The position numbers were made by a program, and so were the translations under genes. Of a stretch of DNA of 64,000 nt, positions 1 to 64,000 are shown piece by piece. The notes under the pieces are model-generated. The model saw only the letters and a list, made by a program, of their open reading frames with translations, was not told where the DNA came from and ran no database searches. Each line of letters opens with the position of its first letter. Within the stretch, counting starts at the first letter, position 1. Location of the stretch: positions 124,001-188,000 of the forward strand of contig CAMNST010000002.1 of NCBI GenBank assembly GCA_946555465.1. Reading direction: 5' to 3'. Source of the stretch: an uncultured Clostridia bacterium. Its GTDB lineage: Bacteria; Bacillota; Clostridia; Oscillospirales; Acutalibacteraceae.

Positions 1-3000
1 TGCAACAAGATCGGTATCACCCTCATCATCAACAGTACACTTCTTAAGCATCTGGCGAACAATAACCTCGATATGCTTATCGTTGATATCAACACCCTGT
101 GTACGGTAAGCAAACTGAACTTCCTTGATAAGATAGTTGTAGACTGCTTCTTCACCGAGAATTGCAAGGACATCGTGCGGATTTACAGCACCGAGAGTGA
201 GTTCCGTACCCTTCTCGATATGAGCCCCTTCAACGATGTTTTCACAGAGACGGGCGCCATAAGGAATCAGATATTTTCTTTCCTCTGCTGTTTCGCTGTT
301 ATAAACAACAACATGACGGCTCTTCTTTATTTCTTCAAATCTTACATCACCCTCTATTTCGGAGAGGATTGCAAGTTGTTTCGGCTTTCTTGCCTCGAAA
401 AGTTCCTCAACACGAGGAAGACCCTGTGTGATATCGGCACCACCGGCAACACCGCCGGTATGGAATGTTCTCATTGTCAACTGCGTACCGGGTTCACCGA
501 TTGACTGGGCAGCAATAATGCCGACTGCCTCACCAACCTGAACAGGTTCATTGAATGCAAGGTTTGCACCATAGCACTTGCGGCAAACGCCGTGACGTGA
601 TTTACAAGTGATAAGAGAACGGATTTTAACAGATTCAACACCGGCATCAACAATGCGCTTAGCGTCTTCAACCGTCATCATTCTGTCAGTTTCCATAAGA
701 ACTTCGCCTGTATTAGGATCAATAACAGGTTCTGTAACAAATCTGCCTGTAAGTCTTTCCTCAAGCGGTTCAAGCACACGGTTGCCGTCCATAATCTTTG
801 ATACAACAATACCCTCATGGCATCCGCAGTCATCATCACGGATAATAACATCCTGAGATACATCAACCAGACGACGTGTAAGGTAACCTGAGTCAGCAGT
901 ACGAAGCGCAGTATCGGCAAGACCTTTACGCGCACCACGTGAAGAAATGAAATATTCAAGAATATTAAGACCTTCACGGTAATTAGCACGGATAGGAACC
1001 TCGATTGTCTTACCTGCTGTATTAGCGATAAGACCTCTCATACCTGCCAACTGTCTTAACTGAGAGGTACTACCACGGGCACCCGAGTCTACCATCATGT
1101 GGATTGGGTTATGAGCACCGTCGAAGTTACCTGTAAGTTCATTTGATACTTTATTGGTACAATCTTCCCACGCCTTGATTACTGCTGAAGAACGTTCTTC
1201 GTTAGTAATCAGACCGTAGTTGTAGTTATATGTGATTTCATCAACCTTTTTCTCTGCTTCTGCAAGAAAATCCTTTTTCTTATCAGGAATAAGAGCATCG
1301 CAGACAGCAACGGTTGTACCTGAAACGGTTGAATATTTATAGCCCTGCGCTTTAAGTGCGTCAAGAACTTTTGAAGCAATGGAAACACCATGAACATTGA
1401 TACACTTTTCAGCAATCTGTCCAAGTTGCTTTTTCTTAACAACAAAAGAAACTTCAAGTTCAAAAGCGTTGTCAGGATTTGTTCTGTCGACAAATCCGAG
1501 ATCCTGAGGAACGGGTCTGTTGAAGATGACACGTCCGATAGTTGTTTTAACAAGTTTTGATTTTGTTTCACCATCAATTTCTTTGGTAAAGCGGATGAGA
1601 CATTCTGAGTGAAGTCCGAGTGAACCCTCCTGATATGCCATCATTGCTTCATCTGTATCACGGTAGATATTATATCTTGTAATTTCTTCTCCGTCGATAA
1701 TTTCTTTGCGCGGGCAGCCCGGTTCGCCTTCCTTAATCATGGTTAAATAGTATGAACCGATAACCATGTCCTGAGTAGGAACCGCAACAGGCTTACCGTC
1801 TGAAGGTTTAAGAAGGTTGTTTGCAGCAAGCATAAGCATTCTTGCTTCTGCCTGAGCCTCTGCTGAAAGAGGAACGTGAACAGCCATCTGGTCACCGTCG
1901 AAGTCAGCATTGAAAGCAGTACATGAAAGCGGATGAAGTTTGATTGCTCTGCCTTCAACAAGTACAGGTTCAAATGCCTGAATACCGAGTCTGTGAAGTG
2001 TGGGAGCACGGTTGAGCATAACCGGATGATCTTTAATTACAACTTCAAGACTATCCCATACAGCAGGATTATTGGCTCTTTCAACCATTTTTCTTGCTGA
2101 TTTGATATTTGAAGCAACACCTGTTTCAACAAGTCTCTTCATAACGAAAGGTTTGAAAAGTTCAATAGCCATTTCTTTAGGAAGACCGCACTGGTGCATT
2201 TTAAGTTCAGGACCAACAACGATAACAGAACGTCCTGAATAGTCAACACGCTTACCGAGAAGGTTCTGACGGAAACGACCCTGCTTACCTTTAAGCATAT
2301 CTGAAAGAGATTTAAGTGCCCTGTTGTTAGGACCTGTTACCGGTCTGCCGCGTCTGCCGTTATCAATAAGGGCATCAACTGATTCCTGAAGCATTCTCTT
2401 TTCATTGCGCACAATGATTTCGGGAGCACCGAGTTCAAGAAGTCTTTTAAGACGGTTGTTACGATTGATAACTCTTCTGTAAAGGTCATTCAGGTCTGAT
2501 GTGGCAAATCTGCCGCCATCAAGTTGAACCATAGGGCGAATATCCGGAGGAATTACCGGAATAGCGTCAAGAATCATCCATTCAAGTTTATTTCCGCTGT
2601 GATAAAAAGCATCAACAACATCAAGTCTTTTAAGAAGACGAACTCTCTTCTGACCTGTTGCACCTTCAAGTTCTGCTGTAAGTTCTTCACGAAGTTGTGC
2701 AACATCAATGCTCTGAAGAAGTTCTTTAATAGCCTCGGCACCCATGCCTGCTTTAAAGTCATCTTCATATCTTTCACGCATTTCCTCATACTCTTTTTCG
2801 TTGAGAATCTGCATTTTTTCAAGCGGTGTGTCACCGGGATCGGTTACGATATAAAGTGCAAAGTAAAGTACCTTTTCAAGATATCTCGGACTGATATCAA
2901 GAACAAGACCGAGACGGCTTGGAATACCTTTGAAATACCAGATATGAGATACAGGTGCAGCAAGTTCGATATGACCCATACGTTCACGGCGAACTTTTGC

Positions 3001-3255
3001 TCTTGTGATTTCTACTCCGCAGCGTTCGCAGACTTTTCCCTTATAGCGAACTCTTTTGTATTTACCGCAGTGACATTCCCAGTCTTTCATAGGTCCGAAA
3101 ATTCTTTCGCAGAAAAGGCCGTCACGTTCCGGTTTGAGAGTTCTGTAATTTATTGTTTCGGGCTTTGTAACTTCACCGTAAGACCATTCACGAATCTTTT
3201 CCGGTGAAGCAAGACCGATTTTTATAGAACTGAATTCATTTTCATTATAATCCAT
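1..3255 (-). CDS. rpoC: DNA-directed RNA polymerase subunit beta' (partial, 3' end beyond window)
   Basis: Largest catalytic subunit of RNA polymerase. The minus-strand frame is open from the ATG at 3255 to the window edge, giving 1085 codons without a stop; the C-terminus lies outside. Visible landmarks are the N-terminal zinc site (CHCG and CERCG, about residues 60-80), the catalytic NADFDGDQM loop near residue 450 whose three Asp bind Mg2+, and a second zinc site (CGC near 810, [13 protein letters not shown] near 888). The start is supported by AAGGAG placed 9 bases before the ATG and by the typical [15 protein letters not shown] opening. It lies 49 bp downstream of rpoB and is almost certainly co-transcribed with it. 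No frameshift was seen. Confidence 0.98.
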
Positions 3256-3304
3256 TTGGAAGCACTCCTTTTTAGTATTTTATATAGCGGAAGTCGTATC
3301 AGAT

Positions 3305-6300
3305 TTATTCATCGTCTGAATATTCATCGTCATCAGCAAACATATCAGCGAATACATCTGACTGACCTGCTTCCTCGCCTTCATCTTCGGCATCTTCAAC
3401 ACCGAAACCATCCTGACCGTCAAAGTCATTTACAGTTGTGAAAGCCTGTTCATCTATTGGCTGAATACCTGTTCCGTCATCAAGATCCTGTTTGAGTTCA
3501 ACTTCATTGCCGTCGCGGTCAAGAACCATTGTATCCAGACCGAGAGCCTGCAATTCTTTGAAGAGAACCTTGAATGATTCAGGTGTTCCTGCTGTAGGAA
3601 TATTTTCGCCCTTAACAATAGATTCATATGTGCGCACACGTCCTACAACGTCATCCGATTTAATGGTAATGATTTCCTGAAGGGTATAGGCAGCGCCGTA
3701 TGCTTCAAGAGCCCAAACTTCCATTTCACCGAAACGCTGGCCGCCGAACTGTGCTTTACCGCCGAGCGGCTGCTGTGTAACAAGGCTGTAAGGACCTGTT
3801 GAACGTGCATGAATCTTATCATCAACAAGGTGGTGGAGTTTTAAGAAGTACATATAACCTACTGTGATTCTGTTGTCAAACTTCTCACCTGTTCTGCCGT
3901 CGATAAGTTCTGTTTTACCGTCGATTACCTTGTTTCCGTTTTCATCAATATAATAACCGATATCGGCAAGTTCAAGACAATCACGGATATCCTGTTCGTG
4001 AGCACCGTCAAATACAGGAGTCATCATCTTCCAGCCAAGAGCCATTGCAGCATAGCCGAGATGAACTTCAAGAACCTGACCGATGTTCATACGTGAAGGT
4101 ACGCCGAGAGGATTAAGAACGATATCAAGCGGTCTGCCGTCAGGAAGGAACGGCATATCTTCCTGAGGAAGAATTCTTGAAACAACACCCTTGTTTCCGT
4201 GACGGCCTGCCATCTTATCGCCGACCTGAATCTTACGTTTCTGAGCAATATATACTCTTACTACTTTGTTTACGCCGGGTGAAAGTTCATCACTGTTTGC
4301 ACGTGTAAACACTTTAACATCAACAACAATACCATATTCACCATGGGGAACACGCATTGAAGTATCTCTTACTTCTCTTGCTTTTTCACCGAAGATTGCG
4401 CGGAGAAGTCTTTCTTCGGCAGTAAGTTCGGTTTCACCCTTAGGTGTTACCTTACCTACAAGAATATCGCCTGAATGAACCTCTGCACCTACACGGATAA
4501 TACCGTCTGCATCAAGGTCACGCAGAACATCCTCACCAACGTTTGGAATATCCCTTGTGATTTCTTCAGGACCGAGTTTTGTATCACGGGATTCAACCTC
4601 GTGTTCTTCAATATGAATTGAAGTATATACATCGTCTCTTACTATTTTTTCATTAATAAGAACAGCATCCTCGTAGTTATAACCTTCCCAAGTCATAAAT
4701 CCGATAAGTGCGTTTTTACCAAGTGAAATTTCACCGTTGCAGGTTGCAGGACCATCGGCAATTACCTGACCGTCTTCAACTGTCTGGTGGAGTGAAACAA
4801 TCGGACGCTGATTGATGCATGTTCCCTGGTTTGAGCCTGAGAATTTAATAAGTTCATACTTGTCAACCTCGCCCGGTTTAACAGTAATTTCGATTGTATC
4901 TGCATCAACGGCAGTAACTGTACCGCCGCGCTTTGCAATAACAACTACACCTGAGTCATAAGCGGCTTTATATTCCATACCGGTGCCGACTACAGGGGCA
5001 ACTGTTTTAAGAAGCGGAACTGCCTGACGCTGCATGTTAGCACCCATAAGAGCACGGTTAGCGTCATCATTTTCAAGGAAAGGGATCATTGCTGTAGCAA
5101 CTGAAACTACCATCTTAGGAGATACGTCCATGTAATCAACTCTTTCAGGAGGAAGAGTAAGGAACTCATCTCTGAAACGGCAGGTAACTCTTGAATTTGC
5201 AAATCTGCCTTCATCATCAAGAGGTTCATTTGCCTGGGCAACAACATAACTGTCTTCCATATCCGCTGTCATATAAACAACTTCATCTGTTACAACACCT
5301 GTTTCCTTGTCAACCTTACGGTAAGGAGCCTCAATAAATCCGTATTCATTAAGGCGGCTGTAGCAGGCAAGATATGAGATAAGACCGATGTTAGGACCTT
5401 CAGGGGTTTCGATAGGACACATACGTCCATAGTGCGTATAATGTACGTCACGAACCTCGAAACCTGCACGGTCTCTTGAAAGACCGCCCGGACCAAGTGC
5501 AGAAAGTCTTCTCTTATGAGTGAGTTCTGCAAGCGGATTATTCTGGTCCATAAACTGAGAAAGAGGAGAAGAACCGAAGAATTCTTTAATAGCAGCAACA
5601 ACAGGTCTGATATTGATAAGAGCCTGCGGAGTAATTGCTTCGTCGGAATCCTGAGCCTGAAGGGTCATACGTTCGCGTATAACTCTTTCCATTCTGGTAA
5701 AGCCGATTCTTAACTGGTTCTGGAGCAACTCGCCTACTGCACGGATTCTTCTGTTTCCGAGATGGTCGATATCATCAAGAGAACCTACACCGTGAGCAAG
5801 GTTTATGAGATAAGAAACGGTTGCAAAAATATCATCTATTATAATATGTTTAGGAATAAGGTCATCTGCATGGAGTTCAATTTCTTCTTTAAGAGCAGCC
5901 TCATCATCGCCGCATTTTTCAAGAATATCTGCAAGAACTCTGTAAGAAACCTTTTCATTGATACCTAACGGCTTGCAGTCAAAATTAACATAAGCATAAA
6001 TATCAACCATTCCGTTTGATGCTATTTTGATTTCTTTTCCGTCAACATCAATGTAGGCAAACATAACGCCTGCATTTTCAATTTCAAGAGCCTTTTCTGC
6101 AGAAATTTTTTCGCCCGGCTCTGCAAGAAATTCACCCTGAGGTGAAATGATAGGCTGTGTAATTACCTGGTTGGTAAGTCTGTCGCTGATTGCAAGTTTT
6201 TTGTTGTACTTGTATCTGCCGACTCTTGAAAGGTCATAGCGGTGAGCATCAAAGAATAATCCGTCAAGATGTGCCTGCGCAGTTTCAAGGGTCGGAGGTT

Positions 6301-7033
6301 CGCCCGGACGAAGTTTTTTGTAAACTTCAAGAAGAGCCTCTTCTTTGTTTTTGGTTGTATCTTTTTCAATCGTAGCAAGAATTCTTTCATCTTCACCGAA
6401 GAATTCAATTATTTCGGAATCTGTTCCGAGACCGAGTGCTCTGAGGAATGTTGTGATATAAATCTTTCTGTTTTTATCAATACGAACATAGAAAAGATCG
6501 TTTGCATCTGTTTCATATTCAAGCCAGGCACCGCGGTTAGGAATTACGGTATTGGTAAATAATTCCTTACCGGTCTTGTCATGATCCATATTGTAATAAA
6601 CACCGGGTGAACGAACCAACTGAGAAACGATACATCTTTCAGCACCGTTGATTACAAAGGTGCCTGCATCTGTCATCCACGGGAAATCACCCATAAATAT
6701 TGTGTTTTCTTTAACTTCGCCTGTTTCTTTATTCATAAGGCGGGCTCTGACTTTGAGCGGTTTTGCGTATGTTACATCGCGCGCTTTGCACTGTGCAATA
6801 GAATACTTAGGCTCATCATCCATTGAGAAATCAATGAAGTCAAGAACAAGATTTCCGGTATAGTCGGTTATAGAACCGATATCGCGAAATACTTCTTTAA
6901 GACCTTCATCGAGAAACCACTGGTATGAACTTTTCTGCACTTCAATAAGGTTAGGCATTTTCATAACCTCATTGATTTTAGCAAAGTTTTTTCGTGTGGT
7001 TGTACCAAGTTGCACATCCTTCACATTTACCAT
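3305..7033 (-). CDS. rpoB: DNA-directed RNA polymerase subunit beta
   Basis: Second catalytic subunit of RNA polymerase, 1242 residues, a usual length for Firmicutes, with an acidic tail rich in Asp and Glu. The rifampicin-pocket region lies at about residues 485-515 ([13 protein letters not shown], then [14 protein letters not shown]) and carries the ordinary sensitive-type residues. The [13 protein letters not shown] and [14 protein letters not shown] motifs are intact. The ATG at 7033 follows a GGAGTG ribosome binding site. It is the first gene of an rpoB-rpoC unit with its own promoter at 7186-7214. No rplL or rplJ lies upstream; the next gene runs the opposite way. Confidence 0.99.
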
Positions 7034-7106
7034 TAAGAGTCACTCCAATCTATTTTTCTGCTAAAAACAGAACATTTTCAGCAATAAATCCTTAAATCTC
7101 CGACGG

Positions 7107-7122
7107 GAAAGCACTTGCTTTC
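7107..7122 (-). promoter_or_regulatory. Hairpin in the rpoB leader
   Basis: A perfect 7-bp inverted repeat (GAAAGCA, two-base loop, TGCTTTC) sits in the roughly 145-nt untranslated leader between the rpoB promoter and the rpoB start. It has no U-tract, so it does not look like a terminator. A leader-level control or mRNA-stability role is inference only. Confidence 0.3.
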
Positions 7123-7185
7123 TGTTTCGGAACCAGTTACTGTAATTACTAATAAAACATAATGTTCCATTTTAATTTGGCATTT

Positions 7186-7214
7186 AATATATAACATAAA
7201 GAAATTAATGTCAA
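7186..7214 (-). promoter_or_regulatory. Sigma-A promoter of rpoB-rpoC
   Basis: Read on the minus strand: TTGACA (7214-7209), a 17-bp spacer, then TATATT (7191-7186). This is close to consensus and correctly spaced. It would start transcription near 7179, leaving a leader of about 145 nt before the rpoB ATG. Confidence 0.8.
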
Positions 7215-7340
7215 TAGTTTTTTTCATAAATTAACATTTCATTGAAAAACTATTTTAAACACGGCTTCGGGCGTTTCTAAAACTGACATATTTCGTCACG
7301 CTTTCTATCCCCTGCCGTCAAAAATTGAGGCGCCAAAACC

Positions 7341-7370
7341 TTGCAGTTATATTGCCGGTTATGTTATAAT
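7341..7370 (+). promoter_or_regulatory. Sigma-A promoter of the oligopeptide-binding lipoprotein gene
   Basis: TTGCAG (7341-7346), 18-bp spacer, TATAAT (7365-7370). Transcription would start near 7377, right at the ribosome binding site AGGTGA, so the mRNA leader would be very short. Confidence 0.65.
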
Positions 7371-7387
7371 ACTTTCAGGTGATTCAT

Positions 7388-9064
7388 ATGAAAAAAATCA
7401 AAAAAATCTGTTTAACGGCTTTATGTATAATTTTAATAGTTTCTGCATTTTCGGGCTGTTCTTCAGCACCTAAGGCAATAGATTTCATATATCCTTTCGA
7501 CGGAAAAATCTCAAGTTTTGATCCGCAGATTGCATCAACTTCGGATGAGTTTCTTATTATAGAAAACTGTTTTGAGGGTCTTGTGCGTGTAACAGATGAC
7601 GGCACCGTTCAGCCGGGCGTGGCGGAAAGTTGGGAAATAAGTTCTGATAAACTTACATATACTTTCAGGCTCAGACAGGATGCCAAATGGAATATTGATA
7701 CGGAATTAAACGAAGACGGTGAAAGAAAAAAAGACTCCCGTCTTGAACTTGTCGGATATGATTTTAATCCCAATATTACCGCAAACGATTTTGTTTTTGC
7801 ATTAAGGCGTGCTGTTGACAAAAACACCGCCAGCCCCCTTTATTCTTCCGTTGCAAATATCGTAAATGCTCCGGAAATTAATTCGGGGTCCATATCTGCA
7901 GATGAACTCGGCATAAGGGCTGTGGATAATTACACGCTTGAAATCAAACTTAAATCTCCTGATGAAGGGTTTCTGAATACCCTTTCAACAGCAGTTGCCA
8001 TGCCCTGCAATGAAAAGTTTTTCAACGCCACAAAAGGCAGATACGGTCTCGGCACAGAGTACACCCTTTTCAACGGTCAGTTTTATGTTGACATCGTTCT
8101 TGACACATCATATGTACTTGATAAAAATGATTTGTACTTTGGTGAACACCCGTCGGCAGTCTCCGATATAACACTGAAAATCAAAAACGAAGATTCTGAT
8201 ATAGTAAAAAACCTGAAAAACGGTTACTATGACTGTGCCTACATATCGGGAAAAGAATATGAACAGTTAAATGACAGCAACATAACTGCTGTTCCCTATT
8301 CAAACAAAACATGGGCTTTTATTTTGAATAAGAACAAACTTCTTTTCAGCAACGAAAAACTGCGTCAGGCAGTATGTCTCGGCATATCCGATATAGATAC
8401 AGAAGAGCATAAATATCTCTCTCCGGCAACAAACTTTACCCCTCCAAGTTGCATTGTAAACGGCAAATCAGCAACAGAAGCAATGGGCTCAACCGTGCCG
8501 AGGCAGGATTCTTTCAGGGCTGTTGAACTGTGGAAAAAAGGTCTTGAAGAAACAGGATATTCATCAGCAGATTTAACGGTAATTGTTACGGAAGATATGG
8601 AAGAAATAGCCAAAGAATTTGTTCAGGGAATACAGGGAAGCATAGGAAAAGTTACGGCTTACGGAACAGGAGATGAAAACAAAATAAACTTTTCACTCAA
8701 AATTGAGGTTTTAAATCAGGATAGTTTTAACTCTGCTTTTTCAAAAGGCGAATATGACCTTGCCCTCTATTGCTTTGAAGCAACAAGCCAAAGCGCAGAT
8801 ACTTATCTTGACAAGATTGTAAACGGTAATTATGCCGGTGAAATTGAAGAAGCACAGGAGGCTGTTGAAACTGTTCAGAATGCTTCGGCGGCAGAAAAGG
8901 TTTCTGCATACCGTGAATGCGAAACCGTACTGATGAATGATTACTCGGTAATGCCTGTTCTGTTTGAATCATCATATTACGCCCAGGCCAAGGGCGTAAG
9001 CGGTGTTCAGTTTCATCCGGGAAGCGGAAGGGTGAGTTTTGTAAATGCAACGCGAGAAGATTAA
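7388..9064 (+). CDS. Oligopeptide ABC transporter substrate-binding lipoprotein (SBP family 5, OppA-like)
   Basis: Extracytoplasmic solute-binding protein that would capture peptides for an Opp/Dpp-type ABC importer. The ATG at 7388 is preferred to the in-frame GTG at 7379 because AGGTGA lies directly before it and the reading then starts with a clean lipoprotein signal (MKKIKK, hydrophobic stretch, FSGC with Cys24 as lipidation site). The mature part has family-5 features: a FDPQIASTSDEFLI-like opening, then GLVRVTDDGTVQPGVAESWE and an ANDFVFALRRAVD motif near residue 135. Length is 558 residues, normal for OppA. No permease or ATPase gene is nearby. It overlaps the next gene by 20 bp. Confidence 0.88.
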   Translation: MKKIKKICLTALCIILIVSAFSGCSSAPKAIDFIYPFDGKISSFDPQIASTSDEFLIIENCFEGLVRVTDDGTVQPGVAESWEISSDKLTYTFRLRQDAKWNIDTELNEDGERKKDSRLELVGYDFNPNITANDFVFALRRAVDKNTASPLYSSVANIVNAPEINSGSISADELGIRAVDNYTLEIKLKSPDEGFLNTLSTAVAMPCNEKFFNATKGRYGLGTEYTLFNGQFYVDIVLDTSYVLDKNDLYFGEHPSAVSDITLKIKNEDSDIVKNLKNGYYDCAYISGKEYEQLNDSNITAVPYSNKTWAFILNKNKLLFSNEKLRQAVCLGISDIDTEEHKYLSPATNFTPPSCIVNGKSATEAMGSTVPRQDSFRAVELWKKGLEETGYSSADLTVIVTEDMEEIAKEFVQGIQGSIGKVTAYGTGDENKINFSLKIEVLNQDSFNSAFSKGEYDLALYCFEATSQSADTYLDKIVNGNYAGEIEEAQEAVETVQNASAAEKVSAYRECETVLMNDYSVMPVLFESSYYAQAKGVSGVQFHPGSGRVSFVNATRED

Positions 9065-9512
9065 AACAATCATATGCTGGTTTCTTGTTATTTTGTGTAT
9101 GGGCGTAATCTTTTGGCTTTCATCAAGAACTTCGCATGAATCCGCTGAGCAAAGCAGTTCTGTTTTGCACTGGCTTGTCAGTATTTTCGGCGATAATTTT
9201 TTCACCGATTTTATTGTAAGAAAACTTGCCCACTGCCTTGAATTTACAGGTCTCTGCTTTTTATTCAACACAGCACTTTATCAGCAAAACAAAAAAGCAA
9301 TGCCTATGTATGCAATAATATTTACTTCTCTTTACGCTGTAACTGATGAATTTCATCAGTTATTTGTTGAGGGGCGTGCATGCCGCGTTCTCGACTGGGC
9401 GATAGACAGTTTCGGTGCACTTTTAGGAGCAATGAGTTTTATAGTTATATATAAAATTATCCGGGTATGTTCACTAAAAAAGCAAAAATTCATTGACACC
9501 CGGAATAATTAG
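9045..9512 (+). CDS. VanZ-like membrane protein
   Basis: Small integral membrane protein, 155 residues, with four predicted membrane segments. VanZ family hallmarks are RKLAHCLEF near residue 59, AVTDEFHQLF near residue 98, the following GR, and DWAIDSFGALLG. Most VanZ-like proteins have no proven activity; the founding member raises teicoplanin resistance. The ATG at 9045 lies inside the last codons of the lipoprotein gene, with GGGTGAG upstream, so translation is probably coupled. Its end overlaps the nagB promoter. Confidence 0.85.
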   Translation: MQREKIKTIICWFLVILCMGVIFWLSSRTSHESAEQSSSVLHWLVSIFGDNFFTDFIVRKLAHCLEFTGLCFLFNTALYQQNKKAMPMYAIIFTSLYAVTDEFHQLFVEGRACRVLDWAIDSFGALLGAMSFIVIYKIIRVCSLKKQKFIDTRNN

Positions 9513-9520
9513 TTTATAAT
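9493..9520 (+). promoter_or_regulatory. Sigma-A promoter of nagB
   Basis: TTGACA (9493-9498), 16-bp spacer, TATAAT (9515-9520). It lies across the stop codon of the VanZ-like gene and about 30 bp upstream of the nagB ribosome binding site CAGGAGG (9537-9543). Confidence 0.7.
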
Positions 9521-9552
9521 ATATAAGTGATAATTTCAGGAGGTATACTAAA

Positions 9553-10278
9553 ATGAATGTTCTTGTATATGATAATGAGGAACAAATCGGTATAGCAGCA
9601 GGCAATTATATGTGCGGTCAGGTTCTGGCTAAACCTGAATCTGTATTGGGACTTGCTACCGGTTCAACCCCCCTCAAACCATACGGTCATATGATTAAAC
9701 TTTATGAAAACGGAGCAGTTGATTTCAGCAAGGTTACAACCTTTAATCTTGATGAATACTGCAATCTTGATGTAAATGATGTTAATTCATACCACAGATT
9801 TATGCATGATAATTTGTTTAACCATATAAATATTCCGAAAGAAAATATTAATTTTCTTAACGGAAATGCAGAAAATCTTGAAGAGGAATGCAGAGAATAC
9901 GAAAAAAAGATAAAAAAAGCAGGCGGAATTGATATTCAACTTCTCGGAATCGGCTCAAACGGACATATTGCATTCAACGAACCGTCAGACAGTTTTCAGA
10001 GATGGAGCCATGTTGTTGAACTTAAAGAAAGCACAATAAAAGACAACAGCAGATTCTTTGACTCAATCGAAGAAGTGCCTACAAGAGCAGTAACCATGGG
10101 AATAGGCTCAATCATGCAGGCAAAAAGAATTCTTATTATTGCACTGGGTGAAAACAAGGCAAAAGCAATTAAACAACTTATTGACGGCAATGTAACACCG
10201 CAATGCCCTGCCTCTGTTCTTCAGTTCCATACCGATGTTACGCTTATGCTTGATAAAGGCGCTGCATCCTTAATTTAG
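9553..10278 (+). CDS. nagB: Glucosamine-6-phosphate deaminase
   Basis: Cytoplasmic enzyme converting glucosamine 6-phosphate to fructose 6-phosphate and ammonia, linking amino-sugar breakdown to glycolysis. Its 241 residues match the Bacillus enzyme in length. Motifs are LGLATGSTPLKPY near residue 30, TFNLDEYCNLD near residue 64 (catalytic Asp), GIGSNGHIAFNEP near residue 130, and VTMGIGSIMQAK. The ATG is 9 bases after AGGAGG. nagA is not adjacent. No cre-like operator was found with confidence. Confidence 0.96.
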   Translation: MNVLVYDNEEQIGIAAGNYMCGQVLAKPESVLGLATGSTPLKPYGHMIKLYENGAVDFSKVTTFNLDEYCNLDVNDVNSYHRFMHDNLFNHINIPKENINFLNGNAENLEEECREYEKKIKKAGGIDIQLLGIGSNGHIAFNEPSDSFQRWSHVVELKESTIKDNSRFFDSIEEVPTRAVTMGIGSIMQAKRILIIALGENKAKAIKQLIDGNVTPQCPASVLQFHTDVTLMLDKGAASLI

Positions 10279-10315
10279 TTTTATCTACATAAATTCAGAC
10301 AGGAGGCTGTTTCAA

Positions 10316-12262
10316 ATGGCTGAAAAAGAAAAATTTTATATTACAACGCCGATATACTATCCTTCGGGAAATCCTCATATCGGTCACTGCTATACTACAG
10401 TAGCATGCGATTCAATCGCAAGATACAGAAGAATGCAGGGCAAGGAAGTTATTTTTCTTACCGGTACCGATGAACACGGACTAAAAATTGAACAGAAAGC
10501 AGCGGAAAAAGGCGTAACTCCGAAAGAATATGTTGACGAGATTGTTGCTGTTTTCAAAAATCTCTGGAACTATATGAACATCAGTTATGACAGGTATATC
10601 CGCACAACAGATAATTATCATATTGAAACCGTACAGAAAATTTTTAAAGATTTATATGACAAGGGATATATTTACAAAGGCAAATATGTAGGCAAATACT
10701 GCACACCATGCGAATCTTTCTGGACCGAAAGCCAACTTGTTGACGGAAAATGCCCTGAATGCGGAAGAGATGTTGTTGAAGCAGAAGAAGAGGCATATTT
10801 CTTTAAAATGTCACCTTTTGCAGACAGAATTGAAAAACTTCTTCTTGAAACCGATTACCTTCAGCCGCGTTCACGTGCTGTTGAACTGGTAAACAATTTT
10901 ATCAAGCCCGGTCTTGAAGATTTATGCGTATCAAGAACCACTTTCAAATGGGGCATTCCTGTAACGTTTGATGATAAGCATGTTGTTTACGTTTGGGTAG
11001 ATGCACTTTCAAACTATATATCGGCACTCGGATATGAAAACGGTGCATACAGCGATTTTGATAAATTCTGGCCGGCAGACCTTCATATGGTTGCAAAAGA
11101 TATTATGCGTTTTCATGCAATTATCTGGCCTGCCATTCTGATGGCTCTTGAACTTCCGCTGCCAAAGCACCTCGCTGTTCACGGCTGGATTACATTCAAC
11201 GGTCAGAAAATGAGCAAATCTATCGGAAATGTTGTTGACCCTCTTGTTCTGGGTGAAAGATACGGTGCTGATGCAATCAGATACCATATTTTAAGAGAAA
11301 TGGCTCTCGGTGCAGACAGTTCATTCTCTAACGAAATTATGATAAACAGAATCAATTCCGACCTTGCAAATGATTTGGGAAATCTTGTTTCAAGAACAGT
11401 TGCAATGGTTGAAAAATACTTTGGCGGAACAATACCGCAAGAAAAAGAATCCGCCGAAATTGATAATGAGTTAATTGAAATGGCAACTTCTCTGCGCGGC
11501 AAGGTTGATGCATATATAGATGAAACGCAGTTAAATACTGCTCTTGCGGAAATATTTAAAGTTATTTCAAGAGCAAACAAATATATTGATGAAACCACAC
11601 CGTGGATTCTCGGTAAAGATGAAAGCAAGAAAGCACGCCTTGCTGCTGTGCTTTATAATCTTCTTGAAGCGATCAGAATTTCTACTACCCTCCTCTCCTG
11701 CTTTATGCCCTCAACAATGCCTAAAGTATGGGAACAAATTGGTGCTGACGAAAGCATAATTACCTATGAAAACGCAGCAAAATTCGGCGTTCTTCCTGCA
11801 GATGTTACTGTAAAAAAAGGTCCTGCACTTTTCCCGAGAATTGATTTTGACAAAGAAATTGAAGAACTCAACACATTAATTTCAAATCAGATGAAAGAGG
11901 CTGAAAAGGCGCAAAAACCTGAAATTGAAGGTCTTGCTGAAATAACATTTGATGATTTTTCAAAAGTTGAACTCAGAGTTGCAGAAATCACGGCGTGCGA
12001 ACCCATAAAAAAAGCAAAAAAACTGCTCAAGATAACAACAGATGATGGAAGCAGTACACCAAGACAGATTGTTTCAGGTATTGCACCATGGTATAAACCT
12101 GAAGATTTGATAGGCAAAAGCGTTGTTATTGTTGCAAATCTTAAGCCTGCAAAACTCTGCGGCGAAATGAGCAACGGTATGCTTCTTGCAGGTGATGTAA
12201 GCGAAAACGACGTTAAGGTTCTGTTTGTTGACGGTATGCCGGCCGGAACCAAAATTAGATAA
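10316..12262 (+). CDS. metG: Methionine--tRNA ligase
   Basis: Class I aminoacyl-tRNA synthetase charging tRNA-Met, 648 residues. The HIGH signature is seen as NPHIGH near residue 20. The zinc knuckle has CTPC near 130 and CPEC about 15 residues later, and KMSKS lies near residue 300. The last about 110 residues form an EMAP/Trbp111-type tRNA-binding domain (from FSKVELRVAEI to AGDV), the usual dimerising appendix in Firmicutes. AGGAGG precedes the ATG. It sits 37 bp after nagB and 19 bp before tatD, so the three may share a transcript. Confidence 0.98.
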   Translation: MAEKEKFYITTPIYYPSGNPHIGHCYTTVACDSIARYRRMQGKEVIFLTGTDEHGLKIEQKAAEKGVTPKEYVDEIVAVFKNLWNYMNISYDRYIRTTDNYHIETVQKIFKDLYDKGYIYKGKYVGKYCTPCESFWTESQLVDGKCPECGRDVVEAEEEAYFFKMSPFADRIEKLLLETDYLQPRSRAVELVNNFIKPGLEDLCVSRTTFKWGIPVTFDDKHVVYVWVDALSNYISALGYENGAYSDFDKFWPADLHMVAKDIMRFHAIIWPAILMALELPLPKHLAVHGWITFNGQKMSKSIGNVVDPLVLGERYGADAIRYHILREMALGADSSFSNEIMINRINSDLANDLGNLVSRTVAMVEKYFGGTIPQEKESAEIDNELIEMATSLRGKVDAYIDETQLNTALAEIFKVISRANKYIDETTPWILGKDESKKARLAAVLYNLLEAIRISTTLLSCFMPSTMPKVWEQIGADESIITYENAAKFGVLPADVTVKKGPALFPRIDFDKEIEELNTLISNQMKEAEKAQKPEIEGLAEITFDDFSKVELRVAEITACEPIKKAKKLLKITTDDGSSTPRQIVSGIAPWYKPEDLIGKSVVIVANLKPAKLCGEMSNGMLLAGDVSENDVKVLFVDGMPAGTKIR

Positions 12263-12281
12263 AACAATAAGGCGGACAAAA

Positions 12282-13049
12282 ATGTATCATAATATATTTG
12301 ATACACATTCGCATTACGACGACAGCAGATTCAACCCTGACCGGGAAGATTTGATAAAATCACTTCCAAGTCAGGGTGTTTCTTATATTGTAAGTTGCGG
12401 ATGTGACATAGATTCAACACAATTTAATTTTGACCTGGCACAAAAATATGAATTTTTTTATTTTGCTGCAGGCTTTCATCCTGAAAACCTTGAAAATGCC
12501 GATATAAAAGATTTAGAAGTCATTAAAAAATTTGCAAAAAACGAAAAATGCCTTGCAATAGGTGAAATAGGACTTGATTATCACTGGATGAGTTCACCAA
12601 AAAGCACACAGCAGGATTTTTTCATAAAGCAGATTGAACTTGCAGCCGAACTTGATAAGCCTGTTATTGTTCACGACAGAGAGGCTCACGGTGATACGCT
12701 TGATATTTTGAAGGCAACTAAACCAAAAGGCGTTGTTCACTGCTTTTCAGGATCAAAAGAAATGGCACGTGAAATCATAAAACTCGGAATGTACATCGGC
12801 TTAAACGGTGTTGTAACATTTAATAATGCAAGAAAAAGCCTTGAAGTTGTAAAGGAAATACCGCTTGATAAACTGGTGCTTGAAACAGACTGCCCCTATC
12901 TTGCCCCTGTTCCTATGCGGGGAAAAAGAAACGATTCGTCGCTTATCCCCTATATTGCCGAAAAAATTGCCGAAGTGCTTAACATGGATGCGCAGGAATT
13001 GCTTGATATAACAAACTGCAATGCAAAAAGGCTTTACGAAATGAAATAA
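12282..13049 (+). CDS. tatD: TatD-family metal-dependent deoxyribonuclease
   Basis: TIM-barrel metal hydrolase of the TatD/YcfH family, 255 residues. Metal-binding motifs are FDTHSHYDD at the N-terminus, GEIGLDYHW near residue 95, PVIVHDREAH near residue 128, GVVHCFSG near residue 155 and the late ETDCPYLAPVP. The ATG at 12282 is chosen over upstream in-frame starts inside metG because the family begins at this FDTH segment and a GGCGGA-like site precedes it. metG-tatD is a common gene pair in Firmicutes. A strong terminator follows. Confidence 0.94.
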   Translation: MYHNIFDTHSHYDDSRFNPDREDLIKSLPSQGVSYIVSCGCDIDSTQFNFDLAQKYEFFYFAAGFHPENLENADIKDLEVIKKFAKNEKCLAIGEIGLDYHWMSSPKSTQQDFFIKQIELAAELDKPVIVHDREAHGDTLDILKATKPKGVVHCFSGSKEMAREIIKLGMYIGLNGVVTFNNARKSLEVVKEIPLDKLVLETDCPYLAPVPMRGKRNDSSLIPYIAEKIAEVLNMDAQELLDITNCNAKRLYEMK

Positions 13050-13092
13050 AAAAATCCGCATACACATATTATCTTCTGTATGCGGATTTTTT
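13050..13092 (+). terminator. Rho-independent terminator after tatD
   Basis: Perfect stem with left arm AAATCCGCATACA and right arm TGTATGCGGATTTTTT, an 11-base loop and a T-run. It ends the nagB-metG-tatD run. Confidence 0.92.
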
Positions 13093-13162
13093 CTTGCTTA
13101 TTTACTTTTAATATGATATTATATCGGCATTATTTTAATATAGATTACAGAGGAGGATTTCA

Positions 13163-14554
13163 GTGGAAAAATTAAATCAGTTACTCACTTCCGTAAGTGA
13201 TAATTTTATCGGCCCGATATTATGCGTTTTACTTGTAAGCAGCGGCATATTTCTTACATTTAAATTAAACTTTCTGCCGTGGAGAAATTTGGGCTCGTCC
13301 CTGAAAAGGCTGTTCAGCAAAGAGGCACGCCAAACCACTAACGGTGAAGGCGATATATCACCGTTTTCAGCATTAATGACTGCTCTTGCCGCAACAGTCG
13401 GAACCGGAAACATTGCAGGTGTTGCAACAGCAATGGTAAGCGGAGGTCCGGGCGCACTTGTATGGATGTGGATATCCGCTGCATTCGGAATTTCAACCAA
13501 GTATGCTGAATGCGCTCTTGCACTAAAATACCGAACAACAAATGAAAACGGTGAAATGTGCGGCGGACCGATGTACACAATAAAGCAGGCGTTCAAAAAC
13601 AAAAAAGTTGCCTCACTGCTTGCAGGTGCTTTTGCAGTTTTTACGGTTCTTGCATCATTCGGAATTGGTAACGGTGCACAGGCAAACTCCATAGCCGTTT
13701 CGGTAAATGAAACTTTTGCTTTTCCGACATGGGTTATCGGTGTTATGATTGCTGTTCTTACGGCGATTGTTGTCATCGGCGGAATAAAATCCATATCAAA
13801 AGTGGCATCGGTTCTTGTTCCTTTTATGGCCGTGTTTTATCTGGTGACGGGAATTATTGTTATAATAATAAACTATAAAAATCTTCCGTCGGGAATTGCA
13901 ACCATATTTTCGATGGCATTCGGCGGAAAGGCTGTTGCAGGCGGTGCTGCCGGAATCGTTACAAAAAGTGTTATTGATTCAATCGGTTACGGTGTTAAAC
14001 GCGGTGTATTTTCTAATGAAGCAGGTCTCGGCAGTGCCGCAATAACAGCAGCATCAGCAACATCAGACCACTATGTAAGACAGGGTTATATAAATATGTG
14101 CGGAACCTTCATTGACACAATGATAGTTTGTACAATAACCGGCCTTTCCATTGCCTCCAGCGGAGTTTTAGGCACAACTGATGCACAGGGCGCTGCGCTC
14201 ACCATTCTCGCTTTTGAGACTGCCCTCGGAAAACCGGGAGGAATGCTTGTTACAATCGGAATAATACTTTTTGCATTCTCAACCATACTCGGCTGGGAGT
14301 ATAACGGAGAAAAGGCACTTGAATATCTTTTCAAAAAATCTACTGTAAGATATATTTACCGCGTTGTATTTTCGCTTCTTACATTTTTCAGTGCAACCAT
14401 GTCACTTGATATTGTATGGACATTTTCGGATATTGCAAACAGCCTTATGGCAATTCCGAACTTAATCAGTCTTCTGGCACTGTCGGGTATTCTTGCAAAA
14501 GAAACAAAAGACTTTCAGAAAGTTCTGAAAGCCGAAAAGAAAAATTTAAAATAA
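13163..14554 (+). CDS. Sodium/alanine symporter (AGCS family)
   Basis: Inner-membrane Na+-coupled amino-acid importer, 463 residues with about 11 membrane segments. Family motifs are ATVGTGNIAGVATAMVSGGP near residue 75, WMWISAAFGISTKYAE near 100, the CGGPMYTI segment, GVKRGVFSNEAGLGSAA near 275, and the late STILGWEYNGE. Translation starts at a GTG (13163) with AGGAGG six bases upstream; no ATG suits better. It stands alone between two terminators. Substrate could be alanine or glycine. Confidence 0.93.
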   Translation: MEKLNQLLTSVSDNFIGPILCVLLVSSGIFLTFKLNFLPWRNLGSSLKRLFSKEARQTTNGEGDISPFSALMTALAATVGTGNIAGVATAMVSGGPGALVWMWISAAFGISTKYAECALALKYRTTNENGEMCGGPMYTIKQAFKNKKVASLLAGAFAVFTVLASFGIGNGAQANSIAVSVNETFAFPTWVIGVMIAVLTAIVVIGGIKSISKVASVLVPFMAVFYLVTGIIVIIINYKNLPSGIATIFSMAFGGKAVAGGAAGIVTKSVIDSIGYGVKRGVFSNEAGLGSAAITAASATSDHYVRQGYINMCGTFIDTMIVCTITGLSIASSGVLGTTDAQGAALTILAFETALGKPGGMLVTIGIILFAFSTILGWEYNGEKALEYLFKKSTVRYIYRVVFSLLTFFSATMSLDIVWTFSDIANSLMAIPNLISLLALSGILAKETKDFQKVLKAEKKNLK

Positions 14555-14559
14555 TTTAT

Positions 14560-14591
14560 AAAAATACCCCTGAAAATACAGGGGTATTTTT
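14560..14591 (+). terminator. Rho-independent terminator after the alanine symporter
   Basis: Stem AAAATACCCCTG / CAGGGGTATTTT, 6-base loop, then T-rich sequence. Confidence 0.92.
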
Positions 14592-14907
14592 ATATGCTGA
14601 AATATGATAATACAGATACATACACTTAAAATTCAATGCATTCAATAAAACGTAAAAACTTTTCAGTCAGATTTGTTACCAATTTATCGGCACTGATTTT
14701 AAGAAAATATCAACTAAACCCGAGAAAAATGTCGAGTTTAGTAAAAAATATGTCAAATTTAAAAAATAATTTGTCACCTTTTTGTTTTTTTATACACTTA
14801 ACAATATACACGAAATTTGTCGACACAGGGTAATTTTTGTTATTTTTTGTACAAAAAGATTTTTTAATTAAGCCCCCAAAAATTTAAGAGCATCATAAAA
14901 CACAAAA
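14592..14907. other. AT-rich intergenic stretch without a supported gene
   Basis: About 315 bp between the symporter terminator and the XRE regulator. It holds an imperfect 10-bp inverted repeat (14714-14741) and a 14-bp palindrome TTTTTGT/ACAAAAA (14844-14857). A 65-codon plus-strand frame (14636-14833) crosses the inverted repeat and has no ribosome binding site, so it was not called. Confidence 0.5.
14714..14741. repeat. Inverted repeat, possible operator or hairpin
   Basis: Arms CTAAACCCGA and TCGAGTTTAG are complementary except for one position, with an 8-base spacer. It lies 170 bp downstream of the XRE regulator gene. No T-run follows, so a terminator is unlikely. Confidence 0.4.
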
Positions 14908-15270
14908 TTATTTGTTCAGGAAATCAAGAAGTTCTTGCTTTTCTTCAATAGACATAAGCCTTATTTTAAGAAGAATTGACTTTTCAAAACGAGAAAGTTG
15001 ATTGAACTTATCATCGGTATTCCAGTTATCTTCATAAGGTGTCTCAGGAGCATTTACAACATTTCCTGCCTCAACGCCGTCTACAAGTTCATCAAGACTC
15101 ATATTATAAATACCTGCAATAGTCTTTAAAGTAGTAACGCTCGGCATAGTTGTGCCTGTTTCATAATAAGCGTAGGTGCTTCTGTTTTTATTGATTACTT
15201 CAGCAATCTGTTGCTGGTTGAGTCCAGCAAACTCTCGAAGGGTTTTAAGTCTTTTACCTATGTTTTCCAA
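14908..15270 (-). CDS. XRE-family helix-turn-helix transcriptional regulator
   Basis: DNA-binding regulator of 120 residues. The N-terminal Cro/CI-type domain spans about residues 4-62 (RLKTLREFAGLNQQQIAEVI, then RSTYAYYETG and PSVTTLKTIAGIYNMSLDEL). The C-terminal part is acidic, then helical, and ends in a Leu/Lys-rich segment, perhaps for dimerisation. The start is a TTG at 15270 with GGTGGTG upstream. A near-consensus promoter and two direct repeats lie just upstream, suggesting autoregulation. It diverges from the giant secreted-protein gene and may also control it. Confidence 0.88.
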   Translation of the reverse strand: MENIGKRLKTLREFAGLNQQQIAEVINKNRSTYAYYETGTTMPSVTTLKTIAGIYNMSLDELVDGVEAGNVVNAPETPYEDNWNTDDKFNQLSRFEKSILLKIRLMSIEEKQELLDFLNK

Positions 15271-15308
15271 AAGTATTCACCACCAAGTTATAAAATTTGC
15301 TTGTTTTC

Positions 15309-15365
15309 GCACTTATTCTGCTTAATTAGCACTTATAGTATAAACAAAAGAAACTATTTTGTCAA
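15309..15365 (-). promoter_or_regulatory. XRE gene promoter with twin direct repeats (candidate operator)
   Basis: Minus strand: TTGACA (15365-15360), 17-bp spacer, TATACT (15342-15337). On the plus strand two exact copies of GCACTTAT (15309-15316 and 15329-15336) occur 20 bp apart, two helical turns, directly downstream of the -10 box. That position fits repression by the XRE protein binding its own promoter; this is inference. Confidence 0.65.
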
Positions 15366-15408
15366 TATTAGTCAATACACGGAAATGTTTACAATTTGTA
15401 ATAAAAAA

Positions 15409-15437
15409 TTGACAAAACTACTACAGAATGATAAAAT
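15409..15437 (+). promoter_or_regulatory. Sigma-A promoter of the 1276-residue secreted protein gene
   Basis: TTGACA (15409-15414), 17-bp spacer, TAAAAT (15432-15437), followed at 15456-15462 by a GAGGTGA ribosome binding site. Confidence 0.75.
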
Positions 15438-15467
15438 TATTATATTATTAATATAAGAGGTGATATT

Positions 15468-18400
15468 TTGAAAAAAACATTATCCATAATCTTATCTTTT
15501 ATTCTGACGATAAATATTTTTTCATTTTCAGTTTTTAAACCGATAGAAGCACAGGCAGACGATTATGAAACATCTTTAAGAAACCAGGGTTTTCCTGAAA
15601 GTTACATAGGTTCGCTCTCTGCCCTTCACAAAAAATATCCCAACTGGATATTCAAACCGCTAAAAACAGGACTCGACTGGCAGACAGCAGTTAATGCGGA
15701 GCGCTCAAAGCATTCAAAACAGTTGATTGAAAAATCTTCAACAACAAATACTGCCATGTTCTGCAACTGCTCAAGTTGCTATAAAAACGGTGTATACCAG
15801 CCGCAGGAAGGAAGCAACTGGATATCCGCATCGGAATATGCCGTAAAATATTATATGGACCCGAGAAACTGGCTGACCGAGCAATATATATTCCAGTTTG
15901 AATCCACCTCGTATGACGGCACACAGACCAAGTCAGGCGTAGAGGCAATACTTAACGGCACATGGATGTATAATTCGCTTATTTCATACAAAAACGCCTC
16001 AGGAGCCACCGTACGATACGACAATAAGACAAAGTATTCAGACGCTGTAATGAAAGCCGCAAATGACAGCGGAATGAGCGCTTATTACCTTGCGTCAAAA
16101 ATAAAACAGGAAGTCGGCGGAAAAACGAACAGTGCGGGCGGAGCCAGCGGAACACACAAAATTTATCCCGGCATATATAATTATTACAATATAGGTGCAT
16201 ACACGGGTGCTGCTGACGGTCTCAAATGGGCTTCCGAAAAAGGAAATGCTGCAGGTTATTTTACCAATACTGCCTGCCATATAAGACAAAAAGCAACAAC
16301 TTCAAGTACAAGCCTTGTTGTATTGCCGCAAGGTACAAATGTTGCCGTTAAATCAACAACTGCAAAACAGTCAGACGGCTATACATGGCACTATTTAACA
16401 GCCAATTACGGCGGAAGAACTTATACAGGTTACATCCGTTCCGATTTGGTAACATATAAAAAGGCAACTGCTGCCTCGTACAACAGACCGTGGACAAACC
16501 CTTACCTCTCCATTTACAACGGTGCTAAATATATTGCAAACAATTTTAAAAGCCAAAACACAGGTTACCTGCAAAAATTCAATGTAAGCCCCGCATCAAG
16601 CGATAAACACTCTCACGAATATATGACCAATGTTGCAGGTGCGGCTTCAGAAGCAAGGTCAGCATATACAGCATATAAAAACGCCAATATTCTTGGTGTA
16701 ACAAAAACTTTTTATATTCCTGTATATAACAATATGCCGGGCAATGTCGGTCAGGTAAACGGACTTAAATACACGGGTTACAATTCTGTTCAGATAAGAC
16801 TTCAGTGGAACAGTGTTAAAAATGCAAACGGATACGTTATTCAGAAATATGACGGAAAATCATGGTCGAATGTTGCAACGGTAAATGCATCAACACTGAT
16901 TTACACTGTATCAAACCTCACGCCCGGAACAAAATATCAGTTCAGAGTCCGTGCTTATATTAAAAATAATAATAAAACCGAATATGGTGAATACAGTTCT
17001 TCATGCACCGGTTATACACTGCCTGCTGCCGTAACGCCCACAACTTTCTCGGTTATGAACGAAACACAGATTAACGCAGCATGGAAAAAAGGCTCGGGCA
17101 ACGTAAGCGGATATCAAATTGAATGGGCAAGAGATTCTGCATTTGAAAACATAGTTGCAAAAACCACAGTATCAAACGCTAATGCCGATCATTACATGGG
17201 CAGCGGTTTTGAAAAAGGTGTAACTTATTATATAAGAGTAAGAAGTTATAACGTGATCGACAGCAAAACATTTTACAGCAGTTGGTCAAAAACCGTGGCA
17301 GCAAAATACATTGCTGTTTCTCAGCCGACAGACCTTAAGGCAACAGAAATCACCCACAACTCTGTTTCACTCACATGGAGCAAATCAGCAAACGCAACAG
17401 GCTATATTATTCAGCAGTATAAGAACAACAGTTGGGTAAATATCAAAACCCTTTCAACCAATACAAATTCATTTACCGTAACAAACCTGCCGTCTGATAC
17501 GCCTGTTCAGTTCAGGGTTAAGGCATATCATAACGCAAACGGCGTAAGCAACTACAGTGATTTCTGCAGTGAATTATCTGTCAGAACAGAGATTAATTAT
17601 ACGCCTGATCAGGTAACAGGTCTGAAATATACCGGTTATAACTCAACACAGATAAGACTTCAGTGGAATGCTGTTAAAGATGCTACAGGCTACACCATTG
17701 AAAAATATGAAAACGGCAAATGGTTAAAAGTTACGGATGTTGATTCACCTACACTGATTTATACTGTATCAGGTCTTACATCGGGAACAAAATATCAGTT
17801 CAGAGTAAACGCATACAGAATTGCCAAAGGAAAAACATTTATAGGTGAATCAAGTGCAGTCTGCATCGGCTACACCCTGCCGTCAGCAATAACGCTTACA
17901 ACTTTTTCGGTAATGAGCGAAACGCAGATTAATGCTGCATGGCAAAAAGCAGCAGGCACTGCAACAGGTTATCAGATTAACTGGGCAAAAGATGCAAATT
18001 TCAACACGATTGTTAAAACCACAACCATTTCAAATCCGGGCACAACGCAATATAAAGAAAGCGGTTTCGACAAAAATACAACTTACTATATAAGAGTAAG
18101 AAGCATTAATGTTATAGACGGCAAAAGGTTTTACGGCAGTTGGTCAAAAACCGTGGCAGCAAAATATATTGCCGTTACCGCACCGTCAAACCTCAGATCA
18201 GCATCTCAGTCGGCTGATTCAGTTACACTGACATGGAATAAATCATCAAACGCTACCGGTTATATTATTCAGCAGTATAAAAATAACAGTTGGGTAAACA
18301 TCAAAACCCTTTCAACCAACACAAATTCATATACTGCTGCGGGACTGAGCGCAAATGCAAGCAATCAATTCAGAGTAAGGGCTTATCACAATGCAGACGG

Positions 18401-19298
18401 CGTAAGCAATTACAGCGGCTGGAGCAACACATTAACCATTAAAACAGAAGCAGCAAAAGTTCCTGCTCGGGTAACAGGTCTTAAATATACGGGCTACAAC
18501 TCAACACAAATAAGACTTCAGTGGAATTCGGCATCGAATGCCGCGGGATACACCATTGAAAAATATGAGAATGGCAAATGGTCAAAGGTTACGGATGTTA
18601 ATTCATCAACACTGATTTACACTGTATCAAATCTCACCCCCGGAACAAAATATCAGTTCAGAGTAAGGGCAACCGCAAATTCAGCCTACGGCGAATACAG
18701 CGCCTCATGCACCGGATATACCCTTCCCTCTGCAACAACGCTTACAACCTTCTCGGTTATGAGTGAAACACAGATTAATGCTGCATGGCAGAAAGCATCA
18801 GGCAGCGCATCAGGATATCAGATAGAATGGTCAAGAGATGCAAACTTCAGCAACGTAGTTGCAAAAACCACAATTTCAAACCAGAACACCACCCACTATC
18901 TGGGAGGAGGTTTTGAAAAAGGTGTAACGTATTACATAAGAGTAAGAAGTTACAATACTGCAGACGGCAAAACGTTTTATGGCAGTTGGTCAAAAACCGT
19001 GGCAGCAAAATATATTGCCGTTACTGCACCGTCAAATATTAAATCAACATCTCAATCGCCTGATTCAGTTACACTGACATGGAGCAAATCATCAAACGCT
19101 ACCGGTTATATCATTCAGCAGTATAAAAACAACAGTTGGATAAATATCAAAACCCTTTCAACCAACACAAATTCATATACCGTTGCAGGACTTAATGCAA
19201 AAACAGCATACCAGTTCAGAGTTAAGGCATATCACAATGCAAACGGTGTAAGCAATTACAGCACATGGAGCAACACTGAAAAAATTACAACAAAATAA
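15468..19298 (+). CDS. Secreted glucosaminidase-like protein with SH3 domain and nine fibronectin type III repeats
   Basis: Exported surface protein of 1276 residues, probably acting on peptidoglycan. A signal peptide covers residues 1-31 (ending EAQA). Residues about 35-265 and 335-425 look like a split GH73-type beta-N-acetylglucosaminidase domain (FPESYIGSLSALHKKYPNWIF, DPRNWLTE, ASKIKQEVGG with a candidate catalytic Glu near 214, YNYYNIGA). A bacterial SH3 domain sits between the halves (about 268-330). Residues 430-1276 are three copies of a 286-residue block, each of three FN3 domains. A four-Cys FCNCSSCYKNG segment lies near residue 100. The start is TTG at 15468 behind GAGGTGA. No sortase motif was seen. 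Confidence 0.85.
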   Translation: MKKTLSIILSFILTINIFSFSVFKPIEAQADDYETSLRNQGFPESYIGSLSALHKKYPNWIFKPLKTGLDWQTAVNAERSKHSKQLIEKSSTTNTAMFCNCSSCYKNGVYQPQEGSNWISASEYAVKYYMDPRNWLTEQYIFQFESTSYDGTQTKSGVEAILNGTWMYNSLISYKNASGATVRYDNKTKYSDAVMKAANDSGMSAYYLASKIKQEVGGKTNSAGGASGTHKIYPGIYNYYNIGAYTGAADGLKWASEKGNAAGYFTNTACHIRQKATTSSTSLVVLPQGTNVAVKSTTAKQSDGYTWHYLTANYGGRTYTGYIRSDLVTYKKATAASYNRPWTNPYLSIYNGAKYIANNFKSQNTGYLQKFNVSPASSDKHSHEYMTNVAGAASEARSAYTAYKNANILGVTKTFYIPVYNNMPGNVGQVNGLKYTGYNSVQIRLQWNSVKNANGYVIQKYDGKSWSNVATVNASTLIYTVSNLTPGTKYQFRVRAYIKNNNKTEYGEYSSSCTGYTLPAAVTPTTFSVMNETQINAAWKKGSGNVSGYQIEWARDSAFENIVAKTTVSNANADHYMGSGFEKGVTYYIRVRSYNVIDSKTFYSSWSKTVAAKYIAVSQPTDLKATEITHNSVSLTWSKSANATGYIIQQYKNNSWVNIKTLSTNTNSFTVTNLPSDTPVQFRVKAYHNANGVSNYSDFCSELSVRTEINYTPDQVTGLKYTGYNSTQIRLQWNAVKDATGYTIEKYENGKWLKVTDVDSPTLIYTVSGLTSGTKYQFRVNAYRIAKGKTFIGESSAVCIGYTLPSAITLTTFSVMSETQINAAWQKAAGTATGYQINWAKDANFNTIVKTTTISNPGTTQYKESGFDKNTTYYIRVRSINVIDGKRFYGSWSKTVAAKYIAVTAPSNLRSASQSADSVTLTWNKSSNATGYIIQQYKNNSWVNIKTLSTNTNSYTAAGLSANASNQFRVRAYHNADGVSNYSGWSNTLTIKTEAAKVPARVTGLKYTGYNSTQIRLQWNSASNAAGYTIEKYENGKWSKVTDVNSSTLIYTVSNLTPGTKYQFRVRATANSAYGEYSASCTGYTLPSATTLTTFSVMSETQINAAWQKASGSASGYQIEWSRDANFSNVVAKTTISNQNTTHYLGGGFEKGVTYYIRVRSYNTADGKTFYGSWSKTVAAKYIAVTAPSNIKSTSQSPDSVTLTWSKSSNATGYIIQQYKNNSWINIKTLSTNTNSYTVAGLNAKTAYQFRVKAYHNANGVSNYSTWSNTEKITTK
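16755..19295 (+). repeat. Three tandem 858-bp units encoding FN3 triplets
   Basis: Units begin at 16755, 17613 and 18471 with the shared VNGLKYTGYNS or VTGLKYTGYNST segment (residues 430, 716, 1002). The first two are exactly 858 bp each; the last is shorter at the end. Each unit encodes three FN3 domains marked by GTKYQFRV, TYYIRVRS and QFRVKAYHN-type strands, so the homologous domains are every third one. Confidence 0.9.
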
Positions 19299-19303
19299 CA
19301 AAC

Positions 19304-19348
19304 AAAAAAGAGACGGTCTTGATTAAAACAAGACCGTCTCTTTTTTTT
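19304..19348. terminator. Bidirectional terminator between converging genes
   Basis: Stem AGAGACGGTCTTG / CAAGACCGTCTCT flanked by an A-run on the left and a T-run on the right, so it can act for the secreted-protein gene (+) and the ABC module (-). Confidence 0.92.
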
Positions 19349-19365
19349 ATATATGAATTAAACCG

Positions 19366-20025
19366 TTAATTCATTTTCTTTGAAGTTTTTTTCCTGCTGT
19401 CAGTAAAAACAAAAACAGGACCGAGCATTCCAAGAATAAGCAATGGCAGATAATTCATCAGGAATACCAATAAATCAAGCGGTTCACCGTTGTCATAAAA
19501 CAGGAAAAAGTTTACCTGAACTGTAGCGAGAGAATTCAGCAGTGCATAAATAAGCAGAATCATAATCGTTATGGAAGATGATTTTGATAATTTCAGAACA
19601 ACGGTTGACAAACCGAAATAAAATGTTATTATACAAAGCATTTTTACAACAACGCCGAAAACATCTTCAAGGCAGTAAAAATGAAGACAGATAACCGCGA
19701 TTGAATTTATAAGGGAAGTGAGATAAAAAGACGTGATAACAAAAAATTTTTTCTTATTGCCGTAAAAGAAAAACACATTTTTTGTTTTTTCAGAAAAAAA
19801 CAACTCGCCGACAAACACGCAGACCCAGACCGAAAACAGAGGAATAAAGAAAAACATAAACTGCTCGACTAAAGGTTTTGCAATATCCACGCTGCTTGTT
19901 TTATAAATAAACAAACTGATTATCGGAATAAAAACATCAATAAAAAATACTGCCGGAATCCATAAGCCGTTAATCGACTTAAGAAAATACTTAAAATTTT
20001 TTAATATAGATTTTCTATGAAACAT
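19366..20025 (-). CDS. Hydrophobic membrane protein, probable ABC-2-type permease component
   Basis: Integral membrane protein of 219 residues with about six membrane segments and a basic C-terminus (DSRKKTSKKMN). No family motif is recognisable by eye. It overlaps the 3' end of the ABC ATPase gene by 25 bp and is last in a three-gene unit, so a transmembrane subunit role is inferred from position. The ATG at 20025 lies inside the ATPase coding region, consistent with coupled translation. The substrate is unknown. Confidence 0.65.
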   Translation of the reverse strand: MFHRKSILKNFKYFLKSINGLWIPAVFFIDVFIPIISLFIYKTSSVDIAKPLVEQFMFFFIPLFSVWVCVFVGELFFSEKTKNVFFFYGNKKKFFVITSFYLTSLINSIAVICLHFYCLEDVFGVVVKMLCIITFYFGLSTVVLKLSKSSSITIMILLIYALLNSLATVQVNFFLFYDNGEPLDLLVFLMNYLPLLILGMLGPVFVFTDSRKKTSKKMN

Positions 20026-20840
20026 ATATAACCATCCTCAACAGTCGGCTCAATTTCAACAGCGCCGTCAATGCCGCCTTTTGAAATAACCTTTTCATAT
20101 GATTTGCCGTCAATCGTAATGTCACCCATTGAATAATAATTCTGCTCAAGTTTATCCGGATTTTCAACGGCAAAAACCCTGCCTTTTGCAACGTCCGCAA
20201 GCGCACGGCAGGAATCAAACTGCGTAATTTTTCCACCCTGCAAAACCATTACTTTGTCACAAAGCGATTCAATATCCGTAATAATATGGGTTGAAAGAAC
20301 AACGCATCTGTCTTTTTTTACCGCTCTGATAACATTTTTGAAATTAAGACGTTCCTCGGGGTCAAGACCCGAAGTGGGTTCATCAAGAAAAAGTATTTCG
20401 GGATTGCCCACAAGCGCCTGTGCAATGCCGAGTCTTCTTTTCATACCGCCCGAAAGCGTTTTCACCTTAGCCTTTTCCTTATCCGAAAGATTAAGGTTTT
20501 TCAAAAGATCCCGAATCTCTTCTTTGCTGATTTTATATTCTTTCAGATTCGCAAAAAATTCGAGCACCTCCGGCGGTGTCAGATCACCGAAAATATCAAA
20601 ACTCTGCGGCAGATAGCCGATTCGATCAAGATAGTTTTTCACTGCATTGCCGTTTTCGTCATAATAAGCGATAGAGCCGCTGTTGATTTTTTCAATATTG
20701 GTTATGCATCTGAGCAGGGTTGTTTTTCCGCTGCCGTTTCTGCCGAGCAGGCCGTATGTGCAGTTTTCAAACTTAACATTAATATTTTCGGCAATCAGGG
20801 CTGATTTGAACCTTTTGTTTACATTTTTTAACTCTAACAT
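20001..20840 (-). CDS. ABC transporter ATP-binding protein
   Basis: Cytoplasmic ATPase subunit, 279 residues. Walker A is GRNGSGKT (residues 33-40). The Q-loop is GYLPQSFDIFGDLTP, the signature LSGGMKRRLGIAQAL is near residue 132, Walker B is ILFLDEPTSGLDP near 152, and the H-loop is VVLSTHI. The GMKRRLGIA signature is typical of ABC-2 exporters. The C-terminal 60 residues are an extra domain. It lies between two membrane-protein genes and is 5 bp after the larger one. Confidence 0.92.
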   Translation of the reverse strand: MLELKNVNKRFKSALIAENINVKFENCTYGLLGRNGSGKTTLLRCITNIEKINSGSIAYYDENGNAVKNYLDRIGYLPQSFDIFGDLTPPEVLEFFANLKEYKISKEEIRDLLKNLNLSDKEKAKVKTLSGGMKRRLGIAQALVGNPEILFLDEPTSGLDPEERLNFKNVIRAVKKDRCVVLSTHIITDIESLCDKVMVLQGGKITQFDSCRALADVAKGRVFAVENPDKLEQNYYSMGDITIDGKSYEKVISKGGIDGAVEIEPTVEDGYICFIENLY

Positions 20841-20845
20841 ATCTT

Positions 20846-22738
20846 TTACCTCAAACTTTCAAGAAATTCCAGACTGTCTCTGGTATCACTGTCATCAATA
20901 AGATAATCTTTTATCTGCTGCAAAACCGTGCCGTCATCCTCTGCAAGAATTTCATCAATCAAATCCATCATTCTGATTTTATCGTCTTCTTCCATTATAA
21001 GAGCGGTCTCCCTGCTGAACTGCCAGTATGCCTCTTTTTCATCCGTTTCATACATGGAAATATAACCGGCAAGATCCTGCTTGTCATAAGATGCCTGCGA
21101 TTTTAACACAACAGCTTCAATATCGTAATCCCTGGCTGTAATCAGATAATCATCAAACAGCACCGTGCCTTCCTTTTCACACTGGCTGATATTCGGCAAA
21201 ATAAAGATTTTCTTTACAGCGGGATTTTTTTCGATAAACGATTCAAAACCTTCTTTAAGAAACGCCTCATTATACAAAGCGTTCATATACGGATAAATAA
21301 TTTCCGTATCTTTTATCTTCAGGCTTTTGAGAAGACCCGACAGAACGGTTACCGAATCACTTTCGCCGGCAAAATGATTCTTTTCAACTTCGTCAAGATT
21401 GCAGAAAACGGAAGAGCAGTTGTTTACCCGAACATCAAATTCAGCTTTATACGGAAGGGCATTGTTCATAACACCCTGAACTGAACTTACAAATACAATT
21501 CTTTTGCCGGGAAGGGGGTAATAAGAGAAATTGCCGGTAAGCAGCATACCCGAATGATTGCTGTAGAATTCATTGCCGTCACCGTGATATTCAACCGTGA
21601 TGCATTCCGTATCCGAACCGCTGCCGTGCACGGTGAGATAATCGTTTTCACGCGTAAAGTTCAGTTCGTTTCCGTTGCGGTCGGTCACCTTGGTCACCTT
21701 GTAGCCATGATACAGTGTAAAGACATAATCGCTCAGGTTGGTTTTATCAACATAAATATCGGCACGCGCTTTCAGCATACGGTAGGCGGATAAATCCAGT
21801 TTGTACTTTGTTACCCTGAAATCTGCTTCCTCTTCCGTCTGGCAGTCCACATTATAATCATAATACTCTTCATTTGCAAAAAGACCGGAAGGACCTCTGC
21901 CCATATCAAGCATGGCAAACGGCGTAAGGTAACCCGCCATTAAAACCGCACACAGTGCAATGCAGACGCCGCTTTTGACCGCTTTGTATTTAACGGCGGC
22001 GGATTTTTGTTTTAATATAAAAACAAGCAGTGAAAAAACAATCCAGAACAGCATCAGTGCAACCTTATCGTTGTTGACAACCACACCCGTATGGTAATTG
22101 ACGCCCCAATCAAGAGAATTGGGCGAAATATTGAAAAGTTCAACCCCTTTGATTATATTCAGGCCGCTCACGCTGTAAATATTCGATACGAAATCCTTGA
22201 TATAATCTATCTGCGATAAAAGGATAAGAATAATGAAAAAATAGAAAAACACGCTCCGCTTGATAAACGAAAACATAAAGCCGATAAAAACGGCGGCAAG
22301 GCAACCCAGCAGGAAATAGAAAAACAGGGGTGGCAGCAGCTTCAAAATCAGTTCGCTGCTCATCCCCGGGCTGAAAAATGTTTCAACAAGATTTATAACC
22401 GTAATTTCAGCGGTGAGAAAAAGAACATATGTAATAATAACGGCAAGATGCGTTTTATACATATCGTAAACGCCTTTTTTGGTAACGGAAATGGCTTCAT
22501 AATACAAATGCATTTTTTTGCAGGTTTCAAAGGTGAAAAAAATCAGAAAAATCTGCAGATACGGAAGTACCGAGAATAAACCCCAAAGAAAACTCAAAGC
22601 ATCATGGCGGTTTTCTGTAAAATGGAAAATGAGAGAACGCAGCCAGTACACCGTGAGCAGAGAAAACATAATGATAAGCAGACTTTCGTGAAACTTATTT
22701 TTTTCTATGGCTTTTTTTTGCAGTTTAAAATTTTTCAT
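20846..22738 (-). CDS. Large ABC-2-type membrane protein with an extracytoplasmic aminopeptidase-N-terminal-like domain
   Basis: First gene of the ABC module, 630 residues. The N-terminal about 270 residues hold around seven hydrophobic membrane segments. An outer domain of about 300 residues follows, whose beta-rich opening (YKLDLSAYRMLKARADIYVD, then a NELNF-type turn) resembles the N-terminal sheet of M1 aminopeptidases found fused to ABC permeases. No HExxH zinc motif is present, so it is unlikely to be a peptidase. The ATG at 22738 is chosen over an upstream TTG at 22768 because AAAGGTG stands before it and the next residues (MKNFKLQKKAI) are a normal membrane start. Confidence 0.65.
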   Translation of the reverse strand: MKNFKLQKKAIEKNKFHESLLIIMFSLLTVYWLRSLIFHFTENRHDALSFLWGLFSVLPYLQIFLIFFTFETCKKMHLYYEAISVTKKGVYDMYKTHLAVIITYVLFLTAEITVINLVETFFSPGMSSELILKLLPPLFFYFLLGCLAAVFIGFMFSFIKRSVFFYFFIILILLSQIDYIKDFVSNIYSVSGLNIIKGVELFNISPNSLDWGVNYHTGVVVNNDKVALMLFWIVFSLLVFILKQKSAAVKYKAVKSGVCIALCAVLMAGYLTPFAMLDMGRGPSGLFANEEYYDYNVDCQTEEEADFRVTKYKLDLSAYRMLKARADIYVDKTNLSDYVFTLYHGYKVTKVTDRNGNELNFTRENDYLTVHGSGSDTECITVEYHGDGNEFYSNHSGMLLTGNFSYYPLPGKRIVFVSSVQGVMNNALPYKAEFDVRVNNCSSVFCNLDEVEKNHFAGESDSVTVLSGLLKSLKIKDTEIIYPYMNALYNEAFLKEGFESFIEKNPAVKKIFILPNISQCEKEGTVLFDDYLITARDYDIEAVVLKSQASYDKQDLAGYISMYETDEKEAYWQFSRETALIMEEDDKIRMMDLIDEILAEDDGTVLQQIKDYLIDDSDTRDSLEFLESLR

Positions 22739-22792
22739 GGCAAAGCACCTTTCTTTAAGCGGGCACAAGGTCCGAAATTAAAATATAAATAA

Positions 22793-23032
22793 TTCCCGGG
22801 TATTGCTACCCGGGAACCGCAGATACCGACATTTGGTGGCCTTTCAGGCTTTGGAAGGACCTGAAAGATAATTTTATGTTCAATGGTGAGTTAAACAGTC
22901 GGGTAAAAATCGGCATCCGCTATGTTAAAGAGATTTAGAATGCTTCTATACAAACCTTTCGGTTCGTAACCCCGATAGCGAAACATCCTTCTCTTTAAAC
23001 CAAACTGATTGCCTGCGTGCTTAAGCATTCCA
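22793..23032 (-). ncRNA. Candidate structured noncoding RNA, about 240 nt (raiA-type possible)
   Basis: Read on the minus strand, this GC-richer stretch has several paired elements. Arms 23030-23023 and 22945-22938 (AAGCATTC with GAATGCTT) match. Arms 22998-22990 and 22933-22925 (9 bp) match and cross the first pair, implying a pseudoknot or a switch. A 7-bp hairpin with a GAAA tetraloop lies at 22950-22967. An 8-bp stem CTTTCAGG/CCTGAAAG lies at 22841-22867. A final 10-bp stem with a GCAA tetraloop (22793-22816) leads into U-rich sequence and is probably the terminator. Two GNRA loops and a terminal hairpin are typical of structured RNA. The size suits the raiA family of Clostridia, but that assignment is a guess. 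A 45-codon frame (22891-23028) also stays open. Confidence 0.55.
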
Positions 23033-23406
23033 GATAAACGCCCAGGCCTCACAATCCCGCTTCAGGGTTCCCTTTGGATTCAGTTTAACGTGCCAGTCGG
23101 TTTCATAAGCAAATCTATGCGTTGTTCTGGTCTCCGGAACCTTTTCGCCATTGGGAAGAAGTACTTGGAAATCTTCTTTCCATAAATCCCCTTCCCTGTA
23201 TCTGACAGTAAAATAAACATGATATTTGGACGATGAAGAATTACTGCCGGAAAAAAACTTATGCGTTCCATGAATATCTTCCGTGAATACATAATAATCC
23301 GTTGTCTGCAAATGTGCATTTGCAACTCTTGCCTGCACACTTGAGGCAATGCCTAAAACAATCATAAATGCCAGCGTTGCTGCGGTTATTTTTTAAATAA
23401 TTTCAT
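23021..23406 (-). pseudogene. Frameshifted gene for a small secreted protein
   Basis: The natural start is the ATG at 23406, behind AGAGAGG and a good promoter. It reads MKLFKK and meets a stop at 23386-23388 after a run of six A (23394-23389). With one more A in that run the frame would continue into ITAATLAFMIVLGIASSVQA, a textbook signal peptide, and then an open 114-codon frame to 23021, giving a 129-residue precursor. The mature part is rich in aromatic residues (YYVF, YHVYFTVRY, WAFIWNA) and matches no family I recognise. Either a real homopolymer deletion, phase variation or a base-call error explains it. Its last codons overlap the structured-RNA candidate. Confidence 0.65.
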
Positions 23407-23470
23407 AATATACCTCTCTTAAAAAGTTGAATTTTGGTTATCTTTACCAGTGAAACCCCTTCACGATTGT

Positions 23471-23499
23471 ATTATAGCATGAATAGTGGGGCTTTTCAA
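23471..23499 (-). promoter_or_regulatory. Sigma-A promoter of the frameshifted gene and RNA candidate
   Basis: Minus strand: TTGAAA (23499-23494), 17-bp spacer, TATAAT (23476-23471). It is intact although the downstream reading frame is broken, so the locus is probably still transcribed. Confidence 0.7.
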
Positions 23500-23687
23500 C
23501 CTTTTTAATGAAAAAGTTCCACATTTTTCTAAATTATTTATTTTTTATCAACAAAATCCACTAAAAAGTGAGGTATGTCTATATATTACACCATATATTT
23601 CCATTTATAAACGAAAGTAAGAAAATTGTAAGAAAATAGTAAACACTTCTTAATTATTGTGCGTTTTTTTCACTGTATATATAAAAT

Positions 23688-23720
23688 AAATGACTGCCCT
23701 GTTTAACAGAACAGCCATTT
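23688..23720 (-). terminator. Terminator after the PutP-type symporter gene
   Basis: Read on the minus strand, a 15-bp stem including three G-U pairs with a 3-base loop is followed by TATTTTATA. It lies 9 bp past the stop codon of the symporter. Confidence 0.65.
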
Positions 23721-23728
23721 GCAGTAAA

Positions 23729-25255
23729 TTATTTTATTGTTTTAACTTCTTCAAATTCTTTAACAATATCCTCTTCCGGCTTTGGCGTAGCAAGTGAAAC
23801 AATCACATTTACAACAAGACCGATAATGAATGCAGGAAGAAGTTCATAAACATTAAGAACATCGGCAAGACCTGCAATAACATATTTCCATACAAAAACC
23901 ATAACGCCGCCGGCAACCATACCCGCGATTGCGCCGTATTTGTTTGAGCGTTTCCAGAAAAGAGCAAGAAGCATAACCGGACCGAAAGCGGCGCCGAAAC
24001 CTGCCCACGCAAAAGATACAATGCCGAATACGGAAGAGTTTGGATCCCATGCGATAACAACACCGATTACCGAAATAACAATAAGCACAACTCTTGCAAC
24101 AATCATTTCGGCTTTTTGAGAAAGTTTAATTTTGAAAAGACCACCCAAAATATTTTCCGAAACAGATGAAGATGCGGCAAGCAACTGGCTGTCTGATGTT
24201 GACATTGTGCTTGCAAGTATACCTGCAAGAATAACACCGGCAACAAGCGCCCATATAACGCCTTTTTCAGAAAGAAGTGTTGAAAGGGATATAATAATGG
24301 TTTCGCTGTCGGCAAGAGGTGCAAAAGAACCATTATTTACTGCCGCAATACCAACAACACCGATTAAAATTGCAATGCTCATTGAAATAACAACCCATAC
24401 AGAAGCTATTCTGCGTGATGTTTTGATTTTATCAGGATTTTCAATAGCCATAAATCTGAGAAGAATATGAGGCATACCGAAATAACCAAGACCCCATGCA
24501 ACCGTTGAAACAATGGTAATAAATTTGTATGGACTACCTGTTCCCGTTTCGGGGTTATGGGTTGTGAACAGACTGAGATAACCGTCAAGCGATTTGGCAT
24601 TTGTGATAACTGCATCCCATCCGCCTGCCTGTGTAATGCCGAAAACAAGAACAATAACAAGTGCTACCGTCATAATAATCGACTGAATCAGGTCGGTAGT
24701 TGAAGCAGCATTGAAACCGCCGAGAGATGTATAACCAACAATTATAATTGCAGAAACAATCATTGCAATGTGGTAATCAACACCAAAAAGGGTTCCGAAA
24801 AGTTTTCCGCAGGCAGCAAATCCCGACGCAGTGTAGGGCACAAAGAATACAATTATAACAACCGCTGCGATTGCCATAAGAATATTTTTCTTTTCTCGGT
24901 ATCTGTTAGAGAAAAATTCAGGAATTGTTATTGCCCCGCAGTGAGATGAATAGTTGCGCAGCCTTTTTGCAACGATAAGCCAGTTCAGATATGTACCTGC
25001 TGCAAGGCCGATTGTGGTCCAGCCGACATCGGCAATACCCGAAAGATAAGCAAGACCCGGCAGACCCATAAGAAGATAACTCGACATATCAGATGCCTCA
25101 GCACTCATTGCCGCTACAAGCGGACCGAGTTTTCTGCCGCCGAGATAGAAATCACCGACATTGTTTGTTTTCTTTGAATAAACTGCACCTATGATAATCA
25201 TCAATGCCAAATAAAGCACCATAACAATCATTATGCAAATTTGTGCTGCTGTCAT
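23729..25255 (-). CDS. putP: Sodium:solute symporter, PutP (Na+/proline) type
   Basis: Membrane Na+-coupled importer of the SSS family, 508 residues with about 13 membrane segments. The GGRKLGPLVAAMSAEASDMS segment near residue 35 and the following SYLLMGLPG are characteristic of PutP. The Na+-site region of TM8, AGVILAGILASTMSTSDSQL, lies near residue 320. The ATG at 25255 follows GGAGGAG and replaces an upstream in-frame start that would add 16 residues. It lies 100 bp downstream of abfA with its own promoter. Proline is the best guess; other solutes are possible. Confidence 0.9.
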   Translation of the reverse strand: MTAAQICIMIVMVLYLALMIIIGAVYSKKTNNVGDFYLGGRKLGPLVAAMSAEASDMSSYLLMGLPGLAYLSGIADVGWTTIGLAAGTYLNWLIVAKRLRNYSSHCGAITIPEFFSNRYREKKNILMAIAAVVIIVFFVPYTASGFAACGKLFGTLFGVDYHIAMIVSAIIIVGYTSLGGFNAASTTDLIQSIIMTVALVIVLVFGITQAGGWDAVITNAKSLDGYLSLFTTHNPETGTGSPYKFITIVSTVAWGLGYFGMPHILLRFMAIENPDKIKTSRRIASVWVVISMSIAILIGVVGIAAVNNGSFAPLADSETIIISLSTLLSEKGVIWALVAGVILAGILASTMSTSDSQLLAASSSVSENILGGLFKIKLSQKAEMIVARVVLIVISVIGVVIAWDPNSSVFGIVSFAWAGFGAAFGPVMLLALFWKRSNKYGAIAGMVAGGVMVFVWKYVIAGLADVLNVYELLPAFIIGLVVNVIVSLATPKPEEDIVKEFEEVKTIK

Positions 25256-25317
25256 ATTTTCTCCTCCATTTATAAAATAAAGCACAACTTCTGTTAAGAA
25301 CACAAAAGTTATGCCTT

Positions 25318-25346
25318 ATTTTAACATATTATTTTATTGTTGTAAA
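25318..25346 (-). promoter_or_regulatory. Sigma-A promoter of the PutP-type symporter gene
   Basis: Minus strand: TTTACA (25346-25341), 17-bp spacer, TAAAAT (25323-25318). Confidence 0.6.
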
Positions 25347-25355
25347 GTCATAAAG

Positions 25356-26870
<1,515 letters not shown>

Positions 26871-26931
26871 TTATTTATGTACCCGCCGATATTTCAACGG
26901 CAGGGTAATACTTAAATAGTATAATATTAAA

Positions 26932-27540
26932 TTATTTCAGCGGTTCAAAATCAGATGCTCCGTGTTTGCATATCGGGCAAACAAAGTCATCGGGAAGTTC
27001 ATCCCCTTCATAAACATAGCCACAGATTTTACAAACAAAACCTTTTTTCTTTTCACTGTTCTGCGGTTTTGGTTTTATATTATCAAAATAATACTGATAC
27101 GTTACCGAACGCGCATCTGAAAGCACTTTAGCCTCGCTTACTTCCGCGATAAACAAGGTGTGTGAAGCGCAGTCTATCGTATCAATAACTTTACCCGATA
27201 TAAAAGCATTTGTATATTCAGAAAGATACACTATGCCGTTTTCACTTCTTTTCATACCATTGCCGGGTATTTTATCGGTATCACGTCCGCTTTTAAAACC
27301 ATAATGTTTAAAAACGTCAAACGGTGTACTCTCCGTAAGAACAGAAATGTTGAATTCACCCGTTCTCATAATCATATCGTGGGTATAATTGCTTTTATTT
27401 ACCGTAACGGAAATGCGAAGCGGATTATCTGTAATCTGTTGTGCGGTATTTATAATACAGCCATTATCCTTTTCTCCATCTTTTGCAGTAATTACAAAGA
27501 GTCCGTAACTCAGTTTAAACACAGAACTTTTTTCAATCAT
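26932..27540 (-). CDS. hrb: Flavin reductase-like/rubredoxin fusion (high-molecular-weight rubredoxin)
   Basis: Electron-transfer protein of 202 residues. Residues about 1-145 form an FMN-binding flavin-reductase-like domain ([23 protein letters not shown]-like [12 protein letters not shown]). A linker ([11 protein letters not shown]) leads to a C-terminal rubredoxin with both iron-binding knuckles ([10 protein letters not shown] near 169 and [14 protein letters not shown] near 192). In Moorella the similar Hrb passes electrons from NADH to flavodiiron proteins in oxygen or nitric oxide defence. No flavodiiron gene is adjacent. It overlaps the EamA gene by 8 bp. Confidence 0.9.
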
Positions 27541-28486
27541 TCAAATCACCTTTCTTAACAGTGTTAACTATAATTATTCCCGTTGAAACAAAAATCAAGG
27601 AAATAACTGTTTTAATCCATGAGCCTGATAAACTTTCGTTTAAAATCAAAGCCGAAAACAAACATCCGAAAACCGGGGTCATAAAGCCGTAAGCCGCAAT
27701 TTTTGAAACATCATTATATTTAAGAAGTATTCCCCAAAGCGTATATGCAACAGCAGACAAAAAAGCAAGATACAGCAAAACAGCAACTGCCTTTGGTGTA
27801 AAACCGTTTATTCTTCCGCCGAGCAAAAGACCCGAAATTATCATTAATACGCCGCCGAATGCAAACTGATAACCGCTCAGAACAAACGGATTTTCACGTT
27901 GTGAAAACTTCTTTATAAGTGTTGAAGAAAAGGCATATGACAATGATGAAAGAATAATAAATCCTTCACCTAAGAAAGTCATACCGCTGCCGAATTCACC
28001 ACCATTAAGATTAATAACCACAACGCCTGCAAAACCGATAATACAACCCAGCGCCATTTTAAAATTTAATTTTTCCTGCTTAAAAACCAGTGCAGATATG
28101 ATTACGGCAAAAAACACGCTTGTACTGTTTATAACCGAACCTTTTGTTCCTGTTGTATGGGCAAGTCCAATATAGAAAAACAAATATTGAAGTACCGTCT
28201 GAAACAACGACAGCACGCCGATATTTACTATACTGTTCTTTTTCGGCAGTAAAAATTTTTTTGAAATTATACTTCCGAAAATCACCGTAAATACTCCCGC
28301 AAAGGTAAATCGTATTCCTGCAAAAAGGATTTGCGATGCATAATCATAGGAACCTATCTCAAGAATTTCATAACCTGATTTTATTACAGGGAAAGCACTG
28401 CCCCATAAGGCACAGCAGAGCATTGCCGAAAAGCATACGCCGAAAGGATTTTTTAAAATGCTTTGCATTTTTTCTTTTGAGAACAT
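27533..28486 (-). CDS. EamA/DMT-family transporter
   Basis: Membrane exporter of the drug/metabolite superfamily, 317 residues with ten hydrophobic segments as two EamA repeats (first from [15 protein letters not shown], second from [22 protein letters not shown]). The substrate cannot be read from the sequence. The start ATG at 28486 shares a base with the dut stop, and the 3' end overlaps the rubredoxin fusion gene, so dut-eamA-hrb form one compact unit. Confidence 0.88.
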
Positions 28487-28998
28487 TATTTTGCGGTAGT
28501 TGAACCGAAACCGCCGTTTCTTATACCCTGTGCGTCATCGTCAACGGTAATTCCGAACTGAGTAAATATTCCCTGAGCGAAGCCTTGACCCGCTTCAACA
28601 GTAACACAATGGCCGTCATCGTGGGCATCACAACTGATTTTTATCATTATATGCCCCTCATTTGAAGAGTTATAATAATCGGCATCTATGATTCCGACAG
28701 TATTATCAAGTTGAAGTCTGTGTTTAAAACCAAGACCCGAGCGGGGATAAATGGAAAGCACCCAGCCATCTTCAATCTTTGAACGAATACCTGTAGGAAC
28801 AAGCATGGATTTATCTTTTTCAAAAACAACAGTGTCCGGAACATAAAAATCATATCCCGCAGAACCGGATGTTGCTCTTACAGGAAGTTTGATATTATCA
28901 TATATTTCTCTAACATTTTCTGTTTCGGGAAAGTTTTTTAACCAGTCCTTTTCAAACTGTTCAAAAGAAACTTTTTCAAATTTTGCTATTCTGTTCAT
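28486..28998 (-). CDS. dut: dUTP diphosphatase
   Basis: Hydrolyses dUTP to dUMP, keeping uracil out of DNA and feeding thymidylate synthesis. The five trimeric-dUTPase motifs are present in order: SAGYDFY near residue 46, PRSGLGFK near 85, VGIIDADYYN near 100, GFAQGIF near 138 and RNGGFGST at the C-terminus. Its 170 residues are slightly longer than usual because of an N-terminal helical extension of about 30 residues. GGAGAA precedes the ATG. Confidence 0.95.
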   Translation of the reverse strand: MNRIAKFEKVSFEQFEKDWLKNFPETENVREIYDNIKLPVRATSGSAGYDFYVPDTVVFEKDKSMLVPTGIRSKIEDGWVLSIYPRSGLGFKHRLQLDNTVGIIDADYYNSSNEGHIMIKISCDAHDDGHCVTVEAGQGFAQGIFTQFGITVDDDAQGIRNGGFGSTTAK

Positions 28999-29009
28999 AT
29001 TATTCTCCT

Positions 29010-29059
29010 ATGTAAAAATTTTACATTTTTATCATATCACATACAGAAAAATAAAGCAA
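29010..29059 (-). promoter_or_regulatory. dut promoter with a palindrome at the transcription start
   Basis: Minus strand: TTGCTT (29059-29054), 17-bp spacer, TATGAT (29036-29031). A palindrome ATGTAAAA-A-TTTTACAT (29010-29026) covers the expected start site and precedes the dut ribosome binding site, a good place for a repressor; no regulator was identified. Confidence 0.55.
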
Positions 29060-29069
29060 TCCTAAGGAA

Positions 29070-29113
29070 GGCATAACTCAGGCAATTTATGAAAAATAAA
29101 CTTGAGTTATGCC
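29070..29113 (-). terminator. Large inverted repeat downstream of mazF, possible terminator
   Basis: Perfect 11-bp arms GGCATAACTCA and TGAGTTATGCC are separated by a 22-base AT-rich loop, between mazF and dut. The following sequence is only weakly T-rich, so a regulatory hairpin is equally possible. Confidence 0.4.
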
Positions 29114-29152
29114 GCCTGTTTTCAATTTTGCATTTTACAAAATTGAATATTA

Positions 29153-29494
29153 CTAAAGACCGAAACTTACGCTGAGCGCCTGATTAACCTTTCCCATATC
29201 ACCGGTATCAAGACTGCCCATTTTTTCTTTAAGACGTCTTTTATCTATTGTTCTTACCTGTTCAAGAAGAACAATACTGTCTTTAGCAAGACCGCAGCCG
29301 CGTGCATCAACTTCAATATGCGTGGGCAGATTATTTTTATCTCGCTGCGATGTTATGGCAGCGGCAATAACTGTTGGTGAAAACTTATTTCCAACATCAT
29401 TCTGAACAATAAGAACAGGTCTTACACCGCCCTGCTCCGATCCCACAACAGGGCTTAAATCAGCGTAATAAATTTCGCCTCGTTTAATCGACAA
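29153..29494 (-). CDS. mazF: MazF/PemK-family endoribonuclease toxin
   Basis: Sequence-specific mRNA interferase, 113 residues, normal for NdoA/MazF. Motifs are RGEIYYADLSPVVGSEQGG at the N-terminus, GVRPVLIVQND (conserved Arg near residue 25), VIAAAITSQ (conserved Thr/Ser near 48) and PTHIEVDA. The start is a TTG at 29494 behind AAGGTGA; no ATG alternative exists. Bacillus ndoA is preceded by its antitoxin; here no recognisable MazE is present, only a possible 54-codon frame whose end overlaps this start by 11 bp. Confidence 0.93.
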   Translation of the reverse strand: MSIKRGEIYYADLSPVVGSEQGGVRPVLIVQNDVGNKFSPTVIAAAITSQRDKNNLPTHIEVDARGCGLAKDSIVLLEQVRTIDKRRLKEKMGSLDTGDMGKVNQALSVSFGL

Positions 29495-29648
29495 TTAAAT
29501 CACCTTCATAAATTTCTTCCATCTTTCCTTTCATACAAACCCAATCAATAAAACAGATTAAAGTTTGTTCAAAATTAGGATTGCCAGATTTAAAACTTCC
29601 TATTCCATTATATGTATTTTCTTTTTTATGTTTTTTGTCAAAGTGCAA
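29484..29648 (-). CDS. Possible small protein overlapping the mazF start
   Basis: A 54-codon frame begins at a TTG (29648) and ends with a TAA inside the first codons of mazF, a geometry typical of coupled antitoxin-toxin genes. The product has a basic N-terminus (HFDKKHKKE) and a hydrophobic/acidic C-terminus (FEQTLICFIDWVC, EEIYEGDLIVD). It does not resemble MazE. No convincing ribosome binding site precedes the TTG; an internal ATG at 29534 would give only 16 residues. It is offered as a candidate antitoxin or leader peptide. Confidence 0.3.
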   Translation of the reverse strand: MHFDKKHKKENTYNGIGSFKSGNPNFEQTLICFIDWVCMKGKMEEIYEGDLIVD

Positions 29649-29727
29649 ATTTTAACATAAGATGAACTAACAGGGAAACAAACAGAAAAGAAATGAAACT
29701 GCAGTCACCCTGAGAAAGGAGAAAAGT

Positions 29728-29931
29728 ATGGAAAACTATGTTGATCTTTTTAAACCGAGTTTTTTGAAAAAAGATGCAAGGCCTCCCCTGCCTGCTGATG
29801 CATCCGTTACAATGGCTTACGTTCCTCTTCAGATAGAACTTATAACATATGACGATGAAAAAGGCTTAGAATGCGGAACAATTTTTCCGGCACTGAATAA
29901 ACCGTTTCTGGGAAGGATGGTCAAAAAGTAA
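29728..29931 (+). CDS. cotJA: Spore coat protein CotJA-like
   Basis: Small spore-coat-associated protein of 67 residues. The AYVPLQ segment near residue 29, ECGTIFPALNKPF near residue 50 and the short length match the CotJA family, which assembles with CotJB and CotJC in the inner coat. AAAGGAG precedes the ATG. It overlaps cotJB by one base (TAATG), implying coupled translation. No clear sporulation-sigma promoter could be picked. Confidence 0.85.
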   Translation: MENYVDLFKPSFLKKDARPPLPADASVTMAYVPLQIELITYDDEKGLECGTIFPALNKPFLGRMVKK

Positions 29932-30161
29932 TGAACAAATCAAAACTTCTAAAACGGGTAAGCGCTCTCGGTTTTGCGATGTATGAACTGAGACTTTTTC
30001 TTGATACGCATCCAAATGACCCCGATGCAACAGAACTTTTCAATTCATATCAGAAAAAATATGAAGCGGTTAAAGAAGAATACGAAAAACAGTTCGGTCC
30101 TCTCACCCTCAACGGATATAATTCAGATGAATGGCTCAAAGACCCATGGCCTTGGGATTAA
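29931..30161 (+). CDS. cotJB: Spore coat protein CotJB-like
   Basis: Spore coat component of 76 residues. The family signs are ALGFAMYELRLFLDTHPNDPDA near the N-terminus, a Lys/Glu-rich helix, FGPLT and the Trp/Pro-rich ending DPWPWD. It is translated from the ATG overlapping the cotJA stop. The usual third gene, cotJC (manganese catalase-like), is absent: a strong terminator begins immediately after the stop codon. Confidence 0.88.
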   Translation: MNKSKLLKRVSALGFAMYELRLFLDTHPNDPDATELFNSYQKKYEAVKEEYEKQFGPLTLNGYNSDEWLKDPWPWD

Positions 30162-30199
30162 AAAAATACTGTCTCAGATTAATCTGAGACAGTATTTTT
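30162..30199. terminator. Bidirectional terminator after cotJAB
   Basis: Near-perfect inverted repeat with arms AAAAATACTGTCTCAG and CTGAGACAGTATTTTT around GATTAATC, starting one base after the cotJB stop. The T-run on both strands also serves the converging carboxypeptidase gene. Confidence 0.92.
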
Positions 30200-30227
30200 G
30201 TATACCTATTATATATAAATATTAATA

Positions 30228-31604
30228 TTATCTTCTTGGCGGCGGAAGATAATCATCCGGTCGGTTTTCAGCCTGCTCGGCACGGGCAATTTTCTGCAAA
30301 CGGCGTTTTTTCTTTTTCTGATAATTATTATAAACAAGAAAAGCATAAACAATAATCAGAAGAACAATTATAACTGCTATTATTTTTACTGCCGTTGAAC
30401 TGAAGAAGGCTTTAAGTGCATTAATCACTTTAAGAAAAGTTGAAAGTTCAATATTATCTGCTGCAACCAAATCAACCGTAGCAACAATTTCATCACCGTA
30501 AATTACATTTGCCTTGCAAACATCCTGTCCTTTTGAAACAGGTGCTTCAATGCTTTCAGGCTTATCAACAAGTTCAAAAATAATTGCCGATTTATCAAGA
30601 CCTGCCGGAACAATAACATTCATATCCTCTTTTGCAACAAGTCTTACACTGTCAGCATCCTTGCCGTTTTCTACAGCGGTTTCGCCCACAACCTCCTGTG
30701 CACGCACAATCGTTGTGTATTTTAAACTGTCAAAGGCCCATTCAAAAAGGGATTTAGCATCAACAAAAGAACATTTGGTTTCGTATGACTCCCCGTTAAT
30801 TTTCTGCTGCGGTGATTTCATAACAATGGCAAGATAATTATACCCGTCTTTTGATGCCTTTGTTATAAGACAGTATTCTGCTTCTTCGGTTGAACCGGTT
30901 TTAATTCCCTGCGCATACTCGTAATAATAAGTCAGATAACCGGGATTGAGCATAAGATTTGTATGCCTGAGAATAATATCGTTATACTCTACCTGTGTTG
31001 CTGTTGAATATTTTACAAAATTTGAATTTTTCAGTGCTGCAAGCGTAATAACAGACATATCGCGTGCTGTTGTGTAATGATTGCCGTCGTGCAGACCATC
31101 GGCATTTGTAAAATGAGTATTTTTACAGCCGAGTGAAGCAACCCATTTATTCATTTCGTCAACAAAAGCCGATTCACTGCCGCTTACATATTCGGCAAGA
31201 ACCTGACAGGCATCGCATGCGGAATGAACCATTGTAAGATAAAGAAGTTCATCAACCGTGAGCGTTTCGCCGACGCTTATACCGGCAACCTGGGCACCTG
31301 TTCCCAAAGTATTATCATATGCCTGCTGACTCATCGTGGTTTCGGCATTCAAATCTTTAACTTTATTAAGAACAACCATTGCAGTAACAATTTTTGTCAG
31401 CGATGCCGGATAAAGTTTTTCATCTGCATTTTTTTCGGCAACTGCAGGGTAAGAACTGTCATCAAGATTTATAAGCATATATGCTTCTGCATAAATCGTT
31501 CTGTCGGGTTCATATTTTGCCGCCTGTGCCGAAAAGGCAGGAAAAGACAAAGTGAAGGTTATCATTATGAGTGAAGTTATAATAAATGAAAGTGTTCTTT
31601 TCAT
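30228..31604 (-). CDS. D-alanyl-D-alanine carboxypeptidase (penicillin-binding protein, S11 family)
   Basis: Extracytoplasmic, membrane-anchored PBP5/DacF-type enzyme that trims the terminal D-Ala of peptidoglycan stem peptides; 458 residues. A signal peptide (ending SAQA, residue 28) precedes the catalytic SLTK (Ser68-Lys71). The usual SxN motif reads SAC (128-130), and KTG is in GIKTGS near residue 240. One membrane helix near 410-430 is followed by a basic cytoplasmic tail (YQKKKKRR). The anchor type differs from the amphipathic helix of classical PBP5. It stands alone. Confidence 0.9.
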   Translation of the reverse strand: MKRTLSFIITSLIMITFTLSFPAFSAQAAKYEPDRTIYAEAYMLINLDDSSYPAVAEKNADEKLYPASLTKIVTAMVVLNKVKDLNAETTMSQQAYDNTLGTGAQVAGISVGETLTVDELLYLTMVHSACDACQVLAEYVSGSESAFVDEMNKWVASLGCKNTHFTNADGLHDGNHYTTARDMSVITLAALKNSNFVKYSTATQVEYNDIILRHTNLMLNPGYLTYYYEYAQGIKTGSTEEAEYCLITKASKDGYNYLAIVMKSPQQKINGESYETKCSFVDAKSLFEWAFDSLKYTTIVRAQEVVGETAVENGKDADSVRLVAKEDMNVIVPAGLDKSAIIFELVDKPESIEAPVSKGQDVCKANVIYGDEIVATVDLVAADNIELSTFLKVINALKAFFSSTAVKIIAVIIVLLIIVYAFLVYNNYQKKKKRRLQKIARAEQAENRPDDYLPPPRR

Positions 31605-31701
31605 AGACTTGACACCTTTGCTTTAAAAATATATTATATTAGTAGTTTAACATTTTTCAAACTCATTTTAAAGACATATTTTAAAAATTTTGGAGACTTT
31701 T

Positions 31702-32379
31702 ATGATTTATATAACAGGAGACACACACGGTGACATATCGTGTTTAAAAAACCCAAAACTCTCAAAACTGGGAGAAAAAGACATTCTTATTATTTGCGGT
31801 GACTTCGGATTTATTTGGAATCCAAAAGACCCGAAAGAACAAAAAAACCTTGAATGGCTGAAAAAAAGAAAATACACCATCTGTTTTGTAGACGGCGCCC
31901 ACGAAAATTTTGAAATACTCAATTCCTATACACCGTACAGATGGAAAGGCGGCAATGCGCATAAAATTGCCGATAACATCTTTCATCTTATGCGCGGTGA
32001 AGTTTTCACTTTCGAGGGCAAAACATTTTTTGTTATGGGCGGCGGTGAAAGCGACGATGCTTATATGAGAGAAAACGGTGTAAGTTGGTGGGAAGATGAA
32101 CTGCCGAACGAAGAAGAACTGAAAAACGGAGTTGCAAATCTTAACGATACAGAGAGAAATATTAATTATATTCTCACATATGAGGCACCGACTATTGCCA
32201 AAGATATTTTAAAACAGCGAACAAATCAGGATATCATCATAACACCGCTCAACACCTATCTTCAGCAACTTATGCACAATGTTGATTATATGCACTGGTA
32301 TTTCGGCTCTCTTCATATTGATTTAAATATCAGCAAAAAAATGACTGCCGTTTTCAATGAATTTATTCAGGTGTCCTAA
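31702..32379 (+). CDS. Calcineurin-like metallophosphoesterase
   Basis: Cytoplasmic phosphoesterase of 225 residues with a two-metal site: ITGDTHGD at the N-terminus, IICGDFGFIW near residue 32 and the DGAHENFE segment near 65 in place of the usual GNHE. A late YFGSLH supplies a histidine. The substrate is unknown; similar phage and bacterial proteins are poorly characterised. The ATG at 31702 is preferred to a TTG at 31690 because TGGAG lies just before it. Confidence 0.82.
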   Translation: MIYITGDTHGDISCLKNPKLSKLGEKDILIICGDFGFIWNPKDPKEQKNLEWLKKRKYTICFVDGAHENFEILNSYTPYRWKGGNAHKIADNIFHLMRGEVFTFEGKTFFVMGGGESDDAYMRENGVSWWEDELPNEEELKNGVANLNDTERNINYILTYEAPTIAKDILKQRTNQDIIITPLNTYLQQLMHNVDYMHWYFGSLHIDLNISKKMTAVFNEFIQVS

Positions 32380-32391
32380 ATAAAACATAAC

Positions 32392-32428
32392 AAAAACCTT
32401 GTGAACTTTTAGGTTCACAAGGTTTTTT
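32392..32428. terminator. Bidirectional terminator between converging genes
   Basis: Stem AAAACCTTGTGAAC / GTTCACAAGGTTTT with a TTTTAG loop, A-run left and T-run right. Confidence 0.92.
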
Positions 32429-32439
32429 GCTGTGTATGA

Positions 32440-35400
32440 TTATTTTCCTGTTACAACAGTTTTAACATCGCTCCAGCCTGAGAAAAGAGTTGTTGTCTTT
32501 CCGTCAACAGTTACATACTTATATGTTCTTATACGAACATAATATGTTTTGCTTGCCCCCATCTTCGTTCTGGATGCAGCACTTGCAGAAGGATTTGCTA
32601 TTGTAAGTGTACCTGAATTCGAGAAATTGCTGTACTGGCTGTACTGAACCTGATATCCTGTAATCTCTTCTTTCTGCACATTCCATGCAATATTGAATCC
32701 CTGACTTGTAGAAACAAGTGGTTTTAAAGCAACCTGCTTAGGTATGATATAGAAATAAATGGTATGACTTCCGGTATAGTTGCCGATATAATTCACCTTT
32801 ATTGAATATCTGCCGACTTTCGTTCTGCCCTGTTCATAAGTAAGGGTATAGTCTGTTCTGTAAACCAGTTTTCTGCCTGTGTTATCTGTAACAGTCATTC
32901 CCGGTCCAATTTCTTTTCCTGTATAATAGTATGACCAGGCTGATGGTTTTGCTGTACACTGAGATGATGATTTTGGTGTAATATTAAAATACAAAATTTC
33001 ACTCGGAGTACCTGCATATTTACCGATATAATTTACAGTTATTCCATAAGTGCCAACATTTGTTCTGCCTGCTGCATAAGTAAGTGTGTAATCGGTTTTA
33101 TAAACCAGTTTTGCACCGGTTTTATTATCCGTTACGGTTACACCGGGGCCGATATCTTTTCCGGTATACACATATGAAACTGCAGAAAGTTTTGCTGTCA
33201 AGTCATTAACAACAGGTTCTTTAATTGTAAAATAGAGTTTTGTGCTTCCGGTATAGTTACCCTGATAATTCACTGTTACACAGTATTTGCCGGGCTCAGT
33301 TCTGCCCTGATCATAAACCAAAGTATAATCGGTCTTATAAACCAGTTTTCTGCCTGTGTCATCTGTAACTGTTATACCGGGTCCTATAGGCTTTCCGGTG
33401 TATTCATATTGTGTTGCAGAGAGTTTTGCCGTACATTTACCTGCAGACTTAGGTGTTATATCGAAATAAAGAGTCTCACTTGGTGTGCCTGCATATTTGC
33501 CGATATAGTTTACGGTTACACCGTATCTGCCAACATTTGTTCTGCCTGTTGCATAAGTAAGCGTATAATCAGTCTTGTATACAAGTTTTGAACCGTTACT
33601 GTCTGTTACTGTTACACCCGGTCCGATGTCTTTACCTGTATACTCATAAGAAGTTGCAGATAATTTTGCAACGGGTCTGTTAACTTCGTTAATTGTAAAA
33701 TATAAAGTTGTGCTTCCACTGTAATTTCCGATATAATTAACAACTACTGAATATCTGCCCGGATTTACTCTGCCTGACGCATATGTAAGCGTATAGTCAG
33801 TTTTATATACAAGTTTTCTGCCTGTGTCATCTGTTACACTTACACCGGGTCCTATAGGCTTTCCGGTATATTCATATTGTGTTGCAGACAGTTTTGCTGA
33901 GCATTTGCTCGACGGTTTAGGAGTTATATTAAATTTCAAAGTTTTTGTTCCCGAATAATTACCCTTAAAACTTACCGTCTGCGTATATGTTCCGACATTT
34001 ATTCTGCCGTCATCATGCGTTATGGTGTAATCAACACCCTTTTCAAGAACAGTTCCATTTGCATCAGTAACTGTAAGCCCGGGGGTTATAACGCTGTCTG
34101 AATATTCAAATGAATCTGCAGAAAGTTTTGCGCTGCACTTGCTTGCAGGCATAGCAGTAATGTTAAAGTAAAGCGTTCTGCTTCCGCTGTATTTACCCTT
34201 GAAATTAACGGTTACAGAATATCTTCCAACGTTAACTCTTCCCGTCTGATATGAAACAGTATAATCCGTATTCTTTACAAGAGTTTGTCCGTTCGCATCG
34301 GTAACTGTAACATTAGGGGTTTTCGCCTTGCCGTTATACTCATAAGAGGTTGAAGAAAGTTTTACTGTGCAGTTATCAGAAGATACATTAACTATTGAAT
34401 AGTATAAAATATCTGTACCGGTATACTTTCCTGTATAATTTATAATCACATAATATGTTCCCGGATTTATACAGTCATCTTCATAAGTCAAAGTGTAATC
34501 TGTGTTATTTTTCAACAAATTTCCCTGAGCATCTTTAATAATAACTTCAGGATTAATTGCTTTGCCTGTATATTCAAATGTTGTAGATGATAACTTCGCC
34601 GTACATGTATCTGAAGATATAGGATTTATGTAAAACCGAAGTGTCTGACTTCCGGTATAATTGCCTATATAATTAACAACTACAGTATAAGTGCCCGGTT
34701 CCGTTCTTCCCGATGCATATGTAAGAGTATAATCTTTATTTACTTCCAGAGTCTGATTTGTACTGTTTTTAACTGTTACTTCAGGAGTAATCATCTTTCC
34801 GGTATATTCATATTTATTATTCTGATTAAAATAGGCATTACACTTAGTTGAAGAAATTGGATTTATATCAAAATAAAGTGTTTTGCTGCCGGAATACTTA
34901 CCGATAAAATCTATAACCACACTGTACTTTCCGGCGTTTATTCTGCCTTCCTGATAAGTTACAGTATAATCCTGATTTTTGCTAAGTGTTGTTCCCTGAC
35001 TATCTTTAACTGTAACTCCCGGGGTTATTTCACTGCCTCTATAATCAAATGAAGTTGCACTCAGGGTCATCGTTTTTGGTGAATAAACAACTGTATCACT
35101 CTGAACATCCTTGCACAAAGAACAAACTTTTTTAACGTTACCGTTAGATGTTAATGTTGCCGGCACCGTAACAGTTTCATATTTATGAACATGTTTTATT
35201 GTAACTTCTTTTGAAACAGTCTTTGTTTTATCTGCTTTAAGGGTTGCCTTAAATGTTGCAGTTCCGGTTGACTTTGCAAAAATCTTACCCTCTGCATCAA
35301 CTGTAAAAATAGAAGTATTACTGCTGGAAAAAGTAAGCATTGAAGGATCTATAGGAGAACCCGTCTTTCCTTCTGTTCCTTTATTTTTGCTTACTATTTT

Positions 35401-36012
35401 AACCTGATAACCATTCGGATACTGTGTATCATTAATAGAACTTAAACTGTTATAATAAAGTTCGATAAGACTTAAATCTGTTTTAACAGACAGCGATTTA
35501 ACAGCAGTTCCTGTTTTTGTTTTTCCGTCAGCGGCGGTTCGGCCGAAACACTGGGTCCAGTACAGACTGCCAACCTTAACACATCCGATACCGATAGAAG
35601 TAAATGACGAATTCAATATATTTGCCTTATGTCCCGGTGAATTCATCCAACCATCCACAACCGCCTGCGGTGTAGAATAATTAAATGCAATGTTTTCACC
35701 ACTCATTTTACTGTTTGCAGTAAAACAATCACTCAGATCCGGCCTTGTATGAGAGAAATAAACTGAACATTCAGCACTTCTCAGCATTGCTGAATCAAGC
35801 AAACTGCTATCCATTTTAAGAGCCGAAAGACCTGCCTTTGCTCTTTCCTGATTTATCAGTTTCAGAACCTCATTTGCATAATCGTAATTGTATGTTGCAT
35901 TTTCTACATTAATATTAATTGTAGAAGTTGCTGCAAATGCCGAGATGTCTAATCCGGCTGTAATACTTAAAAGCATTACAACAGATAAAAATAAACTTAA
36001 AACTTTTTTCAT
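32440..36012 (-). CDS. Secreted CAP-domain protein with ten Ig-like repeats and a terminal FN3 domain
   Basis: Very large exported protein of 1190 residues. A signal peptide (about 1-28, ending AFAA) is followed by a CAP/SCP domain at about 40-165 (INQERAKAGL, YFSHTRP, SGENIA, WMNSPGHKANIL). A bacterial Ig-like domain comes next (about 170-275), then a HKYETVTVPATLTSNG segment with a CSLC pair. Ten tandem repeats of about 80 residues follow (YEYTGK-IGPGVTVTD, L-DYTLTY, GNYTGSxTLYF), and one FN3 domain ends the chain. No sortase signal was seen. CAP proteins in Clostridia are surface or matrix factors; adhesion is inference. Confidence 0.85.
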   Translation of the reverse strand: MKKVLSLFLSVVMLLSITAGLDISAFAATSTININVENATYNYDYANEVLKLINQERAKAGLSALKMDSSLLDSAMLRSAECSVYFSHTRPDLSDCFTANSKMSGENIAFNYSTPQAVVDGWMNSPGHKANILNSSFTSIGIGCVKVGSLYWTQCFGRTAADGKTKTGTAVKSLSVKTDLSLIELYYNSLSSINDTQYPNGYQVKIVSKNKGTEGKTGSPIDPSMLTFSSSNTSIFTVDAEGKIFAKSTGTATFKATLKADKTKTVSKEVTIKHVHKYETVTVPATLTSNGNVKKVCSLCKDVQSDTVVYSPKTMTLSATSFDYRGSEITPGVTVKDSQGTTLSKNQDYTVTYQEGRINAGKYSVVIDFIGKYSGSKTLYFDINPISSTKCNAYFNQNNKYEYTGKMITPEVTVKNSTNQTLEVNKDYTLTYASGRTEPGTYTVVVNYIGNYTGSQTLRFYINPISSDTCTAKLSSTTFEYTGKAINPEVIIKDAQGNLLKNNTDYTLTYEDDCINPGTYYVIINYTGKYTGTDILYYSIVNVSSDNCTVKLSSTSYEYNGKAKTPNVTVTDANGQTLVKNTDYTVSYQTGRVNVGRYSVTVNFKGKYSGSRTLYFNITAMPASKCSAKLSADSFEYSDSVITPGLTVTDANGTVLEKGVDYTITHDDGRINVGTYTQTVSFKGNYSGTKTLKFNITPKPSSKCSAKLSATQYEYTGKPIGPGVSVTDDTGRKLVYKTDYTLTYASGRVNPGRYSVVVNYIGNYSGSTTLYFTINEVNRPVAKLSATSYEYTGKDIGPGVTVTDSNGSKLVYKTDYTLTYATGRTNVGRYGVTVNYIGKYAGTPSETLYFDITPKSAGKCTAKLSATQYEYTGKPIGPGITVTDDTGRKLVYKTDYTLVYDQGRTEPGKYCVTVNYQGNYTGSTKLYFTIKEPVVNDLTAKLSAVSYVYTGKDIGPGVTVTDNKTGAKLVYKTDYTLTYAAGRTNVGTYGITVNYIGKYAGTPSEILYFNITPKSSSQCTAKPSAWSYYYTGKEIGPGMTVTDNTGRKLVYRTDYTLTYEQGRTKVGRYSIKVNYIGNYTGSHTIYFYIIPKQVALKPLVSTSQGFNIAWNVQKEEITGYQVQYSQYSNFSNSGTLTIANPSASAASRTKMGASKTYYVRIRTYKYVTVDGKTTTLFSGWSDVKTVVTGK
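32735..35075 (-). repeat. Ten tandem Ig-like repeats of about 80 codons
   Basis: Each unit contains the strands LSATSYEYTGK, a PGVTVTD, a KTDYTLTY and a GRYSVTVNYIGNYTGS motif. The last five units are the most alike and carry KDIGPGV or KPIGPGV in alternation, suggesting recent duplication of a two-unit block. Confidence 0.85.
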
Positions 36013-36143
36013 TGTCTTTTCCCCTTTTGTCTATCTTTTTCGACATATAACGACATATATTTTAACTCTTTTGAATTTATTATTCAATAGTTTCAAAAAA
36101 ATAATGCACCGAATTTTGCATATGGTTTTTATCAAATATATGC

Positions 36144-36188
36144 AAAAAAAGAAAACCGACTTCGTCTGTAAAATACGAAATCGGTTTT
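36144..36188 (-). terminator. Terminator after the CapA-like gene
   Basis: Read on the minus strand: stem AAAACCGATTTCGT / ACGAAGTCGGTTTT with one mismatch, 9-base loop, followed by CTTTTTTT. Confidence 0.9.
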
Positions 36189-36221
36189 AAGTTTAATTTA
36201 ACTCTTGTTCGGCTAACGCAA

Positions 36222-37421
36222 CTAATCTAAAAACTCTTCATCTATAACATCTCTTACCAGTTGATTATAATATTCAACTGTTCCGCCCTCCTGGGAATGG
36301 CTGGCGGCAAGATCATTTGTGTAATCACTGAGTTTATATACATTGAAAACAAATTTATCATTTTCCCCTCTTTTGTAATGACATATAAGAGGAACAAATT
36401 TTGCAGTTGAGATTTCTATATTTTCTCCCTTCTTTTCAACCGTTATCTGCGCCATACCGCCGCACAACTGATCAAGTTGAATCTGGTGTGAAATGAAGTT
36501 ACCAAGAGAATAATAAACAAGCATTTTTTTACCGCTCTGTTCATTGGTTACCCACTCAACATTCTGAATAACATGAGGATGCGTTCCGATAACGATATCA
36601 ACGCCCAAATCAGAAAACAGTTTTGTATATTCCTGCTGATACTGTGAAACCTCATGGCTGTTTTCTGTTCCCCAGTGGGCAAACACAATTACAACATCCG
36701 AATGTTCCCTTGCCTCTTTAATATCAGCGGTAACTGTTTCTTTTTCAAAAAGATTTACACACCAAGGCTTGTCTGCCGGAGGGTCTATGCCGTTTGTTCC
36801 GTATGTATAATTCAGAAGAGAAAAAGTAATTGAATTTTTTTCATAATAAGTTATATTTTTATCGGCACTTGAATTGACACCTATCTGAACAACATTTTTA
36901 TTTTTAGAAAAATATTCTATTTCTTTTTCTATGCCGTCCCACCCCATATCAAGAGTGTGATTGGTTGCACAGGTAAAAATATCAAATCCTGCATCTATTG
37001 CAGCATCGCCTATCTCCCACGGTGAATTAAAAAGCGGATATCCTGTATATTCAAATGATTCACCGCCGAGAATAGTTTCCTGATTTATAACGGCAATATC
37101 CGCCTTTTCTATTTCAGGCTTGATATTTGCATAAAGAGGTTTATAGTCAAGACCTGAATCTTCTGTTTCGCCCGCTGCTATAAGTGTATTATGAATAAGA
37201 TTATCACCAACAGCAACAATAGAAACCTTGGAATTTTCTGCAGGTTTCTTAACAGTGCTGTCTTCATTCGCAACAGAAACCGAAGTCTGCGCAGTAGGTT
37301 TTTCCTTATCTGAATTTTTAGTTATACTGCCGCTTATCGCAAACGCAATAACCACAACAATAGCCATTGCAACAGGAATAAGTACATAAAGATTTATCTT
37401 TGTTTTTCTACTTCTTTCCAC
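36222..37421 (-). CDS. CapA-family (PgsA-like) membrane-anchored metallophosphoesterase
   Basis: About 399 residues: a short cytoplasmic start, one membrane anchor (LIPVAMAIVVVIAFAIS) and an outer metallophosphoesterase domain of the CapA/PgsA family. Motifs are VAVGDNLIHN, INQETILGG, FDIFTCATNHTLDMG, FAHWGTEN and GTHPHVIQ. The frame also opens at an ATG (37463), but that has no ribosome binding site, whereas the GTG at 37421 has GGAG eight bases upstream. PgsA supports poly-gamma-glutamate export in Bacillus, but no pgsBC genes are nearby, so the true role is open. Confidence 0.85.
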   Translation of the reverse strand: MERSRKTKINLYVLIPVAMAIVVVIAFAISGSITKNSDKEKPTAQTSVSVANEDSTVKKPAENSKVSIVAVGDNLIHNTLIAAGETEDSGLDYKPLYANIKPEIEKADIAVINQETILGGESFEYTGYPLFNSPWEIGDAAIDAGFDIFTCATNHTLDMGWDGIEKEIEYFSKNKNVVQIGVNSSADKNITYYEKNSITFSLLNYTYGTNGIDPPADKPWCVNLFEKETVTADIKEAREHSDVVIVFAHWGTENSHEVSQYQQEYTKLFSDLGVDIVIGTHPHVIQNVEWVTNEQSGKKMLVYYSLGNFISHQIQLDQLCGGMAQITVEKKGENIEISTAKFVPLICHYKRGENDKFVFNVYKLSDYTNDLAASHSQEGGTVEYYNQLVRDVIDEEFLD

Positions 37422-37560
37422 ACAAAACACTCCGACCTTTATTTTTGTAACAGGCTTTTCCATAATTTTATATTAAAATTCAAATACATTTTAGCATAAA
37501 AAGCAATCCAATACAATAAAAATATATCCGGGTAAATATTATTTTAATAAAACGTCTGTA

Positions 37561-37590
37561 TTGACAAAATATGTATACATGATGTATTAT
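37561..37590 (+). promoter_or_regulatory. Sigma-A promoter of the Ca/Na antiporter gene
   Basis: TTGACA (37561-37566), 18-bp spacer, TATTAT (37585-37590), then AAGGTGG before the ATG. Confidence 0.7.
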
Positions 37591-37622
37591 CATAAAGATA
37601 ATTAAATAAAGGTGGTAAAAAT

Positions 37623-38678
37623 ATGCAAACAGTATTAATGTACGTTTTGTTTGTGGTAGGTCTTATACTTATCATCAAGGGCGGCGACTGGTTTGTTGAC
37701 TCTGCAAGTTGGATTGCCGAAGTTCTCGGTGTACCAAAATTTGTAATCGGTGCAACAATCGTTTCAATCGCCACAACACTTCCCGAAATGATAGTAAGCG
37801 TTCAGGCAACCGCAAAAGGCAATGTTGACATGGCGGCAGGAAACGCCATAGGTTCCGTAACGGCCAACACAGCAATGATTATGGGTTTATTTATTGTATG
37901 TATGCCGTTCGCAATCAAACGAAAAGAATTCACACCTAAAGCACTTCTTATGTTCATTGCATCTGCAGCCCTTGTTCTCGGATGTATATTCACCGCAAAA
38001 GAAGTTAAAACATTTGAGGGTGAAACAAACGAATATTATTCGCTTTCCATGATAGGACTTGTTATTCTTATTGCAATATTCATTGCTTTCTTTATAGAAA
38101 ACTTTGTTTCAATGAAAAAAAGTTCTGTTCAGATTGAACCAAGCCCTGAAAACATCGGTATTCAGGAAGAAGACGAAATTGTTCTTTCAAGAGACACTGT
38201 AACAAAAAAAGACTGGGCTAAAAATCTTGTATTCTTTGCGCTCGGTGCGGTAGGCATAGTTATCGGTGCTGATTTGCTTGTTGACAAAGGCACTCTTATT
38301 GCACAGAGCCTCGGCGTTTCACAAAGAATTATCAGCGTTATCGCAATCGCAATAGGAACATCACTTCCTGAACTTGTAACAACAATTACCGCTCTCAGAA
38401 AAAAAGTCGGTGCTCTTTCAGTCGGCAACATACTGGGTGCAAACATTATCGACCTTACACTTATTCTTCCAATCTGCTCATTTGTTTCAATGGGCAAAGG
38501 CACAGGACCGCTTGCCGTATCGGCATCTTCTGTTACAATAGATATGATTGTTTGTCTTGCTGCAATCGCAGTTGCAATTTTCCCGACAATCATTACAAAA
38601 AAATTCCAGAGATGGCAGGGTGTTGTTACCCTTATAGGCTATCTTGCATATGCCGGCTACACAGCATTCGGCGGATAA
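37623..38678 (+). CDS. Calcium/sodium antiporter (CaCA superfamily, YrbG-like)
   Basis: Membrane cation exchanger of 351 residues with about ten membrane segments. The two alpha-repeats are clear: GATIVSIATTLPEMIVSVQA near residue 43 with GNAIGSVTANT, and AIAIGTSLPELVTTITALR near 237 with GNILGANIIDL. The acidic residues of the paired TLPE/SLPE motifs bind the cation. A hydrophilic loop lies between the halves (about 165-195). The ATG follows AAGGTGG. It is monocistronic, with its own promoter and terminator. Confidence 0.92.
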   Translation: MQTVLMYVLFVVGLILIIKGGDWFVDSASWIAEVLGVPKFVIGATIVSIATTLPEMIVSVQATAKGNVDMAAGNAIGSVTANTAMIMGLFIVCMPFAIKRKEFTPKALLMFIASAALVLGCIFTAKEVKTFEGETNEYYSLSMIGLVILIAIFIAFFIENFVSMKKSSVQIEPSPENIGIQEEDEIVLSRDTVTKKDWAKNLVFFALGAVGIVIGADLLVDKGTLIAQSLGVSQRIISVIAIAIGTSLPELVTTITALRKKVGALSVGNILGANIIDLTLILPICSFVSMGKGTGPLAVSASSVTIDMIVCLAAIAVAIFPTIITKKFQRWQGVVTLIGYLAYAGYTAFGG

Positions 38679-38698
38679 TATAAATCATAAAATAACTT

Positions 38699-38728
38699 AA
38701 CCCCTGACGCTATCGTCAGGGGTTTGTT
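38699..38728 (+). terminator. Terminator after the Ca/Na antiporter gene
   Basis: Stem AACCCCTGACG / CGTCAGGGGTT with a CTAT loop and a T-rich tail. Confidence 0.85.
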
Positions 38729-38739
38729 CATATATTCAG

Positions 38740-39633
38740 TTAATTATTCTCTGTTTCACCGCTTAATTGTTTCCAGTGAATTTTACAATAGCGTTCACCA
38801 TCTATTGCGGGATAATCATCTTCAAGTCTTGCCGCATTATAGCATTTATAATCGCCTGTTTCAAAAGCACATCTGACTGTGTCTGAACCGCCTTCGGTAA
38901 GAGAAGGAATAAACGCATAAAGGAAAATTCCGAGAAAAGCAAGACAAATAACAACCGGTGCTGCTTTACCCTTTGTTTTTTCGGTAAGTTTTTTGAAAAG
39001 TTTTGCTGCATCAATCTTTTCAAGGAACTTGATTTTCAGTACAAGTTTCATTAAGAAGTAGCCTATAACAGCAGAAAGAACGCCAACAATTACACCGGCA
39101 AGAACATCTGTTGAATAGTGTACCATAAGATAAACACGGCTGCCTGCGGTACAGATTGCAATTAACGGGAAAAGATAGGCAATTTTCTTTTTGTCACTTC
39201 TGAAACAAAGGAAAAGTGCCGTTGCCATTTCAACTGCTGCAGTGGTATGACCTGACGGGAATGAATAGTCACCTTCCGAAAGCATACCGGCGCTTACATA
39301 CCATGACCAATAATCAGGGTCTGCCTGCAAGGTGTTGTACGGTCTTATTCTGAGAGCCATCGGTTTAACAACAACATTTGTTACTATTGTACCAATCGCT
39401 ATTGCAAAAATAAGGGCAAAACCATATTTTCGCGTTTTTTTGAAGAAACACAAAACAACTGCAAGAATTACAACCGGAATTGTGAATGCTTCGTCACCAA
39501 ATGTGGTGAAAAATTTTGCTACATATGTAAGAAAATCATTATGCATCGAACCAAAGAACCTGAACACCCACATATCAAAACCGGCAAAGGTCTGGTCAAT
39601 ACTGGTACCGAGTGTTAATAAAATCGGATTCAT
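38740..39633 (-). CDS. PAP2-family membrane phosphatase
   Basis: Integral membrane phosphatase of 297 residues with six predicted helices. The three PAP2 signatures are present: KPMALRIRP near residue 95, YSFPSGHT near 125 and SRVYLMVHYSTDVLAG near 165. An extra C-terminal segment with one helix and a Cys-containing outer tail (CAFETGDYKCY, CKIHWKQ) follows. Likely substrates are lipid pyrophosphates such as undecaprenyl pyrophosphate or phosphatidic acid. The ATG at 39633 has AAGGAG upstream and removes 14 residues of an upstream in-frame start. Confidence 0.9.
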   Translation of the reverse strand: MNPILLTLGTSIDQTFAGFDMWVFRFFGSMHNDFLTYVAKFFTTFGDEAFTIPVVILAVVLCFFKKTRKYGFALIFAIAIGTIVTNVVVKPMALRIRPYNTLQADPDYWSWYVSAGMLSEGDYSFPSGHTTAAVEMATALFLCFRSDKKKIAYLFPLIAICTAGSRVYLMVHYSTDVLAGVIVGVLSAVIGYFLMKLVLKIKFLEKIDAAKLFKKLTEKTKGKAAPVVICLAFLGIFLYAFIPSLTEGGSDTVRCAFETGDYKCYNAARLEDDYPAIDGERYCKIHWKQLSGETENN

Positions 39634-39784
39634 ATGTAATCTCCTTTCGTATAATATATATCTTAATTTTACCAAAAAGAATGGATAATTTCAACCTTTT
39701 GTTAAACGCTTTTATTATGTTTGTTAATATATTTGTAAAAAAATTATGGTATAGTCTAATAAAATTTAATGATAAGGAAAGAAA

Positions 39785-40582
39785 ATGATAACTAACCCAT
39801 ACAAAATATTAGGCGTTGCAGACGGTGCAAGCGAAGAAGAGTGTACAAAAGCATACAAAAAACTTGCTAAAAAGTATCATCCCGACCTTAATCCGAATGA
39901 TAAAAATGCCGAAGAAAAAATGGCTCAGATCAATGCGGCATATGACCAGATAAAAAACGGCACTGCACCGTACAGTAGCAGCCAATATGCACACACCAAT
40001 TATCATTCATACACAAACAGAGGCACAGCGGGTAATTCTGCTCCCGACTATCTGAATTCTGCTGCTCAGTTCATAAAAAGCGGTCAGTATGTTCAGGCTA
40101 TCAATCTTCTGAATAACATTGAAGACCGAAATGCAAGATGGTATTATCTTTCTGCTCTTGCTCATATGGCAAACGGCAACCGGGCAGTTGCAGAAGATTA
40201 TATACGAACTGCTTATGCAAAAGAACCAAATAATCAGACATATCAAAATGCATATCAGAATATTACAAACGGAATTAATCCGCTTGACAGCAATCCGTTT
40301 TCGTCATTCTTTGATTTTGATTCTTACCGAAACACAAATAACAATACGCAGCGAAGAACATACACGGTAAGGCGCGGCGGCTGCCTGACAAGAATACTGA
40401 GAATTATTTTTATAATATTCATTATCAGAATTATTTTAAGTTTTATATTTTCTGCTTTTTACACCCCGAGCAGGCGAAATTATAATCAGCAGGCAACAAC
40501 AGGTTATTCCGAACAATATAGTCAAAACGACAATCATTCGCAGTATTTTGGCGGCAGCAATGACCCTGCACAAAAATCTTAA
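39785..40582 (+). CDS. J-domain protein with a C-terminal membrane segment
   Basis: Protein of 265 residues with an N-terminal DnaJ domain (residues 4-62, HPD motif in KKYHPDLNP), which would stimulate a DnaK partner. Residues about 95-160 look like TPR-type helices ([19 protein letters not shown]). A basic stretch ([17 protein letters not shown]) leads into one membrane helix ([16 protein letters not shown]), then a Tyr/Gln/Ser-rich tail. It is probably a membrane-tethered co-chaperone. AAGGAAAG precedes the ATG. The next gene follows by 20 bp. Confidence 0.85.
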
Positions 40583-40602
40583 ATACAACAAAAGGTGATA
40601 TA

Positions 40603-41049
40603 ATGAAAAACTTTTTCAGAAAACTTGCATATAAAACACAGAAATTTATGATTGGCAGATATGGAATTGATCAACTCTGGCGTGCACTTTTGATTTTTTA
40701 TCTGATAAGCATTGTTATAACAAACATTGTTTACAGATTTTCAAAAGTTGCTTATATTGCCCTGAGCATATGCTCATTTGTCATTATCGCGTTCGCAATT
40801 TTCAGAGTATTTTCAAAAAATATTGAAATGCGAAGAAATGAAAATATGAACTGGCTTAAATTTACAAATAAAATTAAACTCAACTTTAAACTGCAAAAAG
40901 ATAAATGGTCACAGCGCAAAACCCACAAGTTTGTAAAATGCAGCAAATGCCAAAAAGTTCTCAGGCTGCCAAAACATAAAGGAAAAATCAATGTTGACTG
41001 CCCACACTGCCACAATAATTTTATTGTAAACACGGGCAAGAAAATATAG
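40603..41049 (+). CDS. Membrane protein with a C-terminal zinc ribbon
   Basis: Protein of 148 residues with two membrane helices (about 28-45 and 50-68), a basic middle, and a C-terminal zinc ribbon (CSKCQK and, 18 residues on, CPHC). No named family is recognised. AAAGGTGAT precedes the ATG. It follows the J-domain gene closely and shares its terminator; zinc-ribbon plus J-domain pairs are reminiscent of DnaJ-type architecture split over two proteins, but this is inference. Confidence 0.75.
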   Translation: MKNFFRKLAYKTQKFMIGRYGIDQLWRALLIFYLISIVITNIVYRFSKVAYIALSICSFVIIAFAIFRVFSKNIEMRRNENMNWLKFTNKIKLNFKLQKDKWSQRKTHKFVKCSKCQKVLRLPKHKGKINVDCPHCHNNFIVNTGKKI

Positions 41050-41050
41050 A

Positions 41051-41098
41051 AAAATCCCCGATACTGCTCAAAAAGCAATATCGGGGATTCTTGTTTTG
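41051..41098. terminator. Terminator after the zinc-ribbon gene
   Basis: Stem AATCCCCGATA / TATCGGGGATT extended inward by TGCT/AGCA across one mismatch, followed by CTTGTTTT; A-rich on the other side, so also usable by the converging ABC gene. Confidence 0.85.
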
Positions 41099-41104
41099 AA
41101 TTTA

Positions 41105-41851
41105 TTATCCTTCATCAATAGGATTTTTGTTATCTTTTTTAGATTCTCTGCCGTATTTTTCTTCATAGCCCGGATTGATATAATCTTCAACAACTTTACC
41201 GTCTCGAACACGAATAACACGCTCAGCCTCTTCTGCAATCTCATTATCATGAGTAATAACAATAACTGTTCTTCCCTCATCTTTAAGTTCATGAAGAATT
41301 GCCATAACCTCTTTTGTCGAACGAGTATCAAGGTTACCTGTCGGCTCATCAGCAAGAATAACCGGCGGTCTTGCGGCAATGGCTCTTGCAACGGCAACAC
41401 GCTGCTGCTGACCGCCCGACATTTCAGCGGGCAGATGATTCATTCGCTCACCTAAACCTACACGCATAAGTGCATCTTTTGAAATTTCTCTTCGCTCGTC
41501 TTTTTTCATACCTCTGTAAACCAGGGGAAGTTCAACATTTTCAAGAGCAGAAAGAGATGAAATAAGATTAAAGCCCTGGAAAATAAATCCAATCTGTTCA
41601 TTGCGTATAACACTCATCTGATCATCTGTTAAATCGTCAACAAGTTTTCCGTTAATATAATATTCACCGCTTGTAGGTGTGTCAAGCAGACCGAGCATAT
41701 TCATAAGTGTTGATTTGCCTGAACCTGACTGACCGATAATTGCAACAAATTCGCCTTCGTCAATCGTAATGGAAACGCCGTCAAGCGCATTAACCTGGTT
41801 TTCACCGGGATTATAAATTTTATAAACATCACGAATTTCTATAAGATGCAT
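41105..41851 (-). CDS. ABC transporter ATP-binding protein, MacB/LolD type
   Basis: ATPase of 248 residues. Walker A is GQSGSGKST near residue 40, the Q-loop is [11 protein letters not shown], the signature [15 protein letters not shown] is near 143, Walker B is [13 protein letters not shown] and the H-loop is VIVITHD. The ADEPTGNLD and FQxFNL segments are characteristic of MacB/LolD/BceA-type ATPases, which work with FtsX-like permeases. No permease gene is on either side. CGGAGGC precedes the ATG. Confidence 0.93.
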
Positions 41852-41963
41852 ATTATTGCCTCCGTTTTACAATTTGTATATTCTAATATTACAGGATATA
41901 ATATAAAATGTCAAGTGTATAATTATTATATTATTGTAAACAATAATTTCAGGAGTGATTTAA

Positions 41964-42407
41964 ATGAGTATCAGCAAAGATGAATACAGTAAAATGACCG
42001 ATAAAGCAAGCCCGAATTCACCTAAACTGTTAAACTGCCTAAAAGCATTTTTATTTGGCGGACTTATATGTCTGCTTGGTCAGATTATAATGACTCTGCT
42101 CGAAAATGCCGGACTTTCCGAAAAGGCGGTGCTTGCCGGCACATCATCCATACTGATAATTCTGACGGCAATTTTAACGGGCATAGGCGTTTTTGATAAA
42201 ATTGCGCGCCATGCAGGAGCAGGAACCATTGTTCCGATAACAGGTTTTGCAAATTCGGTTGTTTCTCCTGCTCTTGAATTTCAGCATGAGGGTTTAATTC
42301 TCGGAACAGCGGCACAAATGTTTACCATTGCAGGCCCGGTTATAGTATATGGTGTTGCATCGTCTTTCATTTACGGTTTAATTATTTTTATTTTTAAATT
42401 ATATTAA
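41964..42407 (+). CDS. spoVAC: Stage V sporulation protein AC
   Basis: Spore inner-membrane protein of 147 residues for dipicolinic acid movement; in Bacillus SpoVAC is a mechanosensitive channel component. Hallmarks are LLNCLKAFLFGGLICLLGQ, the ILTGIGVFDKIARHAGAGTIVPITGF stretch with GFANSVVSPALEF, and EGLILGTAAQMFTIAGPVIVYG. Three or four membrane helices are present. CAGGAGTG precedes the ATG. Usually spoVAC is followed by spoVAD and spoVAE; here a terminator follows, and a broken spoVAD lies 20 kb away in the opposite orientation. Confidence 0.93.
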   Translation: MSISKDEYSKMTDKASPNSPKLLNCLKAFLFGGLICLLGQIIMTLLENAGLSEKAVLAGTSSILIILTAILTGIGVFDKIARHAGAGTIVPITGFANSVVSPALEFQHEGLILGTAAQMFTIAGPVIVYGVASSFIYGLIIFIFKLY

Positions 42408-42413
42408 AGCAAT

Positions 42414-42455
42414 AAAACAAGGTTATTGAAAAGTAAATCAATAACCTTGTTTTTT
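42414..42455. terminator. Bidirectional terminator between spoVAC and the acyltransferase gene
   Basis: Stem AAAACAAGGTTATTGA / TCAATAACCTTGTTTT, 8-base loop, T-run on both sides. Confidence 0.93.
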
Positions 42456-42459
42456 ATTA

Positions 42460-43434
42460 TCATTTATCTGCCGCTTTCTTTATCTTTTTGCAGCAGAAAG
42501 AATTAAATGCGTATATACCCTTCGACAGCATATGAAGAATAAATGCAGCAAGGATTATTCCGCCTGTAAGACACAGCCAGTTCAGCGGAAAAGGCAGTTT
42601 AAACGATTTAATCAAATCAATAAGTGCATACTGAACAACGTAAATTTCCAATGTAATTTCCGAAACAAAAACAATTATCTTCTTTATAAACAAAGGAAGT
42701 TTTTCCAGTTTTATATCAAGCGATGAAAAAGTCAGTACAATAAATACAAGCAGCATAAAAATGATTACCTGATTTACAAACTGCAGATTCAAATAAGAGT
42801 TGTATCTGGTAAAAAACAATTTTGACGCAAAATACAAACCAAACAGAAAAACTGCAAGCACGGGATAAATCATTTTAAATTTATTTCTTAACTTCTCATC
42901 ATTTTTTCTGAAGAGACCGCCAAGCAGCATACTCTCAAAAAAGAGAAATTTCGTCATATGCTCGTGAACATCATCTATATGAAGGTAACTTCTGTCATAC
43001 ACAGTAAAATATATTAAAAGATATACAGCAAATACAGCAATCATTACATACTGCAAATGGTTTTTAAGATAATTATTCTTTACACAAAAATAATAAGGTA
43101 TCAAAAGAATAACCATTGAAGCGATAAAATGATAGTTTGTAGGATAAATCAGCCATTCAAAAATGTTTCTGGTTTCAAAATTATACAGTCCTACCAGAAG
43201 ATAAATGAGCGTTACTGAAATAACCGGAACGTAAATCCTGTAAATTCTTTTTGAATACCATTTAATGAAATTCAAACGTATATTATAAAGACAATATCCC
43301 GAACAAAAGAAAAACAAAATATCTCCGATTAATCCACCGTTAGCAATAATGTCGTTCGGATATACGCCTTCATAATGTGCATTGGTAATAAGGCAAGCGG
43401 CTAACGCTTTTAAAAAATTTATAAAAAATACCAT
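42460..43434 (-). CDS. Acyltransferase family 3 membrane protein
   Basis: Polytopic protein of 324 residues with about ten membrane helices, resembling OafA/WecH-type O-acyltransferases that acetylate surface sugars. The opening INFLKALAACLITNAHYEG contains the candidate catalytic His, and ILFFFCSGYCLY fits the family's second segment (usually FFxxSGF). The ATG at 43434 is preferred to 43461 on family alignment, though its ribosome binding site is weak. It is last in the second polysaccharide unit, so O-acetylation of the repeat unit is likely. Confidence 0.75.
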   Translation of the reverse strand: MVFFINFLKALAACLITNAHYEGVYPNDIIANGGLIGDILFFFCSGYCLYNIRLNFIKWYSKRIYRIYVPVISVTLIYLLVGLYNFETRNIFEWLIYPTNYHFIASMVILLIPYYFCVKNNYLKNHLQYVMIAVFAVYLLIYFTVYDRSYLHIDDVHEHMTKFLFFESMLLGGLFRKNDEKLRNKFKMIYPVLAVFLFGLYFASKLFFTRYNSYLNLQFVNQVIIFMLLVFIVLTFSSLDIKLEKLPLFIKKIIVFVSEITLEIYVVQYALIDLIKSFKLPFPLNWLCLTGGIILAAFILHMLSKGIYAFNSFCCKKIKKAADK

Positions 43435-43527
43435 AGTACTCAACCATATTATATATAACAAAAAGCATAATGTTTTAAATGCAGAAAACGGTTGCTTTCA
43501 TGCTTTGTTTTGAGCAGATTCGGATTT

Positions 43528-44421
43528 TTACCCATTGCTTATACTTTTTATTATCATATCAACAATTTCATTATCCGTATATAAATCAAATTTTCTTGCA
43601 AACATACACGGTGAAGATTTAATCATATCAAAATCTTCTTTTCTGAAAACATAGGGATTTCCCCTTTTCCAGTCAATGAACCTTGCACAGGCATAGTAAT
43701 CATCGTTGCTGACAGGCATAAAAAGATTATTTTTAAACGAACTGTTTTGAACAATCGTCTGAATAAAAATTTCATCACAGCAAAAAGAATACTTAAACAT
43801 TTTTTCATACTCTTTTTGGTTATCAACAATATACTCAGCAAGTTCTCCTGTAATACTGAACCAATTTGAACCCTTATAAACTTTTATATCCGTATTCTTT
43901 AAACGATTAACTCCTAAAAATTTCTCAATTTTCAAAGCAATCCAGGCAAGAATTTTATTAATTGTATTTCGTTTTTTTCTGAAAAAATGATAATATTTAA
44001 CCCTGTCTACTGCAGTTTCAAGTGTTTCAAGCGTAACATAGTGAATAAATTCCTTACCGCTGTTGTGCTCAAAGAAATTATATATTTCATCATTTGTTTT
44101 TATCGGCAGATCAACACCTGAAATAAGATGATAATATGTGTAAGGATTATTTTCATCATTGTGTGAAACAGCAGTTTTTAAAAGAAGCATTTCACTTTTT
44201 ACCACGGAGTAACCGCCCCATGTTACATCTATTCTTTCATCAGTGAAATAAACCTTTGAAAACTTTGTAAGCGATGAAAAATATTCAAAATCAAAATCTT
44301 TTACCTTAGCATCAATATGAATAAAAATATCATTTCTCTTATCATCAAGACAAAGTATCAGTTTTTTAAGAAGTTCAAACTGATTATGAGCAATAATCAT
44401 ATATGCATGCATAAAATTCAC
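43528..44421 (-). CDS. Core-2/I-branching beta-1,6-N-acetylglucosaminyltransferase-like protein (GT14)
   Basis: Glycosyltransferase of 297 residues with the GT14 pattern: AYMIIAHNQFELLKKLI at the start, IFIHIDAK near residue 33, WGGYSVVKSEMLLL near 68, YYHLISGVDLPIK near 96 and GSNWFSIT near 180. Bacterial members usually add GlcNAc or xylose branches to surface glycans. It lies between the aldolase and the acyltransferase genes in the second unit. Confidence 0.87.
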   Translation of the reverse strand: MNFMHAYMIIAHNQFELLKKLILCLDDKRNDIFIHIDAKVKDFDFEYFSSLTKFSKVYFTDERIDVTWGGYSVVKSEMLLLKTAVSHNDENNPYTYYHLISGVDLPIKTNDEIYNFFEHNSGKEFIHYVTLETLETAVDRVKYYHFFRKKRNTINKILAWIALKIEKFLGVNRLKNTDIKVYKGSNWFSITGELAEYIVDNQKEYEKMFKYSFCCDEIFIQTIVQNSSFKNNLFMPVSNDDYYACARFIDWKRGNPYVFRKEDFDMIKSSPCMFARKFDLYTDNEIVDMIIKSISNG

Positions 44422-44430
44422 CCTGTGATG

Positions 44431-45201
44431 TTAAATTTTTTTGCAGTAATCCGTTATGCGCTTGCATGCATCATAAAAAATGCCCACATCAACACTGTAA
44501 CTGAGGTACTGCAGACCTAAATCTTTCCACATTTTTAAATCTTCGGGAGTATCAACAAAACATCCTATTATCTTGCCGGCACTTTTTGCTTTGCTTACAA
44601 TTTTTTTCATAGCGTCAACAACAACCGGATTATTAACCTGACCGGGCAGACCCAGTGACTGCGATAAGTCATACGGACCGATAAACAGGATATCCACACC
44701 TTCAACCTGAAGTATTTCATCAATATTTTTAATTGCATCTATACCCTCAAGTTGAAGAATAATTATGATATCTTTAGAACTTTCAAAATAGTCATACCTG
44801 TTTTGTGCGGAATAATCTGCAGCCCTTACAAAACGGCATACGCCTCTCATACCATAAGGATAGAATTTTGCGTATTTAACAACATCTCTTGCTTCTTCTG
44901 CAGAAGAAATCTGAGGCACCTGAATTCCGTAGGCACCGATATCAAGGGCTCGTCCGATTGTGTTTTCTGCTTTGTCCTTAAGCCTGATAATAGGAACTGT
45001 ATTTCTCGCCTCGGCTGCCCTTACATTGTTCTGCTGGCTTTCAATATCAACAGGACCGTGCTCTGTATCAAGAATAACAAAATCAAATCCGGAAAGGCCT
45101 GCTGCCTCAACAAACATGGGGTCACCCGTTTTCATAAACGGACCGTAAACACATTCACCGTTTTTTAAGGTTTCTTTCATTTTTAGCAAGGAATCTTTCA
45201 T
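44431..45201 (-). CDS. HpcH/HpaI-family aldolase
   Basis: Metal-dependent class II pyruvate aldolase of 256 residues. Family signs are FVILDTEHGPVDIE near residue 42, RLKDK, GAYGIQVPQISSAEEA near 90, a Glu metal ligand in LQLEGIDA and the Asp of FIGPYDLSQSLG near 180. Members cleave or form 4-hydroxy-2-oxo acids such as 2-keto-3-deoxy sugar acids. The ATG at 45201 with GAGGA upstream is chosen over a TTG at 45207. It lies directly downstream of kdsB, which hints that it makes or removes a keto-deoxy acid precursor; that is inference. Confidence 0.9.
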   Translation of the reverse strand: MKDSLLKMKETLKNGECVYGPFMKTGDPMFVEAAGLSGFDFVILDTEHGPVDIESQQNNVRAAEARNTVPIIRLKDKAENTIGRALDIGAYGIQVPQISSAEEARDVVKYAKFYPYGMRGVCRFVRAADYSAQNRYDYFESSKDIIIILQLEGIDAIKNIDEILQVEGVDILFIGPYDLSQSLGLPGQVNNPVVVDAMKKIVSKAKSAGKIIGCFVDTPEDLKMWKDLGLQYLSYSVDVGIFYDACKRITDYCKKI

Positions 45202-45216
45202 AACCAATCCTCAAAA

Positions 45217-45966
45217 TCAAATCGTAATATTATTGTTTTTTACAAATTCATTAACCCTTTTAAGGTCATTCTGCGTATCAACAGCAATCGTCTGGCTGTC
45301 AACTTCAACATATTGAACTCTGTAACCATTCTCAATAAATCTCAAAATCTCAATATCTTCAATAGCCTCAACCCTTGCTTTGCCGTATTTTTCACCGTAT
45401 TCGCAGTAAAAATTCAACGCCTCGGGTGTAAAGCCGTAAACACAGACCTGCTTATAATAACTGTAATCAATCTTACCCTTCGGATAGGGTGCAGTTGCTC
45501 TTGATAAATATACTGCTATATTATCTTTATTAACAATAACCTTAGGAACAGTAAAGTTAACCAAATCAACCGGATCAGTTATTTTGGTCATAAGATTTGA
45601 AATCTGCAAATCTTTGTTTTCATAAAAAGGTTTGATTGCGGCCTTTATTGTTTCAGGCTCAATAAGAGGTTCATCACCCTGAATATTTACATATAAATCA
45701 GCCGGTATTTTTCTTGCAACCTCGCCTATTCTGTCGGTTCCGGTCAGATGCTTGTCGGATGTCATAACAACCTCAACACCTAACTCCTTACAGGTGCTGA
45801 AGATTTTTTCATCATCGGTTGCAACATAAACCGCATCAAAATCTTCAACCTTTTTGCACTGCTGATAAACCCAGTAAATCATTGGTTTGCCTGCAATATC
45901 GGCAAGTGGTTTTCCCGGGAATCTGCTTGATTTGTACCTCGCAGGAATAACGCCTATAATTTTCAT
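45217..45966 (-). CDS. kdsB: CMP-3-deoxy-D-manno-octulosonate-type cytidylyltransferase
   Basis: Activates a 3-deoxy-ulosonic acid with CTP; 249 residues, exactly the KdsB/KpsU size. Motifs are VIPARYKSSRFPGKPLADIA at the N-terminus (nucleotide loop), YVATDDEKI near 55, TGTDRIGEVA near 82, NIQGDEPLI near 98 (catalytic Asp) and DTQNDLKRV near the end. The ATG at 45966 follows AAAGGAG; an upstream in-frame start adds 11 unlikely residues. The window contains no kdsA, kdsC or kdsD. It sits 13 bp behind a sialyltransferase-like gene. Kdo is typical of Gram-negatives, so the true sugar may be another ulosonic acid. Confidence 0.93.
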   Translation of the reverse strand: MKIIGVIPARYKSSRFPGKPLADIAGKPMIYWVYQQCKKVEDFDAVYVATDDEKIFSTCKELGVEVVMTSDKHLTGTDRIGEVARKIPADLYVNIQGDEPLIEPETIKAAIKPFYENKDLQISNLMTKITDPVDLVNFTVPKVIVNKDNIAVYLSRATAPYPKGKIDYSYYKQVCVYGFTPEALNFYCEYGEKYGKARVEAIEDIEILRFIENGYRVQYVEVDSQTIAVDTQNDLKRVNEFVKNNNITI

Positions 45967-45979
45967 AATGATGTCTCCT

Positions 45980-47056
45980 TTATTTTGAAATTTCCTCAAT
46001 ACTGCTGCAAAGAGTAATATTGTTTGGATATGCTTTAAACAGATTGATAACCGTCTGTGAAAGCGGACTGTTTAATAACTGCGGAATTTCGTTTAAGCAG
46101 TTAATAAGTGAATAAGCCCGGGCATCTATGCCAAGAACCTGAATCGGATTGATTATGCTTGTTGAGGCAACAGCAATAATCTTTTTATCCGTTAAATCAA
46201 TGTTCATAGCAATAATTTCCCATGGTATCGCCGTATTAATATTTGTTTTATAACCCATTTTTGCAAAACGGTTTTCAGGGTTTCTTGGATGAATTTTTAT
46301 CAGAAGATTTTCTTTACCGACTATACGGCCGAGTTTTTCTATTAGATGAACATCCTCCATATAACCTGTATCGGCATAAAATGATTCTTCAAAAAATATG
46401 TATTTTTCTTCATACTTATCTTCAAGATTTTCATAATCAAAAATATAATTGATAAATTTCTTGAAGCCGTTATCGTTAATATCTATTTTATCAATTTCAC
46501 AAACTTTGCTCCCCTCAGGATACCATTCCAAAAGTTCAGGGGCAAAAACGCAAAATTCGTTAAAGTTTGAATAAATCGTATATTTCTTAAAAAGATTATT
46601 ATGCGATATATTTTTTAAACCTGACGGCTTTTTGAAAAGTTCATAATACCAACTGAGCCTTTTTGTGTAAGAGGCAGTTCCGTCTTCGTAATAATTTAAA
46701 ATCAGAGATTTATTTTTTCTTTTAAGCAAATCAAACAAAGTTGCAATAAAATAATCCATACTTGCCGTATAAAGAATATCATATTTTTCTTTTTTTGTAT
46801 ATTTTTTTGCAAAAGAATTAAAATTTACGTATTTTAAAACAGAATTGATTTTGCCGTTATTGCTATATTTTATTTTTAAAACCGAAACGTCATTAAAATT
46901 TTCTGTCTTTTTCATTCTTGCGGCAATATCATAAACGCCGTTCATTCGCTCTGACAAAATAATATCGGCACTGTCATTTGCAAAGTTGTGATATTTTATC
47001 CACGATGCAACAAGCACCTGATATACCGAATTGCATACAAAAAGAACCCTTTTCAC
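45980..47056 (-). CDS. Sialyltransferase-like glycosyltransferase (GT52/polysialyltransferase type), copy 2
   Basis: Protein of 358 residues, GTG start at 47056 behind AAGGAAGGTG. It has the three motifs of bacterial sialyltransferase-like enzymes: an acidic-acidic-Gly motif (YYEDGTASY near residue 124), an HP motif (IKIHPRNPENRF near 255) and a Ser/Thr motif (VASTSIINP near 298). The opening FVCNSVYQVLVA fits the GT52 start. Such enzymes use CMP-sugars, matching kdsB 13 bp downstream. It is paralogous to the protein at 47838-48932, with long identical stretches such as KENLLIKIHPRNP. Confidence 0.78.
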   Translation of the reverse strand: MKRVLFVCNSVYQVLVASWIKYHNFANDSADIILSERMNGVYDIAARMKKTENFNDVSVLKIKYSNNGKINSVLKYVNFNSFAKKYTKKEKYDILYTASMDYFIATLFDLLKRKNKSLILNYYEDGTASYTKRLSWYYELFKKPSGLKNISHNNLFKKYTIYSNFNEFCVFAPELLEWYPEGSKVCEIDKIDINDNGFKKFINYIFDYENLEDKYEEKYIFFEESFYADTGYMEDVHLIEKLGRIVGKENLLIKIHPRNPENRFAKMGYKTNINTAIPWEIIAMNIDLTDKKIIAVASTSIINPIQVLGIDARAYSLINCLNEIPQLLNSPLSQTVINLFKAYPNNITLCSSIEEISK

Positions 47057-47076
47057 AAATTCACCTTCCTTATGAA

Positions 47077-47105
47077 TTGACTTAATTATATTATTGTGTT
47101 AAAGT
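47077..47105 (+). promoter_or_regulatory. Possible promoter of the DUF1919 gene
   Basis: TTGACT (47077-47082), 17-bp spacer, TAAAGT (47100-47105), 17 bp before the ATG. The -10 box is poor. Confidence 0.4.
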
Positions 47106-47121
47106 AATTACGGTGATAAAA

Positions 47122-47805
47122 ATGATGAATAAATTAAAAAAAATATTTAAAAACTCTTTTATATTTAAACAGATTGATAAATTTGAAAACAGATATTATC
47201 AGAAAAAACTTACAAATACAGAATTTACCATACTGTGTCCCAACTGCGTGGGCGGTTTAATCTATCACAGACTTGGTGAAAAATTCAATTCTCCTACTAT
47301 TGATTTAACAATAAACAGTGACGATTTCTGCAACTTTCTTGAAAATCTTGAATACTACATTTCAAAAGACGTTGATTATCATTCAACACGTGACGACGGT
47401 GTTCCGGTCGGAATAATACGCGGAGATAATATATATAGTGATATTAAAATATATTTTACTCATTACAAAGATTTTGACAAGGCAAGAGATAAGTGGAATG
47501 AAAGAAAGTTACGAATCAAAAAAGAAAATATATATGCCGTAATGTATGACATCGGCGATTTCAATCAGGAGGATTATGAAAAAGCAGGTTACCTCAGTGA
47601 TGAAAATCTTAAAAAATTTGAAAATTTCAAATGCAACAATAAAGTCCTGCTGACAAGCAATCCAAACCACAAAAGCAAATACGCCTACTATATTAAACCA
47701 AATTATAACGGTCCGTATCCTCTGGTTTATCTTAACCGCGGTATAACGGGATTAATGCAGTATGAAAAAGAATTTGATTTTGTCGGTTTCATAAACAAAA
47801 AATAA
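47122..47805 (+). CDS. DUF1919-family exopolysaccharide-associated protein
   Basis: Protein of 227 residues recognised from the DUF1919 pattern: EFTILCPNCVGGLIYHRLGEKF near the N-terminus, SPTIDLTINSDDFCNFLENLEYY, VGIIRGD and TSNPNHKSKYAYYIK. Family members occur in capsule and exopolysaccharide loci as putative transferases without proven function. It is the only plus-strand gene in the locus. The ATG at 47122 with GGTGAT upstream is preferred to a GTG at 47113. A bidirectional terminator follows. Confidence 0.82.
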   Translation: MMNKLKKIFKNSFIFKQIDKFENRYYQKKLTNTEFTILCPNCVGGLIYHRLGEKFNSPTIDLTINSDDFCNFLENLEYYISKDVDYHSTRDDGVPVGIIRGDNIYSDIKIYFTHYKDFDKARDKWNERKLRIKKENIYAVMYDIGDFNQEDYEKAGYLSDENLKKFENFKCNNKVLLTSNPNHKSKYAYYIKPNYNGPYPLVYLNRGITGLMQYEKEFDFVGFINKK

Positions 47806-47811
47806 AACCAT

Positions 47812-47840
47812 AAAAAGGTAAGCGCTGCTTGCCTTTTTTA
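47812..47840. terminator. Bidirectional terminator separating the two polysaccharide units
   Basis: Twelve-bp stem AAAAAGGTAAGC / GCTTGCCTTTTT (one G-U pair) with a 3-base loop and T-runs on both strands. It overlaps the stop codon of the minus-strand gene at 47838 and ends the DUF1919 gene as well. Confidence 0.8.
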
Positions 47841-48932
47841 TTTTTGCATAATATCTTCAATATCTGTGCAGATTTTGATACTGTCGGGATATGCATGAAA
47901 CATATTAACCACTGTTTTTGATAAAGGTGTGTCAAGAAGTTTCGGAATCTCATTTAAACAGTTGATAAGCGAATATGCTTTTATATCCATACCGAAAATA
48001 TGGATCGGATTTAAAATACTGGTAGAAGCAATGGCAATCAACTTTTTATCGGATAAATCAATATTCATTGCTATAACTTCCCACGGAACATAGGTATTTT
48101 TATTTGTTTTATAACCAAGTTCTTTGAATCTGTTTTTCGGATTGCGCGGATGAATTTTAATTAAAAGATTTTCTTTTCCCACAATTTCTGCAAGTTTATC
48201 AATTAATTCAACATCTTCCATATAGCCGCTGTCTGCGTAAAATGATTCTTCAAAGAATATGTATTTTTCATTGTATTCATCTTCTATATTGTCATATCCG
48301 AACACCTGATTAACAATATTCAAAAATGCTTTATCCTTTGAAACAGGATTAATTTTTTCTACTTTACACTTTGGATCCCATTCCATCAGATCCGGTTCAA
48401 AAACAAGAAATTTATTGATATTGCCATATATATACTTTTTGCCTGAAATGAGTGCAAAAATTTTATATTTTTTTGTTTTTGGAATATCGGTATCATTATA
48501 ATATCCCTCAAACAGTTTGCTTTGTGTTGAAATCCCGTCTGTATAGATATTTACTTTCATTTTATTGTTTCTGCGTTTAAGAACATCATAAATCAGTTCT
48601 GAAAATTCATCAAAATTTGAAAAAAAGAAACAATCATATTTATTTTTAAGTTCAATTAATTTATATAATTCTTTTTTGGGAAATGTTCTGTAGAAAAATT
48701 TTTCCAACTGACCGCTGTAGCCACGGCCCCCGAAAACAAACTGCTTTGATTTGACTGTATATACATTTCTGAATAATTTTGTTTTTTTTATATTGTCTGC
48801 GACTTGCTCATAATGATTCATATGATCGGAAATAAGAATATCCGTATTTTCTTCGGAAAGCATATTATATTTAAGCCAAAGTGCAACAAAAACCTGATAA
48901 ACCGAATTACATAAAATCAAATTATTACTCAT
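47838..48932 (-). CDS. Sialyltransferase-like glycosyltransferase (GT52/polysialyltransferase type), copy 1
   Basis: Protein of 364 residues, paralogue of the one at 45980-47056. It shares LCNSVYQVFVALW, a DG motif (YTDGIST, one acidic residue fewer than the paralogue), YIFFEESFYADSGYMEDVELI, IKIHPRNPKNRF and IASTSILNP. Like its paralogue it should use a nucleotide-activated ulosonic acid. AGAGGG precedes the ATG, one base after the Wzx stop. It is the last gene of the main operon. Confidence 0.78.
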   Translation of the reverse strand: MSNNLILCNSVYQVFVALWLKYNMLSEENTDILISDHMNHYEQVADNIKKTKLFRNVYTVKSKQFVFGGRGYSGQLEKFFYRTFPKKELYKLIELKNKYDCFFFSNFDEFSELIYDVLKRRNNKMKVNIYTDGISTQSKLFEGYYNDTDIPKTKKYKIFALISGKKYIYGNINKFLVFEPDLMEWDPKCKVEKINPVSKDKAFLNIVNQVFGYDNIEDEYNEKYIFFEESFYADSGYMEDVELIDKLAEIVGKENLLIKIHPRNPKNRFKELGYKTNKNTYVPWEVIAMNIDLSDKKLIAIASTSILNPIHIFGMDIKAYSLINCLNEIPKLLDTPLSKTVVNMFHAYPDSIKICTDIEDIMQK

Positions 48933-48933
48933 A

Positions 48934-50481
48934 TTACCCTCTTTTTATTTTTTTTAAAATAATATTGTTAATAATATTGTTAATAATATGTCTCTCTTCT
49001 TTATTAAGAATTACGAAATAACCAATAAGAACCGAAATAACAAGTGTTAAAACGGCAAGAACAAATAATGAAATCCAGCTTTCTGCGCTGATAACTCTTG
49101 ATGGGAAATAAGATACCAAAACAGAAACCGCCACATAAATAACAGGTTTCACTATTTCCGGATAAAATGCATACCACTTCAGTTTCAGACATTTAGCGCC
49201 ATACGGAGCAGTAAACACAAGGTTTCTTATTATACTTACCACAGTACTTACACCGGCAATGGCATATATTCCAAGTTCGGTAGTTTCCAGCAGAACAAAT
49301 ACGATTCCTGTGCTGATTAAGCCCGAAATAATAACAATGATTGCATTGAGTCTTAATTTGTTAACAACGGTAAAAATATTATAAATACAGTTTATACCGC
49401 CGCTTATAATTATACAGGCTATGGCAAGAACAGACAGAATATAAAGTTCATTTGAATCCTGCGTGGGTTGCCACAAACGATAAAACTGTTTTCCGCAAAC
49501 AATCAGGACAATAACAGGCAGATTGGTTAATATGCCCATAATTTTCATCGACTGTTTTACGTTTTTAACAAGTTCATCGTATCTTTCCTGGGCGTACAAA
49601 ATGGTGTAATTCGGCGAAAATACACCGACAATACTTCCCACAACAGAATTAATTGCATTAGGAACTGTTTTTGAAAGCGATAAAACGCCCATTGCAACAG
49701 AATCAATAAAAATATTGCTGATTAGCAAATCAAGATCACTCAAAAGGATTGTGCCCAGTCTGTTTACAGAAGACCATATTCCTCCTGAAATCAGTTCTTT
49801 GACCTTTTCTTTTTCAAAACATTTATAATCAATCTTAATCTGAGGCAATAATTTTTTTGTAAGGAAAAAATTGATAACCACAAGAAGAAAACCCGAGCAG
49901 AATGTTGAAACGCCAACATAATAAAGTTTCGGTTCAAAACATGCAAACAGCACAACAATAACCGCAACTCTGATTAAATTTGTAAAAATACTTGCGATTG
50001 AACCAAGATAAAGTTTATTTGTTGCAAAGGTTGCAACCGAAAAGATTGAACCGATTGTATTTGAAACAGAATTGATAAACAGAACACCAAACAAAAGTCT
50101 TACATCAGGCAGAAGTGCCGGTGAAACATCTATCAGTTTATCCAAGAAAATTATAATCAAAGAATAAACAACAGTCAATCCTATTGATAAAAAGAGATTG
50201 GCATAGAATATGGAAGAAAAATAACGGTTTGCTTTGTCGTTATCCTTCTGATGAATACTTACGGTAACAAATCGGCTTGCCAGCGTATTCAGCGCCAGTG
50301 AAGCCAGCGAAACATAGCCGAGAAAGTTATTGGCAAGCGCAATAAATCCGTTGGCATCTACACCGATATGTTTAACTATGTATGGAGACAAAAAGAAACT
50401 AATCAGCAATGAGATTGCATAAGTTGTCATACTTGCCGCCATATTAATAACCGTTTGCTTACTTTGTGATATGTTTCTCAT
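48934..50481 (-). CDS. Wzx-type polysaccharide flippase (MOP superfamily)
   Basis: Membrane protein of 515 residues with about 14 helices that would flip lipid-linked repeat units across the membrane. Typical features are TVINMAASMTTYAISLLISF, LSPYIVKHIGVDANGFIALAN near residue 30, a central LISGGIWSSVNRLGTILL near 230 and paired helices in the C-terminal half. It is followed one base later by the sialyltransferase-like gene and preceded by GT2 genes, as in other Wzx/Wzy loci. Confidence 0.93.
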   Translation of the reverse strand: MRNISQSKQTVINMAASMTTYAISLLISFFLSPYIVKHIGVDANGFIALANNFLGYVSLASLALNTLASRFVTVSIHQKDNDKANRYFSSIFYANLFLSIGLTVVYSLIIIFLDKLIDVSPALLPDVRLLFGVLFINSVSNTIGSIFSVATFATNKLYLGSIASIFTNLIRVAVIVVLFACFEPKLYYVGVSTFCSGFLLVVINFFLTKKLLPQIKIDYKCFEKEKVKELISGGIWSSVNRLGTILLSDLDLLISNIFIDSVAMGVLSLSKTVPNAINSVVGSIVGVFSPNYTILYAQERYDELVKNVKQSMKIMGILTNLPVIVLIVCGKQFYRLWQPTQDSNELYILSVLAIACIIISGGINCIYNIFTVVNKLRLNAIIVIISGLISTGIVFVLLETTELGIYAIAGVSTVVSIIRNLVFTAPYGAKCLKLKWYAFYPEIVKPVIYVAVSVLVSYFPSRVISAESWISLFVLAVLTLVISVLIGYFVILNKEERHIINNIINNIILKKIKRG

Positions 50482-50506
50482 TATTACCCTCTGATCTTAA
50501 TTAAAA

Positions 50507-51457
50507 TTAAACACCGAGTTTTAATAAAATTTTATATAAGAAAGATGATACAGATAAAACAAAAAGTTTCATCATGCTTCTTTTATTCTTTAAATCTTTA
50601 ATGACTGCCTTAATCTGCTTCTTATTGTTTAAAATATCCTTTCTGATAATTTCAAAATCATAATCGAATCCTTTTAACACAATATCATTGAGCGTCATTG
50701 CGGCAAAAGTAAAGAATTTAAAATACGGGCCGTTTGGACAATCAGGGTCACTTATGATGGTTTTCATTGCCGTGTAACACTGAAAGTTAAAATCCGCCTT
50801 TGTTGAAAGATGATTGCCATGCTGTCTGTATGTATATTTTGCAACATCACGGCAGACAACTTTATTAACATTTTTATAAACCTGATAAATAAACACCGTA
50901 TCTTCACCGGAATAAAGATTTTCATTAAAACGAACATCGGAAATTGCTTTTCTCAGAAAAAGTTTATTGCAGGCAATAGACCTTAAATTGCCGCTGATTT
51001 TTAAATCATCAATGATTTCTGCCGATGTATAGGTCGTAACTTCATCATTTTCTTCGTTTGAATCAACAAACTTTCCGTCTTCATAAAATCTGTATGAACA
51101 CCTTGATACTTCTGCCGAATATTCAAGAGCATTAGAAAGCAGCAATTCAAACATATCGTCATCAATAAAGTCATCGCTGTCGATAAAAGCGATATAATCA
51201 CCTTTGGCAATATCAATGGCACAGTTTTTTGCAGAGGAAGTGCCTCCATTTTTCTTATGAATAACTTTAATGCGGCTGTCTTTTTGCGCCCACTCATCGC
51301 ATATTTGCGGTGAATGATCGGTTGAACCGTCATTAACAAGAATGATTTCAAGATTTTTATAAGTCTGATTTACTATGCTTTCAACACATTCATCGAGATA
51401 TTTTTCTACATTATAAACAGGAATGATAACGCTGATTAAATACTCTCCGTTACTCAT
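50507..51457 (-). CDS. Family 2 glycosyltransferase
   Basis: GT-A-fold enzyme of 316 residues. The N-terminus has SVIIPVYNVEKYLDECVES, the nucleotide region LVNDGSTDHSP and the metal-binding DSDD in FIDSDDFID near residue 95. The C-terminal part is basic and helical, perhaps membrane-associated. It is closely related to the next gene upstream (51490-52449), with whole segments identical, so the two arose by tandem duplication. AGGAGGT precedes the ATG. Donor and acceptor sugars cannot be read. Confidence 0.92.
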   Translation of the reverse strand: MSNGEYLISVIIPVYNVEKYLDECVESIVNQTYKNLEIILVNDGSTDHSPQICDEWAQKDSRIKVIHKKNGGTSSAKNCAIDIAKGDYIAFIDSDDFIDDDMFELLLSNALEYSAEVSRCSYRFYEDGKFVDSNEENDEVTTYTSAEIIDDLKISGNLRSIACNKLFLRKAISDVRFNENLYSGEDTVFIYQVYKNVNKVVCRDVAKYTYRQHGNHLSTKADFNFQCYTAMKTIISDPDCPNGPYFKFFTFAAMTLNDIVLKGFDYDFEIIRKDILNNKKQIKAVIKDLKNKRSMMKLFVLSVSSFLYKILLKLGV

Positions 51458-51489
51458 ATAACCTCCTATATAACTTCAATAAATATTAA

Positions 51490-52449
51490 TTATAAAAACT
51501 TATCAAATACTTTAAGCATAAATTTGTAGAGAAAGGGTGAAGCAGACAACACTTTTAATCTGACTAATTTTTTCTTATCACCTAAATCTCTGATTACGTT
51601 TTCAATGGGTTTTTTATTTTTTAATATATCTTTTCTGATTTCATTAAAGTCATAATTAAAACCGTCAATAACAATATCGCGCAAAGTCCATGATGCAAAG
51701 TTAAAAAATTTAATAAAGAGACTGTTCGGACACTCAGAATCACAAACAATTTTTTTCATTGCCATATATCCGCGATAATGAAACTCCGGATTTTTCGTTT
51801 GGTAATTGTTGTGCATTCTGTAACTGTATTTTGCAGCGTCCTGACTCACCAAACTGCTGATTTTTTTATACAGATGATAATTAAAAATTACATCTTCACC
51901 GGATTTTACGGTTTCATCAAAACGGGCATCTGCAATTAAATCTTTGCTATAAATTTTATTACAAACTATATCGTTAATAATACCGCCGTATTTCAGTGAA
52001 TCCAAAATCTCTTCCGCACTGTAAACTTTGATTTCATCATTTATCTCTTCAGAGTCAACCAATTCTCCTTTAATGACAAATCGGTAAGAACATCTTGAGA
52101 TTTCTGCAGAATATTCAAGCGCATTGTTAAGAAGCAGTTCAAACATATCATCATCAATAAAATCATCACTGTCGACAAAAGCGATATAATCACCCTGCAC
52201 GATTTCAAGAGCCGCATTTCTTGCAGATGACAAACCGCCGTTTTTCTTATGGATAACCTTAATACGGCTGTCCTTTTCCGCCCATTTGTCGCACATCTGC
52301 GGCGAATGATCTGTTGAACCATCGTCAACAAGAATGATTTCAAGATTTTTATAAGTCTGATTTACTATACTTTCAATACATTCATCAAGATATTTTTCAA
52401 CATTATAAACAGGAACAATTACGCTTATCAAATATTTTTCGTCTGTCAT
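51490..52449 (-). CDS. Family 2 glycosyltransferase (tandem paralogue)
   Basis: GT-A enzyme of 319 residues: SVIVPVYNVEKYLDECIES, LVDDGSTDHSPQMCD, FVDSDDFIDDDMFE and the late VKSGEDVIFNYHLYK that fits the family's ED motif. It overlaps the upstream GT2 gene by 4 bp (ATGA). Compared with its neighbour at 50507 the middle (residues 120-230) is more divergent, consistent with changed sugar specificity. Confidence 0.92.
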   Translation of the reverse strand: MTDEKYLISVIVPVYNVEKYLDECIESIVNQTYKNLEIILVDDGSTDHSPQMCDKWAEKDSRIKVIHKKNGGLSSARNAALEIVQGDYIAFVDSDDFIDDDMFELLLNNALEYSAEISRCSYRFVIKGELVDSEEINDEIKVYSAEEILDSLKYGGIINDIVCNKIYSKDLIADARFDETVKSGEDVIFNYHLYKKISSLVSQDAAKYSYRMHNNYQTKNPEFHYRGYMAMKKIVCDSECPNSLFIKFFNFASWTLRDIVIDGFNYDFNEIRKDILKNKKPIENVIRDLGDKKKLVRLKVLSASPFLYKFMLKVFDKFL

Positions 52450-53462
52450 ACAAATCTCCTCAATAATTTAAGATAAAGATTAAGAAGGGTGATGCTTTTC
52501 AGTTTTAAACTTATTGCAAGCATTTTGGTGTGCAGCGGTAAAATCTTCAGATTAATATTTTTCATACTGTCAATAACAAAGGGATTGGCAAGTATCTCTT
52601 TAAAAACTTTTTTTGTATTTTTTACTGTCTGAGAATTAGGTTTAAGCATCTCATTTCTGACCGTAAAATTAACCATATAAAGCAAATAGTAAGGCAGTTG
52701 TTTTGATAAATCAACACCTAAACGCTCAGATTTATCAAGCACTGCTTTATACGGAAGATAATAAGTCTCAGGCAGGGTTGTATCATATGTAGCCGTCATT
52801 GATTCCGGGTTCTGACGGTAATAATAAAGAGGTTCATCAATAAACGAGATACTGCTGCATTCCATCAGACACGGAAAAACAAATGCGGCATCATCGCCCA
52901 TTCTGATTTTATTATCCACATCATAAATATGCTTTTCGATAATTTCACGTTTAAAAACTTTAGACCAGCAATTCGGAAAAATTCCAAAACGGTAATACTG
53001 CCCCTTAAAAACCATATTGGGGAATATGCTTTTTTCAATATCCTCTCTGCTGTAAAACGCTTTATCAAGCAGGTAATCACTTTTCAGATTTCTGTCTGCA
53101 AAAGCAAAATAAAACTGGGTTATAACGCAGTCTGAATTATACTTTTTAAGTGAATCATAAATTTTTTGATACATATCCTTGTCAATCCAGTCATCACAAT
53201 CAGCAAATCCGACATAATCACCCGTAGCCGCTGAAAAACCCGTTTTTCTTGCAGCAACAGAACCTTCATTTTTTTTATGAATCACTTTTATTCTGCTGTC
53301 TTTCGCCGCCCATTCATCGCATATAGCGGGACAGTTATCAGGAGAACCATCATCAACAAGTATAATTTCAAGGTCATTATAAGTTTGATTTACAATACTT
53401 TCAATACAGGCAGATACATATTTTTCCGCCTTGTAAACAGGAACAACAATAGAAAATTTCAT
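52446..53462 (-). CDS. Family 2 glycosyltransferase
   Basis: GT-A enzyme of 338 residues with SIVVPVYKAEKYVSACIES, LVDDGSPDNCPAICDEW, the metal motif FADCDDWID near residue 90 and GDDAAFVFPCL near 190. A Cys replaces the usual Ser between the two Asp of the DxDD motif. It follows the polymerase gene by 15 bp. The specific linkage is unknown. Confidence 0.92.
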   Translation of the reverse strand: MKFSIVVPVYKAEKYVSACIESIVNQTYNDLEIILVDDGSPDNCPAICDEWAAKDSRIKVIHKKNEGSVAARKTGFSAATGDYVGFADCDDWIDKDMYQKIYDSLKKYNSDCVITQFYFAFADRNLKSDYLLDKAFYSREDIEKSIFPNMVFKGQYYRFGIFPNCWSKVFKREIIEKHIYDVDNKIRMGDDAAFVFPCLMECSSISFIDEPLYYYRQNPESMTATYDTTLPETYYLPYKAVLDKSERLGVDLSKQLPYYLLYMVNFTVRNEMLKPNSQTVKNTKKVFKEILANPFVIDSMKNINLKILPLHTKMLAISLKLKSITLLNLYLKLLRRFV

Positions 53463-53477
53463 ATTATCACCAATTTA

Positions 53478-54719
53478 TTACCAATAAAATTCAATACCCT
53501 GGTCAAGCCATTCTTGCTCAAAATGCGCCCATACCAGCGATGAACCATTGCAGTCATACCACAAATGAACAACAATAAAAGCAACAAATGCAAGCATAAC
53601 AAAGGGACGGATATTATATTTTAATCTGACACCTGACGGAGCAGTATAAAGCATATAATTTCTGTCTTCTTTTGTCATTTTTTCTTTCTGCCGCTGCATA
53701 CCAATCATAAACAAAAGAGCGCCCAGCATAGGTATTATCCAGCGTGTAAAGCGATGAAAAACGATGTTCAGGAAATAGGCACCGATTAAAAAGAACATTG
53801 TGTTTGACACATATTTATAAAAACGGTTAAGTTTAACGGGATTCTTTTTATCCAGCAAATATTCGGAAACATAAAGCAGCAGAAGAAAAACAAATACAAA
53901 TGCGGCTATATTTACCATCATCATTGTAGAAGTATCATATGCGCCTTTCTCAGTATAATGTTCTGTTTTTCCTGCCAGCGACTGTACAAGACTGTTATCG
54001 GTTATATCCGCCAAATAACCTATCCCTACCGACGCAACCGCTGTTGAGAACATAAGAATAAAGTTGAAAGTTTTTCCGCTTGTATTTAATGTTACAACAG
54101 TTAAAACAACCAGCATTACCGGGATAATTCCGCTTGAATGCGTAAAAACAGCAAGAATATATCCAATGCAGCAAAGAGCAATATTTTTTCTTTCAACAAG
54201 ATGGTAATAAGCACATACAAATACAACGGCAAACGTTAAACCGTTTCTGATTCCGGATGCGGTGTCATAATACCAGTAAGTTGCAAGAAAGAACATTGTT
54301 CCAAGATATGTGTGCAGTTTGTCAACTTCAAACCGAATTGATGCTTTATAGATTACGAGAAACATCAAAAAATAAACAATAAAGATTGTAACTGCTGTCA
54401 GATAATGGGGATTATCAAAAAAACTGATAAAATAAAAATAGTACGCGGCAACTCTGTATGTATCCCATTCAAACTGACCTGTGCTTATCATTTCATCAAG
54501 GGTTTCCTTGCCGCCTTCTTTCATTCTGTTAAGGAAAAAGAAATAGTTGCTTAAATCGTCAAGTTCATCCGGAACAAGATAATATGCCATATAAGCAAAT
54601 GCAAAGGTGGTTAATAAAAAAACAAATAACTGCCCTTTTTGGGGAATAATCCAATATAAAATCGAAAATAAAAACAGTATTACAAGAAATGTCTGTACTG
54701 CGGTAAGCCCGAAAATCAT
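53478..54719 (-). CDS. EpsG/Wzy-type O-antigen-like polymerase
   Basis: Membrane protein of 413 residues with about eleven helices. The EpsG pattern is seen: PDELDDLSNYFFFLNRM near residue 50, a WYYDTASGIRNGLTFAVVFVCAYY region near 150 and AVFTHSSGIIPVMLVV near 190. It would polymerise flipped repeat units outside the membrane. It is the only polymerase candidate in the locus. Confidence 0.85.
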   Translation of the reverse strand: MIFGLTAVQTFLVILFLFSILYWIIPQKGQLFVFLLTTFAFAYMAYYLVPDELDDLSNYFFFLNRMKEGGKETLDEMISTGQFEWDTYRVAAYYFYFISFFDNPHYLTAVTIFIVYFLMFLVIYKASIRFEVDKLHTYLGTMFFLATYWYYDTASGIRNGLTFAVVFVCAYYHLVERKNIALCCIGYILAVFTHSSGIIPVMLVVLTVVTLNTSGKTFNFILMFSTAVASVGIGYLADITDNSLVQSLAGKTEHYTEKGAYDTSTMMMVNIAAFVFVFLLLLYVSEYLLDKKNPVKLNRFYKYVSNTMFFLIGAYFLNIVFHRFTRWIIPMLGALLFMIGMQRQKEKMTKEDRNYMLYTAPSGVRLKYNIRPFVMLAFVAFIVVHLWYDCNGSSLVWAHFEQEWLDQGIEFYW

Positions 54720-54737
54720 ATTGAATCACCCTCCTTA

Positions 54738-55865
54738 TCAGTTTAAATACACTTTTTCAAGTTTTTTTGCGATACCTGCAATATCAAAATCAGCAACCAA
54801 TCGGTTTGTTTCGGTTTTCTCTCTGCTGCCTGAAACAGCATTTTCAATACATTCAGTCCATTTCTCAGGACTTTCATTTATAGAACAGAAAAATACGTTG
54901 TCATTGATTTTTGTTTTTTCAGTAACAGAATCCGAAACCACGCAAGGCAGTTTAGATGCCTGTGCTTCAATGAGTGTTAACGGAAAACCTTCATGAACTG
55001 ACGGAAAAACGAAACAATCCATCGCACTCAAAAGTTTCGGTATATCATTTCTTCCGCCAAGCATAAGCACACTTTTCTCTAAAGTCAAAGACTTTATTTT
55101 TTCTTCAAGCATATCTCTGTCAGTGCCTTCACCGATTAAAAGCAGATATGAGTCAGGATTTTTTTTATGATAAAAGTTAAAAATATCTAACAGAAAAGAC
55201 TGATTCTTAACGCTGTAAAGTTGACCTATATGCCCAAGCACAACAGAGTGAGAACCAATATTTAATTCTTTTCTGATATCATTCCGGTTTTCAATATTAA
55301 ATTCAAACGCTTTTGTATCAATACCATTATTCAGTATTATACCATTTTTATCAAATTCTTTTTTGCCGAAAAGAAATTCCCCCGCCTGCTGGCTGCAGCC
55401 GATTTTTACATTGCAGTATTTTTTTAACAGCAAACGCATTGCCTTTCTGTAAAAAAATGCAATTATCTGTTTTGGCTTTGAATAAATTGCAGAATCGGTA
55501 TAGGGCTGAGAAAAATGGGCATGGGCAACTCTTTTTTTCACGTTGCATTTTGCGGCTGCCATTAAAACAATTCCGCTGAAGAAAGGCAAATGGCAGTGAA
55601 CAGCATCAAAGTGTTCTTCACGCATTAATTTTTTATAAAATCTGTAACTTTTGAAATAATTAAGTTCACTGTCGGGAACATGGATTACTCTTACGCCGCG
55701 GTCAATCACACTCTGCTCAAGAGTACCCATAAAACTTCGTCTGACACAATATACACAATCGAATACATCTTTGTCAAGATTTTCTTCAAATCTGATTGAA
55801 GCAATATTCATTCCGCCGTAAGAAAGCGGCTCATTCACAATTAAAATCTTTTTCTTTTTTTCCAT
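54738..55865 (-). CDS. Family 4 glycosyltransferase (EpsF-like)
   Basis: GT-B enzyme of 375 residues. The N-terminal part has GGMNIASIRFEENL and HCHLPFFSGIVLMAAA. The donor domain has VVLGHIGQLYSVKNQSFLLD near residue 212, LIGEGTDRDMLEEKI, and VFPSVHEGFPLTLIEAQAS near 290 whose E-x7-E pair holds the nucleotide sugar. It is similar in layout to the gene at 57798-58874. It acts in the cytoplasm on the lipid-linked intermediate. Confidence 0.92.
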   Translation of the reverse strand: MEKKKKILIVNEPLSYGGMNIASIRFEENLDKDVFDCVYCVRRSFMGTLEQSVIDRGVRVIHVPDSELNYFKSYRFYKKLMREEHFDAVHCHLPFFSGIVLMAAAKCNVKKRVAHAHFSQPYTDSAIYSKPKQIIAFFYRKAMRLLLKKYCNVKIGCSQQAGEFLFGKKEFDKNGIILNNGIDTKAFEFNIENRNDIRKELNIGSHSVVLGHIGQLYSVKNQSFLLDIFNFYHKKNPDSYLLLIGEGTDRDMLEEKIKSLTLEKSVLMLGGRNDIPKLLSAMDCFVFPSVHEGFPLTLIEAQASKLPCVVSDSVTEKTKINDNVFFCSINESPEKWTECIENAVSGSREKTETNRLVADFDIAGIAKKLEKVYLN

Positions 55866-55868
55866 AAA

Positions 55869-56867
55869 TCAACCACGAACTTTATTATATATTTTACACA
55901 TTGTGTAGAGCAAAAAAGCAAGTCTGTATTTTATACAGAATCTGACAAGAAAATGAATAAAATTTTCATAACCGTAATCAGGCTTATATTCTGCATAAAA
56001 CTTTTTGCACATTTTTCTGATTTCGGATAAAACTTTGCCGGCAGACAAATCCTTATCCTTTTGTTCTTCCATAACACAGGTAATAAAACTGTCGGTATGA
56101 AGTTTGTCCACTATGCGAAGCAGTTCATATTTTTCCCTGTCACTGAAAGAAGATTTCTTAACAGAATCGGATGCCGTATCAAAAACATACGGATATATAT
56201 CAATAAGCCCCTTTTTTCTGCTGCGAACTAATGAAGAAGTGTTTGAAATATCATAAAAATATACAGATTCATTTTTTATAGATACTGTTTCGCATAAAAA
56301 CAAATAGGCAAGGCAAAAATTAAAATCCTCTGCAACCGGCATTTTTTCATCAAATCTGAGATTATTTTTTTCAATCAGCAAACGGCTGAACACCTTGGCA
56401 CAGGGGCTGTTAATCAGCCTTGATAAAATCAAGTGCTTTGATGTTGTGAAAAGCGAGTTTGTCTCATTAAGAAGATTGTCAGATATATTACGCTTTCTTA
56501 CTTCGCTGTTATTCAGAAACGAATATGTAAAAACCGAAAGTCCGTCAATAAGGCAATTCTTGCCAACGATTTCAAAATATGACTCACTTACATAATCATC
56601 GCTGTCGACAAAAAGTATATAATCCCCTTCGGCATGGCTGAGACCGCAGTTTCTGGCAGAAGCCGCCCCGCCGTTTGATTTTGAAATAAACTTTATTTTA
56701 TCAAACCTGTCGCAATAGGCTTTGCAGATTTCGGCACTGTTATCAGTTGATCCATCGTCTACCAATATAATTTCATAATCCGAAAATTTCTGATTTAATA
56801 TACTTTCAACACATCGTTCAAGTTTATCTTCGGCATTATATACAGGAATAATTACTGAAAACTTCAT
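55869..56867 (-). CDS. Family 2 glycosyltransferase
   Basis: GT-A enzyme of 332 residues: SVIIPVYNAEDKLERCVES, LVDDGSTDNSAEICK, LFVDSDDYVSE near residue 90 and MPVAEDFNFCLAY near 190. The C-terminal 40 residues are basic and hydrophobic (FCIKYRLAFLLYTMCK), likely membrane-associated. It overlaps the upstream gene by 4 bp (ATGA). Confidence 0.92.
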   Translation of the reverse strand: MKFSVIIPVYNAEDKLERCVESILNQKFSDYEIILVDDGSTDNSAEICKAYCDRFDKIKFISKSNGGAASARNCGLSHAEGDYILFVDSDDYVSESYFEIVGKNCLIDGLSVFTYSFLNNSEVRKRNISDNLLNETNSLFTTSKHLILSRLINSPCAKVFSRLLIEKNNLRFDEKMPVAEDFNFCLAYLFLCETVSIKNESVYFYDISNTSSLVRSRKKGLIDIYPYVFDTASDSVKKSSFSDREKYELLRIVDKLHTDSFITCVMEEQKDKDLSAGKVLSEIRKMCKKFYAEYKPDYGYENFIHFLVRFCIKYRLAFLLYTMCKIYNKVRG

Positions 56868-57790
56868 TTTAATTTTCCTTTCACTTTAGCAAAAAGTTTA
56901 TATACTATGCCGATAAGATTGCAAAAACTGAATTTATTATCGGTTTTTAAATCAACAACTTCAACATGATCAACCTTGTTATATGTATGAATACCTATAT
57001 AACTGCCCTTTTTATCAAGATTTATATCTTTATGAGAAATTGTTGTTATAAGTTCTTCTTCATAATTTTCTTTTGAAATGCTGATTACTTTGTTAAAGTT
57101 AAGTTTTTCACCGTATGAAACGCCGCAATCCTGTGAAGGTCTGATATAATTGCCGTTATATTCAAAAAAATTACCTGCACACCTTGCAGTATTGGCATCA
57201 AGTTTAACCGGATTATTGACACATTCCGTAAAACAGCCGTTTTCTTCATAAAACAAATCGACCCTGTCAAAATTATTAGTTCCGTCAACTCTTTCGGAAA
57301 TGTAATAATTTACACCGTTATAAGAAAACAACGTTGTATCAACAAGATTTTCTTTAGCAATAACTTTTTCTTTAACCCATTTTGATGGAAAATCAGTGCA
57401 TTTCAGCACAAAGAGTTCACCCGATTTATTGGATTCGGGTATCATGTAAAACACACCGTCTTTTTCATAAATAAAAGGATAAGAAAGATGGGTGTCGCTT
57501 TCATATACAACATTCAGACTTCCGATACTTTTCTCGGATAATTCTCTGTATCCCAAAGCACCCTTTCTTTTAAACCTGTCAAACATTTCAAAAAACAGAT
57601 AGTATTTACCGTCTTTTTTGACCAAAAAAGGATCCGCTGTCCAATATCGCTTACTGTCGGGAAGAACAGTAAATTCATCGTCGATATTATTTAAAATACA
57701 GATGTCGCTGCTTTTGTTGAATCTGACTGCACAGCACCAACCGCTTGGAAAAAATATTGATTTAAGTCTATTAATTAACAAGTTTTGCAT
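56864..57790 (-). CDS. Beta-propeller protein related to the N-domain of glucosamine inositolphosphorylceramide transferases
   Basis: Protein of 308 residues whose repeated blades suit a GH43/GIPC-transferase-N-like propeller: RYWTADPFLVKKDGKYYLFFE near residue 70, SYPFIYEKDGVFYMIPES near 130, VDTTLFSYNGVNYYIS near 180 and NYIRPSQDCGVSYGE near 240. In other bacteria this module is attached to a formyltransferase or glycosyltransferase domain; here it stands alone. The ATG at 57790 is preferred because AAAGGA lies before it and upstream codons run into the previous gene's region. It is 7 bp after the GT4 gene, so in the operon. Function unknown. Confidence 0.65.
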   Translation of the reverse strand: MQNLLINRLKSIFFPSGWCCAVRFNKSSDICILNNIDDEFTVLPDSKRYWTADPFLVKKDGKYYLFFEMFDRFKRKGALGYRELSEKSIGSLNVVYESDTHLSYPFIYEKDGVFYMIPESNKSGELFVLKCTDFPSKWVKEKVIAKENLVDTTLFSYNGVNYYISERVDGTNNFDRVDLFYEENGCFTECVNNPVKLDANTARCAGNFFEYNGNYIRPSQDCGVSYGEKLNFNKVISISKENYEEELITTISHKDINLDKKGSYIGIHTYNKVDHVEVVDLKTDNKFSFCNLIGIVYKLFAKVKGKLK

Positions 57791-57797
57791 TAACAAT

Positions 57798-58874
57798 CTA
57801 TCCTTTGTAGAAATTAATAAGAAAATCAAAAGATGTATGTATATCCCATCCTGCGGCACACATCTCCTCAAACATATCTTTTCTTTCTGTTTTTGATAAA
57901 TAAATACACTGCTCAGCCCATTGTGAAGCGGTGTTATCAAGAGACTGTGTTTTAACAAGGTTGGTTACAACAGCCTCTTCCGATACTGAATCAGACATTA
58001 AAACAGGAAGTCCCGATGCCTGAGCCTCTATTACGGAAACGGGCAGACCCTCTTTTGTAGATGGAAACAAAAACAAATCTGCTGCATTAAGCAAATTCTC
58101 AACATCACTTCTCGTACCTAAAAAACAAACCGAATCGGATATTCCGAGTTCACGGCAAAGCGAACTGTATTCTTCTGTTTGCTCTGCACCGATAAGAAGC
58201 AATTTTGAATTTTCTACTGATTTTTTCACTTCTGAAAAAACAGAAAGCAGAAAGGCGTGATTTTTCTGCGGTATGTCTGTTTTGCCGATATGACATATAA
58301 CAAGAGAATTTTCAAGATTTAACTCTTTGCGTTTTTCGACTCTTTCCTTTTCATCAAATCTGAACTTTTCACAGTCAATCGCGTTATTTATTATACTGAA
58401 TTTTTTATTCCCGTACCAAAAATCTCCTGCAAGTTTTGAACAGGCAAGTTTATTCTTTACAAAGTATTTTGAATACAGGCTTAAAATTTTATTTCTTTTT
58501 GCGTTTCCGTTGAGTGAAAACTCGCTTGAATGGCAATGAACAGCAATTTTTTTAATCCCTGCCTTTTTTGCCTGAGGAGCAATAAAAGCGGCAAAATGAG
58601 GAGCATGAATATGAAGCACCTGCCACTCATTTTTATGTTCGCCAAAGAATTTTTTCATTTTATTGCTGACTAATAAATCTTTTGGCGACGGTTTATCAAC
58701 TTTGTAAACATTTCCGCCAAGAGCCTTTATATCTTTTGCTCTGGTCAACTCTGTTTCCTGAAAATAAACAATATCAAATTTTATGTCATCGGGCATTGCT
58801 TTTGCAAAATTAAGAACCGCACTCATAATTCCGTTTGCAACACCTATATCAGGAATCATATGTAAAACTCTCAT
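57798..58874 (-). CDS. Family 4 glycosyltransferase (EpsF-like)
   Basis: GT-B enzyme of 358 residues: MRVLHMIPDIGVANGIMSAV at the start, HIHAPHFAAFIAPQAKKAG near residue 92, VICHIGKTDIPQKNHAFLLS near 205, LLIGAEQTEEY, and LFPSTKEGLPVSVIEAQASG near 275 carrying the E-x7-E donor site. It is similar to 54738-55865 in sequence pattern, so both may form related linkages. Confidence 0.92.
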   Translation of the reverse strand: MRVLHMIPDIGVANGIMSAVLNFAKAMPDDIKFDIVYFQETELTRAKDIKALGGNVYKVDKPSPKDLLVSNKMKKFFGEHKNEWQVLHIHAPHFAAFIAPQAKKAGIKKIAVHCHSSEFSLNGNAKRNKILSLYSKYFVKNKLACSKLAGDFWYGNKKFSIINNAIDCEKFRFDEKERVEKRKELNLENSLVICHIGKTDIPQKNHAFLLSVFSEVKKSVENSKLLLIGAEQTEEYSSLCRELGISDSVCFLGTRSDVENLLNAADLFLFPSTKEGLPVSVIEAQASGLPVLMSDSVSEEAVVTNLVKTQSLDNTASQWAEQCIYLSKTERKDMFEEMCAAGWDIHTSFDFLINFYKG

Positions 58875-58887
58875 ATCCTAACCTGCT

Positions 58888-60012
58888 TTATTCATTCAAT
58901 TTATATAAATCTTTCAATTCACTCAGCACATTTACGTCTTTAAACATTTCAACCTTATCAAGAGAATTCTGAACGTAATAATCACTGTCTCCCAATACTT
59001 TGATAATTTTATCAGCATATTCTTCAGCATTGGTAACAGAAACAAGAAAACCGTTTTTTCCGTTATCAACAAGTTCTCTGTGACCACGGTTATTTGAAGC
59101 AATAATTGGCTTGCCGCACAGCATTGCTTCCATAAGATTAAGCGGCAAACCCTCTCTGAAACTGCAGGCAACAAGCAAATCGCAGATATTCATATATTTG
59201 AATATCTCTGTCGTGTAGCCAAGAAGTTCAACGCTGCCATTTAAATCAAGTTCTTTTATTAAATCTTTATGGCTTTGCAGTTTATCACCGTTTCCTGCAA
59301 TAAGAAGTTTGCTGTCAGGGTATTCTTCCAAAACTTTTTTCATTGCATGTATTGCAGTTGCCTGATTCTTATTGGCGTTCAGTTCACCGACATTGAGAAT
59401 AATTTTTTCATTCTCTTTATAACCAAGTTCAGATTTAAGTGATGCTTTTTCTTCATCGCTTATAACATGAAACTTTGCAGAATTGGCACCGACACCGTGA
59501 ATATGCACAACCTTGCAGTGAAACTTTTTTGATGAAAGATTATAGTCTTCGGTAGTAATGGTAACAAGCGTATCGGTAAATCTTGACATGAACTTTTCTA
59601 TCGGATAATAAATTATCCAGTTTTTCTTCGGTGCACCCTCATAGAAATGAAAACCGTGGGCCGTGTAAAAAACTTTTGTACCATTCTTTTTGCGGTACTT
59701 ATTTGCTGCCAGACGGGTTACCATTCCGCCGACAGGCGTGTTACAGTGGATAAATTCATAATCATTCTCTTTAAGAATTTTTGAAAGTTCCCTGTATGCT
59801 TTTATATTTTTAGAACTAAACGGCGAACGCTCAAAAGGAATATTAAAGAACCTGTCCACATATTCTGCAGCCAGACCGTTTTTTTCTGATAAATTATCTC
59901 TTGCTGCAACATGAACCTCATATCCGTTTTCCTGAAGCATTTTTGCAAGCGGTTTATGAAACTGGCAAATATGACTAAGCACTGTTGCAGTTAATAAAAC
60001 TTTTTTACTCAT
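58888..60012 (-). CDS. Family 4 glycosyltransferase (EpsD-like)
   Basis: GT-B enzyme of 374 residues with the EpsD/CpsF-like opening VLLTATVLSHICQFHKPLAKML, EFIHCNTPVGGMVTRLAA near residue 92, FYTAHGFHFYEGAPKKNW near 120, ILNVGELNANKNQATAIHAM near 210 and ACSFREGLPLNLMEAMLCGKP near 285. EpsD-like enzymes often add the second sugar to the lipid-linked monosaccharide, which fits its place near the start of the operon. It overlaps the dehydrogenase gene by 8 bp. Confidence 0.93.
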   Translation of the reverse strand: MSKKVLLTATVLSHICQFHKPLAKMLQENGYEVHVAARDNLSEKNGLAAEYVDRFFNIPFERSPFSSKNIKAYRELSKILKENDYEFIHCNTPVGGMVTRLAANKYRKKNGTKVFYTAHGFHFYEGAPKKNWIIYYPIEKFMSRFTDTLVTITTEDYNLSSKKFHCKVVHIHGVGANSAKFHVISDEEKASLKSELGYKENEKIILNVGELNANKNQATAIHAMKKVLEEYPDSKLLIAGNGDKLQSHKDLIKELDLNGSVELLGYTTEIFKYMNICDLLVACSFREGLPLNLMEAMLCGKPIIASNNRGHRELVDNGKNGFLVSVTNAEEYADKIIKVLGDSDYYVQNSLDKVEMFKDVNVLSELKDLYKLNE

Positions 60013-60913
60013 TCAAAAAACCTTCCAGATTTTTCTTTATTAAATCAAACATTCTTTTATTATTCAATTCACCCTCAAAACTGTTATGAGGAGTCAGAAT
60101 TACATGATTCATATCCCATAAAGGACTTTTATCATCCAATGGCTCTTTATCAAAAACATCAAGCACAGCACCCGCAATCTGATTGCTGGCGAGAGCATCA
60201 ATCAAATCATTCTGATTAACCAATTTTCCTCTGGCAATATTAACAAAAACTGCCGTTGATTTCATTAAAGCAAATTTTTTGCCGTCAAAAAATCCCTCGT
60301 TATCATCCGTAAGCGGCAATGTCAGAACAACAATGTCCGCAAAAGTCAACTGTTCATCAAGATTTTCAGTTGAATAAATCACATCGAATGCTTCACTGCT
60401 TTTCCGATAAGGATCAATGCCTGCCACACTTGTGTCAAATGCTTTAAATCTTTTGGCAACGGCACCGCCGATATCACCGGCACCGATAATCAGCACGTTT
60501 TTGCCGGATAATTCCTGCAGCCCTCTGCATTTTTCCCACTTATGATTTTTCTGATTTTCATAAAAAATTCTTGATTTTTTATATAAGTCAAGCACACCGC
60601 ACAGTGCAAACTCTGCCATAGGAGCACTGTAAACGCCCCTTGCGTTGCAAAGTTTAATATTATACTGATTAATATAATCAAGCGGAACTCTGTTAAGCCC
60701 TGCCGATGTAAGTTGAACAAATTTTAAATTTTTGAAATTTTCTATTGGTGTATACAAAAATAATCCGTTGCAGATTACCGCATCAATATCACTTACATCA
60801 GAATCAATCGGAATTCTTTCGTCCTGAATAAATGTTATATCAAATCCCATATTTTTCAGATATTCAATTTGACTGCTGCTGTATTTAAATGCACCTGTTA
60901 AAAGAAGTTTCAT
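60005..60913 (-). CDS. D-isomer-specific 2-hydroxyacid dehydrogenase
   Basis: NAD(P)-dependent oxidoreductase of 302 residues. The Rossmann motif is VLIIGAGDIGGAVAKRF near residue 140. The catalytic set is Arg in VNIARGKLVNQ near 230, Glu in FDKEPLDD near 260 and His in ILTPHNSFEG near 280. It would interconvert a 2-keto acid and a D-2-hydroxy acid. Its gene lies inside the polysaccharide operon, overlapping the aldolase gene by 4 bp, so the two probably act in sequence on a keto acid; the substrate is not known. Confidence 0.9.
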   Translation of the reverse strand: MKLLLTGAFKYSSSQIEYLKNMGFDITFIQDERIPIDSDVSDIDAVICNGLFLYTPIENFKNLKFVQLTSAGLNRVPLDYINQYNIKLCNARGVYSAPMAEFALCGVLDLYKKSRIFYENQKNHKWEKCRGLQELSGKNVLIIGAGDIGGAVAKRFKAFDTSVAGIDPYRKSSEAFDVIYSTENLDEQLTFADIVVLTLPLTDDNEGFFDGKKFALMKSTAVFVNIARGKLVNQNDLIDALASNQIAGAVLDVFDKEPLDDKSPLWDMNHVILTPHNSFEGELNNKRMFDLIKKNLEGFLNE

Positions 60914-61728
60914 TTTTCACTCACTATCTGTTTGATTATATCAGTTGTTTGTTTGTGTTTTTCTTCAAAATAACTTTCCGATTGGTTTTCAAGCATTTTT
61001 TCAAATTCTTTATTTTCTTTTACACCTTCAGCAAAAAGGCGCTTTATTTCATTTATATCCGTAGTATTTGACGTATTGCAGAACGAACGCGACAATATAA
61101 CCATAGATGAGTTAAGTCTGTAATGCTCTGCCAGTATATTTTCAGCGGGAAGCAAATCGTCTTTTGAAACTCTTCCCACTCCGCCAAAACCGAACGGAAT
61201 ATTTCTTTTCCTGATTTTATTTGCAATTTCTTCAACGGTTCCGTCTGTTAAAAGTTCAAACAAAAACTTTTTACCCTGATTTAAATGCAAATCATTAAGA
61301 CCTATATGCATTTCGTCAATACCATCAATTTCAAGAACTTCATCAAGACAAAGCCTTGCATCTTCTGTTTCAAGCAAAGGCAGAGTTTTAACTCTCTTAT
61401 CTACAAAACTGATAAACTGTTTAATTTCTTCGGCAGATTTCCACATCGGAAGCATTATCACATCTGCCCCTGCATTTATAACATCATCTATCTCTTTTTT
61501 TGAATCTTTATGAATAGGATTTACACGAACAAGAAGTTCCGATTTATCAAGCACACCGCGAAGTTTGCTTACATCTTCAACAGTATGATGATTTTTCACC
61601 GTATCCATATTGGGCTGACGCTCTTCTTTGCCCATATATTCCATATCAACAAAAATTCTGTCAACACCGGCACTTTGTGCCGCCGCCGCAATATCCGGAT
61701 TATTTGTTATGTAAAAAAGTTTAAGCAT
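60910..61728 (-). CDS. HpcH/HpaI aldolase/citrate lyase-family protein
   Basis: TIM-barrel protein of 272 residues: RIFVDMEYMGKEERQP near residue 24, LLVRVNPIHKDS near 66, NAGADVIMLPMWKSAEEI near 88, the metal-ligand Glu in LLETEDARL near 115 and the Asp in EMHIGLNDLHLNQG near 140. It is only distantly similar to the aldolase at 44431-45201. Second gene of the operon, between the priming transferase (one-base overlap) and the dehydrogenase. It may supply a keto-acid substituent or sugar precursor; this is inference. Confidence 0.85.
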   Translation of the reverse strand: MLKLFYITNNPDIAAAAQSAGVDRIFVDMEYMGKEERQPNMDTVKNHHTVEDVSKLRGVLDKSELLVRVNPIHKDSKKEIDDVINAGADVIMLPMWKSAEEIKQFISFVDKRVKTLPLLETEDARLCLDEVLEIDGIDEMHIGLNDLHLNQGKKFLFELLTDGTVEEIANKIRKRNIPFGFGGVGRVSKDDLLPAENILAEHYRLNSSMVILSRSFCNTSNTTDINEIKRLFAEGVKENKEFEKMLENQSESYFEEKHKQTTDIIKQIVSEK

Positions 61729-62363
61729 TATACTTCTGCATGTTCCTTATCTTCTTTATTTTCTTTAATCAATGTTTCAGTGCTGTTAAGATTGTTTTCG
61801 TTTTTCAGCACTTTAAAAACAGTCATAAATATAATTTTTATATCAAGCCATAATGACACATTGTCAACATACCATACATTTAGCCTTATTCTCTCGTGCC
61901 ACTCAACTTCTTTTCGTCCGTGCGTCTGTGCCCAACCGGTAATACCGGGTCTGACATCAAACATTCTGAACTGTTCTTCAGTATATTCACTGATATCCCA
62001 TGGATGATATGTAAGCGGGGGTCTGGGTCCTACAAAACTCATATCGCCTTTTAAAATATTAACAAGTTGCGGCAATTCATCAATACTTGATGCACGTATA
62101 AACTTGCCGACTCTTGTAACACGCATATCATCAGCACCGCTGTAAACTCCCGATCCGGTAAATTCTGCTCCCTGTGCCATGCTTCTGAATTTATATATTT
62201 TAAAAACTTTGCCGTTTTTTCCGATTCTGTCCTGCTTAAAAATAACAGGTCCTTCTGAATCAAGTTTAATCGCAATAGACGTTATAAGTAATAAAGGGAA
62301 AAAAATAATAAGTAAAAGTATGGACAATACAATTTCACAACAGCGTTTAAAAATCTGGTACAC
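61728..62363 (-). CDS. Priming sugar-phosphate transferase (undecaprenyl-phosphate, PglC/EpsL type)
   Basis: Monotopic phosphoglycosyl transferase of 211 residues that starts repeat-unit assembly by moving a sugar phosphate onto undecaprenyl phosphate. A single hydrophobic hairpin (IVLSILLLIIFFPLLLITSIAI) is followed by LDSEGPVIFKQDRIGKNGK, KFRSM, IRASSIDELPQLVNILKGDM (catalytic region) and SFVGPRPPLTYHP. It has no extra N-terminal helices, so it is the short PglC-like form. The start is GTG at 62363 behind AAAGGGG. First gene of the operon. Confidence 0.95.
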   Translation of the reverse strand: MYQIFKRCCEIVLSILLLIIFFPLLLITSIAIKLDSEGPVIFKQDRIGKNGKVFKIYKFRSMAQGAEFTGSGVYSGADDMRVTRVGKFIRASSIDELPQLVNILKGDMSFVGPRPPLTYHPWDISEYTEEQFRMFDVRPGITGWAQTHGRKEVEWHERIRLNVWYVDNVSLWLDIKIIFMTVFKVLKNENNLNSTETLIKENKEDKEHAEV

Positions 62364-62418
62364 AATTTACCCCTTTCTGAATTAGTATAATTTGTAATAT
62401 TTATATTTCGGTAATTAT

Positions 62419-62447
62419 ATAATACATTATTTAAAATATCAAGTCAA
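62419..62447 (-). promoter_or_regulatory. Promoter of the main polysaccharide operon
   Basis: Minus strand: TTGACT (62447-62442), 17-bp spacer, TATTAT (62424-62419), leaving a leader of about 50 nt. No terminator hairpin was seen between it and the last gene near 47838, so one long transcript is plausible. Confidence 0.7.
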
Positions 62448-62533
62448 TTATAGATAATTTTTTACAGAAATTCTAAAAGTAAAATCGATTATATTAAAAC
62501 CGATAAATTGCATAAAAAGGAATTTTTGCATAC

Positions 62534-62580
62534 AAAAAAACTTCCATAACAGTTTTTACATTCTGTTATAGAAGTTTTAT
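62534..62580 (-). terminator. Terminator downstream of the spoVAD remnant unit
   Basis: Read on the minus strand, a 15-bp stem with one mismatch (AAAACTTCTATAACAG / CTGTTATGGAAGTTTT) is followed by a run of seven T. Confidence 0.85.
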
Positions 62581-62616
62581 TCATTATCTGTTGTTTTATC
62601 AATACTTGTAGATTTA

Positions 62617-62781
62617 TTACTTTTCCGATTTCACTTCGGATTTTGTTTCTTTAAACAATAATATTCCTTGCAGTATTATCATTATCAGAGCAAAAATTCT
62701 GATTGCCTTTGAAATAATCTCAAGAACATCTGAAACCTCTCTGAAGGCGGAAAGAAGTTTAATATTATTAAAATTTTTCAT
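62617..62781 (-). CDS. Small single-pass membrane protein downstream of spoVAD
   Basis: Frame of 54 codons that begins 3 bp past the spoVAD stop, with GAGAGG overlapping that stop. The product has a polar start (MKNFNNIKLLSAFREVSD), one membrane helix (about 22-43, rich in Ile and Leu) and a basic-acidic tail (KETKSEVKSEK). No family is recognised. Its place in the spoVA unit suggests a sporulation role, but SpoVAE, the usual neighbour, is larger and different. Confidence 0.5.
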   Translation of the reverse strand: MKNFNNIKLLSAFREVSDVLEIISKAIRIFALIMIILQGILLFKETKSEVKSEK

Positions 62782-62784
62782 AGT

Positions 62785-63180
62785 TTACCTCTCGAGCAAA
62801 ACTGCATGTGCTATACCCGGAATCGGATTGCCTTGTTTGCTTGATGTCGGAGACATAAGGGCACCTGTGGCAACAAAAAGCACTTTGCCTAACTTGCCTT
62901 TTTCAATATTTTTCATAATATGAGAACATAGTACCGAAGCACTGCAGCCACAGCCTGAACCGCCTGAATTCACATCTTGTTTCTTTAAATCATAAATCAT
63001 AAGACCACAGTCGTTATGAAAATTTTCAAGTTTTATATTATATTCCTGTTCAAGTATTTCATATAAAAGTTTACTGCCTGTGTATCCCAAATCACCGGTC
63101 AGAATCAAATCATAATTCTGCGGCTTAGTATTTGTATCCCTGAAAAAATCAGAAATAGTCCTTGCCGCCGCCGGTGCCAT
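62785..63180 (-). pseudogene. spoVAD: Stage V sporulation protein AD, C-terminal fragment
   Basis: The translated 131 residues match the last part of SpoVAD, a thiolase-fold protein of about 340 residues that binds dipicolinic acid during spore formation. Segments are MAPAAARTISDFF, YDLILTGDLGYTG, FHNDCGLMIYD, SGGSGCGCSASVLCSH and VATGALMSPTSSKQGNPIPGIAHAV. The N-terminal two-thirds are missing. Upstream the frame stays open to 63216 but that sequence is unrelated and overlaps another gene's promoter. The break lies at about 63181. No ribosome binding site precedes the fragment. Confidence 0.85.
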
Positions 63181-63209
63181 TGTCAAGGGTAGACTATAAA
63201 ATTTTTCTA

Positions 63210-63237
63210 TTGACAAATAAAATATTTGAGATATAAT
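63210..63237 (+). promoter_or_regulatory. Sigma-A promoter of the nucleotidyltransferase-like gene
   Basis: TTGACA (63210-63215), 16-bp spacer, TATAAT (63232-63237). It starts 30 bp from the spoVAD breakpoint. TTGTCAA (63180-63186) and TTGACAA (63210-63216) form an inverted pair around the junction. Confidence 0.75.
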
Positions 63238-63302
63238 GTAATGATTTAGATATGCTGTCTAAATGGTCGGTATGGGTAATTATATTTTTGGAGGAATAAA
63301 AA

Positions 63303-63929
63303 ATGTATCATTACCGCTATACAACAAAAGAGGAAACAAAACCGGTTCGTGCTGAGCTTGAAGAAATAATTCATAAAGTTCAGGATGAAGTGCGAGATTA
63401 TTTTACATTCAGTTATCACTTTATAGGCAGTTCTAAACGGAATATGATAACCTTTGACCCAACAACGAATATCGGATTTGACTTTGATGTAAATATATAT
63501 GTTAATGATGATAACAATGAATACGATCCAGATGAAATTAGAAATATATTGAAAAATGCTCTTAATAGGGTAGTTCGTTATTATGGCTATAACTACTGTG
63601 AAGATTCAACAAGTGTTTTAGCTATCAAATTTATTGATAGATTTCATTCACGAATAAAACACAGCTGCGATTTTGCCATTGTTTACGATGGAAGCAAAGG
63701 ACAGCAATATATCCGATTTAATAAACAAAAAAATGATTATACTTGGGAATACCGAAACATTGGATTTAAAAATCTTGAAAACAAAGCTGATTGGTTAAAA
63801 AGGCATAATTATTGGAATGAGGTCAGAAAACTTTATATTGAAATGAAAAACAATAACACAAATTCTGATAAACGTTCTCGTTCTCTTTATGCTGAAACTA
63901 TTAATAATCTATATCACAAATACAGATAA
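63303..63929 (+). CDS. Putative nucleotidyltransferase-fold protein of unknown function
   Basis: Protein of 208 residues that I cannot place in a named family. The N-terminal half has the layout of a polymerase-beta-type nucleotidyltransferase: a Gly-Ser-Ser turn (IGSSKR, residues 42-44) followed by a strand with D60-x-D62 (GFDFDVNIYV), and a later strand with an acidic residue near 128 (HSCDFAIVYDG) as possible third carboxylate. The C-terminus is Asn/Lys-rich and helical. GGAGGAATAAAAA precedes the ATG. It has its own promoter and terminator, lies at the broken spoVAD and may have been acquired by transfer. Confidence 0.6.
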   Translation: MYHYRYTTKEETKPVRAELEEIIHKVQDEVRDYFTFSYHFIGSSKRNMITFDPTTNIGFDFDVNIYVNDDNNEYDPDEIRNILKNALNRVVRYYGYNYCEDSTSVLAIKFIDRFHSRIKHSCDFAIVYDGSKGQQYIRFNKQKNDYTWEYRNIGFKNLENKADWLKRHNYWNEVRKLYIEMKNNNTNSDKRSRSLYAETINNLYHKYR

Positions 63930-63930
63930 A

Positions 63931-63965
63931 ACACACCCCGATTGAATAATCAATCGGGGTGTTTG
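63931..63965 (+). terminator. Terminator after the nucleotidyltransferase-like gene
   Basis: Stem ACACCCCGATTG / CAATCGGGGTGT with an AATAAT loop and following TTTG. It starts two bases after the stop codon; sequence beyond to the window end shows nothing. Confidence 0.88.
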
Positions 63966-64000
63966 CTTACTTATCTTTAATTCTTTTCTGTCCATTCAAA

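Follow-up and report, generated by a model that had tools for sequence, protein, structure and literature searches.

The window, by which we mean the whole stretch of 64,000 nucleotides that was analysed, holds what is, judging by the similarities of its predicted proteins, a surface-polysaccharide locus of the Wzx/EpsG type (Table 1). Within it, the gene of a KdsB-family cytidylyltransferase is preceded, after a gap of 13 bp, by that of a polysialyltransferase-like protein (pST1) and followed, after 15 bp, by that of an HpcH/HpaI-type aldolase (HpcH1), with a GAGGA motif ahead of the HpcH1 ATG. An earlier note on this DNA had described both adjacencies along with a sialyltransferase-like paralogue nearby, and all of them were found; the paralogue (pST2) is 49% identical to pST1. 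The two paralogues are separated by the DUF1919 gene, which is encoded on the opposite strand, so that this stretch is not one unbroken run. GC content was 0.37 for KdsB and 0.40 for HpcH1 versus 0.31 for pST1 and 0.29 for the Branch-type glycosyltransferase, an excess that says little because the window mean is 0.37.

Table 1. Predicted genes of the polysaccharide locus and their positions in the window.
Feature	Positions	Strand	Remarks
Acyltransferase_3	42460..43461	-	PF01757 68 bits; last gene of minus-strand run
Branch-type glycosyltransferase	43528..44421	-	PF02485 101 bits; next after HpcH1
HpcH1, HpcH/HpaI-type class II pyruvate aldolase	44431..45201	-	PF03328; ATG start; longer ORF to 45207
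KdsB-family cytidylyltransferase	45217..45966	-	249 aa; ATG at 45966, stop at 45217; mechanical ORF extends to 45999
pST1, PF07388 polysialyltransferase-like glycosyltransferase, candidate ulosonate transferase	45980..47056	-	54 bits, cut-off 23.3
DUF1919 protein	47113..47805	+	PF08942 145 bits
pST2, PF07388 polysialyltransferase-like paralogue	47838..48932	-	41.6 bits, cut-off 23.3
Wzx-type flippase	48934..50481	-	PF01943 30 bits, cut-off 28.2
EpsG family (Wzy-like polymerase)	53478..54719	-	PF14897 62.4 bits

In the profile search of the window proteins, the cytidylyltransferase scored 164.6 bits against PF02348 (cut-off 22.6). It passed the cut-offs of TIGR00466 kdsB (165.7 vs 155.2), NCBIfam PRK13368 (298.6 vs 255) and PRK05450.1-5 (274.7 vs 193), and stayed under those of PRK05450.1-3 (220.1 vs 234) and PRK05450.1-1 (177.1 vs 281). 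Columns corresponding to K19, D100 and D235 of E. coli KdsB were invariant in a 16-row alignment with the window protein; going by the alignment, we take D100 and D235 to be the metal-binding aspartates. A role of K19 and of two conserved Asp residues in KdsB is given in a published study (PMC3149649). In the phylogenetic tree, the window KdsB grouped with KdsB proteins from genomes possessing complete kdsA/kdsC/kdsD sets, and was nested within the clade of aldolase-linked KdsB with support of 97/89.

It is improbable, in our estimation, that this KdsB homologue activates an acid other than an ulosonic one, such as a phosphonate or a hydroxy acid, made by the aldolase. Nucleotidyl activation in surface loci does extend beyond sugars, as exemplified by phosphonate-pathway nucleotidyltransferases (PMC6697681), and in the ...RHLGIYG... 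stretch the His of E. coli KdsB is replaced by Gln in the subclade of the window protein. The latter point is weak, however, because the kdsA-linked KdsB rows have Phe there. Both the passing of the KdsB equivalog cut-off and the grouping in the tree speak against such an activity, as do the flanking polysialyltransferase-like genes and the lack of a PEP mutase at the Pfam cut-off among the 13 window proteins scanned.

HpcH1 matched PF03328 with 113 bits (cut-off 25), and its top relatives of solved structure were 2-dehydro-3-deoxy-glucarate and YfaU-type aldolases. Identity amounted to 32% with E. coli GarL and 31% with E. coli YfaU; the alignment of these proteins has H49, R74, D88, E153 and D179 in common (numbered by the aligned row of HpcH1, one above the count from the ATG), which presumably are catalytic or metal-binding positions. 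Aldolases of the GarL/YfaU (RhmA)/HpaI group act on 2-keto-3-deoxy or related acids. HpcH1 is of the same fold family and keeps the active-site positions, but differs in its residence in a glycan locus and in scoring below the equivalog cut-offs of GarL (168.1 vs 406.75), HpaI (165.6 vs 368.8) and RhmA (134.2 vs 441).

As the earlier note had it, no kdsA, kdsC or neuB was recognised within the window. The search for an HMGL aldolase gave no match there at E ≤ 1e-8. Statements on the entire host genome come from profile searches of a draft assembly with a completeness of 97.19%: KdsA and NeuB (PF03102) gave zero matches at E ≤ 1e-3, and neither KdsC nor KdsD was found over the cut-off, so the genome search that the note had called for left its idea of a bypass standing. 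We consider it highly improbable that the bacterium has an ordinary Kdo pathway with kdsA, kdsC and kdsD placed in the unassembled 3% of the genome. The completeness value gives room for that, but the kdsB neighbourhood of the host is assembled and devoid of kdsA, whereas kdsA lay no more than 1.6 kb from kdsB in all five sampled non-Melainabacteria KdsB genomes with KdsA over the cut-off. Likewise, 25 of the 26 genomes in which kdsB neighbours an HMGL aldolase had no KdsA over the cut-off.

These 26 belong to a set of 40 other KdsB genomes, where the neighbour of kdsB was an HMGL/DRE-TIM-fold pyruvate-type aldolase (26 genomes), kdsA (5) or neither (9). Tree and neighbourhoods taken together, KdsA and aldolase alternate beside the same KdsB clade, and recurrence of the pairing in 26 further genomes weakens the notion of a chance KdsB-aldolase adjacency. 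KdsA over the cut-off was also absent from 20/24 KdsB genomes sampled in the family of the host, the latter left out. Sub-cut-off KdsA matches (best 137.5 vs 314 bits) were excluded from the KdsA count; going by their scores and the lengths of their ORFs, they are presumably DAHP synthases. Matches to NeuB of approximately 24-45 bits, often co-located with the sub-cut-off KdsA matches, were left out of the count, while those exceeding 200 bits numbered 13, in 6 of the 40 genomes. That the aldolase route is special to this locus found no support: the commoner form in the sampled relatives is the HMGL/DRE-TIM aldolase, unrelated to HpcH1.

Kin of the relatives' enzyme are the 4-hydroxy-2-oxovalerate aldolase and the ‘putative aldolase’ 3dxi of Bacteroides vulgatus, of HMGL fold; this type is absent from the window locus, and the relatives carry an additional C-terminal domain fused to it. 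Sequence search returned no significant match for this domain among solved structures. Matches listed in the fold search with the full fusion model covered the N-terminal half only, and therefore the C-terminal half was folded alone; the resulting model is predicted to have a sialyltransferase/MptE fold. Eight of 16 HMGL fusion loci in the class sample were without a cytidylyltransferase in the fetched stretch, six of these eight being from one genus.

The host has no such two-domain protein beside KdsB; the only HMGL aldolase seen elsewhere in its genome (155 bits) consists of a single domain and is encoded on a different contig (G000:C11:57469-58407), neighboured by genes for a GDP-mannose dehydratase-type SDR, a UDP-glucose/GDP-mannose dehydrogenase and GT4-like proteins. 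KdsB might be supplied with an acid from this enzyme, or with scavenged Kdo, HpcH1 being catabolic or unrelated and its adjacency accidental; that 21 of 24 HpcH1 relatives are situated away from cytidylyltransferases would fit. We nevertheless find this rather unlikely: the C11 protein is devoid of the C-terminal domain and its 16 kb stretch of any cytidylyltransferase, and HpcH1, with active-site positions kept, sits immediately beside KdsB. Its clade, furthermore, is found next to a cytidylyltransferase in 3/3 loci, one of which represents a swap within the same genus.

The three loci in which a PF02348 cytidylyltransferase adjoins the HpcH1 relative are the window, L074 and L076, and their HpcH1 proteins form one tree clade with support of only 86/87. 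For the clade against the rest (3/3 vs 0/21), the exact probability was 4.9e-4, the grouping having been picked after seeing the data. KdsB itself adjoins HpcH1 in the window only. The nearest relatives by identity, L075 (66%) and L077 (63%), had no cytidylyltransferase in the fetched stretch, and none neighboured the gene in 14 further HpcH1 relatives of the phylum. Two syntenic loci of another genus differ by the exchange of an HMGL fusion for an HpcH1-type aldolase, and HpcH1 of the window fills the slot held by the HMGL aldolase in close relatives. Comparison with related genomes suggests that HpcH1 may stand in for the usual Kdo-making enzyme. The proposal of the earlier note that a pyruvate aldolase bypasses the PEP synthase has gained comparative support from this slot, from the KdsA/aldolase alternation and from kdsA, kdsC, kdsD and neuB being below the cut-off.

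We think that the locus probably makes a polysaccharide with a 3-deoxy-2-ulosonic acid built without PEP, HpcH1 feeding KdsB. As a metal-dependent class II aldolase, HpcH1 would join pyruvate and an aldehyde or short aldose to a 2-keto-3-deoxy acid, the cyclic form of which would be converted with CTP to CMP-ulosonate by KdsB. One or both PF07388-type transferases would then place the ulosonate on the repeat unit, for which Wzx would serve as flippase and the EpsG protein as polymerase. The aldol direction, acceptor aldehyde, product and identity of the transferase gene are what we infer; our guess for the product is a C6-C8 acid that carries no phosphate, since no recognisable phosphatase gene adjoins HpcH1.

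To our knowledge, Kdo, sialic and related acids of bacterial glycans are products of PEP-dependent synthases (KdsA, NeuB). The locus resembles the KdsD-KdsA-KdsC-KdsB pathway of Gram-negative LPS and capsules in its KdsB over the TIGR00466 cut-off and in the C-C bond-forming enzyme adjoining it, and the loci of two HMGL relatives (G016, G303) include a KdsC-type phosphatase. It differs in the lack of KdsA, KdsC and KdsD over the cut-off in a host that, to judge partly by the kin of its proteins, is apparently a member of Clostridia, with a pyruvate-type aldolase in the place of KdsA. With the NeuB-NeuA-polysialyltransferase pathway it shares CMP activation beside PF07388-like transferases, but its host has no NeuB match and the cytidylyltransferase is KdsB-type.

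The chances are about even that a Clostridia-type, PEP-independent CMP-ulosonate route exists with an exchangeable C-C bond enzyme (KdsA, HMGL/DRE-TIM fusion or HpcH/HpaI), each paired with KdsB, or with a NeuA-like cytidylyltransferase for the two aldolases; the fusion would both produce the sugar acid and, once this is activated, act as its transferase, and the window would represent the HpcH/HpaI form. A keyword search of open-access literature gave, in the titles and abstract openings among the matches listed, none on KdsB with an aldolase replacing KdsA. If true, the aldolase route would explain the lack of KdsA over the cut-off in most KdsB genomes of the family, would make KdsB alone a poor Kdo marker and would hint at unidentified acidic sugars on such bacteria.

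A separate MptE-like protein of L074 was considered as one part of a split fusion and rejected as such: an MptE-like ORF, truncated where the contig ends, is likewise present in L086, the same locus in the fusion form, and further fusion loci carry one too.

The cytidylyltransferase of the KdsB family and the adjoining HpcH/HpaI aldolase (HpcH1) are located in a polysaccharide locus, a minus-strand run from ~62.4 kb down to 42.5 kb. The co-occurrence of KdsB, aldolase and polysialyltransferase-like genes reported in the earlier note was confirmed, all being present in this locus. The Pfam scan covered 13 window proteins. Conceivably, the overlapping gene pair at 60005-61728 adds another aldol-type reaction or supplies a substituent resembling lactate.

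Genes of the polysaccharide locus and an opposite-strand gene
Feature	Position	Strand	Remarks
Priming-type sugar transferase	61728-62363	-	named from reading or mutual similarity
Second, divergent HpcH/HpaI-like protein	60910-61728	-	PF03328, 42.7 bits; gene overlaps the dehydrogenase gene
D-2-hydroxyacid dehydrogenase	60005-60913	-	
GINT1_N-domain protein	56864-57958	-	PF24793, 126 bits; family named for plant sphingolipid glycosyltransferase
Several GT2/GT4-like glycosyltransferases	within 62.4-42.5 kb run	-	GT2s and two GT4s named from reading or mutual similarity
EpsG-family protein; Wzx-type flippase; two PF07388 polysialyltransferase-like proteins		-	
DUF1919 gene	47113-47805	+	between the two polysialyltransferase-like paralogues
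KdsB	45217-45966	-	
HpcH1	44431-45201	-	
Branch-type transferase; acyltransferase		-	

The window KdsB exceeded the kdsB equivalog cut-off, and its best 13 solved relatives were all CMP-Kdo synthetases. A His of E. coli KdsB is replaced by Gln in the window's subclade. This might point to another substrate, but kdsA-linked sequences carry Phe there, and the argument from this residue did not stand up on checking. The nearest families to HpcH1 were 2-dehydro-3-deoxy-glucarate and YfaU-type aldolases, with retention of H49, R74, D88, E153 and D179, which we take to act in catalysis or metal binding. HpcH1 scored far under the aldolase equivalog cut-offs and its substrate is therefore not readable from the family.

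The proposal under study was that a pyruvate aldolase stands in for the phosphoenolpyruvate-dependent KdsA, and the suggested search of the rest of the genome revealed no kdsA, kdsC, kdsD or neuB over cut-off in the draft assembly (2.23 Mb, 25 contigs, 97.19% complete; window on contig 2). KdsA (TIGR01362) had no match at E<=1e-3 and NeuB none, while KdsD and KdsC were represented by sub-cut-off fragments of 29.3 bits (inside a 499-aa ORF) and 29 bits, respectively. Among 14 control genomes, the same profiles exceeded cut-offs in nine (NeuB), four (KdsA), three (KdsD) and four (KdsC). The window's KdsB and polysialyltransferase-like proteins would act as do the activating and transferring enzymes of Kdo and sialic acid biosynthesis. 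Since KdsA, KdsC and KdsD of the former route and NeuB of the latter were looked for and not found over cut-off, the pathway was assigned to neither class. PMC12409901 describes KdsB as activating Kdo directly, and a search of its text gave no occurrence of 'aldolase'. Among the titles and abstract openings listed by keyword searches of the open-access literature on the pathway, none described an aldolase route beside KdsB.

KdsB without KdsA is common in the window's family: KdsB matches (E<=1e-20) occurred in 25 of 200 genomes and KdsA over cut-off in four, where kdsA adjoins kdsB or, in G080, lies 1.6 kb off with an intervening gene. The G080 locus (L047) also contains, nearer kdsB, a partial KdsA match (C72:6540-6806, profile positions 8-95). 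The family survey comprised 26 KdsB loci, i.e. the window and 25 fetched stretches, some ending at contig ends. A ~530-aa protein matching an HMGL-type aldolase directly adjoins KdsB in 16 of them (15 genomes); PF00682 was confirmed in the four scanned (L035, L036, L040, L053), with the L045 protein as query for most others. kdsA adjoins KdsB in four loci, a sialidase-like gene (by reading) together with a 403-409 aa protein in another four, none of these in L049, and the window is the remaining one. In the named-genome scan with the window KdsB (11 loci), all eight Clostridia-type or Melainabacteria MAG loci had the HMGL protein (KdsB 42-82% identical), which was absent beside KdsB in the three Flavobacteriaceae loci. 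In the class sample, KdsB was present in 6/291 genomes: our own, three with HMGL, one with kdsA and one with sialidase-like context. Altogether, 40 KdsB genomes besides our own comprised 26 HMGL, five kdsA, five sialidase-like, one with none and three Flavobacteriaceae. In the sialidase-like context (L055-L058, L085; five genomes) the 403-409 aa neighbour has no clear Pfam family; the KdsB proteins of these loci form one clade (support 100/97).

An aldolase beside KdsB in KdsA's place is a common arrangement among sampled relatives, and the window is its rare HpcH/HpaI form; the proposed replacement of KdsA is in this way partly supported, and extended beyond this locus. The 26 HMGL genomes provided 27 KdsB-HMGL loci, in 26 of which the two genes are <=75 bp apart or overlap (by 4 bases in 16, using longest-start ORFs); the exception, L063, has a 1104 bp gap with an epimerase-family gene. 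Among these 26 genomes, KdsA and KdsD were over cut-off in one (G490, a Melainabacteria MAG, for both), KdsC in four (G016, G303, G488, G490; inside the KdsB-HMGL locus in G016 and G303) and NeuB exceeded 200 bits in five (G002, G028, G036, G487, G490). KdsC and KdsD both exceeded their cut-offs in all five kdsA-by-kdsB genomes (G024, G080, G105, G107, G438). Of the 27 KdsB-HMGL stretches, 13 contain a HAD protein resembling the one in L044, and such a protein adjoins the HMGL fusion of L086; with the L044 query no HAD phosphatase was recognised in the window, L074 or L076, nor in L060-L065, where the HMGL protein is present. From this one query, the HAD-bearing HMGL form may use a phosphorylated aldose and the HpcH1 form a free aldehyde.

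In the KdsB tree (43 sequences), the window KdsB was nested among HMGL-linked ones (successive fork supports 97/89, 95/79, 98/90 and 100/100), nearest to that of L060 (82% identical). The family's four kdsA-linked KdsB share a clade with HMGL-linked ones (100/98), and that of G438 was placed apart, close to E. coli KdsB. Neighbour labels, taken all together, needed 7 changes on the tree vs 15.5 in shuffles. The slot for the C-C bond-forming enzyme beside the cytidylyltransferase thus appears exchangeable, as seen also in L074 and L086, two loci of one genus not involving KdsB. Their flippases are 88% and NeuA-like cytidylyltransferases 91% identical, the latter followed by HpcH1 in L074 and by HAD phosphatase and HMGL fusion in L086, with a second cytidylyltransferase (58% identical) next in both. 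L076 is a third case: its HpcH1 shares 81% identity with the L074 protein, and the adjoining cytidylyltransferase shares 76% with the one that accompanies KdsB and HMGL in L062. HMGL-profile matches at E<=1e-30 occurred in 38/291 class genomes, including our own (a single-domain protein), with none in G391 (L074) and G215 (L076). An argument that the separate MptE-like protein of L074 represents a split HMGL fusion did not hold on checking.

The search for HpcH1 relatives covered partly overlapping draws of 291 genomes from the class, 190 from the family and 398 from the phylum. Within the family, the close copy was confined to our own genome (next 33% identical; 190 genomes). We examined 24 loci: the window, L074-L082 (nine of 59 class genomes with HpcH1 match, at least ~50% identity) and L111-L124 (the 14 other phylum genomes at E<=1e-70). 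A PF02348 cytidylyltransferase lies beside HpcH1 in three (window, L074, L076); their HpcH1 proteins group in a single, moderately supported clade (86/87). Where a few of the other loci were scanned, the neighbours included genes for an ABC transporter and an aminotransferase, an oxidoreductase, or a beta-lactamase-fold protein. This pattern fits a single event in which a catabolic-type aldolase was recruited to glycan loci, against which stand the next closest relatives (L075, L077, L082), having no cytidylyltransferase neighbour. The HpcH1-KdsB pair itself is a single case, the window. Two congeners, G021 and G149, had no KdsB at E<=1e-20 and no HpcH1 at E<=1e-40, which suggests that members of the genus carry the module as an accessory element.

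Possibly, KdsB is instead fed by the other HMGL protein of its own genome. This single-domain aldolase (326 aa) resides in a glycan-type locus, L083 (G000:C11:50000-66000), with a GDP-mannose dehydratase-type SDR and a UDP-glucose/GDP-mannose dehydrogenase; no cytidylyltransferase was recognised in this 16 kb stretch. It also counts against the proposal that half of the HMGL fusions of the class sample (eight of 16 places >400 bits) were without cytidylyltransferase in the fetched stretch, six of the eight coming from one genus. Fusions with no recognised cytidylyltransferase in genus g193 are those of L090 and L093-L097; L093, the one scanned, has a thiamine-pyrophosphate enzyme as neighbour, and the other five have ORFs of 599-606 aa close to the fusion.
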